The notes under the pieces: model-generated
Told to the model about the DNA's origin: nothing
Seen by the model: the letters and a program-made list of their open reading frames with translations, nothing else
The model's database searches: none
Shown here: piece by piece, positions 1 through 41,822 of the stretch
Position numbering within the stretch: position 1 is the stretch's first letter
Layout of the letters: the number at the start of each line of letters is the position of its first letter
Position numbers and translations under genes: made by a program
Assembly (NCBI GenBank): GCA_017309145.1
Contig: JAFLDU010000009.1
Span: forward strand, 1 to 41,822
DNA length: 41,822 nt
Direction of reading: 5' to 3'
From: Zoogloea sp.
GTDB lineage: Bacteria; Pseudomonadota; Gammaproteobacteria; Burkholderiales; Rhodocyclaceae

Positions 1-125
1 TGGAAGGAGGTTCCCAGGAAGGGAAAAACCGATAGACTTATCCACAGCAGCCTGAATGACGGGCGGCTATCGTCCCTGGTCAAAATTCAACCGGTACACC
101 TGGTCAGTTTTAAACCGGTACGGAC
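1..125. repeat. IS21-like element end with two direct repeats
   Basis: Two copies of a 23-bp sequence (CCTGGTCA...CCGGTAC) lie at 75-97 and 99-121, spaced 24 bp start to start and differing only in the middle (AAAATTCA versus GTTTTAAA). Tandem repeats of this TGGTCA/ACCGGTA type are typical of IS21-family ends, where the transposase binds. A reading frame ending at the TGA at 56-58 could be the tail of an IS-encoded protein, but too little remains to tell. From about 125 to 282 I see no convincing gene apart from an upstream extension of the next frame. Confidence 0.45.
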
Positions 126-282
126 AGAGCGCCCTCTTTGAGTCTTCCTTGTATGCGCGGGGAAAGCGGTGCCCTCAACTTATTCCAGGCTCGAGGGATA
201 CACGAACGACGTACGTACTGCATTTCGAACATGCGATCGGCTTGCCGCCAAGTCTGGTCGGATTTTTGCTTGGAGAGAGAGC

Positions 283-1137
283 TTGAAAACAGAAGTGCCC
301 GACGATGTATCGCCCGATCCATGCCCCGAGCTGCCGGTGGAGCGAGGGCCTCACAGCCGCGGTGTCGGGCGCTGGGTAGTGAATGAAAAGCACCGCTACT
401 TGGCGCGCTACCTCGATGCCACGCGCGAAGCTCAGAAGAAGTTCAAGCAGCGGGTGTTGATTGATCCGTTTTGCGGTCCAGGTCGCGTCCAGGTCGAGGG
501 TGAGAACTTCACACGGGACGGCGGGTCGATTGCGGCTTACCGGCAGTCCGTGCGCTCCGGCGCACCATTCACCAAGCTGCTCGTGGGCGACATTGACGCC
601 AACCGTGTCCATGCTAATGAACTGAGGCTCAGAGCCACGGGCGCAACCGTACAGAGCTTCGTGGGACCGGCCACGCAGACTGTAGGCGAGATGGCCAGTG
701 CCGTCCCTTTCGGGGCCCTAGCTCTGGCCTACATCGACCCCTACAACCTGGAGTTCCTGTCTTTCTCGATCATCGAGCGGCTGGCCAAACTGCAGTACGT
801 GGACTTTGCAGTCCACTTCAGCCTGATGGACCTAACGCGCAATATTGACATGGAACTGGACCCCAAGCGGGACCGCTTTGACCATGCGCTGCCGGGTTGG
901 CGTCTTGCCGCACCGATCGACGAGCTGTCCAAGTCGAGACTGCCCACCTGGTTCTTCGACGCATGGTGCAAGGCGGTTGGAGCCTTAGGATTCAAGATCA
1001 GCGGGCAGATGCCTCTGATCACCGACGGCAAGGGACGCTCGATTTACCGCCTAGTCTTCTTCTCGCGCCATCCCCTACCGGACCGCATCTGGAACGACAT
1101 CGCCCGCAGCGGCAATTTGGACCTGTTCTCTAACTGA
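283..1137 (+). CDS. Three-Cys-motif partner protein (TcmP-like), first copy
   Basis: This 284-residue protein resembles the TcmP family, found beside three-Cys-motif (DUF5131) proteins; no biochemical function is established. Visible: the family-type opening EKHRYLARYL (about residues 35-44), DPFCGPG at 61-67, an acidic turn GDID near 102-105, and IDPYN at 151-155. DPFCGPG and IDPYN resemble motifs I and IV of SAM-dependent DNA methyltransferases, so a Rossmann methyltransferase-like fold is inferred. The start chosen is TTG at 283, because GGAGAGAG lies 6 nt upstream; the frame stays open back to a GTG at 169, but that extension does not look like the family. It precedes the LexA-like gene by 85 bp and has no obvious promoter of its own in unique DNA. 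Confidence 0.75.
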   Translation: MKTEVPDDVSPDPCPELPVERGPHSRGVGRWVVNEKHRYLARYLDATREAQKKFKQRVLIDPFCGPGRVQVEGENFTRDGGSIAAYRQSVRSGAPFTKLLVGDIDANRVHANELRLRATGATVQSFVGPATQTVGEMASAVPFGALALAYIDPYNLEFLSFSIIERLAKLQYVDFAVHFSLMDLTRNIDMELDPKRDRFDHALPGWRLAAPIDELSKSRLPTWFFDAWCKAVGALGFKISGQMPLITDGKGRSIYRLVFFSRHPLPDRIWNDIARSGNLDLFSN

Positions 1138-1187
1138 TCACGTCTGCAACCGCCTGGACGCCACAGCGTCCGGCGTTCATCTGTCCC

Positions 1188-1216
1188 TTGATTAGTGGAC
1201 GAATGTCTACTATAAT
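1188..1216 (+). promoter_or_regulatory. Sigma-70 promoter with embedded LexA-type operator; leaderless start
   Basis: The -35 box TTGATT (1188-1193) and -10 box TATAAT (1211-1216) are separated by exactly 17 bp. An inverted repeat, TAGTGGAC at 1193-1200 and GTCTACTA at 1205-1212 with a 4-bp spacer, matches in 7 of 8 arm positions and overlaps both boxes. Repressor binding there would block RNA polymerase, so autoregulation by the downstream LexA-like protein is inferred. The ATG at 1223 is 6 nt after the -10 box, so transcription should begin at or next to the start codon; the message is predicted to be leaderless. No Shine-Dalgarno sequence precedes the ATG. Confidence 0.75.
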
Positions 1217-1222
1217 TTTGCC

Positions 1223-1861
1223 ATGGCTCGAACCAACAATGACGCCCTGCACTTGCGCCGCCTGCGCGACCTTTACGCCCGCGTGGGTTGCATGCCGTCG
1301 TACAGTGAGATGGCCAAGGCGCTGGGCTTCAAGGCCAAGAACGCGGCCTTCAAGCTGACCCAGCGCTTGATGGCCTCAGGCTATTTGGAAAAATCCGTGG
1401 GTGGGCGGCTCGTACCCGGACCCGAGTTCTTCACCGTCGATGTCAGTGATAGCGAGGTGCGGGCCGGATTTGGCTGTGAAGGCAATGCCACCAATCTTTT
1501 TCATGCGCAGGCGCTAGATCAGTTGCTGATAGCCAGGCCGTCAAAGACCATGTTCCTGAAGGTGCGTGGCGACTCGATGGTCGACGCCGGCATCCTCAGC
1601 GGTGATGTGGCCGTGGTGGAGACGAGCATGCAGGCCGTCCACGGTGATGTAGTAGTGGCCGAGATCGATGGCAGCCACACCATCAAGGAATACAGAACCG
1701 ACCGTGGCCAACCGCACCTAGCCGCACACGGAGGGGACATGCCCAGCATGAGAGCCAAAGAGACGCTGAACATCATCGGCGTTGTCAGGGGAATCATCCG
1801 GAGCTATAGGCCGTCGCAGACGGGGCAAGCTAAGGTAGCAAAGCAGGGAGCATCGCGATGA
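1223..1861 (+). CDS. LexA-family self-cleaving repressor
   Basis: This 212-residue protein has the LexA layout: a winged-helix DNA-binding part (about 1-70), then an S24 peptidase domain. The auto-cleavage pair Ala81-Gly82 (RAGF), the nucleophile Ser118 (GDSM) and the general base Lys155 (TIKEY) are all present, so RecA-stimulated self-cleavage is expected from family knowledge. Its own promoter carries a matching dyad, and its stop overlaps the next start by ATGA (1858-1861), implying translational coupling to the DUF5131 gene. It is therefore likely the local repressor of the cassette rather than the host's global LexA. The operator differs from the Escherichia coli SOS box. Confidence 0.85.
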   Translation: MARTNNDALHLRRLRDLYARVGCMPSYSEMAKALGFKAKNAAFKLTQRLMASGYLEKSVGGRLVPGPEFFTVDVSDSEVRAGFGCEGNATNLFHAQALDQLLIARPSKTMFLKVRGDSMVDAGILSGDVAVVETSMQAVHGDVVVAEIDGSHTIKEYRTDRGQPHLAAHGGDMPSMRAKETLNIIGVVRGIIRSYRPSQTGQAKVAKQGASR

Positions 1862-2616
1862 CAACAACCAGCAAGATCGAGTGGACGGAGCAGACTTGGA
1901 ACCCGACCGTTGGGTGCACCAAGATCTCTCCGGGGTGCAAGCACTGCTATGCCGAGGCGATGTCCAAGCGCCTGAACGCCATGGGCACGCCCGGCTATGA
2001 GAACGGATTTGCGTTGACCCTGCTGCCGGAGCGGCTCAATGACCCGATTAAGCGCAAGAAGCCAACGGTGTATTTCGTAAACTCGATGTCGGACCTGTTC
2101 CACGATCGGGTGCCGGATCACTACATCGACAAGGTGTTTGAGGTCATTGCGCAGACACCTCACCACACGTATCAGATCCTCACCAAACGCGCCGCGCGCA
2201 TGGCTCGGTATTTCCGGACGCGCTCGGTGCCGAACAATGCTTGGCTGGGTGTTTCCGTCGAAGACCGCGATTCCGGGGTGCCTCGCATCGACTACCTCCG
2301 TCAAGTACCGGCCACCATCCGCTTCCTATCGGTCGAGCCTCTGCTGTCCGACGTGGGTGAGCTAAACCTGAAGGACATCCACTGGGTCATCGTCGGTGGC
2401 GAGTCTGGGCCAAAGGCGCGGCCAATGAAGATGGAGTGGGTCGAGGCTGTACGCGAGCAGTGCCAGGAGCAGGACGTGGCCTTCTTCTTCAAGCAATGGG
2501 GAGGCTGGGGGGCAGATGGGAAGAAACGCGCAAAAGCGGCCAACGGGCGAGAGTTAAATGGCCGGACATGGGACGAAATGCCGGTGACGGCCACTCATCG
2601 CGTCAGTGCCCTCTGA
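1858..2616 (+). CDS. DUF5131 (phage Gp37/Gp68) three-Cys-motif protein
   Basis: This 252-residue protein matches the DUF5131/Gp37-Gp68 family. Its opening TWNPTVGCTKISPGCKHCYA holds the three cysteines (Cys20, Cys27, Cys30; CX6CX2C) that name the three-Cys-motif group, and the C-terminal half carries the family hallmarks GGESGPKARP and FFFKQWGG. The cysteine cluster suggests a 4Fe-4S centre and distant likeness to radical-SAM enzymes such as spore photoproduct lyase, but spacing differs from canonical CX3CX2C and activity is unproven. It is co-translated with the LexA-like gene (ATGA overlap) and flanked by two TcmP-like genes, the family's usual partners. LexA control hints at a DNA-damage role; this is inference. 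Confidence 0.85.
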   Translation: MTTTSKIEWTEQTWNPTVGCTKISPGCKHCYAEAMSKRLNAMGTPGYENGFALTLLPERLNDPIKRKKPTVYFVNSMSDLFHDRVPDHYIDKVFEVIAQTPHHTYQILTKRAARMARYFRTRSVPNNAWLGVSVEDRDSGVPRIDYLRQVPATIRFLSVEPLLSDVGELNLKDIHWVIVGGESGPKARPMKMEWVEAVREQCQEQDVAFFFKQWGGWGADGKKRAKAANGRELNGRTWDEMPVTATHRVSAL

Positions 2617-2749
2617 GCTTTACGACAATGTGCTTGATTATGAGAAGTTCCGCAGGCACATTGCTGCGCAGGGACCATCAGAGCGCGCTCAGCGCGCCAT
2701 TCAATGCCACATTACGACTGGATTTGGGGAGACCCACCCCCACTACTGA
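2606..2749 (+). CDS. Possible 47-residue small ORF bridging two cassette genes
   Basis: A GTG at 2606 opens a 47-codon frame that overlaps the end of the DUF5131 gene by 11 nt and runs 46 nt into the next TcmP-like gene. It fills the 87-bp gap between these genes, and its encoded middle (YDNVLDYEKFRRHIAAQG) looks like a normal soluble helical peptide. There is no strong ribosome-binding site. Alternatives are an untranslated spacer, or the relic of an N-terminal extension of the next gene displaced by a frameshift. Confidence 0.3.
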   Translation: MPSELYDNVLDYEKFRRHIAAQGPSERAQRAIQCHITTGFGETHPHY

Positions 2750-3966
2750 AACGGCACAGTGAAGTCAAACACGCGCTTCTGCGCAACTACCTGGTCGACT
2801 ACTTCCTGACGCTGGTGTCGATGCCACAGCAGGACAAAATCCAGCTGACCATCGTAGATGGCTTCTGCGGAGGGGGGCTCTACCGGAACGAGTCTGGCCA
2901 AGAGGTGCCAGGCTCCCCGCTGGTGATCCTTGAGGCAATTCGAGAAGCCGAGGTCCGGGTCAACGTGCGGCAGGAGCGGCGCAAGCCAATCAAGATCGAT
3001 GTGGAATTGATCTGCATCGATGACTGCGGCTACGCACTGGACTATCTGGGTCATGTTCTCGATGAACGGGGATATGGTGGGTCCGTTGCCATGGGTACCA
3101 TCAAGCTCGTCAAAGGGAAGTTCGTCGACCACTGCGGGGCCGCAATCCAGCGGGCACATGATCGCAGCCCGCGGTCTGGGCGCGGTTTGTTCGTGCTCGA
3201 CCAGTATGGCTACTCCGCCGTGCCGATGGACTGCCTGCGCGACATTTTCGCCAAGCTAAAGCACGCCGAGGTGATACTCACCTTCTACATTGACAGCCTG
3301 ATCAGCTACCTCAATGAGAAGAACCTCGCAGACTTCGAGTTGTCTTCGGGTATCCGCTCATCGGTGCGTGCAGCCGACTTAGACGAGATCAAGCAGTCGC
3401 CGCGATGGAGGGTGCAGTTGCAGTCTTCCCTGTACCAGAGCCTGACCAACCAGTGCTCGGCACAGTTCTACACGCCGTTCTTCATTCGACCCGAGCGCGG
3501 GCATGGTGACTTCTGGCTGCTGCACCTCTCGCAGCACTGGAAGGCGCGCGATGTAATGGCGACTACGCACTGGCAGCATCACAACCACTTTGCACACTAC
3601 GGCAAAGCGGGTTTCCACATGTTCAGCACGGGCTACATCGGCAAGATAGACGATGAGAATCGGCTACAGATGGGGTTCGATTTTAGCGAAGTGGCCGCGA
3701 CGATCAGCAAGGAAGCCATGATGGCGCAGATCCCCGTCATGCTCTTCGAAGGTGCTGAGGGCGTGACCTTCGAGCAGTTTTTTCTCAGGCTGATCAACAC
3801 TACACCAGCAACGCGTAGCATGGTAGAAGCGACGCTGCTCGAACTGCATCAGAGTGGAGAGATCATTGTTGTAGATAGCGCTGGCGACACCTCCAAGGCG
3901 CGCGTCAAGCTCAAGGCCGACCATGTGTTGCGCTTGCCCTCGCAGCGCTCCTTCAGCTTCAGTTGA
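2704..3966 (+). CDS. Three-Cys-motif partner protein (TcmP-like), second copy
   Basis: This 420-residue protein belongs to the TcmP family but is much longer than, and only distantly similar to, the copy at 283-1137. Visible: EVKHALLRNYL (about 20-30), the motif VDGFCGGG at 51-58, GSPLVILEAI following it, an acidic segment CIDDC near 103, and LDQYGY starting at about 165 where the first copy has IDPYN. These again fit a Rossmann methyltransferase-like core with a degenerate motif IV. The C-terminal third (from about residue 340) looks like an added helical or winged-helix module and may give specificity. The ATG at 2704 was chosen because homology begins immediately after it; no clear ribosome-binding site is seen. 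Confidence 0.75.
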   Translation: MPHYDWIWGDPPPLLKRHSEVKHALLRNYLVDYFLTLVSMPQQDKIQLTIVDGFCGGGLYRNESGQEVPGSPLVILEAIREAEVRVNVRQERRKPIKIDVELICIDDCGYALDYLGHVLDERGYGGSVAMGTIKLVKGKFVDHCGAAIQRAHDRSPRSGRGLFVLDQYGYSAVPMDCLRDIFAKLKHAEVILTFYIDSLISYLNEKNLADFELSSGIRSSVRAADLDEIKQSPRWRVQLQSSLYQSLTNQCSAQFYTPFFIRPERGHGDFWLLHLSQHWKARDVMATTHWQHHNHFAHYGKAGFHMFSTGYIGKIDDENRLQMGFDFSEVAATISKEAMMAQIPVMLFEGAEGVTFEQFFLRLINTTPATRSMVEATLLELHQSGEIIVVDSAGDTSKARVKLKADHVLRLPSQRSFSFS

Positions 3967-4312
3967 AACATTAGTCATCTTTCGCAGACCGGCGAGCGAG
4001 GTAAGGGCTCATACGAGAGCAGCGAGGATGGCGCTTCCTGCGGCCGATCAGACTCATCAGGAGCCAGAGCGAAGCCGGTCTCAAGCCGCGAAGGCTTAAG
4101 GCGCTTGCTTCCGGGCTGATAAAGTACTACACTAAATGAGTCTACCCGACTCTTCTGTTCGAATTGGGGCCGTGCAATGTGACTCGGTTCTGGTTTGACT
4201 TGGGTGAAGGCTATTATTGGAGACAGCACCAAACACGAGAAATCGTGGTCAAGCGTGCCGAACTGAACTAGCGTCACAGCGGATGGAGTAAATAAGGTCA
4301 GACTGAGAACTT
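3967..4312. other. Intergenic region, no recognisable gene
   Basis: This stretch between the TcmP-like gene and the terminator holds no convincing reading frame on either strand. Small inverted repeats are visible: GAGTC/GACTC around 4138-4152 and CACGA/TCGTG around 4234-4247. Because a strong + strand terminator closes it, it may be a long 3' untranslated region or encode a small RNA. Confidence 0.4.
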
Positions 4313-4347
4313 AAGCGAGAACCAAGGTCTTGGTGTCTCGCTTTTTT
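4313..4347 (+). terminator. Rho-independent terminator
   Basis: AAGCGAGA-ACCAAG (4313-4326) pairs with CTTGGT (4329-4334) and TCTCGCTT (4336-4343) with one bulged G and a 2-nt loop, a 14-bp stem. It is followed on the + strand by a run of T (4342-4347). It would end transcription coming from the TcmP/LexA/DUF5131 cassette. The opposite strand lacks a comparable T run, so it serves the converging minus-strand operon less well. Confidence 0.8.
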
Positions 4348-4349
4348 CA

Positions 4350-5183
4350 TTAGTGGTAGTCGTTTGTGAATATGTTCACATGTGATTGGTTTACAGGCTT
4401 ATGTGCATGGTGGCAGTCGGGGAAATCTCCTGTGATCCAGGTTCCACTGCCATTCTCTTTTGTCATATTGTAGTGGCGGTATTCGAAAGGGATTCTCACG
4501 CCAAGCCGATACCTGGCAGCTAATATGCACGATTTGCTATGCGGTGCACCAGTCTCGTATTTGGAATGATTTTCGTAGCCATACTCGAAGAGCTTTTTAT
4601 CGTCATCTGCGATATATTTTTTTTGCTGATCTACAACGGCCCTGCGTCTTGGCCTTCTGCGTCTCCTGAGTAGAGCGAGCTGCGCACTAACTTGGGCGAT
4701 GAGGTCGGCGCTGGCGCCCGCAGTTCTCCCCAGATAAAGCAAGTCGTTCAGGTCCTTCGCGATGAAGTTTCGCTTAGGAAGGAGGAGCACCTCAAGCATT
4801 TTCTCGTCATTCGTGAACTTATAGATATGAAGTAAATTCCTAAGGGTTCGGTTAATGGCAGCCTCGAGGGACATGCGAAGCGCTGCGTAATCTAACGTAA
4901 CTTTTCCCGCCAAAATGGCAGGCGAAACATCCTCTAGTGGGACGGCCGGATCACCTTCGATGAGCAAGGCCGCTACGTCCATTCCTTTGCTGCGTTCAAA
5001 CACGAAATTCGTGAACCCAACTTGGTTCGCGTTGGGATCGTACACTCCAATGGAAATGGTGGAACCTTTTACGTTAAAGCGCGGGTCCCCGCGAAGCTCT
5101 TTTGCGATGAGATTGGCCTGCTCCTTTTCAACAAGCGTTTTGGCTAACGAGTTTGAGGAAACGAGGCAAATGAACGCCCTCAT
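4350..5183 (-). CDS. Unknown protein, second gene of minus-strand operon
   Basis: I do not recognise this 277-residue protein. It looks soluble, without signal peptide or membrane segment. The first 170 residues are mixed helix and strand with the phrase FVFERSKGMDVAALLIEGDP. A short extremely basic stretch (RRRRRPRRR, about 171-180) separates it from a C-terminal domain containing YRLGVRIPFEYRHYN and a Cys-His cluster (CHHAH) that could bind zinc. Its start overlaps the stop of the preceding gene (5180-5183, ATGA), so the two are co-translated. The basic linker suggests nucleic-acid contact, which is inference only. Confidence 0.6.
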   Translation of the reverse strand: MRAFICLVSSNSLAKTLVEKEQANLIAKELRGDPRFNVKGSTISIGVYDPNANQVGFTNFVFERSKGMDVAALLIEGDPAVPLEDVSPAILAGKVTLDYAALRMSLEAAINRTLRNLLHIYKFTNDEKMLEVLLLPKRNFIAKDLNDLLYLGRTAGASADLIAQVSAQLALLRRRRRPRRRAVVDQQKKYIADDDKKLFEYGYENHSKYETGAPHSKSCILAARYRLGVRIPFEYRHYNMTKENGSGTWITGDFPDCHHAHKPVNQSHVNIFTNDYH

Positions 5184-5581
5184 TTCGCAAGGAGTTTGGC
5201 GATCACGTTGACTGGAATCACCACGCTGCGCTGTTCCTCTTCGCTGAGTTCCCCCAGAAGATTGAGGAACTTTAGCATGGTTTCACCCTTATGCTTTTCC
5301 TCCGGAGCAGGCGGTTTTGCGCTCGTCGGGAATTCGTAGTTTTCTCCGGCTGGAATAACGCCGACTCGTGCCTTGTGGTTCGGATCTTCGACTAATTTGT
5401 AGCCCCCTTGGTCGCACGTCCTCGATACAAAGCTCTTTACACCTTCTTCTCCCAAGACGAGGCGAAAGTCGGTTCCTGCGAAATGTCGCGGGATGTTGCT
5501 GATTAACAGAGGTTGCCTTTCGTCCCGCCAGGTCTTGCACACAATCTCGGCGATCGACGAGATTAAATTGCTAGCGTCCAT
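5180..5581 (-). CDS. Small protein with possible LOTUS/OST-HTH-like winged-helix domain
   Basis: This 133-residue protein is preceded by an ideal ribosome-binding site (AGGAGG, about 8 nt before the ATG). The pattern LLISNIPRHFAG...FRLVLGEEGVKSFVSRT...YKLVEDP...ARVGVIPAG (about 25-79) resembles the OST-HTH/LOTUS winged helix, often an RNA-binding module in bacterial nuclease and defence proteins. The similarity is from pattern alone and could be wrong. A proline-rich linker (about 86-92) leads to a short C-terminal helix (MLKFLNLLGEL). It overlaps the downstream 277-residue gene by 4 nt, so the proteins are probably made together and may act as a complex. Confidence 0.6.
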   Translation of the reverse strand: MDASNLISSIAEIVCKTWRDERQPLLISNIPRHFAGTDFRLVLGEEGVKSFVSRTCDQGGYKLVEDPNHKARVGVIPAGENYEFPTSAKPPAPEEKHKGETMLKFLNLLGELSEEEQRSVVIPVNVIAKLLAK

Positions 5582-5614
5582 TGATTATCCTCCTGATTTC
5601 TGGTTTTCAACTTC

Positions 5615-5857
5615 TTAGTCGCCTTGGCCGCTCTCCGCGCCCCGTTGATCGTACAGGCGGAGCATCACCCGTTGAGATGTGCTCCCTCCGCCAGACATTA
5701 ATACGGTTATCGTTGTCTTGCCCAATGTCTTCTCACTAACGACATGGTGCAATTGTGACTTGAGCACTCGTGCGACTCTGCGGGAGACTACCAGCGTTTT
5801 GTTCGTGCCGCCGCTATCCGGAACCGCACAACTCCCATTCTGTGATACAGCGCACAT
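5615..5857 (-). CDS. Possible 80-residue protein, first gene of the minus-strand operon
   Basis: The frame ends 33 nt before the next gene in the same direction. The peptide (GGTNKTLVVSRRVARVLKSQLHHVV...) has plausible amino-acid composition but no recognised family and no clear ribosome-binding site at its ATG. An IS5-type remnant sits just upstream, so this may be the 3' remainder of a gene truncated by that insertion. Confidence 0.3.
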   Translation of the reverse strand: MCAVSQNGSCAVPDSGGTNKTLVVSRRVARVLKSQLHHVVSEKTLGKTTITVLMSGGGSTSQRVMLRLYDQRGAESGQGD

Positions 5858-5966
5858 CGAAAACTCGTGTTTACGCGGTGCTCATGGCGCCGTTAGCAGG
5901 TTGATGCAGAGCCCAGCAAACGATCCGGCAGTCCATCTGTACCCCCTAGTCCCAGGCGCAGCACCA

Positions 5967-6165
5967 ATGCGCGGCGAGGTCGATCTCCAGTCCTCGATGT
6001 TCCACGACTTCTCGGTCGAGTCCCGGATTCCGGCTAATCATCGGCTGCGCCTGGTGAACAAACTGGCCGACTTGGCACTGTCGGCCATTTTCGCGGAACT
6101 GGATGGGCTTTAACTGACCGTCGATTCCGCCGGAGTGGCTGCTCAAGGCTCGATTGCTTATGCGG
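5967..6165 (+). pseudogene. IS5-family transposase remnant (N-terminal part, frameshifted)
   Basis: From the ATG at 5967 the frame encodes an IS5-type N-terminus (FHDFSVESRIPANHRLRLVNKLADLAL) that stops at TAA 6111-6113. The next family block, PSIPPEWLLKARLLM, continues in another frame from 6118. The catalytic DDE part is missing. This is a dead fragment left by an insertion sequence; the rest has been deleted. Confidence 0.75.
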
Positions 6166-6466
6166 AACTCATGGGAAATGGCTAGCCGACTAGGCTCAGC
6201 TACATGAGACCTTTCCCGGGGACGCTCCTGACTCCTCCCCGTTGTGATGTGGTTCTCAATATCGGAGTGCATGAAATCTCTCATTTATATGCCTTTGGTG
6301 TGATGACAAAGCGGTATACAAAAGGCATAGTTCACCGCGATTTGTAAATTCTAGTAATGCTCCTGGCGTTTTGTGAATGAGCATGCCAGCACTGCGTAGG
6401 TGGGAGGTGGGCTCGACGTCGAGCTCCACTCATTTTGGGGCGAAGGGCATATCTGTGGAGGTGGCG
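6166..6466. other. Intergenic region upstream of the RHS locus
   Basis: No gene is seen. An inverted repeat of 8 bp, ATGCCTTT near 6288-6295 and AAAGGCAT near 6321-6328, brackets about 25 bp and could be an operator or insertion-sequence end. The region carries the ribosome-binding site (GGAGGTG) for the small YD-repeat protein at its right edge. Confidence 0.3.
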
Positions 6467-6685
6467 ATGCGTTCTACTGTTGGGCAGTCGATCAAGGTGG
6501 GTTCGATCATTCTTGGTCTGGTGGCGGCGGTCTGCGCTGTTTCAGCGCATGCGGGATCTGCGAGTTACACCTACGACACGCTGGGGCGTCTGACCCAGGT
6601 TTCCTACAGCAACGGAACGGTCATCGCCTATTCCTACGATGCGGCTGGAAACCGTTCCACAGTCGTGGTTTCCGGCGCACCTTGA
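6467..6685 (+). CDS. Tiny secreted single YD-repeat (RHS) protein
   Basis: This 72-residue protein has a clear signal peptide (hydrophobic core VGSIILGLVAAVCAV, cleavage after SAHA at about residue 29) and then little more than one to two RHS/YD repeats (YTYDTLGRLTQVSYSNG, YSYDAAGNRS). The ATG at 6467 was chosen for GGAGGTG 5 nt upstream; longer upstream frames lack a signal peptide. It lies 120 bp before the large RHS gene in the same direction. It may be a decayed RHS gene end displaced by recombination, or a free-standing YD module; I cannot distinguish these. Confidence 0.6.
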   Translation: MRSTVGQSIKVGSIILGLVAAVCAVSAHAGSASYTYDTLGRLTQVSYSNGTVIAYSYDAAGNRSTVVVSGAP

Positions 6686-6805
6686 TGTCCGCGGCCTAGC
6701 CGCTTTCGAATTCTCACCCCTCAGTTTTTTTTGATCGCACTTCCGGTGCGAGGGGGCCTTTTTGCCTGGATTTTTGCGAACGATCCTGATGATCGGGAGG
6801 AATTG

Positions 6806-9800
6806 ATGACTCTTCAGTTAAAAGCGAGCCACGTGAGCGTCCTGCTGGCGATTTACGCCATGGGGGCTCACGCGGACGGCAATATCAGATTCAGTGTGGG
6901 TGCCCCTGCCGTGCAGGATGTCCAGCAACTCGCGGTTGAATCGGTGCGAGTGGGTGTTGCCAAACCGGCAATGGGGCGCGTAGAGAATGGGCCTGGTGTG
7001 AACCGGGCGATCTTTACCCCTGTTACGTCGATTGAGGCGGAGCAAGCTGTCAACGCACGCACGCTCCCGTCGGACCTGAACCGTGGTGTTGCCAAGGCGG
7101 GCAAGACTAGTGCAGCGCTCAAGAGTGCGCAGCGCGTCTCTGGAGACGCCGCTGCCATCGGACCGGGCTCAATCGCTGAGCTTGCTCGTGCGCTCAAGAA
7201 CGATCCGGACCTCATCTACGAGTACGTCCGCAACAACATCGAGTACTACCCTTCCTGGGGCGCCCAGAAGGGCGATGTTGGAACCATTCTGGACAATCAA
7301 GGGACGGCCTTTGACCAGGCGTCCTTGATGGTGTCCCTGCTTCGGCAAGCGGGTTACAGTGCGAGCTTTGTCAAAGGCCGGATCAACCTCACCGCCGCGG
7401 ACGTCAAGAACTGGTTTGGGGTCGAAACCAACAACGTATGTGCGGTCCTCAATCTGATGGCCAATGCGCAAATTCCGGTCGGGTCGGTCACAGCGACGGC
7501 TGCGGGCAGCTGCCCTGGCTCGACGGCTGCGCTGTACAGCATGAAGATCGATCATGTCTGGGTGAAGGCCACCATCGGCGGTACCAGTTATTACTTTGAT
7601 CCGAGCTTCAAGCCCCACACCTTCAAGTCTGGCATTGATTTGCCGACGACCGTTGGCTACAACGCCGCAACCTTCCTCAGTTCGGCCAAGACGGGTGCAA
7701 CAGTGGTCTCGGACTATGTCCAGAACATCAATCGCACCAACATCCGGAACAATCTCACGAGTTACGCCAACACGCTGACGACCTACTTGCGGACGAACAA
7801 GCCGGCGGGAGAACTCGTGGATGTACTGGGTGGCAAGACCATCATGCCGCATGGAGGTGCGGCACTGCGTCAAGCTACGCTGCCCTATCAGGACACATCA
7901 GTTGCTCTGACTGAATGGACCGACATCCCCGCCAACTACAAGCCGACCCTGCGGATTCAGTACAGCGGGATTGACCAGACCTACACGTCCGATGCGATTT
8001 ACGGCAAGCGCCTCACGCTGACCTACAATGGCTCGAATCAGCCGGTTCTGAATCTGGAGGGGACTCCCGTTGCAACCGGCACTGCTGTGACTCCTGGTGC
8101 CGTCGGAACGGTCAGCTTCACTGTTACGCATCCGTATGGGCAAACGTTTGCCAACCAAGTCTTTACTCAAAGCATCAAGGCGGGCGGAACATTCCTGATC
8201 GGTAATGGTTGGGGGCCTGCGGGCCGCGGCCTCATTGAGCACCATCGCTCGAGGCTCGAAGCTGCACGGGCTGCAGGTATCGCTGATGGTTCCGAAGCAG
8301 TGCTGGGATCTTCCCTCGCTGTGCTCTCGTCAAGCTGGATTGCGCAGGTCAATCAGTCGGATTACATCACTGACAGACTCGCCAAGACCAACACGCTGTT
8401 CCACCACCAGATCGGTATCGCTGGCTATAACACTTCCCCGTATGTGGATCTTCCGGGTAACGTAGTCAGCGTCGTCAGTGAGGCTGCGGATACTGCGAAG
8501 GAATCCGCTGCCTTCTTCAGTGCAGCCATGCACTCCAGTATCTTCGAGTCGACTGCGGTTCAGCAGACGTCGGGCGTGAGCGCAGTCTCGACGGTCAAGC
8601 TGATCGACATGGCATCGACCAGTGGCGACAAGATCTTCGATGCCAAGTCCTCGAACTACGCCGCTGTCGTTCAGCCGTCTCTTGTCTCGTGCTCAGCCTG
8701 GACGTCGTCGTTCCAGGCAGCAGTGAATGCGGGGCGCCGCTTGATTCTGCCTGCGCGCTGCAACCTGACCGAAGGGAGCTGGTCCGGCGCGGGTTACTTC
8801 AGTATTCTCGTTGGATCAAGCGGATCGAGTATCGGTGCGATCATTGGTGGTGGATTGGCTGGGGGGTTCGGATCAAGCTCCTTGTCCTCGTCGCTCTTTG
8901 GCAGTAATGCCCAGCTCTACAGCCTTGGCCCATTGGTCCAGAATCAAACGCTGTTCCAGACGTATGGCGATCCGATTGATGTCGTCAAGGGAAGCTATCT
9001 TTACTCGAAGAACGACCTCGGTGCAGGGACCGGTGAGTTTCCGCTGAGCCTTAGCGTCCAGCGTCAGTACAGTTCCGGGGCGCGTAACCAACCCGGACCG
9101 CTTGGTCGAGGTTGGACCCACAACTTTGCGGCCACAGCAAGTGTCGGTAGTGATGGCTTCCAGGGGCTCGGTGAAGATTCGGCTCTTGATGCTGTCGCGA
9201 CGATCATCGAGCAGATGGCTTCGCTCGATCTGATGACCGATACGACGAAGCCGCTCGACAAGATGGTGATTGCAACGTTGGCACAGCGTTGGTTCGGTGA
9301 CCAACTGATCAACAACACGGTTGTCGTCAAGCAAGGGCCCAATGGCGAGGTGTTCGTCAAGCTGCCGGATGGGAGCTACAACGCCCCTCCGGGTAAGTCC
9401 GTCAAGCTGATCAAGAATGGTGATGGCACCTACAGTTATGAGACGGTCAGCAAGGCCAAGCTGAATTTCAACAGCGCAGGCAAGATTGCGACCTTCGTGC
9501 ACCCGAGCGGTGTGCAGGCCAACTTTACGTACTCTGGCGCTGATCTGACGCAGGTGCAGAATAGCCTGGGCCGCACGCTGACCTTCACCAACAGTGCTGG
9601 TCGTGTCACCCAGGTTTCGGATGGGACGCGAACCGTCAAGTATGCCTACGACGCCTCGGGGAACCTGACGACCTTCACGGATGCAACGAACAAGAACACC
9701 ACCTTCCAGTACGACCAGCCGGGTCGGATGACGAAGCTCTTCTATCCGAGCAATCCGTCCAATGCTTTCCTGACGAACGTCTATGATTCTTTGGGTCGAG

Positions 9801-12800
9801 TCATGACCCAGACGAACGCCAATAGCCAGCTGTATAGCTACTTCTTCGCGGGCAGTCGTTCCGAAGAGGTTGCTCCGGATGGTGGGCGTTTGATCAGCTA
9901 CCTGGATCCGCTGGGGCAGGTGACGCGGTCCATCGATCCTGCTGGTCGCGTAGTGAGCAACATTTACGATGGCCAGTCGCGCCTTGTGAAGCGTGTGCTT
10001 CCGGAGGGCAACAGCGTCGAGTACGAGTACGACGATGCGACGTGCCTCTCGCAACTGCGCTGCACGCACAACGTCAAGACGGTGCGTCAGGTGGCCAAGA
10101 CGGGCAGCGGCCTGGCGAACCTGGTGAGCAGCTTCACCTACGAGAGCAGCTTCAACAAGGTGGCGTCGGCCACGGACCCGCGGGGTCAGGTGACCAACTA
10201 CACCTATACCGCCCAGGGCCTGCCGCTGACGGTGACCGCACCGGCGGACAACAGCGGTGTGCAGCCGAGCACCACGTTTGCCTACACGGCCTACACGCCG
10301 GCGGGTTTCCCGACGTTCTACCTGCAGACGAGCGCCACGTCCAAGACCACGGCCACGAACTCGGTGGTGAGCACCACCACCTACAACACCACCAACAAGT
10401 ACGTGCCGCAAACCTCAGTGAGCGACTCGGGGACGGGCAAGCTCAATCTGACCACGACCTTCACCTACGATGGTGTCGGTAATCTGACCCAGGTGGACGG
10501 CCCGCGCTCGGACGTCTACGACATCGTCAGCCTGGTGTTTGACGCAGAGCGGCGCGTCACCCAGAAGACCGATGCCTTGGGCAAAGTGAGTTACATCGCC
10601 TACGATGCCGATGGCCATCCGGTCCGCACCGCGACGCAGGTCGGTAGCCAGTGGCTCGTGAGCTGCAGCACCTACACGCTGAGCGGCAAGCTGCTCAAGA
10701 CCTGGGGTCCCGCCCAGACGGCTGCAGCAACGACCTGCCCGACGGCTGGGGCTCCTACGCCGGTAACCGACTATGCCTATGACAACAACGACCGGCTGAT
10801 TCGTGTCACCGAGAACCTGACCGCCGCTGAGGGCGGCAACCGGGTAATGGAGACGGTGTACAACCTGGACGGCAGCGTCCAGAGCACCAAGCGTGCGGTG
10901 GGGACGGCGCTGGCCCAGACCTACAGTGCCTTCACCTACACCACCAACGGCCTGCCGGCCACGGTCAAGGACGCCAAGAACAACCTGACGACCTACCAGT
11001 ACGATGGTCATGATCGCAAGATCAAGACCCTCTACCCGGACAAGACCGTCGCAGGGAGCTCCTCCGCGACCGACTACGAGCAGTTCGGTTTCGACAACAA
11101 CGGCAACCTGATCAGCCTGAGAAAGCGCAACGGGCAGAGCATCGCCTTCGCGTACGACAACCTGAACCGTCTCACCAGCCGGACCTATCCGACGAGTGCG
11201 GACAACGTCAGCTTTGCCTACGATCTGCTGGGTCGGCGCATTGGCACCGCCTATGCCGACGGTAGCCACGGCGTGGGCTACGTCTGGGACAACGCGGGTC
11301 GCCTGATCAGCACCACTGCCGGCGGCAAGACGGTGGGCTACCAGTACGACGCAGCGGGCAACCGGATCCGGACCACCTGGCCGGAAGCCACCCCGTTCTA
11401 CGTGACCGCGGCGTTTGATGCCCTCAACCGTCCGACGGCCATCCTCGAGATGGGCACCACGAGCCTGGCCAGCTACGCCTACGATGATCTGTCACGGCGC
11501 AGCACGGTCACTTTGGGGAATGGCACCACCACCACCTACGGGTACAGCACCACCCAAGGAGCCCTCTCGAGCCTTGCCCACAACCTCGCGGGTACGGCAC
11601 AGGATCAGACCTACGGCTACACCCGCAACCAGGTCCGGGACATCGTCCAGAACAGCTGGAACAATGACCTGTACCAGTGGGCCGGCGCGGTCAATGGCAC
11701 CAAGGCTTACGCCAGCAACGGTCTGAACCAATACACCACGGTGGGTGCCAGCACGCTGAGCTACGACGGCAACGGCAACCTGGCGGGTGACGGCTACTGG
11801 AGCTACGGCTTTGACCTGAACAACCGTCTGAAGACGGCGACCTCCCCGGGCTACAGCGCCACGCTGACCTATGACGCCGAAGGTCGTCTGCGTCAGACCA
11901 ACCTGGGTGGCAGCATCACCAACTTGCTCTATGACGGTGTAGCGCTGATCGGTGAGTACGACGCCAGTGGTAACCTGCTGCGCCGGTATGTGCATGGTCC
12001 TGGGATCGATGAACCGCTGGTGTGGTACGAAGGCACCGGGACGACGAGCAAGAACTGGCTCTACGCCGACCACCAGGGCAGCATCGTGGGTCAGGCCAAC
12101 AGCAGTGGCACCAGCACGGCGATCTACAGCTACGGCCCGTACGGCGAGCCGAACGTCACCACGGGTAGCCGCTTCCGCTACACCGGCCAGCAGTACCTGA
12201 GCGGGCTGGGGCTGTACTACTACAAGGCGCGGTTCTACTCCCCGATGCTCGGGCGTTTCCTCCAGACCGATCCCATCGGCTATGATGAAGATACGAACCT
12301 GTATAGCTATGTAAGTGGAAATCCAATCAATCTTACTGATCCGAGTGGTGAGTGCCCTTCTTGCATAGGTGCCATAGTCGGGGGGGGGATTGATCTTGGG
12401 ATCCAATTGATCGCAAACGGCGGAAACTTGTCGTCTGTGAGTTGGACGAGCGTTGGTGTTTCCGCTGCACTGGGTGCGGTAGGTAATATCGGTGCAGGTA
12501 AAGCAGCTAGCTCTTTCCTGAGTAATGCCAGTAACATGACAAAGGGAACTGTTGGGGAAGTGGCTGCTGCAGTAAAGGGGCTTGCCCAAGGTCGTGTCCC
12601 GGTTGCCTTGCAGCAAGAAGTGGCGTTAAGTAAGTCTTATACTCGGGTCGATCAGGTTCAAAAGAGTGTGTTTACAGGGGAGAGAGTTCTGGTTGAGGCG
12701 AAGTACGGGAAGAGTACTTTGACCACCCCTCAGCGTAGAGCTGTGCGAGAACTAGATAACTATCAGGTTGTACGTACTTCACCAGGTGAAGTAGTCAACG

Positions 12801-12904
12801 CGGCGCGAGTGGTAGGGAGCGTGGTGGGAGGGGGTGTTGGGTCAGCGGCTACGGCAGTCGCACTTAGTGGTGAGGCTGATGGTGCGAGTTCTCCGAAAAA
12901 GTAG
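6806..12904 (+). CDS. Secreted RHS-repeat polymorphic toxin with nuclease-like C-terminus
   Basis: A 2,032-residue protein, started at ATG 6806 because GGGAGG lies just upstream and a signal peptide follows (cleavage near Ala23). In order: a transglutaminase-like domain (about 125-270) in which the expected catalytic Cys position is GTAFDQ while His (HVWV) and Asp (FDPSFK) remain; a DUF6531-type RHS start (GDPIDVVKGSY, about 720); YD repeats (about 890-1790); the RHS core closure YKARFYSPMLGRFLQTDPIGY (about 1805-1825); and a variable C-terminus from about 1850. The C-terminus has RVD (Asp1949) and VEAK (Glu1964, Lys1966), matching a PD-(D/E)XK nuclease toxin. YD repeats form a shell that holds such toxins. 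GC falls sharply at the C-terminus, as when toxin tips are exchanged. Probably acts in contact-dependent competition. Confidence 0.88.
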   Translation: MTLQLKASHVSVLLAIYAMGAHADGNIRFSVGAPAVQDVQQLAVESVRVGVAKPAMGRVENGPGVNRAIFTPVTSIEAEQAVNARTLPSDLNRGVAKAGKTSAALKSAQRVSGDAAAIGPGSIAELARALKNDPDLIYEYVRNNIEYYPSWGAQKGDVGTILDNQGTAFDQASLMVSLLRQAGYSASFVKGRINLTAADVKNWFGVETNNVCAVLNLMANAQIPVGSVTATAAGSCPGSTAALYSMKIDHVWVKATIGGTSYYFDPSFKPHTFKSGIDLPTTVGYNAATFLSSAKTGATVVSDYVQNINRTNIRNNLTSYANTLTTYLRTNKPAGELVDVLGGKTIMPHGGAALRQATLPYQDTSVALTEWTDIPANYKPTLRIQYSGIDQTYTSDAIYGKRLTLTYNGSNQPVLNLEGTPVATGTAVTPGAVGTVSFTVTHPYGQTFANQVFTQSIKAGGTFLIGNGWGPAGRGLIEHHRSRLEAARAAGIADGSEAVLGSSLAVLSSSWIAQVNQSDYITDRLAKTNTLFHHQIGIAGYNTSPYVDLPGNVVSVVSEAADTAKESAAFFSAAMHSSIFESTAVQQTSGVSAVSTVKLIDMASTSGDKIFDAKSSNYAAVVQPSLVSCSAWTSSFQAAVNAGRRLILPARCNLTEGSWSGAGYFSILVGSSGSSIGAIIGGGLAGGFGSSSLSSSLFGSNAQLYSLGPLVQNQTLFQTYGDPIDVVKGSYLYSKNDLGAGTGEFPLSLSVQRQYSSGARNQPGPLGRGWTHNFAATASVGSDGFQGLGEDSALDAVATIIEQMASLDLMTDTTKPLDKMVIATLAQRWFGDQLINNTVVVKQGPNGEVFVKLPDGSYNAPPGKSVKLIKNGDGTYSYETVSKAKLNFNSAGKIATFVHPSGVQANFTYSGADLTQVQNSLGRTLTFTNSAGRVTQVSDGTRTVKYAYDASGNLTTFTDATNKNTTFQYDQPGRMTKLFYPSNPSNAFLTNVYDSLGRVMTQTNANSQLYSYFFAGSRSEEVAPDGGRLISYLDPLGQVTRSIDPAGRVVSNIYDGQSRLVKRVLPEGNSVEYEYDDATCLSQLRCTHNVKTVRQVAKTGSGLANLVSSFTYESSFNKVASATDPRGQVTNYTYTAQGLPLTVTAPADNSGVQPSTTFAYTAYTPAGFPTFYLQTSATSKTTATNSVVSTTTYNTTNKYVPQTSVSDSGTGKLNLTTTFTYDGVGNLTQVDGPRSDVYDIVSLVFDAERRVTQKTDALGKVSYIAYDADGHPVRTATQVGSQWLVSCSTYTLSGKLLKTWGPAQTAAATTCPTAGAPTPVTDYAYDNNDRLIRVTENLTAAEGGNRVMETVYNLDGSVQSTKRAVGTALAQTYSAFTYTTNGLPATVKDAKNNLTTYQYDGHDRKIKTLYPDKTVAGSSSATDYEQFGFDNNGNLISLRKRNGQSIAFAYDNLNRLTSRTYPTSADNVSFAYDLLGRRIGTAYADGSHGVGYVWDNAGRLISTTAGGKTVGYQYDAAGNRIRTTWPEATPFYVTAAFDALNRPTAILEMGTTSLASYAYDDLSRRSTVTLGNGTTTTYGYSTTQGALSSLAHNLAGTAQDQTYGYTRNQVRDIVQNSWNNDLYQWAGAVNGTKAYASNGLNQYTTVGASTLSYDGNGNLAGDGYWSYGFDLNNRLKTATSPGYSATLTYDAEGRLRQTNLGGSITNLLYDGVALIGEYDASGNLLRRYVHGPGIDEPLVWYEGTGTTSKNWLYADHQGSIVGQANSSGTSTAIYSYGPYGEPNVTTGSRFRYTGQQYLSGLGLYYYKARFYSPMLGRFLQTDPIGYDEDTNLYSYVSGNPINLTDPSGECPSCIGAIVGGGIDLGIQLIANGGNLSSVSWTSVGVSAALGAVGNIGAGKAASSFLSNASNMTKGTVGEVAAAVKGLAQGRVPVALQQEVALSKSYTRVDQVQKSVFTGERVLVEAKYGKSTLTTPQRRAVRELDNYQVVRTSPGEVVNAARVVGSVVGGGVGSAATAVALSGEADGASSPKK

Positions 12905-12924
12905 ATAGATTCCCTCGTTATTTA

Positions 12925-13485
12925 ATGAAAATAGAAGCGACCGTTTTATTGCATAAGGCGGTAAGAGAAAAACTTCATAGGTCTGTGCTCGGGTTAGGCT
13001 TCATTCCCGAGCACAGACGGGGGGACTGTTATCCCTATCGCCGTGTTCGCGGGGAGTTTAATGACTTGTTGGAGGTTAACTTTGACAAGGGAGGGAAGCC
13101 TTGTTTCGTGGTTTGTTTTGGAGTGTGCCATGAAGTTGGGATTGTTGATGCATATGGACGTCAATTGAAATCGGGCGAGGTTCGAATTTCTCATTTGGTC
13201 GAGCATGGTTGTTTGTATAGTTCGAAACTATTCATCAGGTGGTTCTGCGTTCGGAGCCTTGGCGCTTTTTCGGGAAAGGAAAAAGCGGCCGATAATGTAG
13301 TCGAAAAGTGCATCGCCTTGCTCTCGCAGGTAGATGCATGGTTTAGGGAGGGGGGTGTTGGGGATAATATAAAGATGTACCGAAATAGCGAAAATTTGCC
13401 TAATGTGAGACGGGACTCGATGATTAGGCGAGGTGTCTGGCCTCCGCCGGACTGGACGGAAGAAGATGAGTTAAAGTCAAAGTAG
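12925..13485 (+). CDS. DUF4304-like probable immunity protein
   Basis: This 186-residue cytosolic protein starts 20 bp after the RHS toxin gene. The pattern LGFIPEHRRGDCYPYRRV...FNDLLEVNFDKGGKPCFVVCFGV (about 23-66) fits DUF4304-type proteins, which often occur as immunity genes beside polymorphic toxins. Position and low GC shared with the toxin tip support the role. It should bind and neutralise the nuclease-like C-terminal domain. The start lacks a good ribosome-binding site, so translation may rely on coupling to the toxin gene. Confidence 0.65.
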   Translation: MKIEATVLLHKAVREKLHRSVLGLGFIPEHRRGDCYPYRRVRGEFNDLLEVNFDKGGKPCFVVCFGVCHEVGIVDAYGRQLKSGEVRISHLVEHGCLYSSKLFIRWFCVRSLGAFSGKEKAADNVVEKCIALLSQVDAWFREGGVGDNIKMYRNSENLPNVRRDSMIRRGVWPPPDWTEEDELKSK

Positions 13486-13625
13486 TGAGTTTGCTACACG
13501 TCTTTTTCGATGCCATGGGATGAAAGTCGTGCTCATCGATATGTCATGTGCCGAGGGTGGCAGCCGGGTGACGGAGAGGGTGTAAACCTAGACGGTAGCG
13601 TCCGAAGCATTTTGGCTACCGGACG

Positions 13626-13922
13626 GTGGAGCACCTGCTTGGTTTCAACAAGAACACGGTACAGCGGGTGTCCCATTTCACGGCTGGCAGGTCAGGAATC
13701 GCCCGGTCGGTTTCGGCGGTCAAGGGCATCCCAGCTCAACGTACGCTGGGCGGCAGATCTTTGCCGTGTCTGGGGGGGGCGCCTCTCGCGCAGTGGCCAG
13801 TCCCGTACCGCAGAGGCAGCCCTGGATGGAGCAGGCCCTCATTGTTCGTCTCGGCTCGCTGGTACGTGTGCCGGCGCCGTTTCTGCTCCGTTCGGACTGC
13901 GGGCTGGTCTTCAGGGCTCCTG
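13626..13922 (+). pseudogene. IS3-family transposase (orfB) remnant, several frameshifts
   Basis: Recognisable IS3 orfB blocks appear in order but in different frames: LLGFNKNTVQRV (from 13626), GWQVRNRPVGF (about 13680), RWAADLCRVWGG joined directly to LSRSGQSRTAEAAL (about 13744-13830), and LVRVPAPFLLRSDCGLVF (about 13860-13915). About 20 residues normally lying between the second catalytic region and LSRSG are deleted, and the end is missing. It cannot encode an active transposase. Confidence 0.75.
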
Positions 13923-13939
13923 CGGTTACCCACCCGACA

Positions 13940-14146
13940 TCAATTCTCCTCTTCCTCGTCGTCGCTCTCCACCTCAAGCCCCTGCAGCGCAGCCCGAAAC
14001 TCATCCGAGGTTGCCGCCAGCAATCGTTTGGTCTTGATGCTTTTTTTACCGAGGTGTTCGGCCGGATGAGGTTCAACGCGATATGGCGTGCCACTGAGAG
14101 GTTGTGGGCGACGTGGCCCGTAACCATGTCCCTTGCCAGTCACCAT
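13940..14146 (-). CDS. Small unknown protein with acidic tail
   Basis: A 68-residue frame, Gly/Pro/Arg-rich at the start and ending in a run of Asp and Glu (SDDEEEEN). Its ATG overlaps the stop of the preceding small gene (TGATG at 14144-14148), suggesting a real coupled pair rather than chance. No family recognised; acidic tails of this sort occur in DNA-mimic or chaperone-like peptides, but no function can be assigned. Confidence 0.4.
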   Translation of the reverse strand: MVTGKGHGYGPRRPQPLSGTPYRVEPHPAEHLGKKSIKTKRLLAATSDEFRAALQGLEVESDDEEEEN

Positions 14147-14361
14147 CAGCTAGGCAAAGCGACCCGATATTTGTCCAGAAAATGTGCTTCCTTGGCACGA
14201 CGAGCGGCCGCGGCAAGCTGCTCGGCGCGCTCCTGAACCGCAGGTGTCGGCCTGACAGACTCAACGGACACGACTAGTCGCTTCTTCGCTTTGAGGGACG
14301 AAGCATGTTTTTTCAAGAGAAGGCTGCGAGCCGATTGCTTCATGTAGTGGGGGCTGAACAT
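14146..14361 (-). CDS. Small basic unknown protein
   Basis: A 71-residue lysine/arginine-rich protein (MFSPHYMKQSARSLLLKKH...), started at ATG 14361 because GGAAGGTG lies 5 nt upstream; a longer frame to 14421 lacks such a signal. It is predicted helical and is coupled to the acidic-tailed gene downstream. A basic partner followed by an acidic partner resembles small toxin-antitoxin or phage accessory pairs, but this is only a suggestion. Both genes sit between two IS3-type remnants. Confidence 0.45.
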   Translation of the reverse strand: MFSPHYMKQSARSLLLKKHASSLKAKKRLVVSVESVRPTPAVQERAEQLAAAARRAKEAHFLDKYRVALPS

Positions 14362-14563
14362 TGGAGCACCTTCCGCGCGGATGGAAGTCGTCGGAATACT
14401 AGATCCAAAAAGAGAGTGCACGCAATCTGTTCGTCCCAGCAGTTATGGCGAGACGTATAGGATGTGTTGCAAACTTAGGTGTGCTCCCGGACGCTGACGG
14501 CGTGTGCGCGGGCTGGTCTGTATGATCGGCCAGGTTGTATTGACCTAGAAAGTCCTGCACAGG

Positions 14564-14830
14564 TTATGCCTCTGATGCGAGTGTTTCAGCGGGAGTCTTC
14601 AGATCCGGCACTTGGTGGGGATGCTGCTGGTTGTAGACCTCGTGCTTGCTGATTATCAGTGCGTCTATAGGCGTGGCAGGGCGGGCAACAGGATGCTTGA
14701 GAGTTGATCGTCTCGAAATGATGACTAGGCTGGGGTAAAACGTGCTGCAGCTGGCTACGGCGCCGGCAAGAATGAAGATCGCAAGGCGAATTGCACCGAT
14801 TTCTCCTGTTGCCTGCAAGGTGCATTGCAA
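14564..14830 (-). pseudogene. Open frame ending in an IS3 transposase tail
   Basis: This 88-codon frame ends in YNQQHPHQVPDLKTPAETL, which matches the C-terminal signature of IS3-type OrfB proteins (YNxxRPHQALGxKTPAE). The upstream part contains a hydrophobic stretch and a lipobox-like VASC, but it is probably unrelated DNA fused to the transposase tail. The sequence just past the stop (about 14530-14560) resembles an IS3 end. I therefore treat it as debris, not a lipoprotein gene. Confidence 0.5.
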
Positions 14831-14943
14831 GTAACAGGATGGTGTGCTGTGCGCGTAACTATGTCACACAACTACCGTGACTATGTCATTGCATAGTTGG
14901 AAGTCGAAGGGGATCCTCCATTTTGAAATACGGAGGTGACTCA

Positions 14944-15381
14944 ATGAGAACGACAATTCAGTTTGCTGTCGCCTTGGTCTCGCTGCAGTGCATTGTTGGC
15001 GCCGCCTTTGCACATGGAGGCCGGACCGACGGTCAAGGGTGTCACCATGATCGGCGCAGTGGAGGATATCACTGCCATGGTGGAGGCCATGTCCAGTCAC
15101 ATAGTGCTTCGGCAGCAACCTTAGGTCTATACAGCGCGCCCTCAAGATTGCCTGTCCAGTCGGCGGCTACATCACTCTCCACTTCTCAACATGCCCCTGC
15201 GCCTAAGTCCGAGCATCCCACTTGCTCGGACACGTCTCGTGCGGACCGGGAAAAGATAATGACCATGGAAATGCAGATTCAGGATCTCAACTATGAAATT
15301 CTGGAGCTTCGTGCCCAGTTGCTCCAAGCGAAGACCACGTCCACAACCCATCGGGCAGTGACTGGCAATGTTTGGGAATAG
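14944..15381 (+). CDS. Secreted YHYH-domain protein
   Basis: A 145-residue protein with a signal peptide (cleavage after AFA, about residue 21). The mature N-terminus has the YHYH-type motif HGGRTDGQGCHHDRRSGGYHCHGG, seen in small secreted or phage-associated proteins, where the Cys/His residues probably bind metal. A Ser/Thr-rich linker leads to a C-terminal coiled coil (METMEMQIQDLNYEILELRAQL-like heptads, about 108-130). GGAGGTG lies 7 nt before the ATG. Function is unknown. The short repeats ACTATGTCA around 14857 and 14881 upstream could be regulatory. Confidence 0.65.
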   Translation: MRTTIQFAVALVSLQCIVGAAFAHGGRTDGQGCHHDRRSGGYHCHGGGHVQSHSASAATLGLYSAPSRLPVQSAATSLSTSQHAPAPKSEHPTCSDTSRADREKIMTMEMQIQDLNYEILELRAQLLQAKTTSTTHRAVTGNVWE

Positions 15382-15509
15382 GTGACGTGAGACTCGATTG
15401 GGTGAGGGCGTGTTGCTGAAATGATGAACCTACGGTAGCAACATCAAACGTGCCTTTTGAATGATGGGGGCTGGCGGCGGTAACCTTGCCGTCTCAGTAG
15501 TGCGGGGAC

Positions 15510-15535
15510 TGATCCCTCTATCAGAAAAGGGATCA
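15510..15535 (+). repeat. Perfect 8-bp hairpin upstream of lipoprotein gene
   Basis: TGATCCCT (15510-15517) pairs perfectly with AGGGATCA (15528-15535) around a 10-nt loop. It lies 32 bp before the lipoprotein start codon, so it would be within the leader RNA or be an operator. There is no T run, so it is not a typical terminator. Confidence 0.45.
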
Positions 15536-15567
15536 GGTCGGGTCGTCCAACTCAAAGAGGGGGAGCC

Positions 15568-17775
15568 ATGAAAGAGCTTGTCAGCATGACGCTGGTCGCC
15601 GCATTGATTTTGTCAGGCTGCGGAACCATCAATCGAGCTGGGCCGGAAGAGGGTAGCAAGTCTGTGCAGCAGATAGACCAGGCTGCATCGCTTCACACCT
15701 CAATCACTTCCATCACCCCGTGGGAGGACATCAAGGACAAGCTGAAGCCAGGCTTTGTGCTCAGCGCCAACGATGCGCTGACCAAATCTATCCCAACGAC
15801 GCTTGTCCGGCTTGACCGGGTGCTAGATATCCTCAAGTTCCAACTCGCGCTGACCCCTTCGATTACCAAGGAGTCTTCGACCATCACCACGTCGTCGGGG
15901 AGTGGGAAGGAGCCTACGACGGCAGCCGACTCCAAAAGGGAGAAGAGTTCGCCGGAACTCCCGACTGTCGCGCCCCCCACGGGCCTGAGCGCATCTGCGC
16001 CTGTCTCGGTCAGTGGCCCGGACACGTCTGCGGACGCACTCTTGCAGTACCAGACCGCAGCCAACCTGCTGCGCGACATCGCAGTATTGAATTCGGAGAT
16101 CGACAATGTCTCACGTCGGACTGGGCAGGACGCCTTTCTGACCCGGATCCAGGTCAGCGTCATGCCGCTACGCCGCGGACTAGGTTATGACGTTTATGCA
16201 AACCTTTCGATGTTCGCATCAAGCGGATCGTTCGATCCGAACACCGGCAAGCGTACCGTAGGTGAGCTTCTCCCGGCCGTCCCTTTGGTGGTCCCCATTC
16301 TGTCTACGGATTCGCTTCAGGCAACGCGGCGATCGAATAGCTCTATCGCACAGCGCGAGCTCGCTCTGGCATTGAACCTGCTGAAGGGATTCGGTAGCGT
16401 CGGCGCGTCGGTCGGGAGAAGCCAGTCCAATGAGAACGATGCAGAGGGAGTTGATCTCGAATCCGTAGTTACAGTTGGTCGCCTGAGCGACAACACGATC
16501 CGTATCCGGATGGGTGCAGATCCGCTGCCCGGAGGCGGCTTCGGCATGGTGCCTCGTACCTTCAACATCTCAGCTGTAGTGTTTCTACCCAAAACGGCCA
16601 AGCAGTTGTACTACGTGTCGCGCCTTTCACTTCACCATGTGCTGGATGGGACAGAGCTAAGCACTCATCGAACTCCCAGCTATTGGCAAGGCCTGGAGGC
16701 TATCAGCAAGGGGCATGAATACGCCTTCGATCGGAAGCTCACGCCCGGCGTCTTGGAGAATCATCTCAATGACTTCGCGTTCCACGGTGATTTCCAGTCG
16801 TTCGTCACTCAACTTCAGCCGCTCGCCGCCGCTGGCATCACGGATCTAGAACGCCAGAGAGAAATGATGTATGTGTGGGCTGAACTCATCGCGCTGAACC
16901 GACAGTCGCGCTTTGCCAACAGCGTGATTGACGTGCCGCGTCCGGCTGACATGGAGTGGCCCGTTGCGGAGCAGCTAGTGGCCTACACTTCCGACAATAA
17001 AGGGGTCTCAGTCACGCTGGGGCTAGGCAAAAATCTGCGTGCCGAGGCTATTGATGCCCGACTAGTCCTGGGAGCATGCGCGGTATCGGCTGCGGTGCCC
17101 GCTAAATTGGCGTCGGCTCCCGTTGTCAAGCCAGGGACTACATCGCGAGCAAAGGTCGCGACCGCCAAGCTTGCGGAACATACCGCCGCTCCTTGTCGGA
17201 CTGAGCCGATGCGAGCGGCCATGCTGCAGGCCTCTTCAGTCACGACCAGCAAAGATGGGCGCACCGTCGCGTTGCAGTTCCCACCTGTTGCGCAGATCCA
17301 ATCGTTGGATGCGTCGGCCACTACACTCCTGCCCTATGGCGTCGTACTTCAAGGCTTACCCGGCGCCAGCGCTGCGGCCGCGCCACCAACCTATGTGTTT
17401 GTCGCAGCGATACCGCCCAGGGCAGCCCCCGACAAGTCTGATGAACTTGCGGTTGCGATCGTTCCAGACGGGGCCATCATCAGGGCGAACAAGGATGACG
17501 AGGGGAGCATCGGCTTTACCGTACAGGCCGCTGACAAGAAGGATCTAAAGATACTGGTACGAGGGTTTGTGACATCGTTCAAGGACAGCGTTGACAAGGT
17601 GGTGCCGCGCAAGGGCGCTGGTTGGATGGTGGCCGACGGTGGCCACTACGTGCTGGGCCTGAAGAATCTGACACCGTCCGCTGACGTGCGAATTGAACTT
17701 GTGAGCCAGCCCGACGCCAGCAAGAAACCTACGCTGCTGCACCAAGCTGATTTCCGTGTGGAGAGGCATCGGTAG
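15568..17775 (+). CDS. Large outer-membrane or periplasmic lipoprotein, unknown function
   Basis: A 735-residue protein with a lipoprotein signal (LILSGC, lipidated Cys at about 18) and a strong ribosome-binding site (GAGGGGGAG). A low-complexity Ser/Thr/Pro linker lies at about 105-150. The middle carries DVYANLSMFASSGSFDPNTGKRTVGELLP and an FNISAVVFLPKTAKQLYYVSRLSLHHVLDG block that looks like a folded beta-rich domain. The C-terminal 250 residues look like tandem beta-sandwich domains. I do not recognise the family. It sits between the YHYH gene and the PLD-like gene, all in the same direction, and may belong to a cell-surface system with them. Confidence 0.6.
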   Translation: MKELVSMTLVAALILSGCGTINRAGPEEGSKSVQQIDQAASLHTSITSITPWEDIKDKLKPGFVLSANDALTKSIPTTLVRLDRVLDILKFQLALTPSITKESSTITTSSGSGKEPTTAADSKREKSSPELPTVAPPTGLSASAPVSVSGPDTSADALLQYQTAANLLRDIAVLNSEIDNVSRRTGQDAFLTRIQVSVMPLRRGLGYDVYANLSMFASSGSFDPNTGKRTVGELLPAVPLVVPILSTDSLQATRRSNSSIAQRELALALNLLKGFGSVGASVGRSQSNENDAEGVDLESVVTVGRLSDNTIRIRMGADPLPGGGFGMVPRTFNISAVVFLPKTAKQLYYVSRLSLHHVLDGTELSTHRTPSYWQGLEAISKGHEYAFDRKLTPGVLENHLNDFAFHGDFQSFVTQLQPLAAAGITDLERQREMMYVWAELIALNRQSRFANSVIDVPRPADMEWPVAEQLVAYTSDNKGVSVTLGLGKNLRAEAIDARLVLGACAVSAAVPAKLASAPVVKPGTTSRAKVATAKLAEHTAAPCRTEPMRAAMLQASSVTTSKDGRTVALQFPPVAQIQSLDASATTLLPYGVVLQGLPGASAAAAPPTYVFVAAIPPRAAPDKSDELAVAIVPDGAIIRANKDDEGSIGFTVQAADKKDLKILVRGFVTSFKDSVDKVVPRKGAGWMVADGGHYVLGLKNLTPSADVRIELVSQPDASKKPTLLHQADFRVERHR

Positions 17776-17991
17776 CATCAGTGTGAATTTGCCTTAGTCA
17801 CGGATGGCTTGCCTATCTACCTTGAGGCTAGGCGATGTTCGCGCAATGCCCCATCACCGGGGGGCAGGCGACTGAAGCGGCCTCTGCTGGCCTGGTCGTT
17901 TGGCAGCAACGCTGTGTGGTGGTAAGAGCGACTTTTCCATAGGGACTAGATGGATGCCTCGATCAGAAGTGGTATTTCCTGGAGGAACATC

Positions 17992-19007
17992 ATGAAGAGC
18001 GATTTTCAGGTCGAGGGCATCAATCAGAACGCACTTTTCACTCTCAAGGTGCATCGAGGTGAAGGCATGGCGTTGGTCGCGATGAACTGGAGGACGGGGA
18101 CGCCGCCGAGAAATTTCGTCGGCTTTGCGATTGAGTATAAAGAACCGGGAGGCGACCGTTTTTTTGCGCTCAAGAACCGGATCACGTTCCCCGCGCCGGA
18201 CGGGGAGGTCAATCCCAACCGTCTCTCGACGAGGCTCTCGCCGATTCAGAAATTCCGTTGGGTGCACTTTCCACGTAACGCCGAAATGCCCGGTGAGTTC
18301 GTTTATCGCGTGAGCCCCGTGTTCATGGACAAACAGGACGTCTTAAGTTACGGGGTGCCGCAAGAGGCTGCGATTGAATTGCGCCGTGAGACCTATCCCG
18401 GGAAGCTTAATGTCACCTTCACCAGAGGTTTTGTTTCCTCACAGGCATTCGTAGACAAGTACGTTGGCCAAGGTCAGGGCATGGAGACACTGATCCCGCC
18501 CAAGGCGTCTGAGGGCCTCGACTTCGTTCCCAGCCACCCCAAAGCGGAAGAGGCTCTGAAATGGATGGGCTTCGAGGCTCGTCATGCCATCCTTGAGGTG
18601 CTAGACGAGGCCATAAGCGATGCCTCCGCCGATGTCGATGTTGTCGCCTACGACCTGAGCGAGCACGAGGTTTACGTGCGCCTGTTGAAGTTGGCCAATC
18701 GGCTTCGCATCATCATCGACGACAGCGATGATCATGGCAAACCGACATCGGGCGAGTCCATCGCGGCTGATCGACTGCGACGGGCAGGTGCAAATGTCAA
18801 GCGCCATCACATGAGCAACTTGCAGCACAACAAGACGATTGTAGTCTCAGGCACTGTCTGCAATGCAGTTGTCTGCGGCTCGACAAACTACAGTTGGCGT
18901 GGTTTTTTTGTACAGAACAACAATGCGCTGATCGCACGTGGTGAGGGGCCCGTGAAGATCTTCCGCAAGGCTTTCGAGGACTACTTGTCTAACGACAGCA
19001 ATGTCGG
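17992..19007 (+). pseudogene. Phospholipase D-like gene, 5' half (interrupted)
   Basis: ATG 17992 follows GGAGGA by 6 nt. About 180 residues of unrecognised N-terminal domain lead to a PLD domain with the first HKD motif, His279-Asn-Lys281 (LQHNKTIVV), followed by CGSTNYSWRG. PLD enzymes need two HKD motifs; the second is at 41584-41592 in the detached 3' half. The frame is broken after codon 338 (DSNVG) by the 22-kb element and continues for only 17 foreign codons to a stop at 19057-19059. Rejoining 19007 to 41202 through one copy of TGTCGG restores the frame as SNDSNVGFGKTASASEWHDL. Native substrate unknown; a phosphodiesterase or nuclease is possible. Confidence 0.85.
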
Positions 19008-19085
19008 TGCAGATTTCGGACGTTCGTGCTCACACCGTTCAGTTGGACGTGATCAGTAGCTTAAACCGCAATTGATCACGTCCAA
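19008..19085. repeat. Left transposon end with inverted GTGATCA repeats
   Basis: After the terminal TGCAGATTTCGG, a 13-bp sequence TTGGACGTGATCA (19043-19055) recurs as its perfect inverse TGATCACGTCCAA at 19073-19085, separated by 17 bp. The core GTGATCA is shared with the other end of the element, so these are probably transposase-binding sites. A hairpin in RNA reading out of istB is an alternative role. Confidence 0.6.
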
Positions 19086-19158
19086 CGGTGGTCATGAGCG
19101 CTGGTCCGGTATCGTGACCGCGGCAACCGGCTACCTGCGCACTCTTACGGTACCGTGC

Positions 19159-19911
19159 TCACGCCTCCTCCAGTCGTTTGCGTGCATTCAGTTTGCGCAT
19201 CGACTCCCCCTTTAGCGTGAGGCAATGCGATTGATGAACAACACGATCCAGGATGGCATCGGCAAGGGTTTTATCTGGAAAAAAATCATGCCACTGAGTC
19301 GTTGGATACTGACTTGTAATTAACAATGATCCAGTTCGGACCCGATGGTCGATCACATCCAGAAGTACTTGGGATATCGGCGAGGTGAGATTACCCAAAC
19401 CAAAATCGTCAATAATGAGAAGTGATGGCCTTTCTAAACTCACTTTCAGTTTTGCTAAGGATCCGTCGAGAGATGAAGTAGATATAGCTTCATACAAATC
19501 GCTTGCACGATAGAACATCACGGGGAGTCGAAGACGGCAAGCTTGATTTCCGAATGCGCTGGCGAGCCAAGTCTTTCCTACTCCAGTTGCACCGAGAATG
19601 ATAACGTTTAGCTGCCTTTTAATCCATTCGCAGCTTGATAGATTTGCGACAATCTGCTTTTCGAGACCTCTATCTGGCCTAAATTCAATATCCTCCAGTG
19701 ATGCACGATCCGGCAATGCCGCATCCCTGATCAGACGCTTGAGTTTTCTCGACTCTCTTTCGTTCTGTTCTTGGTCGATGAGCATTGCTAAGCGCTCGTC
19801 AAATCCAAATTCATGAAGCTTGGGCTGTAGGAGCTGATTCTCGTAAGCCTCCGCCATGGTTGTCAGCCGTAACGCCCGAAGTTGAGTCAAGGTACGGTTT
19901 GCGATACTCAT
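19159..19911 (-). CDS. istB: IS21-family helper ATPase IstB
   Basis: A 250-residue AAA+ ATPase of normal IstB length. Walker A is GATGVGKTW (about 106-114) and Walker B is LLIIDDFG (about 162-169), with a conserved QYP near 197. IstB loads onto target DNA and activates the IstA transposase. It overlaps istA by 4 nt (ATGA at 19908-19911), the standard translational coupling. Its stop lies 151 bp inside the left end of the element. No disabling change is seen. Confidence 0.92.
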   Translation of the reverse strand: MSIANRTLTQLRALRLTTMAEAYENQLLQPKLHEFGFDERLAMLIDQEQNERESRKLKRLIRDAALPDRASLEDIEFRPDRGLEKQIVANLSSCEWIKRQLNVIILGATGVGKTWLASAFGNQACRLRLPVMFYRASDLYEAISTSSLDGSLAKLKVSLERPSLLIIDDFGLGNLTSPISQVLLDVIDHRVRTGSLLITSQYPTTQWHDFFPDKTLADAILDRVVHQSHCLTLKGESMRKLNARKRLEEA

Positions 19912-21458
19912 GAATCGACTCCAAAATAATCAGCCCCACGAACGTTTTCGTGCGTAGCACGAACAGTGGTCGAATTAGCCTCAGCAATGGCATGAGCCTG
20001 CTTATCTGCTGATTGCTTCAGAATGGACTCGATATTCCGGAGCGCGGTCATGTTGAGCGAGAGGGCATAGATACACACCTCTTCAATACGTGATTCTCCA
20101 TATGCATGGGCGAGGCTTCGAATCCGACGCGCAGTTTTAAGTCCATTGGTCCTGTCTTTGCGATTTTCCAAATGGTGATTAATCATTTCCTCGGTTTTTC
20201 CGCCTACCGATTGCGCCCAGTCCATGAGAGCCTTCGGTTCCCCCTCCAATACGCGCAAATGAGCGGTCGGCCGATGCTCGTCATGCGTGGAGTTTCTGCC
20301 TGGCTCCGTGATCAAGCTGTGAAGCGCAACCCTTTTATTCTTGTGCATGATTTCGAGCATCGTTGCGGTGTACCTCAAATCTACGCGCTCACCGCGCAAG
20401 GTATGAGGTACCGAGTAGAAGCACTTACCATGCTCGACGTGATAGTCATCCCCTACCCTCACTTTGTAACGCCAATCACAGATTTCATAGGGAGATTCGG
20501 GCAATGGCTTAAGTGCCTTTTGCTCGACAGATTCAAATCTTTCAAGTCGAGAACCCTGGATTTTCTTGAATTTGTGGCCATTGAGGCGATCCATACCCTT
20601 GCGGAGTTCTAAATTCAGCTCTTCAAGGGAAAAAAACACCCGATTACGAAGAGGGAAGAGTATTCCCATTTGAATGATCTTTACGGCGACCTCTGCCTTG
20701 GCCTTGTGCTTGGGTTTGCGCACACCGGTCGGCATTGCTGCTGTGTCGTAGTAACTTAGACAATTTCTGTAGGCCGGATTGACGATAATCTCGTCTCGCT
20801 CACGGCGCAAAATGGCAGCCTTTAGATTGTCGGGAACGACCCACTCGGGTGCGCCACCAAGGTAAGCAAAGCAATCTACGTGACATTTAATCCAGTCGTT
20901 GGTGCTTTGGGACGCAACGGCTTGAATGTAAGTGAGACTCGAATAGCCCAGCGATGCGACAAAGATTTGTGCATAGGTTGACGGCTCTCCGTTCCGATCT
21001 CGGATCTCGATGACCTTACCTGCGAAGTCGACGAACAGGTTTCTCCCCGGCTCGTGAACTTGTCGCATGACGATGTGCCGGCTTTTGCTCCACGCTTTGT
21101 ATTGTTCGCAGAACTGGGTGAAGCCGATCCCGGTCGGGCACTGCTCGCGCCATTCTCGCCATATTTGCTGCAGCGTGGCATCGGGAAACTGCATTTGTTC
21201 ATCAACCCACTCCCAGTTGGGAGAGGGCTTCCGCTGCGCAACAGAACGGTTCTGGGTCTTGAGTGCGTCGACCCAGGCATCGTCGTCCAGATCACGAAGG
21301 TCGCTCCAGGCCAGGCCTGATGCCTTTAGTTTTGAACATAGCGCAGATACGGTGTTGGGCGATACTTGAAGCCCAGAGGCAATGGCCCTATTGGACTGAG
21401 TGGGGTCGTAGAAATGCATACGTGCGATTTCTCGCTGGAGGCGTACTGGGAGCCGCAT
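19908..21458 (-). CDS. istA: IS21-family transposase IstA
   Basis: About 516 residues with the IstA layout: an N-terminal helix-turn-helix (SNRAIASGLQVSPNTVSALCSKL, about 22-44), an RNase H-like DDE core (FVDFAGKVIEI, then VVPDNLKAAI and an acidic residue near KHKAKAEVAV), and a C-terminal beta-barrel region. It cuts and joins the element ends with IstB. ATG 21458 follows GAGGA by 8 nt; an upstream GTG at 21473 is possible. Full length, apparently intact. Unlike a simple IS21, no terminal repeats resembling 19043-19055 lie within several hundred bases upstream. Confidence 0.92.
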   Translation of the reverse strand: MRLPVRLQREIARMHFYDPTQSNRAIASGLQVSPNTVSALCSKLKASGLAWSDLRDLDDDAWVDALKTQNRSVAQRKPSPNWEWVDEQMQFPDATLQQIWREWREQCPTGIGFTQFCEQYKAWSKSRHIVMRQVHEPGRNLFVDFAGKVIEIRDRNGEPSTYAQIFVASLGYSSLTYIQAVASQSTNDWIKCHVDCFAYLGGAPEWVVPDNLKAAILRRERDEIIVNPAYRNCLSYYDTAAMPTGVRKPKHKAKAEVAVKIIQMGILFPLRNRVFFSLEELNLELRKGMDRLNGHKFKKIQGSRLERFESVEQKALKPLPESPYEICDWRYKVRVGDDYHVEHGKCFYSVPHTLRGERVDLRYTATMLEIMHKNKRVALHSLITEPGRNSTHDEHRPTAHLRVLEGEPKALMDWAQSVGGKTEEMINHHLENRKDRTNGLKTARRIRSLAHAYGESRIEEVCIYALSLNMTALRNIESILKQSADKQAHAIAEANSTTVRATHENVRGADYFGVDS

Positions 21459-21477
21459 GGCGGGGTTCCTCACAGAA

Positions 21478-21619
21478 CGCCCGACAGGCCTGGTCGGGCG
21501 AGGACAAAGCCATCCCGCACGTACACCTGCTCGTCAAAAGCATATCTGACCTTGACGAGGAGGCGTGCGCAGCCGATACTATCCTCACAGTCGGCGAGAC
21601 TTGTAAAAGTAGTATGTAG
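21478..21619 (+). other. Possible 3' remnant of a + strand gene; hairpin
   Basis: A frame ending at 21619 (VHLLVKSISDLDEEACAADTILTVGETC) stops 5 nt before a strong terminator, as a real gene would. Its 5' side runs into the istA gene in antisense, so it could be a gene truncated when istA arrived. A perfect 8-bp hairpin, CGCCCGAC/GTCGGGCG, is at 21478-21500 and might mark the boundary. No family recognised. Confidence 0.25.
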
Positions 21620-21624
21620 CGCGC

Positions 21625-21653
21625 AACGCCCGAGGCAGCCTCCTCGGGCGTTT
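21625..21653 (+). terminator. Rho-independent terminator
   Basis: AACGCCCGAGG (21625-21635) pairs perfectly with CCTCGGGCGTT (21642-21652) around a CAGCCT loop, an 11-bp GC-rich stem followed by TTTGCGTTT. It points on the + strand, where no intact gene precedes it, supporting a truncated upstream gene. Confidence 0.7.
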
Positions 21654-21690
21654 GCGTTTCAGGATGGGGATTCGGTGGTGATCGGATTGT

Positions 21691-21978
21691 CTAGCGGATG
21701 CCATCCTTTCCGACGCACTGAGTGCGCATCTGCGCTAACCAGTCGGCAACATCTTGCGTCAAAGCAAACAGCCCTCGACGATTGGGCACTGTGAATAGAA
21801 CGATGCCGATCTGTCCACGGCGACGCGCTTGTCGAAGCGATGCTGGAGACCTATGGCCCAATGCAGTCATTAGATCTGGTCCACCCATTAATGGCCCATG
21901 GAGATGTAGCAGCGACTCCCGTAACTGTGTTCGGAATAGCTCACAGACGTCGAGTCCATCGTTGGTTGTTGGCATCAT
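21691..21978 (-). CDS. Small predicted DNA-binding protein next to istA
   Basis: About 95 residues if started at ATG 21978; a GTG at 22008 would add ten. The C-terminal half (GPLMGGPDLMTALGHRSPASLRQARRRGQ...LFALTQDVADWLAQM) resembles an AlpA/excisionase-like winged helix, with a recognition helix followed by the wing segment NRRGLFALT. No ribosome-binding site stands out. It is divergent from the 22082 gene across about 100 bp, so it may regulate it or take part in mobility. Confidence 0.5.
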   Translation of the reverse strand: MMPTTNDGLDVCELFRTQLRESLLHLHGPLMGGPDLMTALGHRSPASLRQARRRGQIGIVLFTVPNRRGLFALTQDVADWLAQMRTQCVGKDGIR

Positions 21979-22081
21979 GACCAAGTGTTTACGGATACGT
22001 GATGTCACGCAGTGTTCATCTCTGTCGCATTTTTCGCCACCCGCTCCGATAATTTGATTTTTAGTACTCCAGACAGATCAT

Positions 22082-22900
22082 ATGCAACCGCTTGCGGAAC
22101 CCCGCGGCCGTGGCCGGCCTCCGACGGATCCCATCGACCAACTTCGAACCCGTATGTGGTTTCACGCCGTCAAGCTCCAGTCGGGCTTACCGTCCGCGTA
22201 CGCCATCGAGATGGCGCTGGACGGCGAGCTGGTGCGAAAGCGGGAGTCCGATGTCGCGCGGCCGCGAAAATGGGATGCCTACGAGAAGGGCTCAAAGGTC
22301 CCCAGAGACAAGCCTGGGACGCGGAACGTCATTGACCAAGCCGAAGCTCGTTTCCCTGGAACCGCCGTCTGGTTCCGCAGTCCCATATGGCGAATGCTGA
22401 AGCGGGAGAGGCTTGATCGTCGCGCCATTGAAGCCGAGATGAGGGCGCTTTCTCCGCAAGTCCGTGCGCTCTTGTTTGAAGCTGAGCTTCGCGGTACCGA
22501 GCGGGAGCTGAGATTCAAGGCATTTGAGGGCGATGACGAGCAAAAGCTCTGGGAGATGTGCAACTTTGAAGCGCTGGTCACGACCTTGCTTCTCGTGGCT
22601 CAGTCAGAAGAAATCGCTTCTAAGGAGCTGCACGAGCAGGCTTTGCAACTCTATTTAGACCTGCAAGCTGGGTTGATGAAAACAGTCGAACTGGCTCCCT
22701 TCTACCCTGAACTCTTTTCATTGATTGATCTGCGTTTCAAGCACTGGGGGTATCTGGCCTCGAACCAACGCATCGAAATCGTGATCTTCTGGCAAGGTTA
22801 CCAGGAGGAGTTGGCAAAGCGGGCAAGGGACGCCGCGGCTACAGCCCATGAAGCCCTCGTCACGCCGGATGGGTTCCTGACGGATGGGGATCCATCATGA
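22082..22900 (+). CDS. Unknown protein carried by the element
   Basis: A 272-residue soluble protein of no recognised family. The N-terminus has an AT-hook-like RGRGRPP (about 8-14) and a basic stretch (VRKRESDVARPRKWDAYEKG, about 50-69) suited to DNA contact; the rest is long amphipathic helices. It is transcribed divergently from the small DNA-binding gene beside it. Its place between the istAB genes and the resistance cargo suggests an accessory mobility or regulatory role; this is inference. Confidence 0.55.
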   Translation: MQPLAEPRGRGRPPTDPIDQLRTRMWFHAVKLQSGLPSAYAIEMALDGELVRKRESDVARPRKWDAYEKGSKVPRDKPGTRNVIDQAEARFPGTAVWFRSPIWRMLKRERLDRRAIEAEMRALSPQVRALLFEAELRGTERELRFKAFEGDDEQKLWEMCNFEALVTTLLLVAQSEEIASKELHEQALQLYLDLQAGLMKTVELAPFYPELFSLIDLRFKHWGYLASNQRIEIVIFWQGYQEELAKRARDAAATAHEALVTPDGFLTDGDPS

Positions 22901-23006
22901 ATCTTGGTGGTGTGGGTTCTGCATTTGCCTCCAACTTTCGATGATGGTCCCCTGGGCGGCGGCAGTGGTCGGGCACGTTTACCTTCAGCTCCCCAATCAG
23001 GCCTGC

Positions 23007-23037
23007 TTGGCAGATCAGCGGATTGATGCAGTAGAAT
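23007..23037 (+). promoter_or_regulatory. Candidate promoter of the metal-efflux operon
   Basis: TTGGCA (23007-23012) and TAGAAT (23032-23037) are separated by 19 bp, the lengthened spacing typical of promoters activated by MerR-type metal sensors. Only a short dyad (ATCA/TGAT) is visible in the spacer. The ATG at 23044 is 6 nt after the -10 box, so this transcript may also be leaderless. No merR-like gene is in the window. Confidence 0.4.
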
Positions 23038-23043
23038 CCGCCC

Positions 23044-23436
23044 ATGCGTCGCATCCTTGCCATCCTCCTCATGCTGCTCGTTCCGCTCCAGTTCGCCTGG
23101 GCGGCGGCCGAGAGTGTCGACGGTCACTGGGGGGAGGATGTGGCGGCTCTGGGCTTTCACGCTCATGACACAGATCATGATCACCAGCACGAGTCCGATC
23201 CTGACAGCGATCCGTATGGATTGTTCGGGCTGAACCCGATCCCTGGTCACGGTGATCATGGTGAGGACGGACATCATGAGGGCGGGCACTATCACCCCCT
23301 GTTCAGCACGCTGATCATCAATCCCGATCTGAATCTCGGCGACCCTCCGCCCGGTGTTCGCCCTGTCCGGCCACCTGCCACCTTCACGTCTCACATCCCA
23401 CTGCTGTTCGACTGGCCTCCATCGGTTCTGCTGTAG
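23044..23436 (+). CDS. CzcI-like secreted histidine-rich protein
   Basis: A 130-residue protein with a signal peptide (ILAILLMLLVPLQFAWAA, cleavage about residue 22). The mature part is rich in His and Asp (HAHDTDHDHQHESD, GHGDHGEDGHHEGGHYHP), then a proline-rich C-terminus (PPPGVRPVRPPATFTSHIPLLF). This is the pattern of the CzcI family, encoded ahead of czcC-type genes and thought to sense or buffer periplasmic metal. It is the first gene of the efflux operon, 98 bp before the outer-membrane gene. No start-proximal ribosome-binding site is seen. Confidence 0.7.
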   Translation: MRRILAILLMLLVPLQFAWAAAESVDGHWGEDVAALGFHAHDTDHDHQHESDPDSDPYGLFGLNPIPGHGDHGEDGHHEGGHYHPLFSTLIINPDLNLGDPPPGVRPVRPPATFTSHIPLLFDWPPSVLL

Positions 23437-23534
23437 AACCGGCAGGCCCGTTTTCTCCAGGCTGCTTCGCGCAGCCATCGCCTTTCATCGCCTGCCGGTG
23501 ACCTCGACCCTGTCATTTCGTCACGAGGAATCCG

Positions 23535-24779
23535 ATGCGACACCTGCTATGCATGGTTTCGCTCGCGCTGCCGCTGGCTGCGTGGGCACAGACCAATACG
23601 CCCCAAGCTGTATCCCAATACCGTTCGCTCACCGAGGCTGATGCCGTTCGCCTTGGCCTTGCACGGAGCGATCTGTCCAACCTTGAACGCGGAACCGTGG
23701 AGGCGGCCGAGGCGGATGCCCTGGCCGCCGGCCTTCCGCCCAATCCCACCCTTGGCTACAGCAGCGATAGAGGTCGGCGTGGCGCCGATGCTACCGAGCA
23801 GACCTGGCTGATTGCCCAAACCTTCGATGTGTCCGGGCGTCGCGGACTGCGCCGGGAAGCTGCCGATCTGCGTGTGGATGTGGCCAGCGCCGGTAACGCC
23901 CAGCGTCGCAAGGAGATTGCCGCCGAAATCCGTTACCGCTTCCACGAAGTGCTCCTCAAGCAGGAGACCATCAGTTCGACCGAGGCCTGGACCCGGCGTT
24001 TCGCGCGCGTCGAGGGCATCGTCGACAAGCTGGCCCGTAGTGGCGAAGCCTCCGGCTATGACCGCCGTCGTCTTGCCCGCGAGCGCCAGACCGCCCAGGC
24101 GCGTCTCAGCGTCGAGCAGGCCGATCTCGAACGGGCGCACGAACGTCTGGCTGCCCTGATCGGCGCACCCGGCGCGCCTCTCGACCCCGTCAATGGCGTG
24201 CTGGCTCCGGCAGGCTTACCTGCCCTTGACCAGGCTCTGGGTGGACTTGAACGGAGGCCGGATCTGCAGGCCCTTGCCCGGCGTGCCGAAGCGGCCGATC
24301 TCGACGGCCGGGCTGCCTCCCGTCGCTGGGTGCCGGACGTCACCGTTGGCGTCGGCCCCAAGTACACGGATAACGGTGTCGGCCGGGACACGTCGACCGT
24401 CGTCACCCTCTCTATTCCCCTGCCGGTCTTCGATCGCCAGCAGGCCGGTGCGCGCAGGGCGATAGCCGATGCACTCAGTGCCCGCTCGGAATACGCCTTG
24501 ATCCGTGCCCGCGCGGAAGGCGATCTGCGTGGCCTGCACCGCCAGGTCGAGCGTCTGAGCACCGCCGCGGCTGATTACCGCACGCGTGCCGTCGCTGGCT
24601 CGGCAGAGCTGCTGCGCATCGCCGAGGCCGCCTACCAGGGCGGTGAGTCCACCCTGCTGGAGCTTCTCGACGCCTATCGCGGCGCCCTGGATGCCGAAAT
24701 CACCGCCCTCGATCTGGAATGGAAAGCCCGCCAGGCCCGCATCGAATACGACCTGTTGACCGGGAGTGTCACCGAATGA
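23535..24779 (+). CDS. CzcC-like outer-membrane efflux channel (TolC family)
   Basis: A 414-residue protein with a signal peptide (cleavage after AWA, about residue 17) and the two tandem helical-hairpin repeats of outer-membrane factors: LTEADAVRLGLARSDL near 30, PPNPTLGYSSDRGR near 70, and QGGESTLLELLDAYRGALDAE near 380. It forms the trimeric outer-membrane duct of a tripartite heavy-metal pump. GAGGA lies 7 nt before ATG. Its stop overlaps the next gene's start by ATGA (24776-24779), so channel and adaptor are co-translated. Confidence 0.85.
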   Translation: MRHLLCMVSLALPLAAWAQTNTPQAVSQYRSLTEADAVRLGLARSDLSNLERGTVEAAEADALAAGLPPNPTLGYSSDRGRRGADATEQTWLIAQTFDVSGRRGLRREAADLRVDVASAGNAQRRKEIAAEIRYRFHEVLLKQETISSTEAWTRRFARVEGIVDKLARSGEASGYDRRRLARERQTAQARLSVEQADLERAHERLAALIGAPGAPLDPVNGVLAPAGLPALDQALGGLERRPDLQALARRAEAADLDGRAASRRWVPDVTVGVGPKYTDNGVGRDTSTVVTLSIPLPVFDRQQAGARRAIADALSARSEYALIRARAEGDLRGLHRQVERLSTAAADYRTRAVAGSAELLRIAEAAYQGGESTLLELLDAYRGALDAEITALDLEWKARQARIEYDLLTGSVTE

Positions 24780-26350
24780 ACAAGACCCTGATTGCCACTT
24801 TGCTGCTATCGACCTTTGCCGTCCTGAGCCTGTCAGCCTGCAGCGACCGTGGCCACGAAGATGCCGCCGACGGCCGCCATCCACCGGCAGCCGACGCCGG
24901 TCATGGGCATGACCACGGCCCTGGCGGCGAGAAGATCACCCACTTCACCGACAAGACCGAGTTGTTCGTGGAGTTTCCCCGCCTCGTTGTCGGCGAGAAG
25001 TCAGCCTTCGCTGCCCACCTGACCCAACTGGCCGACTTCAAGGCCCTGGCCACGGGCACAGTGAGCGTGATTCTCTCCGGTGGTGGCCAGCCGGATGAAG
25101 TCTTCTCCACCCGCGCGCCAACCCAGCCGGGCATCTTCAGGCCGGAAGCCGAGCCCAGGCTTGCCGGACCGCGAGAACTCGAGATTGAGGTGGTTGCCGC
25201 AGACTTCACCGTTCGCCATCGCCTCGGCCCCGTCACGATCTACCCTGACCGGAAGAGCGCCGATGCGCTTGCCGCGGAGCACGATGAGAGCGGCATTGGT
25301 TTCACCAAGGAACAGCAGTGGAAAGTGGATTTCGCCACGACCGAAGTAACGCGGCATGCGATCCGTCCCGCGATCGCCGCCACCGGCACGCTGCGTGCCC
25401 GACCGGATGGCGAAGCCCTGCTGACGGCGCCGATGTCCGGCCAGGTGCAGCCTTCCGGCACTTTTCCGCAGCTTGGACAGGTCGTGAAGAAGGGTGACAT
25501 CCTCGCCTACCTTTCACCGCGCCTGGGCGGCGACACTGATCTGGCATCGCTCCAGGCCAATGCCCGCAAGGCCAGGGTGGCGCTTGATCTGAGCGCACGT
25601 GAACGTGCCCGCATGGAAGAGCTCTTCAAGGATGAGGCCGTGCCCGAGAAACGCGTGCTCACCGCCCGTGCCGCTGAAGCGTCGGCACGGGCCGAGCTCG
25701 ACGCTGCACAAGGGCGCCTTGGCCAGTACGGAGGGAGCGCCGGCGGGGTACCCCTGCGTGCTCCGGCTTCGGGGATCATTGCCGATGTACGCGTGTCTCC
25801 GGGCGCCTTTGCTCAGGAGGGCAGCTTGCTTTTTCACATCGTTGATCGCCGCATGCTGTGGCTGGAACTGCGGGTTTCCGAGTCGGAATCGGCCCGGCTC
25901 GCTGCGCCGAGTGGTGCCAGCTTCCGGGTGGAAGGCATCGAGAAGAGTTTCGACATCGTGCCGGGCAGGAATGGCCGCCTGATCGCCACGGGTGGGGCCA
26001 TCGATACGGCGACCCGCACGGTGCCGGTCCTTTTCGAGTTCCCCCTGCCAGATGAACGCTTGCGTGTCGGCATGGCGGTGAAAGCGGAGGTCTACTCCGG
26101 CGCAGCCCGCGAAGTGATCGCTGTTCCGGGCTCGGCGGTGATCGACGAGAGTGGCGTCCCCCATGTGTTTGTAATGACCGGCGGAGAATCCTTCGAGCGT
26201 CGCCCGGTACGGGTGGGCACCCGCGAAGGTGACTGGGTGGAAATCGTCGAAGGCCTTGAGCCCGGCCAACGGGTGGTGTCGCGAGGCGCCTATCTGGTCA
26301 AGCTTGCCGCCACCAAGACTGGTGAAATCGGCCACGGCCATGCGCACTGA
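24776..26350 (+). CDS. CzcB-like periplasmic adaptor (membrane fusion protein)
   Basis: A 524-residue lipoprotein (LSLSAC lipobox, Cys about 22) started at ATG 24776, coupled to the channel gene. A His-rich segment (GHGHDHGPGG) is followed by an extra N-terminal domain of about 100 residues, as in long adaptors of heavy-metal RND pumps, then the barrel-sandwich/lipoyl halves (APMSGQV near 220, PLRAPASGIIADVRVSPG near 325) flanking a coiled-coil hairpin, and a C-terminal beta-barrel and membrane-proximal domain (PVRVGTREGDWVEIVEGLEPGQRVV). It links the inner-membrane pump to the channel and may pass metal through the His-rich part. Confidence 0.85.
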   Translation: MNKTLIATLLLSTFAVLSLSACSDRGHEDAADGRHPPAADAGHGHDHGPGGEKITHFTDKTELFVEFPRLVVGEKSAFAAHLTQLADFKALATGTVSVILSGGGQPDEVFSTRAPTQPGIFRPEAEPRLAGPRELEIEVVAADFTVRHRLGPVTIYPDRKSADALAAEHDESGIGFTKEQQWKVDFATTEVTRHAIRPAIAATGTLRARPDGEALLTAPMSGQVQPSGTFPQLGQVVKKGDILAYLSPRLGGDTDLASLQANARKARVALDLSARERARMEELFKDEAVPEKRVLTARAAEASARAELDAAQGRLGQYGGSAGGVPLRAPASGIIADVRVSPGAFAQEGSLLFHIVDRRMLWLELRVSESESARLAAPSGASFRVEGIEKSFDIVPGRNGRLIATGGAIDTATRTVPVLFEFPLPDERLRVGMAVKAEVYSGAAREVIAVPGSAVIDESGVPHVFVMTGGESFERRPVRVGTREGDWVEIVEGLEPGQRVVSRGAYLVKLAATKTGEIGHGHAH

Positions 26351-26362
26351 CAGGGCACGATC

Positions 26363-29300
26363 ATGATCGGACACATCATTGCGTGGTCGCTCCGCAACAA
26401 GCTTTTTGTCGTGCTGGCCGGCGTATTGCTGCTGGCCTGGGGGGGCTGGCAGGCTGCCCGCACACCGGTGGACGTTTTTCCGGATCTCACCGCACCGGCG
26501 GTAACGGTCGTCACCGAGGCGCACGGCATGGCGCCGACGGACGTGGAGAACCTGGTCACCTTTCCCATCGAAACCGCACTCAACGGTGCCCCCGGTGTGC
26601 GTCGGGTACGCTCGGCCACCAAGATCGGCCTGTCGGTGGTGACCGTCGAGTTCGAGTGGGGCACCGACCTCTACCGGGCCCGCCAGGTGGTGGCTGAACG
26701 TCTGCAACTGGCCCGTGCCACCTTGCCGCCGGATATCCCGGCGCCGGCGATGACGCCTGCAGCATCGATCATGGGGGAGATCCTTTTCATTGCATTGGTT
26801 TCCGACAAACACAATGGTCTGACCCTGAAGAACGTCGCAGAGCAGGTGCTCAAGCGGCGGATTCTGGCCGTCCCCGGGGTCGCTGAAGTGCTGCCTATCG
26901 GTGGTGACACCCAGCAGTTTCAGGTGACGGTGAAGCCCGAACGCCTGGCCGCCTACAAGCTGACGCTCGACGAGGTGGTGCAGGCGCTACGCGAGTCCAA
27001 TCAGAACGCCTCGGCCGGCTTCTATGTGGAAGCGGGTCAGGAGTATCTGATCCAGGGCCAGGGCCGGATTGTCGTGCTGGACGACATTGCGGAAACGGTC
27101 ATTACCGTCCGCGATGGGCAGCCGGTCTTGATCCGTCACGTCGCCGAAGTCGGCATCGGGGCTGCGCCAAAGCGTGGCGTCGGCTCCCATAACGGCAAGC
27201 CGGCCGTGGTGCTGGGCATCCAGAAGCAACCCGGGGCCAATACGCTGGAACTGACCGATCGGCTTGACCGCACCCTGGCGGACATCCAGGCAGGCCTGCC
27301 GGCAGGCATGAAGATCGAGCGCCACATCTTCCGCCAGGCGGATTTCATCGAAACCTCGATCGATAACCTGCTCGTCGCCCTGCGCGACGGGGCCATCCTG
27401 GTCGTTGCCATCGTCTTCGCCTTCCTGCTGTCGGCCCGCGCCACGCTGATCACCCTGGTGGCCATCCCCCTGTCGCTGGTCGCTGCCATCCTGTCGATGA
27501 AGGCACTCGGGGCCACCATCAACACCATGACCCTGGGCGGCATGGCGATTGCCCTTGGTGCCCTGGTGGACGACGCCATCATCGTGGTGGAGAACATCGT
27601 CCGGCGTCTGCGGGAGAACCTGGCCCAGCCCGAAGGCGAACAGCACACCGTTCTGCAGGTGGTTTTCGATGCCACCCGCGAGATCCAGGGCTCCATCGTG
27701 TTTGCGACCCTGATCATCATGCTGGTGTTCATGCCGCTCTTCTTTCTCTCCGGTGTGGAAGGTCGGCTGATGGTGCCGCTGGGCTTTGCTTACGTTGTCT
27801 CCCTTGCCGCTTCGTTGCTGGTGGCGATCACCGTTACGCCGGTACTGGCGGCGCTTGTCCTGCCACGCTCGAAGATCGTCCGCCAGAACGTGGAGCCGCG
27901 CTTTCTGCATGCCATCAAGGGCGGCTACCGGCGCGTGCTGGACGCAACGCTGACCCGCTGGAAGGGGGTGACGCTGGTCAGTGTGCTTGCCTTGGTGGCA
28001 TCCCTGGTTGCGTTGAGCTTCGCAGGCCGGGCCTTTTTGCCGGATTTCAACGAAGGGACGCTGACGGTCAGTACCGCCACGCTGCCGGGCACCGCGCTGG
28101 AGGAGTCCGATCGCCTGGGCCAACAGGTCGAGCAGATCCTGCTGTCCCATCCTGAAGTGGTCGCTACCGCCCGTCGAACCGGCCGGGCCGAGGGCGATCC
28201 GCACGCGATGGACGTGTCTGCGTCGGAAATGGAAGTGACTTTGAAGATGCGGGAGCGCAGCAAGGAAGCCTTTCTGGCCGCGCTACGGGCCGACCTCGCC
28301 AGCATTCCGGGTACCCAGATCGTCATCGGTCAGCCGATTTCCCACCGTATCGACCACATGCTTTCGGGCAACCGCTCGAACATCGCGGTGAAGATATTCG
28401 GCCCCGAGCTGCCCGAGCTGCGTCGCCTGACCGGCGAAATCAAGGCTCTGGTGCAGACGGTTGACGGTGCGGTCGATGTTTCGGACGAGCAGCAGGGCGA
28501 TATTCCCTTCCTCACCCTGCGCTTTCGGCGGGATGCCCTGGCCCGTCATGGCCTGTCCATCCGGCAGGTGGCGGAAACCGTCGAGATGGCCTTTTCCGGG
28601 ATGGCGGTGAGCCGTGTCCAGCAAGGCCAGGCCAGCTACGATCTGGCGGTGCGCTTCGATCCTTCGGCGAAGGCCAATATCGATGCGATCCGGTCAACGC
28701 TGGTCACCACGGCCAGCGGCGCCCGCGTACCGCTCTCGGCCCTGGCAGACATTCGCAATGACCGGGCGCCTTACTACATCACGCGTGAAAACGTGCAGCG
28801 CAAGATGGTCGTGATGGCCAATGTGGCCGGGCGGGATCTGGCGAGTGTGGTGGACGACATCCGGCGCAAGATCACGGCCCAGGTCAAGCTGCCTGCGGGC
28901 TACCACGTGGAGTACGGCGGCCAGTTCGAGAGCGCCGAAGAGGCCGGCCGGACGCTGCTGTTCCTGGGCGTAGGCGTCGTCGTGGGCATCTTCCTGCTGC
29001 TCTTCGTCGCTTTCCGCACAGCGCGGGATGCGCTGCTGGTGATGCTCAACCTGCCGCTGGCCATCATCGGTGGCGTGATCGGGGTGTTTGCCGCCGGTGG
29101 CGTGCTGTCGGTGGCGTCGATCATCGGCTTCATCACGCTGTTCGGCATCGCCACCCGTAACGGCGTGATGATGATCGCCCACATTCATCACCTGGTGGAG
29201 CACGAGGGGGTGCGCGATGCCGCCGAAGCCGTCAAGCGCGGCGCCGAGGAGCGCCTGGTGCCCATCCTGATGACGGCCCTGGCCGCTGGCTTGGCGCTGG

Positions 29301-29506
29301 TGCCGCTAGCCCTGGCCGCCGGGCAGCCAGGCAGCGAGATCCAGTCGCCGATGGCCATCGTCATCCTGTTCGGGCTGGGCAGCTCGACGCTGCTCAACAT
29401 GATCGTCGTGCCCGCGCTATACCTGCGCTTCGGTGCCATCCACGAGTGTGCGGAACGTGGTTCCTCTGCGCGCCGGTCGGGCAACGCAAGCATTCTTGAA
29501 TCCTGA
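26363..29506 (+). CDS. CzcA-like RND heavy-metal efflux pump
   Basis: A 1,047-residue RND transporter of full length with twelve expected membrane segments and two large periplasmic loops. In TM4 the motif is IALGALVDDAIIVVEN (about 396-411): it keeps the later Asp and the Glu of CzcA's proton path, but the DFG of classical Zn/Co/Cd pumps is ALG. That wording fits the HME5-like group better than HME1-3, so the substrate cannot be read directly; nickel is one possibility from family knowledge. It drives metal from periplasm or cytosol outward by proton antiport with the CzcB- and CzcC-like partners. It starts 12 bp after the adaptor gene. Confidence 0.88.
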   Translation: MIGHIIAWSLRNKLFVVLAGVLLLAWGGWQAARTPVDVFPDLTAPAVTVVTEAHGMAPTDVENLVTFPIETALNGAPGVRRVRSATKIGLSVVTVEFEWGTDLYRARQVVAERLQLARATLPPDIPAPAMTPAASIMGEILFIALVSDKHNGLTLKNVAEQVLKRRILAVPGVAEVLPIGGDTQQFQVTVKPERLAAYKLTLDEVVQALRESNQNASAGFYVEAGQEYLIQGQGRIVVLDDIAETVITVRDGQPVLIRHVAEVGIGAAPKRGVGSHNGKPAVVLGIQKQPGANTLELTDRLDRTLADIQAGLPAGMKIERHIFRQADFIETSIDNLLVALRDGAILVVAIVFAFLLSARATLITLVAIPLSLVAAILSMKALGATINTMTLGGMAIALGALVDDAIIVVENIVRRLRENLAQPEGEQHTVLQVVFDATREIQGSIVFATLIIMLVFMPLFFLSGVEGRLMVPLGFAYVVSLAASLLVAITVTPVLAALVLPRSKIVRQNVEPRFLHAIKGGYRRVLDATLTRWKGVTLVSVLALVASLVALSFAGRAFLPDFNEGTLTVSTATLPGTALEESDRLGQQVEQILLSHPEVVATARRTGRAEGDPHAMDVSASEMEVTLKMRERSKEAFLAALRADLASIPGTQIVIGQPISHRIDHMLSGNRSNIAVKIFGPELPELRRLTGEIKALVQTVDGAVDVSDEQQGDIPFLTLRFRRDALARHGLSIRQVAETVEMAFSGMAVSRVQQGQASYDLAVRFDPSAKANIDAIRSTLVTTASGARVPLSALADIRNDRAPYYITRENVQRKMVVMANVAGRDLASVVDDIRRKITAQVKLPAGYHVEYGGQFESAEEAGRTLLFLGVGVVVGIFLLLFVAFRTARDALLVMLNLPLAIIGGVIGVFAAGGVLSVASIIGFITLFGIATRNGVMMIAHIHHLVEHEGVRDAAEAVKRGAEERLVPILMTALAAGLALVPLALAAGQPGSEIQSPMAIVILFGLGSSTLLNMIVVPALYLRFGAIHECAERGSSARRSGNASILES

Positions 29507-29530
29507 TACTTTCCACTTGAGGCGTTCCCG

Positions 29531-29914
29531 ATGAAACACACCCTGTTGTTCCCCCTGCTGTCTGCCGCCATGCTCGTGTCTACGCCGGTCTTCGCTGGAG
29601 CCGGGCACGACCACGGACCAAAATATGGTGGTATCGCCCGCGAGGTCGCTTCGGTGACTTACGAGCTGGTCGCCAGGCCCAATGCACTGACCCTTCATGT
29701 TTCTGATCACGGCAAACCGGTCTCCACCCAAGGAGCAAGGGCGGAAGTGGCTCTTTATGCCGGCAACGAAAAGACGGTCGTGCCCCTTGAGCCGGCCGGC
29801 GAAAACCTCCTGCTTGCCAAAGGTAATTTCAAGGTGGGGGTTGGAGTGCGTGCCGCAGTAACGGTGACCCTTGCCGGCAAACCTCCGGCGCAGGCCATCT
29901 TCAACCTTAAATGA
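29531..29914 (+). CDS. Small periplasmic His-containing protein of the efflux operon
   Basis: A 127-residue protein with a signal peptide (LLFPLLSAAMLVSTPVFA, cleavage about 22) and an N-terminal metal-binding-looking GAGHDHGPKYGG, followed by a beta-sandwich-like body (YELVARPNALTLHVSDHGKPV...AVTVTLAGKPPAQAIFNLK). Its body resembles the extra domain of the operon's adaptor protein. Proteins of this type often follow heavy-metal RND genes and may carry or sense metal. It overlaps the next start by ATGA. Confidence 0.65.
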   Translation: MKHTLLFPLLSAAMLVSTPVFAGAGHDHGPKYGGIAREVASVTYELVARPNALTLHVSDHGKPVSTQGARAEVALYAGNEKTVVPLEPAGENLLLAKGNFKVGVGVRAAVTVTLAGKPPAQAIFNLK

Positions 29915-30957
29915 GCACCACGCCCGCCGTCTGGCTCGCCCTGCTGGCCGCCGCCCTGTTCGGCGCCAGCACGCCCTTCGTCAAGCTCCTTATCGGCGAC
30001 GGCTCGGCCCTGGCGCTGGCCGGGTTGCTTTACCTGGGGAGCGGCCTCGGCCTTGCCGTGGCTCGGCTACTGCGCGACCGGGGCTGGCAGGCAAGCGGGC
30101 TGTCGGGTGCAGATTGGCGCTGGTTTGGAGGCGCCATCGGCTTCGGCGGTGTGCTCGGCCCATTACTGCTCGTTGTCGGGCTTGGCAGAACAGGCGCAGG
30201 CACGGCTTCGCTGCTGCTCAACCTCGAAGCCGTGCTGACCGCGGTGCTGGCCTGGGTGGTGTTCCGGGAGCACGCCGGACGTCGGATTGTTGCCGGCATG
30301 GGGTTCATCGTCGCCGGTGGCATCGCGCTTTCCTGGCAGAGCGGAGAGGCTGGCCGGGGTGACTGGATTGGCCCGGCTGCGATCATGGGGGCTTGTCTGT
30401 GCTGGGCCATCGACAACAACCTGACCCGCAAGGTGTCTGCGTCCGATGCCTTGTTCATCGCCAGCGCGAAAGGGCTGGTGGCGGGGGCCGTCAATCTGGG
30501 TCTGGCCCTCGTGCTTGGTCAGGCCCTGCCAGCCTGGCCGCTGGCCGGCATGACCATGGGTGTCGGTTTGCTGGGATACGGTCTGAGCCTGGTGTTTTTC
30601 GTGCGGGCGCTACGGGAACTGGGCACATCCCGTACCGGCGCCTATTTTTCGACCGCGCCTTTCGTCGGCGCTGCGGTGAGCATTGCGCTGCTGGGAGAGC
30701 CGACGCCACCTCCCTTCTGGATCGCCGCGGTTCTGATGGGCATTGGCGTGTGGCTGCATCTAACCGAGACCCATGGGCATGGGCATGTGCATGAAGCACT
30801 GGACCATACCCACGCGCACATCCACGACGAACACCATCAGCACAGCCATGATTTCGCGTGGGATGGGCGGGAGCCGCATACCCATCCCCATCACCACGTG
30901 CCGTTAAAGCACAGCCATGATCACTTTCCGGACATCCATCATCGGCATGGGCATTGA
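29911..30957 (+). CDS. DMT/EamA-family exporter with histidine-rich C-terminal tail
   Basis: A 348-residue protein. Residues 1-285 contain two EamA halves with ten predicted membrane helices (opening AVWLALLAAALFGASTPFVKLL). The last 60 residues are a soluble tail packed with His, Asp and Glu (HGHGHVHEALDHTHAHIHDEHHQHSHD, in parts), surely able to bind divalent metal. It is co-translated with the small periplasmic protein upstream (29911-29914) and ends the operon. It probably exports a metal ion or metal-linked metabolite from the cytosol, complementing the RND pump, which is inference. Confidence 0.8.
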   Translation: MSTTPAVWLALLAAALFGASTPFVKLLIGDGSALALAGLLYLGSGLGLAVARLLRDRGWQASGLSGADWRWFGGAIGFGGVLGPLLLVVGLGRTGAGTASLLLNLEAVLTAVLAWVVFREHAGRRIVAGMGFIVAGGIALSWQSGEAGRGDWIGPAAIMGACLCWAIDNNLTRKVSASDALFIASAKGLVAGAVNLGLALVLGQALPAWPLAGMTMGVGLLGYGLSLVFFVRALRELGTSRTGAYFSTAPFVGAAVSIALLGEPTPPPFWIAAVLMGIGVWLHLTETHGHGHVHEALDHTHAHIHDEHHQHSHDFAWDGREPHTHPHHHVPLKHSHDHFPDIHHRHGH

Positions 30958-31000
30958 GTCCTTGGCACTTCGGTTGAAGGCAGTGTCCAGTTGGTTGCTA

Positions 31001-32362
31001 TCAATGGATGCTCTTGATGAGCAGACCAAGCACGGCACATCCTGCGATGACCTGGATCACGCTGCGCTTGTACCGGAACAGGGCGATGGCTGCCGCCAGG
31101 GCGATCAGTGCCGACACCCAGTCGAAGGGGCCGGCAAGCCCCGCTGGCCACAACACGTGGTAGCCGAAGAACAGCGCCAGGTTGATGATTACGCCCACCA
31201 CGGCGGCGGTGATGGCGGTGAGGGGGGCGGTGAACTTGAGATCGTTATGGGTCGTCTCGATGAGCGGTCCACCGGCCAGGATGAAGATGAAGGATGGCAG
31301 GAAGGTGAACCACGTCACTAGGGATGCCGCGACCGCGCCGGCCAGAAACAGGCCGTCCGGACCGAAGACGGCCTTCACGTAGCCGCCAACAAAGCCGACG
31401 AAGGCCACCACCATGATCAGCGGCCCCGGCGTGGTTTCACCCAGGGCCAGCCCGTCAATCATCTGGGTGGGCGTGAGCCAGCCGTAATGTCCGACGGCCC
31501 CCTGATACACATAGGGCAGTACCGCATAGGCGCCACCAAAGGTCAGAAGCGCGGCCTTGGTGAAGAACCAGCCCATCTGCGTCAGAGTGTGATCCCAGCC
31601 GTAGGTGGCAGTGAGCAAGCCCATCGGAATCGCCCACAACAGGGCTCCTGTCAGGGCTACCTTGATCAGCCCGGTCCAGCGAAAGCGGGCATGTTCCGGG
31701 GTTGGCGTATCGTTGTCGATCAGGGCCCGGCCGAAGGATTTGTCGGCCATGCCATGGCCCCCACCGGCCTTGAAGATGTCGGGCGCAAGCCGTCCGCCCA
31801 CGTAGCCGATGAGCGCGGCGACGGCGACGATGGCCGGGAACGGGACATCCAGCGCAAAGATCGCCACAAAGGACGCGGCAGCAATCGCCCACAGGGCATT
31901 GTTCTTGAGCGCCCGACTACCGATACGGTGGGCCGCCTGTACGACGATGGCGGTGACAGCCGGTTTGATGCCGTAGAACAGACCGGCCACCAGGGGCATC
32001 TCGCCGAAGGCGATGTAGATCCACGACAGGGCAATCAGGATGAACAATGAAGGCAGCACGAACAGCACCCCGGCGACGATACCGCCCCAGCGCCGGTGCA
32101 TCAGCCAGCCGATGTAGGTGGCGAGTTGCTGGGCCTCGGGGCCGGGCAGCACCATGCAGTAGTTGAGCGCATGCAGGAAGCGTCGCTCGGAGATCCAGCG
32201 GCGGTTCTCCACCAGCTCCTGGTGCATGATCGAAATCTGCCCGGCTGGTCCGCCAAAGCTGATGAAGCCGAGCTTCAGCCAGAAAACGAAGGCTTCCCAG
32301 AAGCTGACCGGCGCGGGTGGCGCGTCAGGACTCACTTCAGGAATGGTGGTGGCGTGGTTCAT
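31001..32362 (-). CDS. chrA: Chromate efflux transporter ChrA
   Basis: A 453-residue CHR-family transporter of the long, two-domain type. The N-terminal half has FWLKLGFISFGGPAGQISIMHQELVE (about 27-52) and the family signature NYCMVLPGPEAQQLATYIGW (about 67-86); the second half repeats the pattern with FFTKAALLTFGGAYAVLPYV and GLALGETTPGPLIMVVAFVG. It expels chromate using the membrane potential. It overlaps chrB by 4 nt and converges on the metal-efflux operon with 43 bp between stops. Sequence appears intact. Confidence 0.93.
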   Translation of the reverse strand: MNHATTIPEVSPDAPPAPVSFWEAFVFWLKLGFISFGGPAGQISIMHQELVENRRWISERRFLHALNYCMVLPGPEAQQLATYIGWLMHRRWGGIVAGVLFVLPSLFILIALSWIYIAFGEMPLVAGLFYGIKPAVTAIVVQAAHRIGSRALKNNALWAIAAASFVAIFALDVPFPAIVAVAALIGYVGGRLAPDIFKAGGGHGMADKSFGRALIDNDTPTPEHARFRWTGLIKVALTGALLWAIPMGLLTATYGWDHTLTQMGWFFTKAALLTFGGAYAVLPYVYQGAVGHYGWLTPTQMIDGLALGETTPGPLIMVVAFVGFVGGYVKAVFGPDGLFLAGAVAASLVTWFTFLPSFIFILAGGPLIETTHNDLKFTAPLTAITAAVVGVIINLALFFGYHVLWPAGLAGPFDWVSALIALAAAIALFRYKRSVIQVIAGCAVLGLLIKSIH

Positions 32363-33300
32363 TTTGCGGGAGTCGCTTTCTCGAAGGAGGCCAGCAGGCC
32401 ATCAAAGACCGTGCTGGCGAAGTTCAGGAGTTGATCGTCATCGCCAATGGTGTCCCGCAGGCCTGCCAGGGCGCTCTCGATACCCACCGATTCGGGGGGC
32501 TGCACGCCCCCCACATCCAGGAAATGCACCAGCGCCCCAAGCCTTTGCAGCGCGGGGGTTTCGAGGCCGAAGCTCGCCAGCAGGACTTCAAAGGTGACCC
32601 GAACGCCGACGTGACTGAAAGTCGCACCGTCGAAATCGAAACCCAGGGCATCGGGCGGGCAATCGGCAGGCGACGCCAGCCACAGCAGGTGCGCATCCGG
32701 ATCGATGAAGCGGCGGATCAGCCATGCGCTGGCGAGGCGGTCCACCCATGGACGACAACGGGTAGCCCACGTCCGGCCGAGGTACAGGCCAAGCGGCAGT
32801 TGGGGAATCGTGCCGGCGACGGCATGAGGTTCATCTGGAGACAAGGCCCAGCCTGCCTGCTGCTCCAGATCCTGCAAAGCCGCCTCGGCCTGGCGCCGGG
32901 CCTCGCCGGGGAAGAAATCAATTTCAGCGAGGCCCGCGAAGGTCTTGCGTAGCTTGCGTGCCTGCTTGAGGGTGTCGGCCGCGGTCTCGGCAGCAAGTCC
33001 TGCATGCGCCTTGCTGATGTCGGCGAGCAACACCGCATAGTCCTCACGGCGGTCAAACAGGCTGACGAAGGCGGCGCCATCCGGCTCTTCGACACGCAGG
33101 ACAAACACCGTGCCGCCGGCACCCAGGATGTCGGCGGCCACGGCATCGAGCGTATTGCGGCAGGCTTCCCGTTCAGGCATCAGATACACGCCGTCACGCA
33201 GGACGGCGGCCCCTGATGCCTTGAGCGCCCGCCAAGCCCGCATACGGGCCGTGGCGTTTTCGGTGGGAAGACTGGTGATGAGCGAGAGCCATTGAGTCAT
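32359..33300 (-). CDS. chrB: Chromate-responsive regulator ChrB
   Basis: A 313-residue ChrB protein. The N-terminal part (MTQWLSLITSLPTENATARMRAWRALKASGAAVLRDGVYLMP, in parts) is the winged-helix-like ChrB N domain; the C-terminal part (TRCRPWVDRLASAWLIRRFIDPDA...) is the ChrB C domain with its conserved WVDR-ASAWLIRRF block. ChrB senses chromate and controls chrBA. It leads the chrBA operon and overlaps chrA by ATGA (32359-32362). Full length. Confidence 0.9.
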   Translation of the reverse strand: MTQWLSLITSLPTENATARMRAWRALKASGAAVLRDGVYLMPEREACRNTLDAVAADILGAGGTVFVLRVEEPDGAAFVSLFDRREDYAVLLADISKAHAGLAAETAADTLKQARKLRKTFAGLAEIDFFPGEARRQAEAALQDLEQQAGWALSPDEPHAVAGTIPQLPLGLYLGRTWATRCRPWVDRLASAWLIRRFIDPDAHLLWLASPADCPPDALGFDFDGATFSHVGVRVTFEVLLASFGLETPALQRLGALVHFLDVGGVQPPESVGIESALAGLRDTIGDDDQLLNFASTVFDGLLASFEKATPAK

Positions 33301-33326
33301 GTTGTCTACGCTACATCTTCGTTGAT

Positions 33327-33337
33327 GTTGTTACAAC
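33327..33337 (-). promoter_or_regulatory. Candidate ChrB operator
   Basis: GTTGT-T-ACAAC is an 11-bp inverted repeat with a single central base, 26 bp upstream of the chrB start codon. Position suits a repressor site on the chrBA promoter. I know of no ChrB consensus that I can match with certainty, so this is tentative. Confidence 0.3.
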
Positions 33338-33427
33338 TAAATTTTGATGAGCGATGCAGCGGCACAGGAAGGAAGGATAGGGATGGCTACACTGCACTTT
33401 TCGCTGCATGTATCCCTGCATGACTTA

Positions 33428-33456
33428 TTGACGAATTTTTGTTTTGGTCATAAAAT
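33428..33456 (+). promoter_or_regulatory. Strong sigma-70 promoter of the ATPase/protease pair
   Basis: TTGACG (33428-33433) and TAAAAT (33451-33456) are separated by 17 bp, within an AT-rich patch between chrB and the AAA+ gene. A transcription start near 33463 would leave a leader of about 20 nt before GTG 33484. No operator is evident, so expression may be constitutive. Confidence 0.65.
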
Positions 33457-33483
33457 TCGCCATAATAATTTTTCATAATTCTG

Positions 33484-34665
33484 GTGATTCTTGTGAATAA
33501 ATCTGAAGGGGTGGGCGAATGCAAGGATCTGGAAGATGATCTCGCCAATTTGGCAAGACTCGCTGCCGCGGACTCTTATGAAGACACACGACTGCTGTTG
33601 GCGAAATTGGTTCGTAAGTACCGGCAAGGTCGCCCTGAGTTGGCTTCAAGCCTGGATCAGTCGCTAAAGACAACACAAACCCGATCGGCTGGGAGTTCTG
33701 TGCTTCGACGCGGAGTGTCGGTGAGCGATGACCGGGAGATCCTGCTGCCTGTTGACGGAGATTCCCGTCTGCCGCTGATTCGTGTATTCGATGACCGAGA
33801 GGGATTGGCAGCACCCATTCTTCCCGTAGGGGTAGGCGATGCGATCAGAGCGATCATCCATGAACGTCAGGAGTCAGAGCGCTTGGCTGCACGGGGTATT
33901 AGCCCCACTCGATCGGCCATCCTGGTCGGTCCGCCTGGCGTGGGGAAAACCCTGTCTGCCCGCTGGATTGCGCAGTCGCTCGGAAAGCCGCTGTGGGTCC
34001 TTGATCTGACGGCGGTGATGAGCAGCCTTCTGGGAAAGACCGGAAACAATCTGCGCATGGCGCTTGATCATGCCAAGAAGCATGCGGCGGTCCTTTTGCT
34101 CGACGAAATTGATGCCATCGCGAAGCGTCGGAGTGACGAATCGGATATCGGTGAGCTCAAGCGTTTGGTTACCGTCATGCTTCAGGAGGTTGATCAGTGG
34201 CCGGACAGCGGCCTGCTGCTTGCTGCCACCAACCACCCGGAATTGGTGGATCCCGCGCTGTGGCGTCGTTTTGACTTGGTCGTGAAATTCGATGCACCAG
34301 ATGCGAAATCAATCGCCGTCGCGATCGAGCGTTTTCTGGGCGAAGACCGGGGGCTCTTCCAGCCCTGGATCGATGTACTGGCTGCAGGCTTTCAGGGGCA
34401 ATCGCTCTCCGATGTGGAGCGAAGCATCAATGCGCTTCGGCGTGGCTATACGCTTGAAGTCGCCCCCGTCGAGAGGTTGATCTCGTCAGTGCTGGGGCAA
34501 AACCAGGAAATGCTCAGTAAGGCTGAACGGTTGCATTTGGCCATTGAACTCGCCAAAGCTGGACAGCATACCCATGTTCAGATAAGCCAGATGACGGGTG
34601 TTGCCCGCGATACGATTCGCAAGCATGCGGGGCCGTCGCCTCGTAAAGGAAGGGGGCTCAAGTAA
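33484..34665 (+). CDS. ietA: AAA+ ATPase of an IetAS-type system
   Basis: A 393-residue protein. An N-terminal region of about 110 residues without known motifs leads to a single AAA+ domain: Walker A GPPGVGKT (about 149-156), Walker B LLLDEID (about 204-210), sensor-1 Asn in LLAATNHPEL, and an arginine finger region WRRFD. The C-terminus has a helix-turn-helix-like ISQMTGVARDTIRKH (about 368-382). AAA+ ATPase followed directly by a subtilase is the IetAS pair, described as plasmid-incompatibility factors and as an anti-phage system. GTG 33484 has a weak ribosome-binding site; GTG 33493 is an alternative. The next start codon is immediately adjacent (TAAATG). Confidence 0.8.
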   Translation: MILVNKSEGVGECKDLEDDLANLARLAAADSYEDTRLLLAKLVRKYRQGRPELASSLDQSLKTTQTRSAGSSVLRRGVSVSDDREILLPVDGDSRLPLIRVFDDREGLAAPILPVGVGDAIRAIIHERQESERLAARGISPTRSAILVGPPGVGKTLSARWIAQSLGKPLWVLDLTAVMSSLLGKTGNNLRMALDHAKKHAAVLLLDEIDAIAKRRSDESDIGELKRLVTVMLQEVDQWPDSGLLLAATNHPELVDPALWRRFDLVVKFDAPDAKSIAVAIERFLGEDRGLFQPWIDVLAAGFQGQSLSDVERSINALRRGYTLEVAPVERLISSVLGQNQEMLSKAERLHLAIELAKAGQHTHVQISQMTGVARDTIRKHAGPSPRKGRGLK

Positions 34666-36882
34666 ATGACCACGCGATACCTGATTGGCCGGGCAGAGTT
34701 GCTGACGTACCCCATTGAGGCACCCAAGAAGGCCCCAAGCAACAAGGCCCACCCTTACACGCTTGGTGAGGCGAAGCAGGTCATCGTCCCTCAGATCGAA
34801 GCTGCCAATGTGCTGTTTCAAGAGCTTCCGGGCAAGGCGTGCGTTGATGATCTAGCCGTCGCGCGGCTGGTCTTGCATCCCGCCTATTTAGCGAAGTCGT
34901 TTTTCCCCAAGCAGCTCTTCGATCAGGTGGGGCTCACGTCAGTGGGGTCGCGGACTCGCCGCATCAAACCACGACGGCAGGTGCTAAAGAAGGCACCAGC
35001 CGAGGCCGACACCACAGAGATATTCGTTGCAGGAACGCGCTCTGCCCTCAAGAAGTTCCCGGCCTTCGCCCGTAGCCTGAATGAGCAGATGCCGGTTGGG
35101 GAGCAGTTCGCCCAGCTCGAAAGCTTTGCCGCAATGACTGCCGCCGACCGGCTTCAGCTTGAGGGCACAGAACTTGGGCACGTCTTCGAGGTCGGCCTTC
35201 ACCTGCCGCCGGACGGTGACGCAGGCTACGTCCGGTCACTCTTTGCTGACTACGCCAAGGACTGTGGATTTCTCGTCAACGGGGAGTTTGGGTTCGAGGC
35301 TGGTAGGCTGCTGTTTATTGCCGTGGAGGGCGACGCGACAGCGCTTGAACGCTTGGCTCAATTTACACTGGCTCGGGTGATTCGACCGATGCCGCACCTG
35401 CGAGCCGCGCGCCCCGTCACAAGGAGCCAGCCGCTCTCAGTGCCGTTTTCTCTGCCAAGCGCCGAGCCGCTTTCACGGGAACCCAAGGTTGCCGTGTTGG
35501 ACGGAGGATTGCCCGTTGAGCACGTTCTCGGTCGATATGTTCGTCGCTATTTTCTTGCTGACGAGCATGCACTGGATGTGCCCTCATACTTGGAGCACGG
35601 TCTCGGTGTCACCTCAGCACTCCTTTTCGGTCCAATTGAACCCGAAGAGGTTGCGGCGCGTCCGTATGCCCCCGTTGACCACCACCGAGTGCTCGATGCC
35701 AAAGTGGAGGGCGAGGATCCCTACGAGTTGTATCGAACACTTGGACATGTGGAAACGGTTCTGCTGTCTCGTCAGTATCAGTTTGTGAACCTGAGCCTGG
35801 GGCCGGATCTGCCCGTCGAGGATCAAGATGTCCATGCGTGGACCGCTGTCATCGACAGCATCTTGAGTGACGGGGAAACCTTGATGACGGTGGCGGTCGG
35901 CAACAACGGGGAGCGCGACGAGGCCTTGGGGTTCAATCGGATTCAGGTGCCCGCAGATAGCGTCAATGCCTTGTCGGTTGGCGCGGCGGATCGTTCGGGC
36001 GCCGAATGGAAGAAGGCCGCATACAGCGCGATGGGGCCAGGCCGGAGTCCGGGACGACGCAAGCCTGATGTCGTTGCTTTCGGCGGTGCCCCGAAAGAGT
36101 ATTTCCATGTCGCAGCACCCGGACTGAAACCGAACGTGGCGGCGACACTCGGAACGAGCTTTGCAGCGCCACTGGCATTGCGGTCCGCCGTGGGCATCCG
36201 AGCCATCCTGGGTGATCCCGTCCATCCTCTGACGATCAAGGCCCTTCTCGTACATGGTTGCGATAGTGCGGACGATCACGATGTGCGGCAGGTTGGATGG
36301 GGGCGTGTTCCGTCCGACATGAATCGACTCATTACTTGTGGAGAGGGTGAGGCTCGGATCATTTATCAGGGGGAGCTGAGGGCTGGGAAGTTCCTCCGTG
36401 CCCCCATTCCGCTGCCTGAGTTTCAGCTAGAAGGAAAGGTACGCATTCGGGCAACCTTTTGCTACGCGAGCCCGGTTGATCCTCAGGACGCCGGCGCTTA
36501 CACCAAGGCTGGGCTGGGAATCACTTTTAGGCCGAACCGTACAAAGCAGGCAGCCGGCAAGAAAAACGCCGCGTCGAAGACATTCTTTCCTAAAGCAGTG
36601 TTCAGGACGGAGGAGGAGTTACGTTCGGATCTCGGGAAGTGGGAGACTGTTCTCCATGCGGAAAATGGCTGCTTGGGTAGTAGCCTTCTGGAGCCCGTCT
36701 TTGATGTGCATTACAACGCTCGTGAAGCGGGTGGTGCAGCGTCGGGGGCTCCCTCTATCCGCTACGCGCTTGTTGTCACCGTATCTGCACCGAAACATCC
36801 TGAGCTGCATCAAGATATCTTGAAGGCCCATGCGGTCTTGCAGGCACTTGAGCCTCAAGTGTCGCTGCCGCTGCGAACCTAA
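34666..36882 (+). CDS. ietS: Subtilisin-like serine protease of an IetAS-type system
   Basis: A 738-residue S8-family protease without signal peptide, so cytosolic. The catalytic triad is intact: Asp279 (VAVLDGG), His311 (LEHGLGVTSAL) and Ser498 (LGTSFAAP); the oxyanion Asn lies in VGNNGERDEA. About 270 N-terminal residues and 200 C-terminal residues flank the protease core. It starts on the base after the ATPase stop, with AAGGAAGGGGG as a coupled ribosome-binding site. The ATPase presumably senses or licenses the protease, which then cleaves host or phage proteins; the trigger and target are not readable here. Confidence 0.82.
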   Translation: MTTRYLIGRAELLTYPIEAPKKAPSNKAHPYTLGEAKQVIVPQIEAANVLFQELPGKACVDDLAVARLVLHPAYLAKSFFPKQLFDQVGLTSVGSRTRRIKPRRQVLKKAPAEADTTEIFVAGTRSALKKFPAFARSLNEQMPVGEQFAQLESFAAMTAADRLQLEGTELGHVFEVGLHLPPDGDAGYVRSLFADYAKDCGFLVNGEFGFEAGRLLFIAVEGDATALERLAQFTLARVIRPMPHLRAARPVTRSQPLSVPFSLPSAEPLSREPKVAVLDGGLPVEHVLGRYVRRYFLADEHALDVPSYLEHGLGVTSALLFGPIEPEEVAARPYAPVDHHRVLDAKVEGEDPYELYRTLGHVETVLLSRQYQFVNLSLGPDLPVEDQDVHAWTAVIDSILSDGETLMTVAVGNNGERDEALGFNRIQVPADSVNALSVGAADRSGAEWKKAAYSAMGPGRSPGRRKPDVVAFGGAPKEYFHVAAPGLKPNVAATLGTSFAAPLALRSAVGIRAILGDPVHPLTIKALLVHGCDSADDHDVRQVGWGRVPSDMNRLITCGEGEARIIYQGELRAGKFLRAPIPLPEFQLEGKVRIRATFCYASPVDPQDAGAYTKAGLGITFRPNRTKQAAGKKNAASKTFFPKAVFRTEEELRSDLGKWETVLHAENGCLGSSLLEPVFDVHYNAREAGGAASGAPSIRYALVVTVSAPKHPELHQDILKAHAVLQALEPQVSLPLRT

Positions 36883-36965
36883 AGAGGGGGTGATTTCTGT
36901 GAGGCATGCATATTCACGGGTTACTGCCCCTGGAAGCAGTCTCGGCTCGCGTCGTAGATGCTCAC

Positions 36966-37157
36966 CTATGAGTAAGGTCGGATACCCCGGAGTTCACTTT
37001 GCGTACCCGTACGGGCAACCCACAAGACGGCCTCGACGAAAAGCCGGTTGTCCGCTGCGGTATGCCCCGGATCGCTCGCCTTGCCCGGCAGCCATCCTGC
37101 AATCCGCTCATATTGATCGTCACGCAAGCACACACGCACCATCCTGAGTCTGCCCAA
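36966..37157 (-). pseudogene. IS5-family transposase N-terminal fragment
   Basis: The frame gives the typical IS5/IS427-group opening, [41 protein letters not shown] (in parts), then diverges at 37000 into unrelated sequence and stops. The DDE region is missing. About 100 bp upstream, an IS end GGGTCTGTTGACAATC (minus strand, 37280-37265) is visible, so 36966-37280 is one truncated insertion sequence. A GTG frame on the other strand at 37179 is not convincing. Confidence 0.75.
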
Positions 37158-37305
37158 AAGTCAGAATAGGACCACAAGTGACGCCGGGTGAACAGCCCCC
37201 TGCGCAACTGGCTGAACGTAAACGACTTTCTGGGCTGGTCAGGAGAGCATCATTTCTCGGGGGGGATTGTCAACAGACCCTACTATGTGCATGAATATGT
37301 CTGCG

Positions 37306-37749
37306 TCACGCAAACACCCCTGCCCGCGACCGCGCGAGCAACCCGGAGAGCAGCTTTTGTCCAGTCATCGTCTCCACGAAATCAGCGGGAGTCGCTCCCC
37401 CAAGGGCGGGGACAGGCTGAGTAAGCCACTCTCCCACCCATTGAGCTGCATCGAAACCGATCGCGTCGCCTGATTCCTCCACCATAACCGCGACCTGGCC
37501 GATCAGGCACTCCAGACCGACTACACGCTCAGCTTGCTCGGTAGTGAGCATTGCGCCTTGACGGCTCTTGCGTCGGACTGATGCACTAGGCAGATTGAGT
37601 ATGCTCAGTAAGTGTCCCTGCAAAATATGCATACTGTCTGCGAGTTCCTTGAGGTGGGACGCAGGGATTCGCTTGCGGATGAGCCTCACGCGCTCCGCCG
37701 GCGACGCCAGATAGAGGCTTTTCGCTTGCATCACAATGGCTGCTTCCAC
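37306..37749 (-). CDS. Xre/MbcA/ParS-type antitoxin, orphan
   Basis: A 147-residue protein with the layout of antitoxins of RES-type toxins: an N-terminal helix-turn-helix-like region (KELADSMHILQGHLLSILNLPSASVRRK, about 34-61) and a C-terminal toxin-binding domain (DUF2384) ending SGLLARSRAGVFA. GTG 37749 is preceded by GGAG. Its stop codon overlaps a GTGA that would begin the toxin gene, but only eight codons follow before a stop beside the IS5-type end at 37280, so the toxin appears disrupted. Confidence 0.7.
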   Translation of the reverse strand: MEAAIVMQAKSLYLASPAERVRLIRKRIPASHLKELADSMHILQGHLLSILNLPSASVRRKSRQGAMLTTEQAERVVGLECLIGQVAVMVEESGDAIGFDAAQWVGEWLTQPVPALGGATPADFVETMTGQKLLSGLLARSRAGVFA

Positions 37750-37895
37750 GGTTGTCTCCGCTGCTGAGATATCACCATTCTACTGTCGCAGTCGCACACG
37801 GTGGCGCGCTCTGGCCTCATGCGAAGGCTACATGGTTTGGAAACTATCGTCCGCTCCGGCCCCTTGCATTCTCATGGCATCTCGTCTGATGTACA

Positions 37896-38433
37896 TCAGT
37901 CTTCAGGGGCACAGATCATGTGAAGGCCCGAAAGTGACTTCAAGAAAATGCTATCCGGACTGCATCCCGTGCGGGCAAGGTGTAACGCCTGCATTTCATG
38001 CATCCGAGGGCCGAGACAATCTGCTTCATACGTGTCACCGATCATCAATATCTCGTCCGGCTTCACTTGCAAGGCCTCGCAAGCGGCCTGGAAAATGATG
38101 GGGCTAGGCTTGATAGTCTAGTTCAAAGCTCCATACGTACGCATCCATTTCAAAGGGGAGTAAGGCGCGTAGTGGGGCTGAATAGGGCTGAGCCAGATTG
38201 CTGCAGATCCCGAGAGTGAAACCGTTCGCACGCAGTTGAGCAAGCGTCTCTGCTGCCTCCGGGAAGAGACGCATGCTCATGAGTTCTGTTACAAGGCCCT
38301 CGAAAACTCCAGCTTCCTGAGCTTGAGTTTGCGTAACACCTAGCCAATCGGCGGTTTCCTGGATAGCCCAGTCTCGCGCTATCACGGTGGTCGCGTAGTC
38401 GGCGTGAGTCTGGCGGGTCTTGGTATCGTTATT
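37896..38433 (-). pseudogene. HAD-superfamily hydrolase, 3' part, frameshifted
   Basis: The frame carries HAD cap and motif II (LRANGFTLGICSNLA, Ser/Thr region) and then stops at ELDYQA. The expected continuation, KPSPIIFQAACEALQVKPDEILMIGDTYEAD (in parts, motifs III and IV), follows at once in another frame and ends at TGA 37896-37898, so a small indel near 38110 broke the gene. Its 5' end is cut off by the IS3 element at 38434. The N-terminal piece is at 40031-40132. Confidence 0.75.
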
Positions 38434-38456
38434 TGTCAAGGTAGTTGTCCGGTGAC

Positions 38457-39515
38457 TCAAGCAGCTTTCTTTAGTTTTCTATCCTCTTGTCTTACCGGAT
38501 TGAGCCACACGGTGGCGGGGCGATCCCAGTTCCGGGTGGTGCCGCGCCAGCGCCCTGGATTGGCTGCTTTGGCCTTTTCGTAGAGCGCCTTGCGCGCCAC
38601 CAGGACAGCGATGTCGGCCCCTTCGTGACGCTGAGCCGGCGTGACGAATTTGAGCGCAGAGTGGCGGTGCTCGGTGTTGTACCAGCGCACGAACTTCAGC
38701 ACCCACGCCCGCACGGCTTCCAGCGTCTTGAAGCCCTTCCCCGGATAGCCGGGGTGGTATTTGAGGGTGCGGAAGAAGGCTTCGGCCTGGGCGTTGTCGT
38801 CAGAGACGCCAGGGCGGCTGAACGAAGGCGCAATGCCGAGCTTCTGCAAGGTCGTCAGCATCGTGGCCCCCTTCATCGGGCTGCCGTTGTCCGAATGCAG
38901 CACCAGCGGCGCGAGGCTCCGGCCCTCGGCCAGACTTGCCTTGCGGATGACTTGGGAGGCGTGCTCGGCGCTCTCTTCGTCATGGACTTCCCAGCCCACC
39001 ACCTTGCGCGAGAACAGATCGAGCATCAGGTACAGGTAGTAGTAGGTGCCGGCAACGGGCCCCGGCAGCCAGGTGATATCCCACACCCAGACCTGCCCCG
39101 GGCCGCGGGCCGAGTGACGTCGGGGCTCGCTCGTGCTGGGCGCTCTCGCACGACCCCGGTGATGTTGCAGATTATGGGCCTTGAGAACCCGGTAGAAGCT
39201 CGATTCGCTGGCCAGGTACTCGCCGCGATCGGCCAGCGTCGGCACGATTTGCGAGGGCGGCAGGCTGGCGAATTCGGGCTGGCTGGCAATCGCCACGAGG
39301 CGCTGCCGCTCGGCTTCGGACAAGGCATTGGCCGGTGTCGGCCGGATGGCCGCGGGGCGCGCATCGCCTTTGACCTCGCCGTTCAGGCCGGTCCAGCGCC
39401 GGTAGGTGCGCGTGCACAAGCGCAGTTCGGCACAGGCCCGGAACAATCGGGCCCCCTTCTTCACGGCTTCATCGATCAACGTTACGGCGTCGCAGCGATC
39501 TTGGGTGCTGATCAT
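38457..39515 (-). CDS. IS3-family transposase OrfB
   Basis: A 352-residue integrase-core protein. The DDE triad is visible: Asp in VWVWDITWLPG (about 148), Asp in LVLHSDNGSPMKG (about 210) and Glu in DDNAQAEAFFRTLK (about 247). An HTH_21-type region precedes it (SESSFYRVLKAHNL). It overlaps orfA by 4 nt in the -1 frame. Normally made as an OrfAB fusion by -1 frameshifting; an A7 stretch in orfA (39548-39554, minus strand) is a suitable slippery site. Appears intact. Confidence 0.88.
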   Translation of the reverse strand: MISTQDRCDAVTLIDEAVKKGARLFRACAELRLCTRTYRRWTGLNGEVKGDARPAAIRPTPANALSEAERQRLVAIASQPEFASLPPSQIVPTLADRGEYLASESSFYRVLKAHNLQHHRGRARAPSTSEPRRHSARGPGQVWVWDITWLPGPVAGTYYYLYLMLDLFSRKVVGWEVHDEESAEHASQVIRKASLAEGRSLAPLVLHSDNGSPMKGATMLTTLQKLGIAPSFSRPGVSDDNAQAEAFFRTLKYHPGYPGKGFKTLEAVRAWVLKFVRWYNTEHRHSALKFVTPAQRHEGADIAVLVARKALYEKAKAANPGRWRGTTRNWDRPATVWLNPVRQEDRKLKKAA

Positions 39516-39958
39516 TCGGCCTCGTCCTCCCCCCAGATCGCTGCCGCTTTTTTTCTTAAAATCAGCAGCGCCGCCGTTTCGGCCAGGGCGCGGTCCTTGC
39601 GTCCCAGATCTCGCTCCAGCTCGCGGATACGCTGCCGATCCACTTTCGCCTCACAGAGCTCACGCCAAGCCCGAACCTGCTCTGGAAACAAGCCACGAGC
39701 GCGGCAATATTCGCCCAACTCCGCTTCGGACAGAGACGCCGTTTCGAGGACCACCGCGAACTTCGCGGCCCCGGTCCATTGCTCTGCAGCCCGGCCATCT
39801 CCCGGCGCGGCGACACCGGCCTGCAGCGCACTGCGCCGCCACGCGTACAACGTCGCCTCGGTCACATTGAATTCCCTCGCCAGGACCGACACCGTCTCGT
39901 TCCCCGGCGCCATCATTCGCGCCAACACTTTCTGCTTCAGTTCCTTCGGATATCTCAC
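39512..39958 (-). CDS. IS3-family transposase OrfA
   Basis: About 148 residues beginning RYPKELKQKVLARMM, with a helix-turn-helix (VLAREFNVTEATLYAWRRSAL) that binds the element ends and a C-terminal leucine-zipper-like helix (RQRIRELERDLGRKDRALAETAALL). GTG 39958 follows GAGG and fits the family start; an extension to 39988 is possible. The A7 slippery run near its end permits an OrfAB fusion. Confidence 0.85.
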   Translation of the reverse strand: MRYPKELKQKVLARMMAPGNETVSVLAREFNVTEATLYAWRRSALQAGVAAPGDGRAAEQWTGAAKFAVVLETASLSEAELGEYCRARGLFPEQVRAWRELCEAKVDRQRIRELERDLGRKDRALAETAALLILRKKAAAIWGEDEAE

Positions 39959-40030
39959 GTCGTCCTCTTGTTTGCCCCCAGCTTGCAAGCCTGAACTCTA
40001 AATCAGGCAAAAGGGACAACTATCCTGACG

Positions 40031-40132
40031 CAGGGGGGTATCGGCAAGCGACAAAAGCTTGGCGTAGGGACGTCGCCGCTCCGCAATCTCCGCAAGAGTG
40101 CCAAATGCGTCGAACAAAATGGCCTTGATCAT
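40031..40132 (-). pseudogene. HAD-superfamily hydrolase, 5' part
   Basis: ATG 40132 opens IKAILFDAFGTLAEIAERRR, the HAD motif I with nucleophile Asp (LFDAFGT). The frame runs into the IS3 element after 34 codons. Rejoining 40031 to 38433 brings the frame back into register with the 3' part. The original enzyme was probably a haloacid dehalogenase-like phosphatase. Confidence 0.75.
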
Positions 40133-40257
40133 TGCTATCTCGTGCGATGGTCAGAACTTGGGACAATAGGGGTAAGCGCATTCCACTGCCTACCTCGGGC
40201 GGGGCAAACCGCCGTCGTCATCGCGACCTTGCCAGATCAGGGCAGTCCCCGGTACTG

Positions 40258-40683
40258 CTAAGTTGTTTCCGACACGCGTTTGAATATTTGGACGGTGTAG
40301 TGGGACTCATCAAGCTGCTCTTCCCCCAAACTGAAATGGAGCGTCCGTCCATCGGTCAGTTTGAAGAGCATGCTTACCGAATTATTCGGCAACGAACAAA
40401 CGCTGTCTAGGGCGTCCAACTGAAAGAAATCCGAGCCATTCACATCGCCCGGTGAAAGCAGGAAAACACGTTTCAAAACGCCAGCGCCGGAAATGCCCAC
40501 GTGATCGCGTAGCACGTTGATGTTGGATGTCATTCTATGGGTGACAAAGTCACCATCCTCCGTTTGGGATGCGATCTCCAGCATGAAGAAAGGCGCATCG
40601 ACCCCGAGCTCTACCCAATTCCAAAGGCTGACGTTGGGATCGTACTGTACGGGAAAGATTGCCGAGCGATGAGTTTGGAACAT
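40258..40683 (-). CDS. Unknown 141-residue protein divergent from Xre regulator
   Basis: A soluble protein of no recognised family, with the core FFMLEIASQTEDGDFVTHRMTSNINVL and a C-terminal beta-rich segment (LFKLTDGRTLHFSLGEEQLDESHYTV). No signal peptide or membrane helix. Its ATG lies 8 nt from the 7-bp dyad shared with the divergent Xre gene, so it is likely regulated by that protein. Weak ribosome-binding site. Confidence 0.5.
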   Translation of the reverse strand: MFQTHRSAIFPVQYDPNVSLWNWVELGVDAPFFMLEIASQTEDGDFVTHRMTSNINVLRDHVGISGAGVLKRVFLLSPGDVNGSDFFQLDALDSVCSLPNNSVSMLFKLTDGRTLHFSLGEEQLDESHYTVQIFKRVSETT

Positions 40684-40691
40684 GAGAAGTA

Positions 40692-40714
40692 AATCTACGT
40701 GAAAAATGTAGATT
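40692..40714. promoter_or_regulatory. Operator dyad between divergent genes
   Basis: AATCTAC (40692-40698) and its exact inverse GTAGATT (40708-40714) are separated by 9 bp in the 68-bp gap between the unknown gene and the Xre gene. It overlaps a possible -10 (TATATT, 40714-40719) for the + strand. Most likely bound by the adjacent Xre protein. Confidence 0.6.
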
Positions 40715-40751
40715 ATATTCCGTGGATTGATAGTCTCGCCACCGGCATTGT

Positions 40752-40991
40752 TTGTTGGTGGCTAAACCCTTTGATGACCTTCGCGCTGAACTTGCCAACG
40801 AGATCAAACAGTCGCGTCGGCGGCTTGGGTTGACTCAAGAGGCCTTGGCTTTGCAGGCAGAGGTGGATCGGACCTATGTCTCCCAGTTGGAAAGGGGGAT
40901 CGCCAATCCTTCGATTCTGATTCTTCATCGAATATCCACAGTGCTAGGCACCGACTTGTCGATAAGCCTGCGCGGGACTAGTGATGTGTAA
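40752..40991 (+). CDS. Xre-family helix-turn-helix regulator
   Basis: A 79-residue protein made almost entirely of an HTH_3 domain: IKQSRRRLGLTQEALALQAEVDRTYVSQLERGIANPSILILHRISTVL (in parts, about 18-66). Such small Xre proteins are usually repressors of their own divergent promoter. It begins at TTG 40752, with GTG 40758 as an alternative; no ribosome-binding site is clear. It is the last gene before the right end of the element. Confidence 0.8.
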   Translation: MLVAKPFDDLRAELANEIKQSRRRLGLTQEALALQAEVDRTYVSQLERGIANPSILILHRISTVLGTDLSISLRGTSDV

Positions 40992-41118
40992 AGCCCCCAC
41001 CACCTTAACTTCACCAAAAACTTAAACTCTTTAGTTGCCCTGACAGGGTGCCGGCAGATCTCAAACGAGGCTCTGGGGCTAGGCAGGTCGGTGAGGATGT
41101 TCTTGAATGCGCATCATG

Positions 41119-41195
41119 CCGGATTGCGTGATCACGCAATCCGGGCTACTTGAGTGCGTTGTCGGACAGGCTGATCACCAGTAACGGAGTCTCCA
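41119..41195. repeat. Right transposon end with 26-bp perfect palindrome
   Basis: A perfect 26-bp palindrome (41119-41144), with arms CCGGATTGCGTGA and TCACGCAATCCGG, is followed by a further TGATCAC (41172-41178) and then the end ...GGAGTCTCCA (41195). The GTGATCA core recurs at the left end of the element. The rest of 40992-41118 shows no gene. The palindrome may bind the transposase or serve as a terminator-like hairpin for the Xre gene, though no T run follows. Confidence 0.6.
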
Positions 41196-41700
41196 TGTCG
41201 GATTTGGAAAGACTGCTTCCGCATCAGAGTGGCATGATTTGGGGATTGTCGGCATCGATGCGAAGGTAACTTTCTCCCCCCACAGCAAGAGTAACGCGGT
41301 ACTGAGTGCAGTGGCTAAGGATGTTCTCGAGGCGGAATCAAGCCTGCTCTACTCGCTTGCCTTTCTCGCTCAGACGAAAGGCTCCTTCAGAGAGGCCGTC
41401 ACGAAAGTGACCGAGAGCGAGGTGTTTACCTATGGAATGGCCGACCGGCGGATAGGCGGTATCAAGATCGAAACGCCAGAGGGCAACGCGTATCCAGTCT
41501 ATCCCGCTGCCCTGTCAGCGAACCTCCCCGAACCGTTCAAGAGTGAGCCCGACAGCCTGTCAGGGGGTGTGGGGACCCGGCTCCATCACAAGTTTGTGGT
41601 TATTGATTTCGACAAGCCGACCGCCCGGGTCTACCTCGGTTCGTACAACTTCTCAAATCCGGCCGATCTGGCAAATGGTGAAAATCTGGTGGTCGGGTAA
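41196..41700 (+). pseudogene. Phospholipase D-like gene, 3' half (truncated)
   Basis: From TGTCGG the frame reads VGFGKTASASEWHDLGIVGIDAKVTFSPHSKSN (in parts) and includes the second HKD motif, LHHKFVVIDFDKPTARVYLGSYNFSN (His at 41584-41586, Lys at 41590-41592). It directly continues the 5' half that ends at 19007. The frame stops at TAA 41698-41700 just after GENLVV, where homologues would go on, because another insertion sequence abuts it. Not functional alone. Confidence 0.85.
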
Positions 41701-41733
41701 TCCCCCCATTTTCATGGGCAGTCAGAAGTAGAG

Positions 41734-41822
41734 CTATGCGGCCATGGCGAGCCGCTGTTTTGGGGTGATACCGCCCAATGCCATGTTGGGGCGCTCGTGA
41801 TTGTAGAGCCAGAGCCAGCGGG
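41734..41822 (-). CDS. IS3-family transposase, C-terminal end (runs off the window)
   Basis: The minus strand gives WLWLYNHERPNMALGGITPKQRLAMAA and a stop at 41734-41736, the typical end of an IS3-type OrfB. The 5' part is beyond the window. The bases 41701-41733 are probably the element's end, which abuts the PLD gene. Confidence 0.8.
   Translation of the reverse strand, partial: RWLWLYNHERPNMALGGITPKQRLAMAA

Follow-up and report, generated by a model that had tools for sequence, protein, structure and literature searches.

A LexA2-linked TcmP/DUF5131 cassette in Zoogloea sp. as a candidate damage-induced module for nucleic-acid repair or modification

The stretch of DNA analyzed here (contig JAFLDU010000009.1 of the Zoogloea sp. 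assembly GCA_017309145.1, 41,822 nucleotides, hereafter the window) carries a cassette of four open reading frames on the plus strand, all of which were found where the first-pass annotation had placed them. TcmP-short (positions 283–1137) matches the TIGR04474 model and encodes 284 aa from a TTG start codon that is aligned in two related loci (L037 and L038). It is followed by the gene for a LexA2-type repressor with helix-turn-helix (HTH) and S24 domains, predicted to be self-cleaving (1223–1861), by a gene for a 252-aa DUF5131 protein with a CX6CX2C motif (1858–2616), and by TcmP-long (2704–3966), which encodes 420 aa with a C-terminal GMT-wHTH domain. The stop codon of lexA and the start codon of the DUF5131 gene overlap in an ATGA at 1858–1861, consistent with the proposed coupling of the two genes. 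The cassette had also been described as closed by a terminator, which the scan did not confirm: of the plus-strand terminator-like sites reported behind the cassette, the nearest (4138–4152) is weak and lies in a region that holds 10 such sites compared to 3.0 in shuffled sequences. Visual inspection shows an interrupted hairpin and a T run at about 4318–4346. A search of positions 1–8000 of the window against Rfam gave no match.

The repressor matched PF00717 (E 4.5e-20), and its HTH reached 18 bits with PF01726, below the threshold of 23.7. The score against the LexA equivalog TIGR00498 was 82.8 bits, below the cut-off of 110.95, and from its sequence the protein is classed as LexA2-type, not as a canonical LexA. 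The autocleavage residues (the A-G bond, Ser and Lys) could be aligned and are conserved, at positions that we take to be those of E. coli LexA. With a weak HTH, the A-G site, the Ser-Lys dyad and an operator of its own, the protein has the features of LexA/S24 autoproteolytic repressors, consistent with the self-cleaving, self-regulated repressor predicted in the first-pass annotation. The operator, the palindrome TTAGTGGACGAATGTCTACTAT (1192–1213, without strand), ends 9 nt before the lexA ATG and covers the spacer between the −35 and −10 boxes of a sigma-70-type promoter (TTGATT-17-TATAAT; 1188–1216, plus strand) for the lexA–DUF5131–TcmP-long unit. This was the sole promoter-like site that the promoter scan found in positions 1–4400; by itself it is within chance expectation, since shuffled sequences average 1.3 such sites. 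The promoter assignment also draws on TTGATTAG, which is present in all seven members of the LexA clade, window included. The operator scheme of the clade, the palindrome TTAGTGGAC-N4-GTCCACTAA, is likewise kept in 7/7 loci, again counting the window. The operator scored 31.3 bits, compared to 5.0 for the runner-up site in the window, with a matrix built from the same sites that it scores.

The DUF5131 protein matched PF07505 with an E-value of 2e-112 (375 bits; gathering cut-off, 28.9), and the three cysteines of its CX6CX2C motif (C20, C27 and C30) are invariant in 52 aligned DUF5131 sequences. When its predicted model (pLDDT 93.8) was compared to the PDB with Foldseek, all five hits at E ≤ 0.001 were to spore photoproduct lyase, the fold that the model predicts for DUF5131. 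The match is remote (E 4.4e-4 to 6.7e-4, probability 1.00, TM 0.50–0.52 by query length, 14% identity), and at the sequence level neither NCBIfam nor PDB profiles linked the protein to spore photoproduct lyase; a search of 120 genomes with TIGR03886 gave one sub-threshold match. Residues 13–213 matched TIGR04471 (E 1.3e-26, 93.4 bits), short of the equivalog cut-off of 355 bits. Because its cysteine spacing is CX6CX2C and not the canonical radical SAM CX3CX2C, DUF5131 would work like a radical SAM enzyme rather than belong to that group by motif. We describe it as a predicted radical-SAM-like enzyme of the spore-photoproduct-lyase fold.

Both TcmP proteins scored well above the TIGR04474 cut-off of 53 bits (TcmP-short, 127.6 bits, E 8e-37; TcmP-long, 207.1 bits, E 4e-61). 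As had been noted from the sequence, the two genes around DUF5131 are unequal: TcmP-long matched the GMT-wHTH model PF22560 (E 4e-9), for which no match was found in TcmP-short, and the motifs DPFCGPGR and IDPYN of TcmP-short correspond to DGFCGGG and LDQYG in TcmP-long (pLDDT of the predicted model, 80.8). The five top matches in a TcmP profile search were to RlmJ (E 0.0017–0.009), and Trm1 and RlmJ headed the Foldseek hits, of which 87 had E ≤ 0.001 and those listed were varied methyltransferases. The proteins fall outside RlmJ itself, the profile match being remote and DPPY being replaced by DPYN or DQYG; TcmP-short is a class I methyltransferase homologue that is remotely RlmJ-like. DQYG was considered as the mark of a dead subunit, an idea that we did not adopt because it also occurs in loci with a single TcmP.

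The four-gene order is not confined to the Zoogloea contig, a point singled out beforehand. It was also found in Rhodocyclus, Achromobacter, Ralstonia (with lexA split) and one Comamonadaceae isolate, and four of the five loci found via the LexA protein keep it. In L041 the lexA frame is broken into two, and the first piece represented this locus in one comparison. The fifth locus, L040, consists of LexA and a DUF5131 that is truncated by the contig end, and no TcmP was found within 8 kb upstream. The exact cassette appears to be rare, since none of the matches listed from 398 other genomes of the order exceeded 42% identity to the LexA of the window clade (in some genomes, the best seven candidates were scored). 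DUF5131 itself is fairly common. It was found in 31/369, 43/399 and 41/398 sampled genomes (own genome counted in each), with fragments and low-scoring matches fetched in part, and among plasmids and phages in 404 and 161 records, respectively. Of 98 sampled loci, 38 yielded no TcmP; only five of these 38 lie close to an end, and they include three of the six LexA2-linked sampled loci (L178, L181 and L187) among their number. Several relatives are on plasmids or adjoin transposition genes, and the temperate phage Jablanski carries the TcmP/DUF5131 pair. TcmP-long, used as a single query, found no relative among viral contigs.

A search for LexA-adjacent DUF5131 genes, as proposed with the first-pass annotation, gave a clear excess in the order sample. 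A LexA2-type gene was located ≤2 kb from DUF5131 in 6 of 46 places (merged from 48 rows), compared to 0.017 expected (P about 3e-14), assuming genomes of 3.7 Mb on average and 100 LexA2-type places (a recount gave 99). On a tree of 66 DUF5131 proteins (≥200 aa, E ≤ 1e-95; L202 and others are outside it, and the UmuD-linked L179 was scored as unlinked), four changes of the LexA2 label were needed, all forced by supported branches. In a second LexA2 clade, the palindrome CGAAC-N4-GTTCG precedes lexA2 in all six DUF5131-linked loci (L084, L177, L178, L181, L187 and L188). In five, the palindrome separates lexA2 from a divergently oriented TcmP or DUF5131 gene; L097 lacks this scheme.

LexA-type boxes were present in 13/163 upstream windows from 98 loci (L071–L096 and L174–L245, some from one genome; L246–L253 are outside the counts), compared to 6/434 control windows (p 1.7e-4). 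Host-type boxes alone occurred in 9/163 and 5/434 windows, respectively (p 0.004), and the single motifs were each weakly significant (p 0.02–0.07). Four of the 12 box-positive loci are LexA2 loci counted already, and none of the tested boxes was present in the other 86 sampled modules. (The L084 palindrome lay outside the window used for this count, and GAAC-N7-GAAC, seen in nine loci, was excluded; five of its nine sites fall inside the DUF5131 coding start.) Most sampled family members have no adjacent LexA.

Further links to the SOS response were seen in gene context. In L202, lexA, a small ORF, TcmP, DUF5131, imuA, imuB and dnaE2 follow each other on one strand, and on a B. glumae plasmid the module adjoins imuABC. 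(A radical-SAM gene beside the latter module matched B12-type and other radical-SAM models, with no lyase among them.) In BCG, a TcmP-domain gene is numbered next to recX. The M. tuberculosis gene Rv2735c, a putative TcmP gene, is co-transcribed, at least in part, with recA-recX (PMC3062782) and shares a mitomycin-C-responsive cluster with recA (PMC5057432). Taken together, the operators, the recurring LexA link, the imuABC and recA contexts and this published cluster with a presumed homologue support well the damage-inducible switch envisaged in the first-pass annotation, and control of the cassette is, judging from sequence, very probably damage-inducible.

Probable control by a damage-sensing repressor, an enzyme of predicted lyase shape and methyltransferase-like partners suggest a system that is switched on by damage and has nucleic acids as its target. 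Our preferred reading, based on sequences and predicted models and held with middling confidence, is that the cassette is an SOS-induced, mobile module for nucleic-acid repair or modification; whether its target would be damaged or modified DNA or something else we consider evenly balanced. In the undamaged cell, the LexA-like protein would repress its own operon by occupying the operator in the −35/−10 spacer. RecA filaments on damaged DNA would lead the repressor to cut itself at the A-G bond, upon which lexA, DUF5131 and TcmP-long would be transcribed; a separate promoter would drive TcmP-short, which lies immediately upstream. In DUF5131, Cys20, Cys27 and Cys30 would hold a [4Fe-4S] cluster, and the enzyme would cleave SAM. 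Its substrate would be a damaged or modified base, much as the thymine dimer is that of spore photoproduct lyase. Its TcmP partners, RlmJ-like and in TcmP-long equipped with a wHTH, would bind the nucleic acid and either add methyl groups to it or position it in the radical enzyme. More tentatively, DUF5131-TcmP might constitute a second, non-spore, widespread class of direct-reversal DNA repair enzymes with the spore-photoproduct-lyase fold, which differing regulators have brought under SOS control in several lineages and which plasmids, transposons and phages have spread. In the version with two TcmPs, the lesion would be offered to the radical enzyme by two unequal methyltransferase subunits, one long (DQYG/wHTH) and one short (DPYN); we regard this fuller version as possible but doubtful. 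With SOS wiring that recurs and the predicted fold of a repair lyase, what was an orphan defence candidate becomes a directly testable hypothesis about which lesion or modified base is the target. If it is true, the SOS response gains a radical-SAM route of repair or modification that is borne by mobile elements.

The main rival is anti-phage defence, in which the SOS-type switch would sense DNA damage caused by phage, or prophage induction, and the effector would modify or destroy phage nucleic acid or stop the cell. We consider this possible, though on the unlikely side. Several observations fit it: the PADLOC matches described below; PDC-M30 predictions in 32/100 P. aeruginosa strains, of which 68.8% were phage-resistant, as given in the available text of PMC10855318; the S. 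meliloti TcmP gene SMa2243, which the available text of PMC12445080 lists immediately behind hna (SMa2245), a gene of phage defence, and with a similar change in expression; and the phage-borne pair in Jablanski. Furthermore, the L039 cassette is flanked by Septu PtuA/PtuB and a retron PRTase_III-A, L037 adjoins a type IIG restriction enzyme, L177 is near an OLD-like gene and L084 adjoins DarG. The imuABC, lexA and recA contexts are those of repair, however, and the ten neighbours considered, which were picked by eye, include two without a hit, one weak hit and two transposition proteins.

Action on RNA, with DUF5131 and TcmP repairing or modifying stress-damaged rRNA or tRNA, appears unlikely. 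The closest solved TcmP relatives are RNA methyltransferases, headed by RlmJ and Trm1, but the link is weak because the Foldseek hits span many kinds of methyltransferase, and the wHTH of TcmP-long, the lyase fold of its partner and the SOS control argue for DNA. Another alternative is hitchhiking: SOS-type repressors are frequent on mobile elements, and the LexA gene might control itself only and have come to its position by accident, as the plasmid and transposition contexts and the many family members without an adjacent LexA would allow. This we regard as improbable, given the four forced changes of the LexA2 link, the shared divergent operators, the ATGA coupling and the several regulatory routes (LexA2 types, host LexA boxes, imuABC and the recA operon).

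The cassette had been put forward as an undescribed defence candidate, which is half right. PADLOC already lists TcmP with DUF5131 as a phage-defence candidate, so that "undescribed" could apply to no more than the LexA wiring and the mechanism. Among the literature matches listed, no LexA-linked version, DUF5131 lyase fold, TcmP–RlmJ likeness or assigned function of TcmP/DUF5131 was found. In PADLOC, DUF5131 corresponds to PDC-M30B (E 2.7e-116) and TcmP-long to PDC-M30A (E 7e-20), the two genes occurring together as in PDC-M30; DUF5131 also matched PDC-M41B (E 1e-113) and TcmP-short, weakly, PDC-M41A (E 0.005). The available text of PMC10855318 bases these candidates on genome context, not experiment. 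Their matches comprise A and B models only, whereas the present cassette adds a second, unlike TcmP and a dedicated LexA-type switch. TIGR04471, the radical SAM mobile pair protein A, is matched by DUF5131 far under its equivalog cut-off. RlmJ, the 23S rRNA A2030 N6-methyltransferase, aligns remotely at motif I (DTHAGAGRY/DgFaGpGRY), GSPLIA and DP-Y (E 0.0017); TcmP-long differs in having DQYG for DPxY, a wHTH and a partner protein. With spore photoproduct lyase (SplB), DUF5131 shares the predicted fold, and the available texts describe SOS control of SplB as predicted (PMC3323433) and of SplB lyases as predicted or reported (PMC3323433, PMC8565304). Compared to SplB, DUF5131 is shorter, has CX6CX2C, lacks a sequence-profile match and is accompanied by TcmP in 60/98 sampled loci. 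The lexA2-imuA-imuB-dnaE2 mutagenesis cassette (L104, L036) likewise has a LexA2-type repressor at the head of a small operon, but its operator sequence is different and its cargo consists of polymerases rather than DUF5131/TcmP; in L202, both cargoes are combined in a single row of genes.

The four genes at the start of the window lie on one strand and bear the profile families that the first-pass annotation had claimed for them: a short TcmP (TIGR04474; 283–1137), an S24/LexA-like repressor (1223–1861), DUF5131 (PF07505; 1858–2616) and a second, long TcmP (2704–3966), in which the profiles also show a C-terminal GMT-wHTH. The DUF5131 gene is coupled to lexA, as proposed, by a stop/start overlap (ATGA, 1858–1861). 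A promoter scan of window positions 1–4400 returned a single promoter-like site, TTGATT-17-TATAAT, at 1188–1216; since shuffled versions of this stretch give a mean of 1.3 sites, the promoter draws its weight from conservation. The palindrome TTAGTGGACGAATGTCTACTAT (1192–1213), the putative operator, overlies the −35/−10 spacer. Because the TcmP-short gene ends at 1137, upstream of the promoter, it is part of the locus and lies outside the predicted transcription unit. The terminator said to close the cassette was not recovered: none was reported directly 3′, and the nearest plus-strand site (4138–4152) is weak. Immediately behind the cassette is an overlapping minus-strand gene pair (4350–5183 and 5180–5581) for which Pfam, NCBIfam and PADLOC gave no family match at E 0.1. 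Further on are a 2057-aa ORF in accessory DNA (6731–12904), with YD/RHS-like repeats as judged by eye, and an accessory, metal-resistance-like region (17950–32362) encoding a PLD-like protein, IS21 istA/istB, an RND efflux pair, EamA and a chromate transporter.

The repressor had been described as self-cleaving, with its own operator. The A-G cleavage site, the Ser and the Lys are kept, from which autocleavage would be predicted, and the operator is conserved in 7/7 clade members (window counted), 8–10 nt 5′ of the ATG and beside a kept TTGATT. The protein scores below the LexA equivalog cut-off and resembles the LexA2-type family, whose members mostly stand alone in the loci seen, while some lead imuA-imuB-dnaE2 rows (L104, L036). 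The source genome (G000) has two further LexA-like genes (C255 and C372), reflecting either duplication or contamination (estimated 5.87%). LexA2 may head other small modules too, since LexA2-type genes in two other loci (L187, 7035–7883; L100, 9995–10858) have alike unnamed neighbours (MKxLYSYTYCVLRYVHD...).

The four-gene order is not unique to this contig, but was found in 4/5 loci from a LexA-protein scan of genome contigs: Rhodocyclus gracilis, Achromobacter MYb9, Comamonadaceae ALPHA2B and Ralstonia TCR112. Protein identity to the window is 64–93%, barring the split lexA of Ralstonia TCR112 (L041), which occupies two frames (8001–8656) while its other three genes are open. In the fifth locus, a Comamonas MAG, the sequence stops within DUF5131. 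A Comamonas plasmid carries LexA-DUF5131-TcmP without the upstream TcmP, and its TcmP is just 35% identical to TcmP-long. DNA similarity to the four relatives spans from about 213–332 to 3954–3964, which suggests that the module travels as one unit. The flanks are unlike: L041 has TnsB-/TniQ-like genes, L039 a Septu pair together with a retron PRTase_III-A, and L037 a type IIG enzyme. The exact cassette is rare, since among the matches listed for 398 further genomes from the order there was no LexA of >42% identity.

The link to LexA recurs more widely. The survey covered 98 DUF5131 loci in genomes drawn at the class, order and phylum levels. By longest ORF, eight of these loci have an S24 gene within 1 kb, and one more has it at 3.6 kb (L186, UmuD-like). 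Six of the eight are LexA2-type (L084, L177, L178, L181, L187 and L188, although the LexA match proper in L187 begins 1.8 kb off); the other two are L202, whose LexA has an HTH that looks canonical, and L179, with a UmuD-type gene. In the order sample, LexA2-type genes were within 2 kb of DUF5131 at 6/46 places, compared to 0.017 expected, one of the six having internal stop codons. In genome G717 (C7, 305254–307727), a DUF5131 gene with internal stops and a LexA2-type gene are 1.2 kb apart. CGAAC-N4-GTTCG stands in front of lexA2 in 6/6 LexA2 loci, in five of them between lexA2 and a TcmP or DUF5131 gene that diverges from it; it was not found in L097, a further LexA-DUF5131 pair, and TcmP was not found in 3/6 LexA2 loci. 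By our reading, both operator types would follow a common scheme, GNAC-N4-GTNC. Mapped on a 66-protein DUF5131 phylogeny, the LexA2 label requires four changes, all forced by supported branches (shuffles, 12.1); the LexA tree is less clear (four changes, one forced).

Other SOS contexts were also seen. In L202 (4018–12187), a single strand carries lexA, a small ORF, TcmP, DUF5131, imuA, imuB and dnaE2, by gene content a repair cassette and a TcmP/DUF5131 module together, and on a B. glumae plasmid TcmP, DUF5131 and TcmP adjoin imuA-imuB-dnaE2. Exact CTGT-N8-ACAG, GTTC-N7-GTTC or LexA2 palindromes lie 5′ of 12/98 modules. Counted by window, LexA-type boxes occur in 13/163 upstream windows and 6/434 controls (p 1.7e-4), or 9/163 and 5/434 without LexA2 palindromes (p 0.004), the single motifs each being weak (p 0.02–0.07). 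In three mycobacterial papers, Rv2735c is at least partially co-transcribed with recA and recX (PMC3062782), a mitomycin-C-responsive M. tuberculosis gene cluster, direction of response not specified, includes Rv2734, Rv2735c, recX and recA (PMC5057432), and the TcmP-domain gene BCG_2748c has the number next to that of recX, BCG_2749c (PMC7387457). From its position, BCG_2748c is presumably Rv2735c.

The AlphaFold2 model of DUF5131 (pLDDT 93.8) matched spore photoproduct lyase in the PDB in 5/5 hits at E ≤ 0.001 and in the sixth-ranked hit; a sequence-profile search found no solved relative. DUF5131 also has a match below cut-off (E 1.3e-26) to the radical SAM mobile pair protein A family, TIGR04471, and three Cys are invariant across 52 aligned sequences. 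For TcmP-long (pLDDT 80.8), the best five profile matches were RlmJ (E 0.0017–0.009), the alignment spanning DgFaGpGRY, GSPLIA and DP-Y, and Foldseek ranked Trm1 first and RlmJ second of 87 matches at E ≤ 0.001. Motif IV is DQ in 35/41 long TcmP proteins (≥395 aa) and DP in 76/84 short ones (DQ in 3, a gap in 5). Every clear two-TcmP locus in this set (the window, its four relatives, L033, L034, L035, L190, L192, L210 and L214; L191, with two fragments, was left out) pairs one DQ with one DP protein.

The module is found on mobile elements as well. On three Pseudomonas plasmids (L166–L168, about 4800–9100), DUF5131-TcmP comes right after an integrase accompanied by a divergently oriented DNA-binding gene, resembling the tnpS/tnpT pair of Tn4651-type transposons. 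In a temperate Gordonia phage (L172, 4992–6861), DUF5131 and a TcmP-like gene are convergent, near integrases and an immunity repressor.

The cassette had been put forward as an undescribed system. The TcmP/DUF5131 pair is already known from PADLOC, as phage-defence candidate PDC-M30; what is new is the LexA-regulated variant, and among the papers listed from open-access full texts none gave the pair a function or described a LexA-linked version. An anti-phage role is the main rival reading, favored by the PADLOC listing and by several neighboring defence genes. In published data, 68.8% of 32 PDC-M30-bearing P. aeruginosa strains were phage-resistant (PMC10855318), and a TcmP gene comes after hna in an expression table (PMC12445080). 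Sensing of phage-made damage would join the repair and defence readings. The likeness to RlmJ and Trm1 makes RNA a possible target.

The gene layout and operator, the retained catalytic residues, the folds predicted and the recurrence seen here are consistent with a mechanism in which RecA-stimulated autocleavage of the repressor would free the promoter, DUF5131 would act by radical SAM chemistry on a lesioned or modified nucleic acid, and the TcmPs would bind or methylate the substrate. SplB spore photoproduct lyases are predicted or reported to be under SOS regulation in alpha- and beta-proteobacteria and Bacteroidetes (PMC3323433, PMC8565304, PMC3765255), so that a second SOS-controlled family with the lyase fold would fit by analogy.
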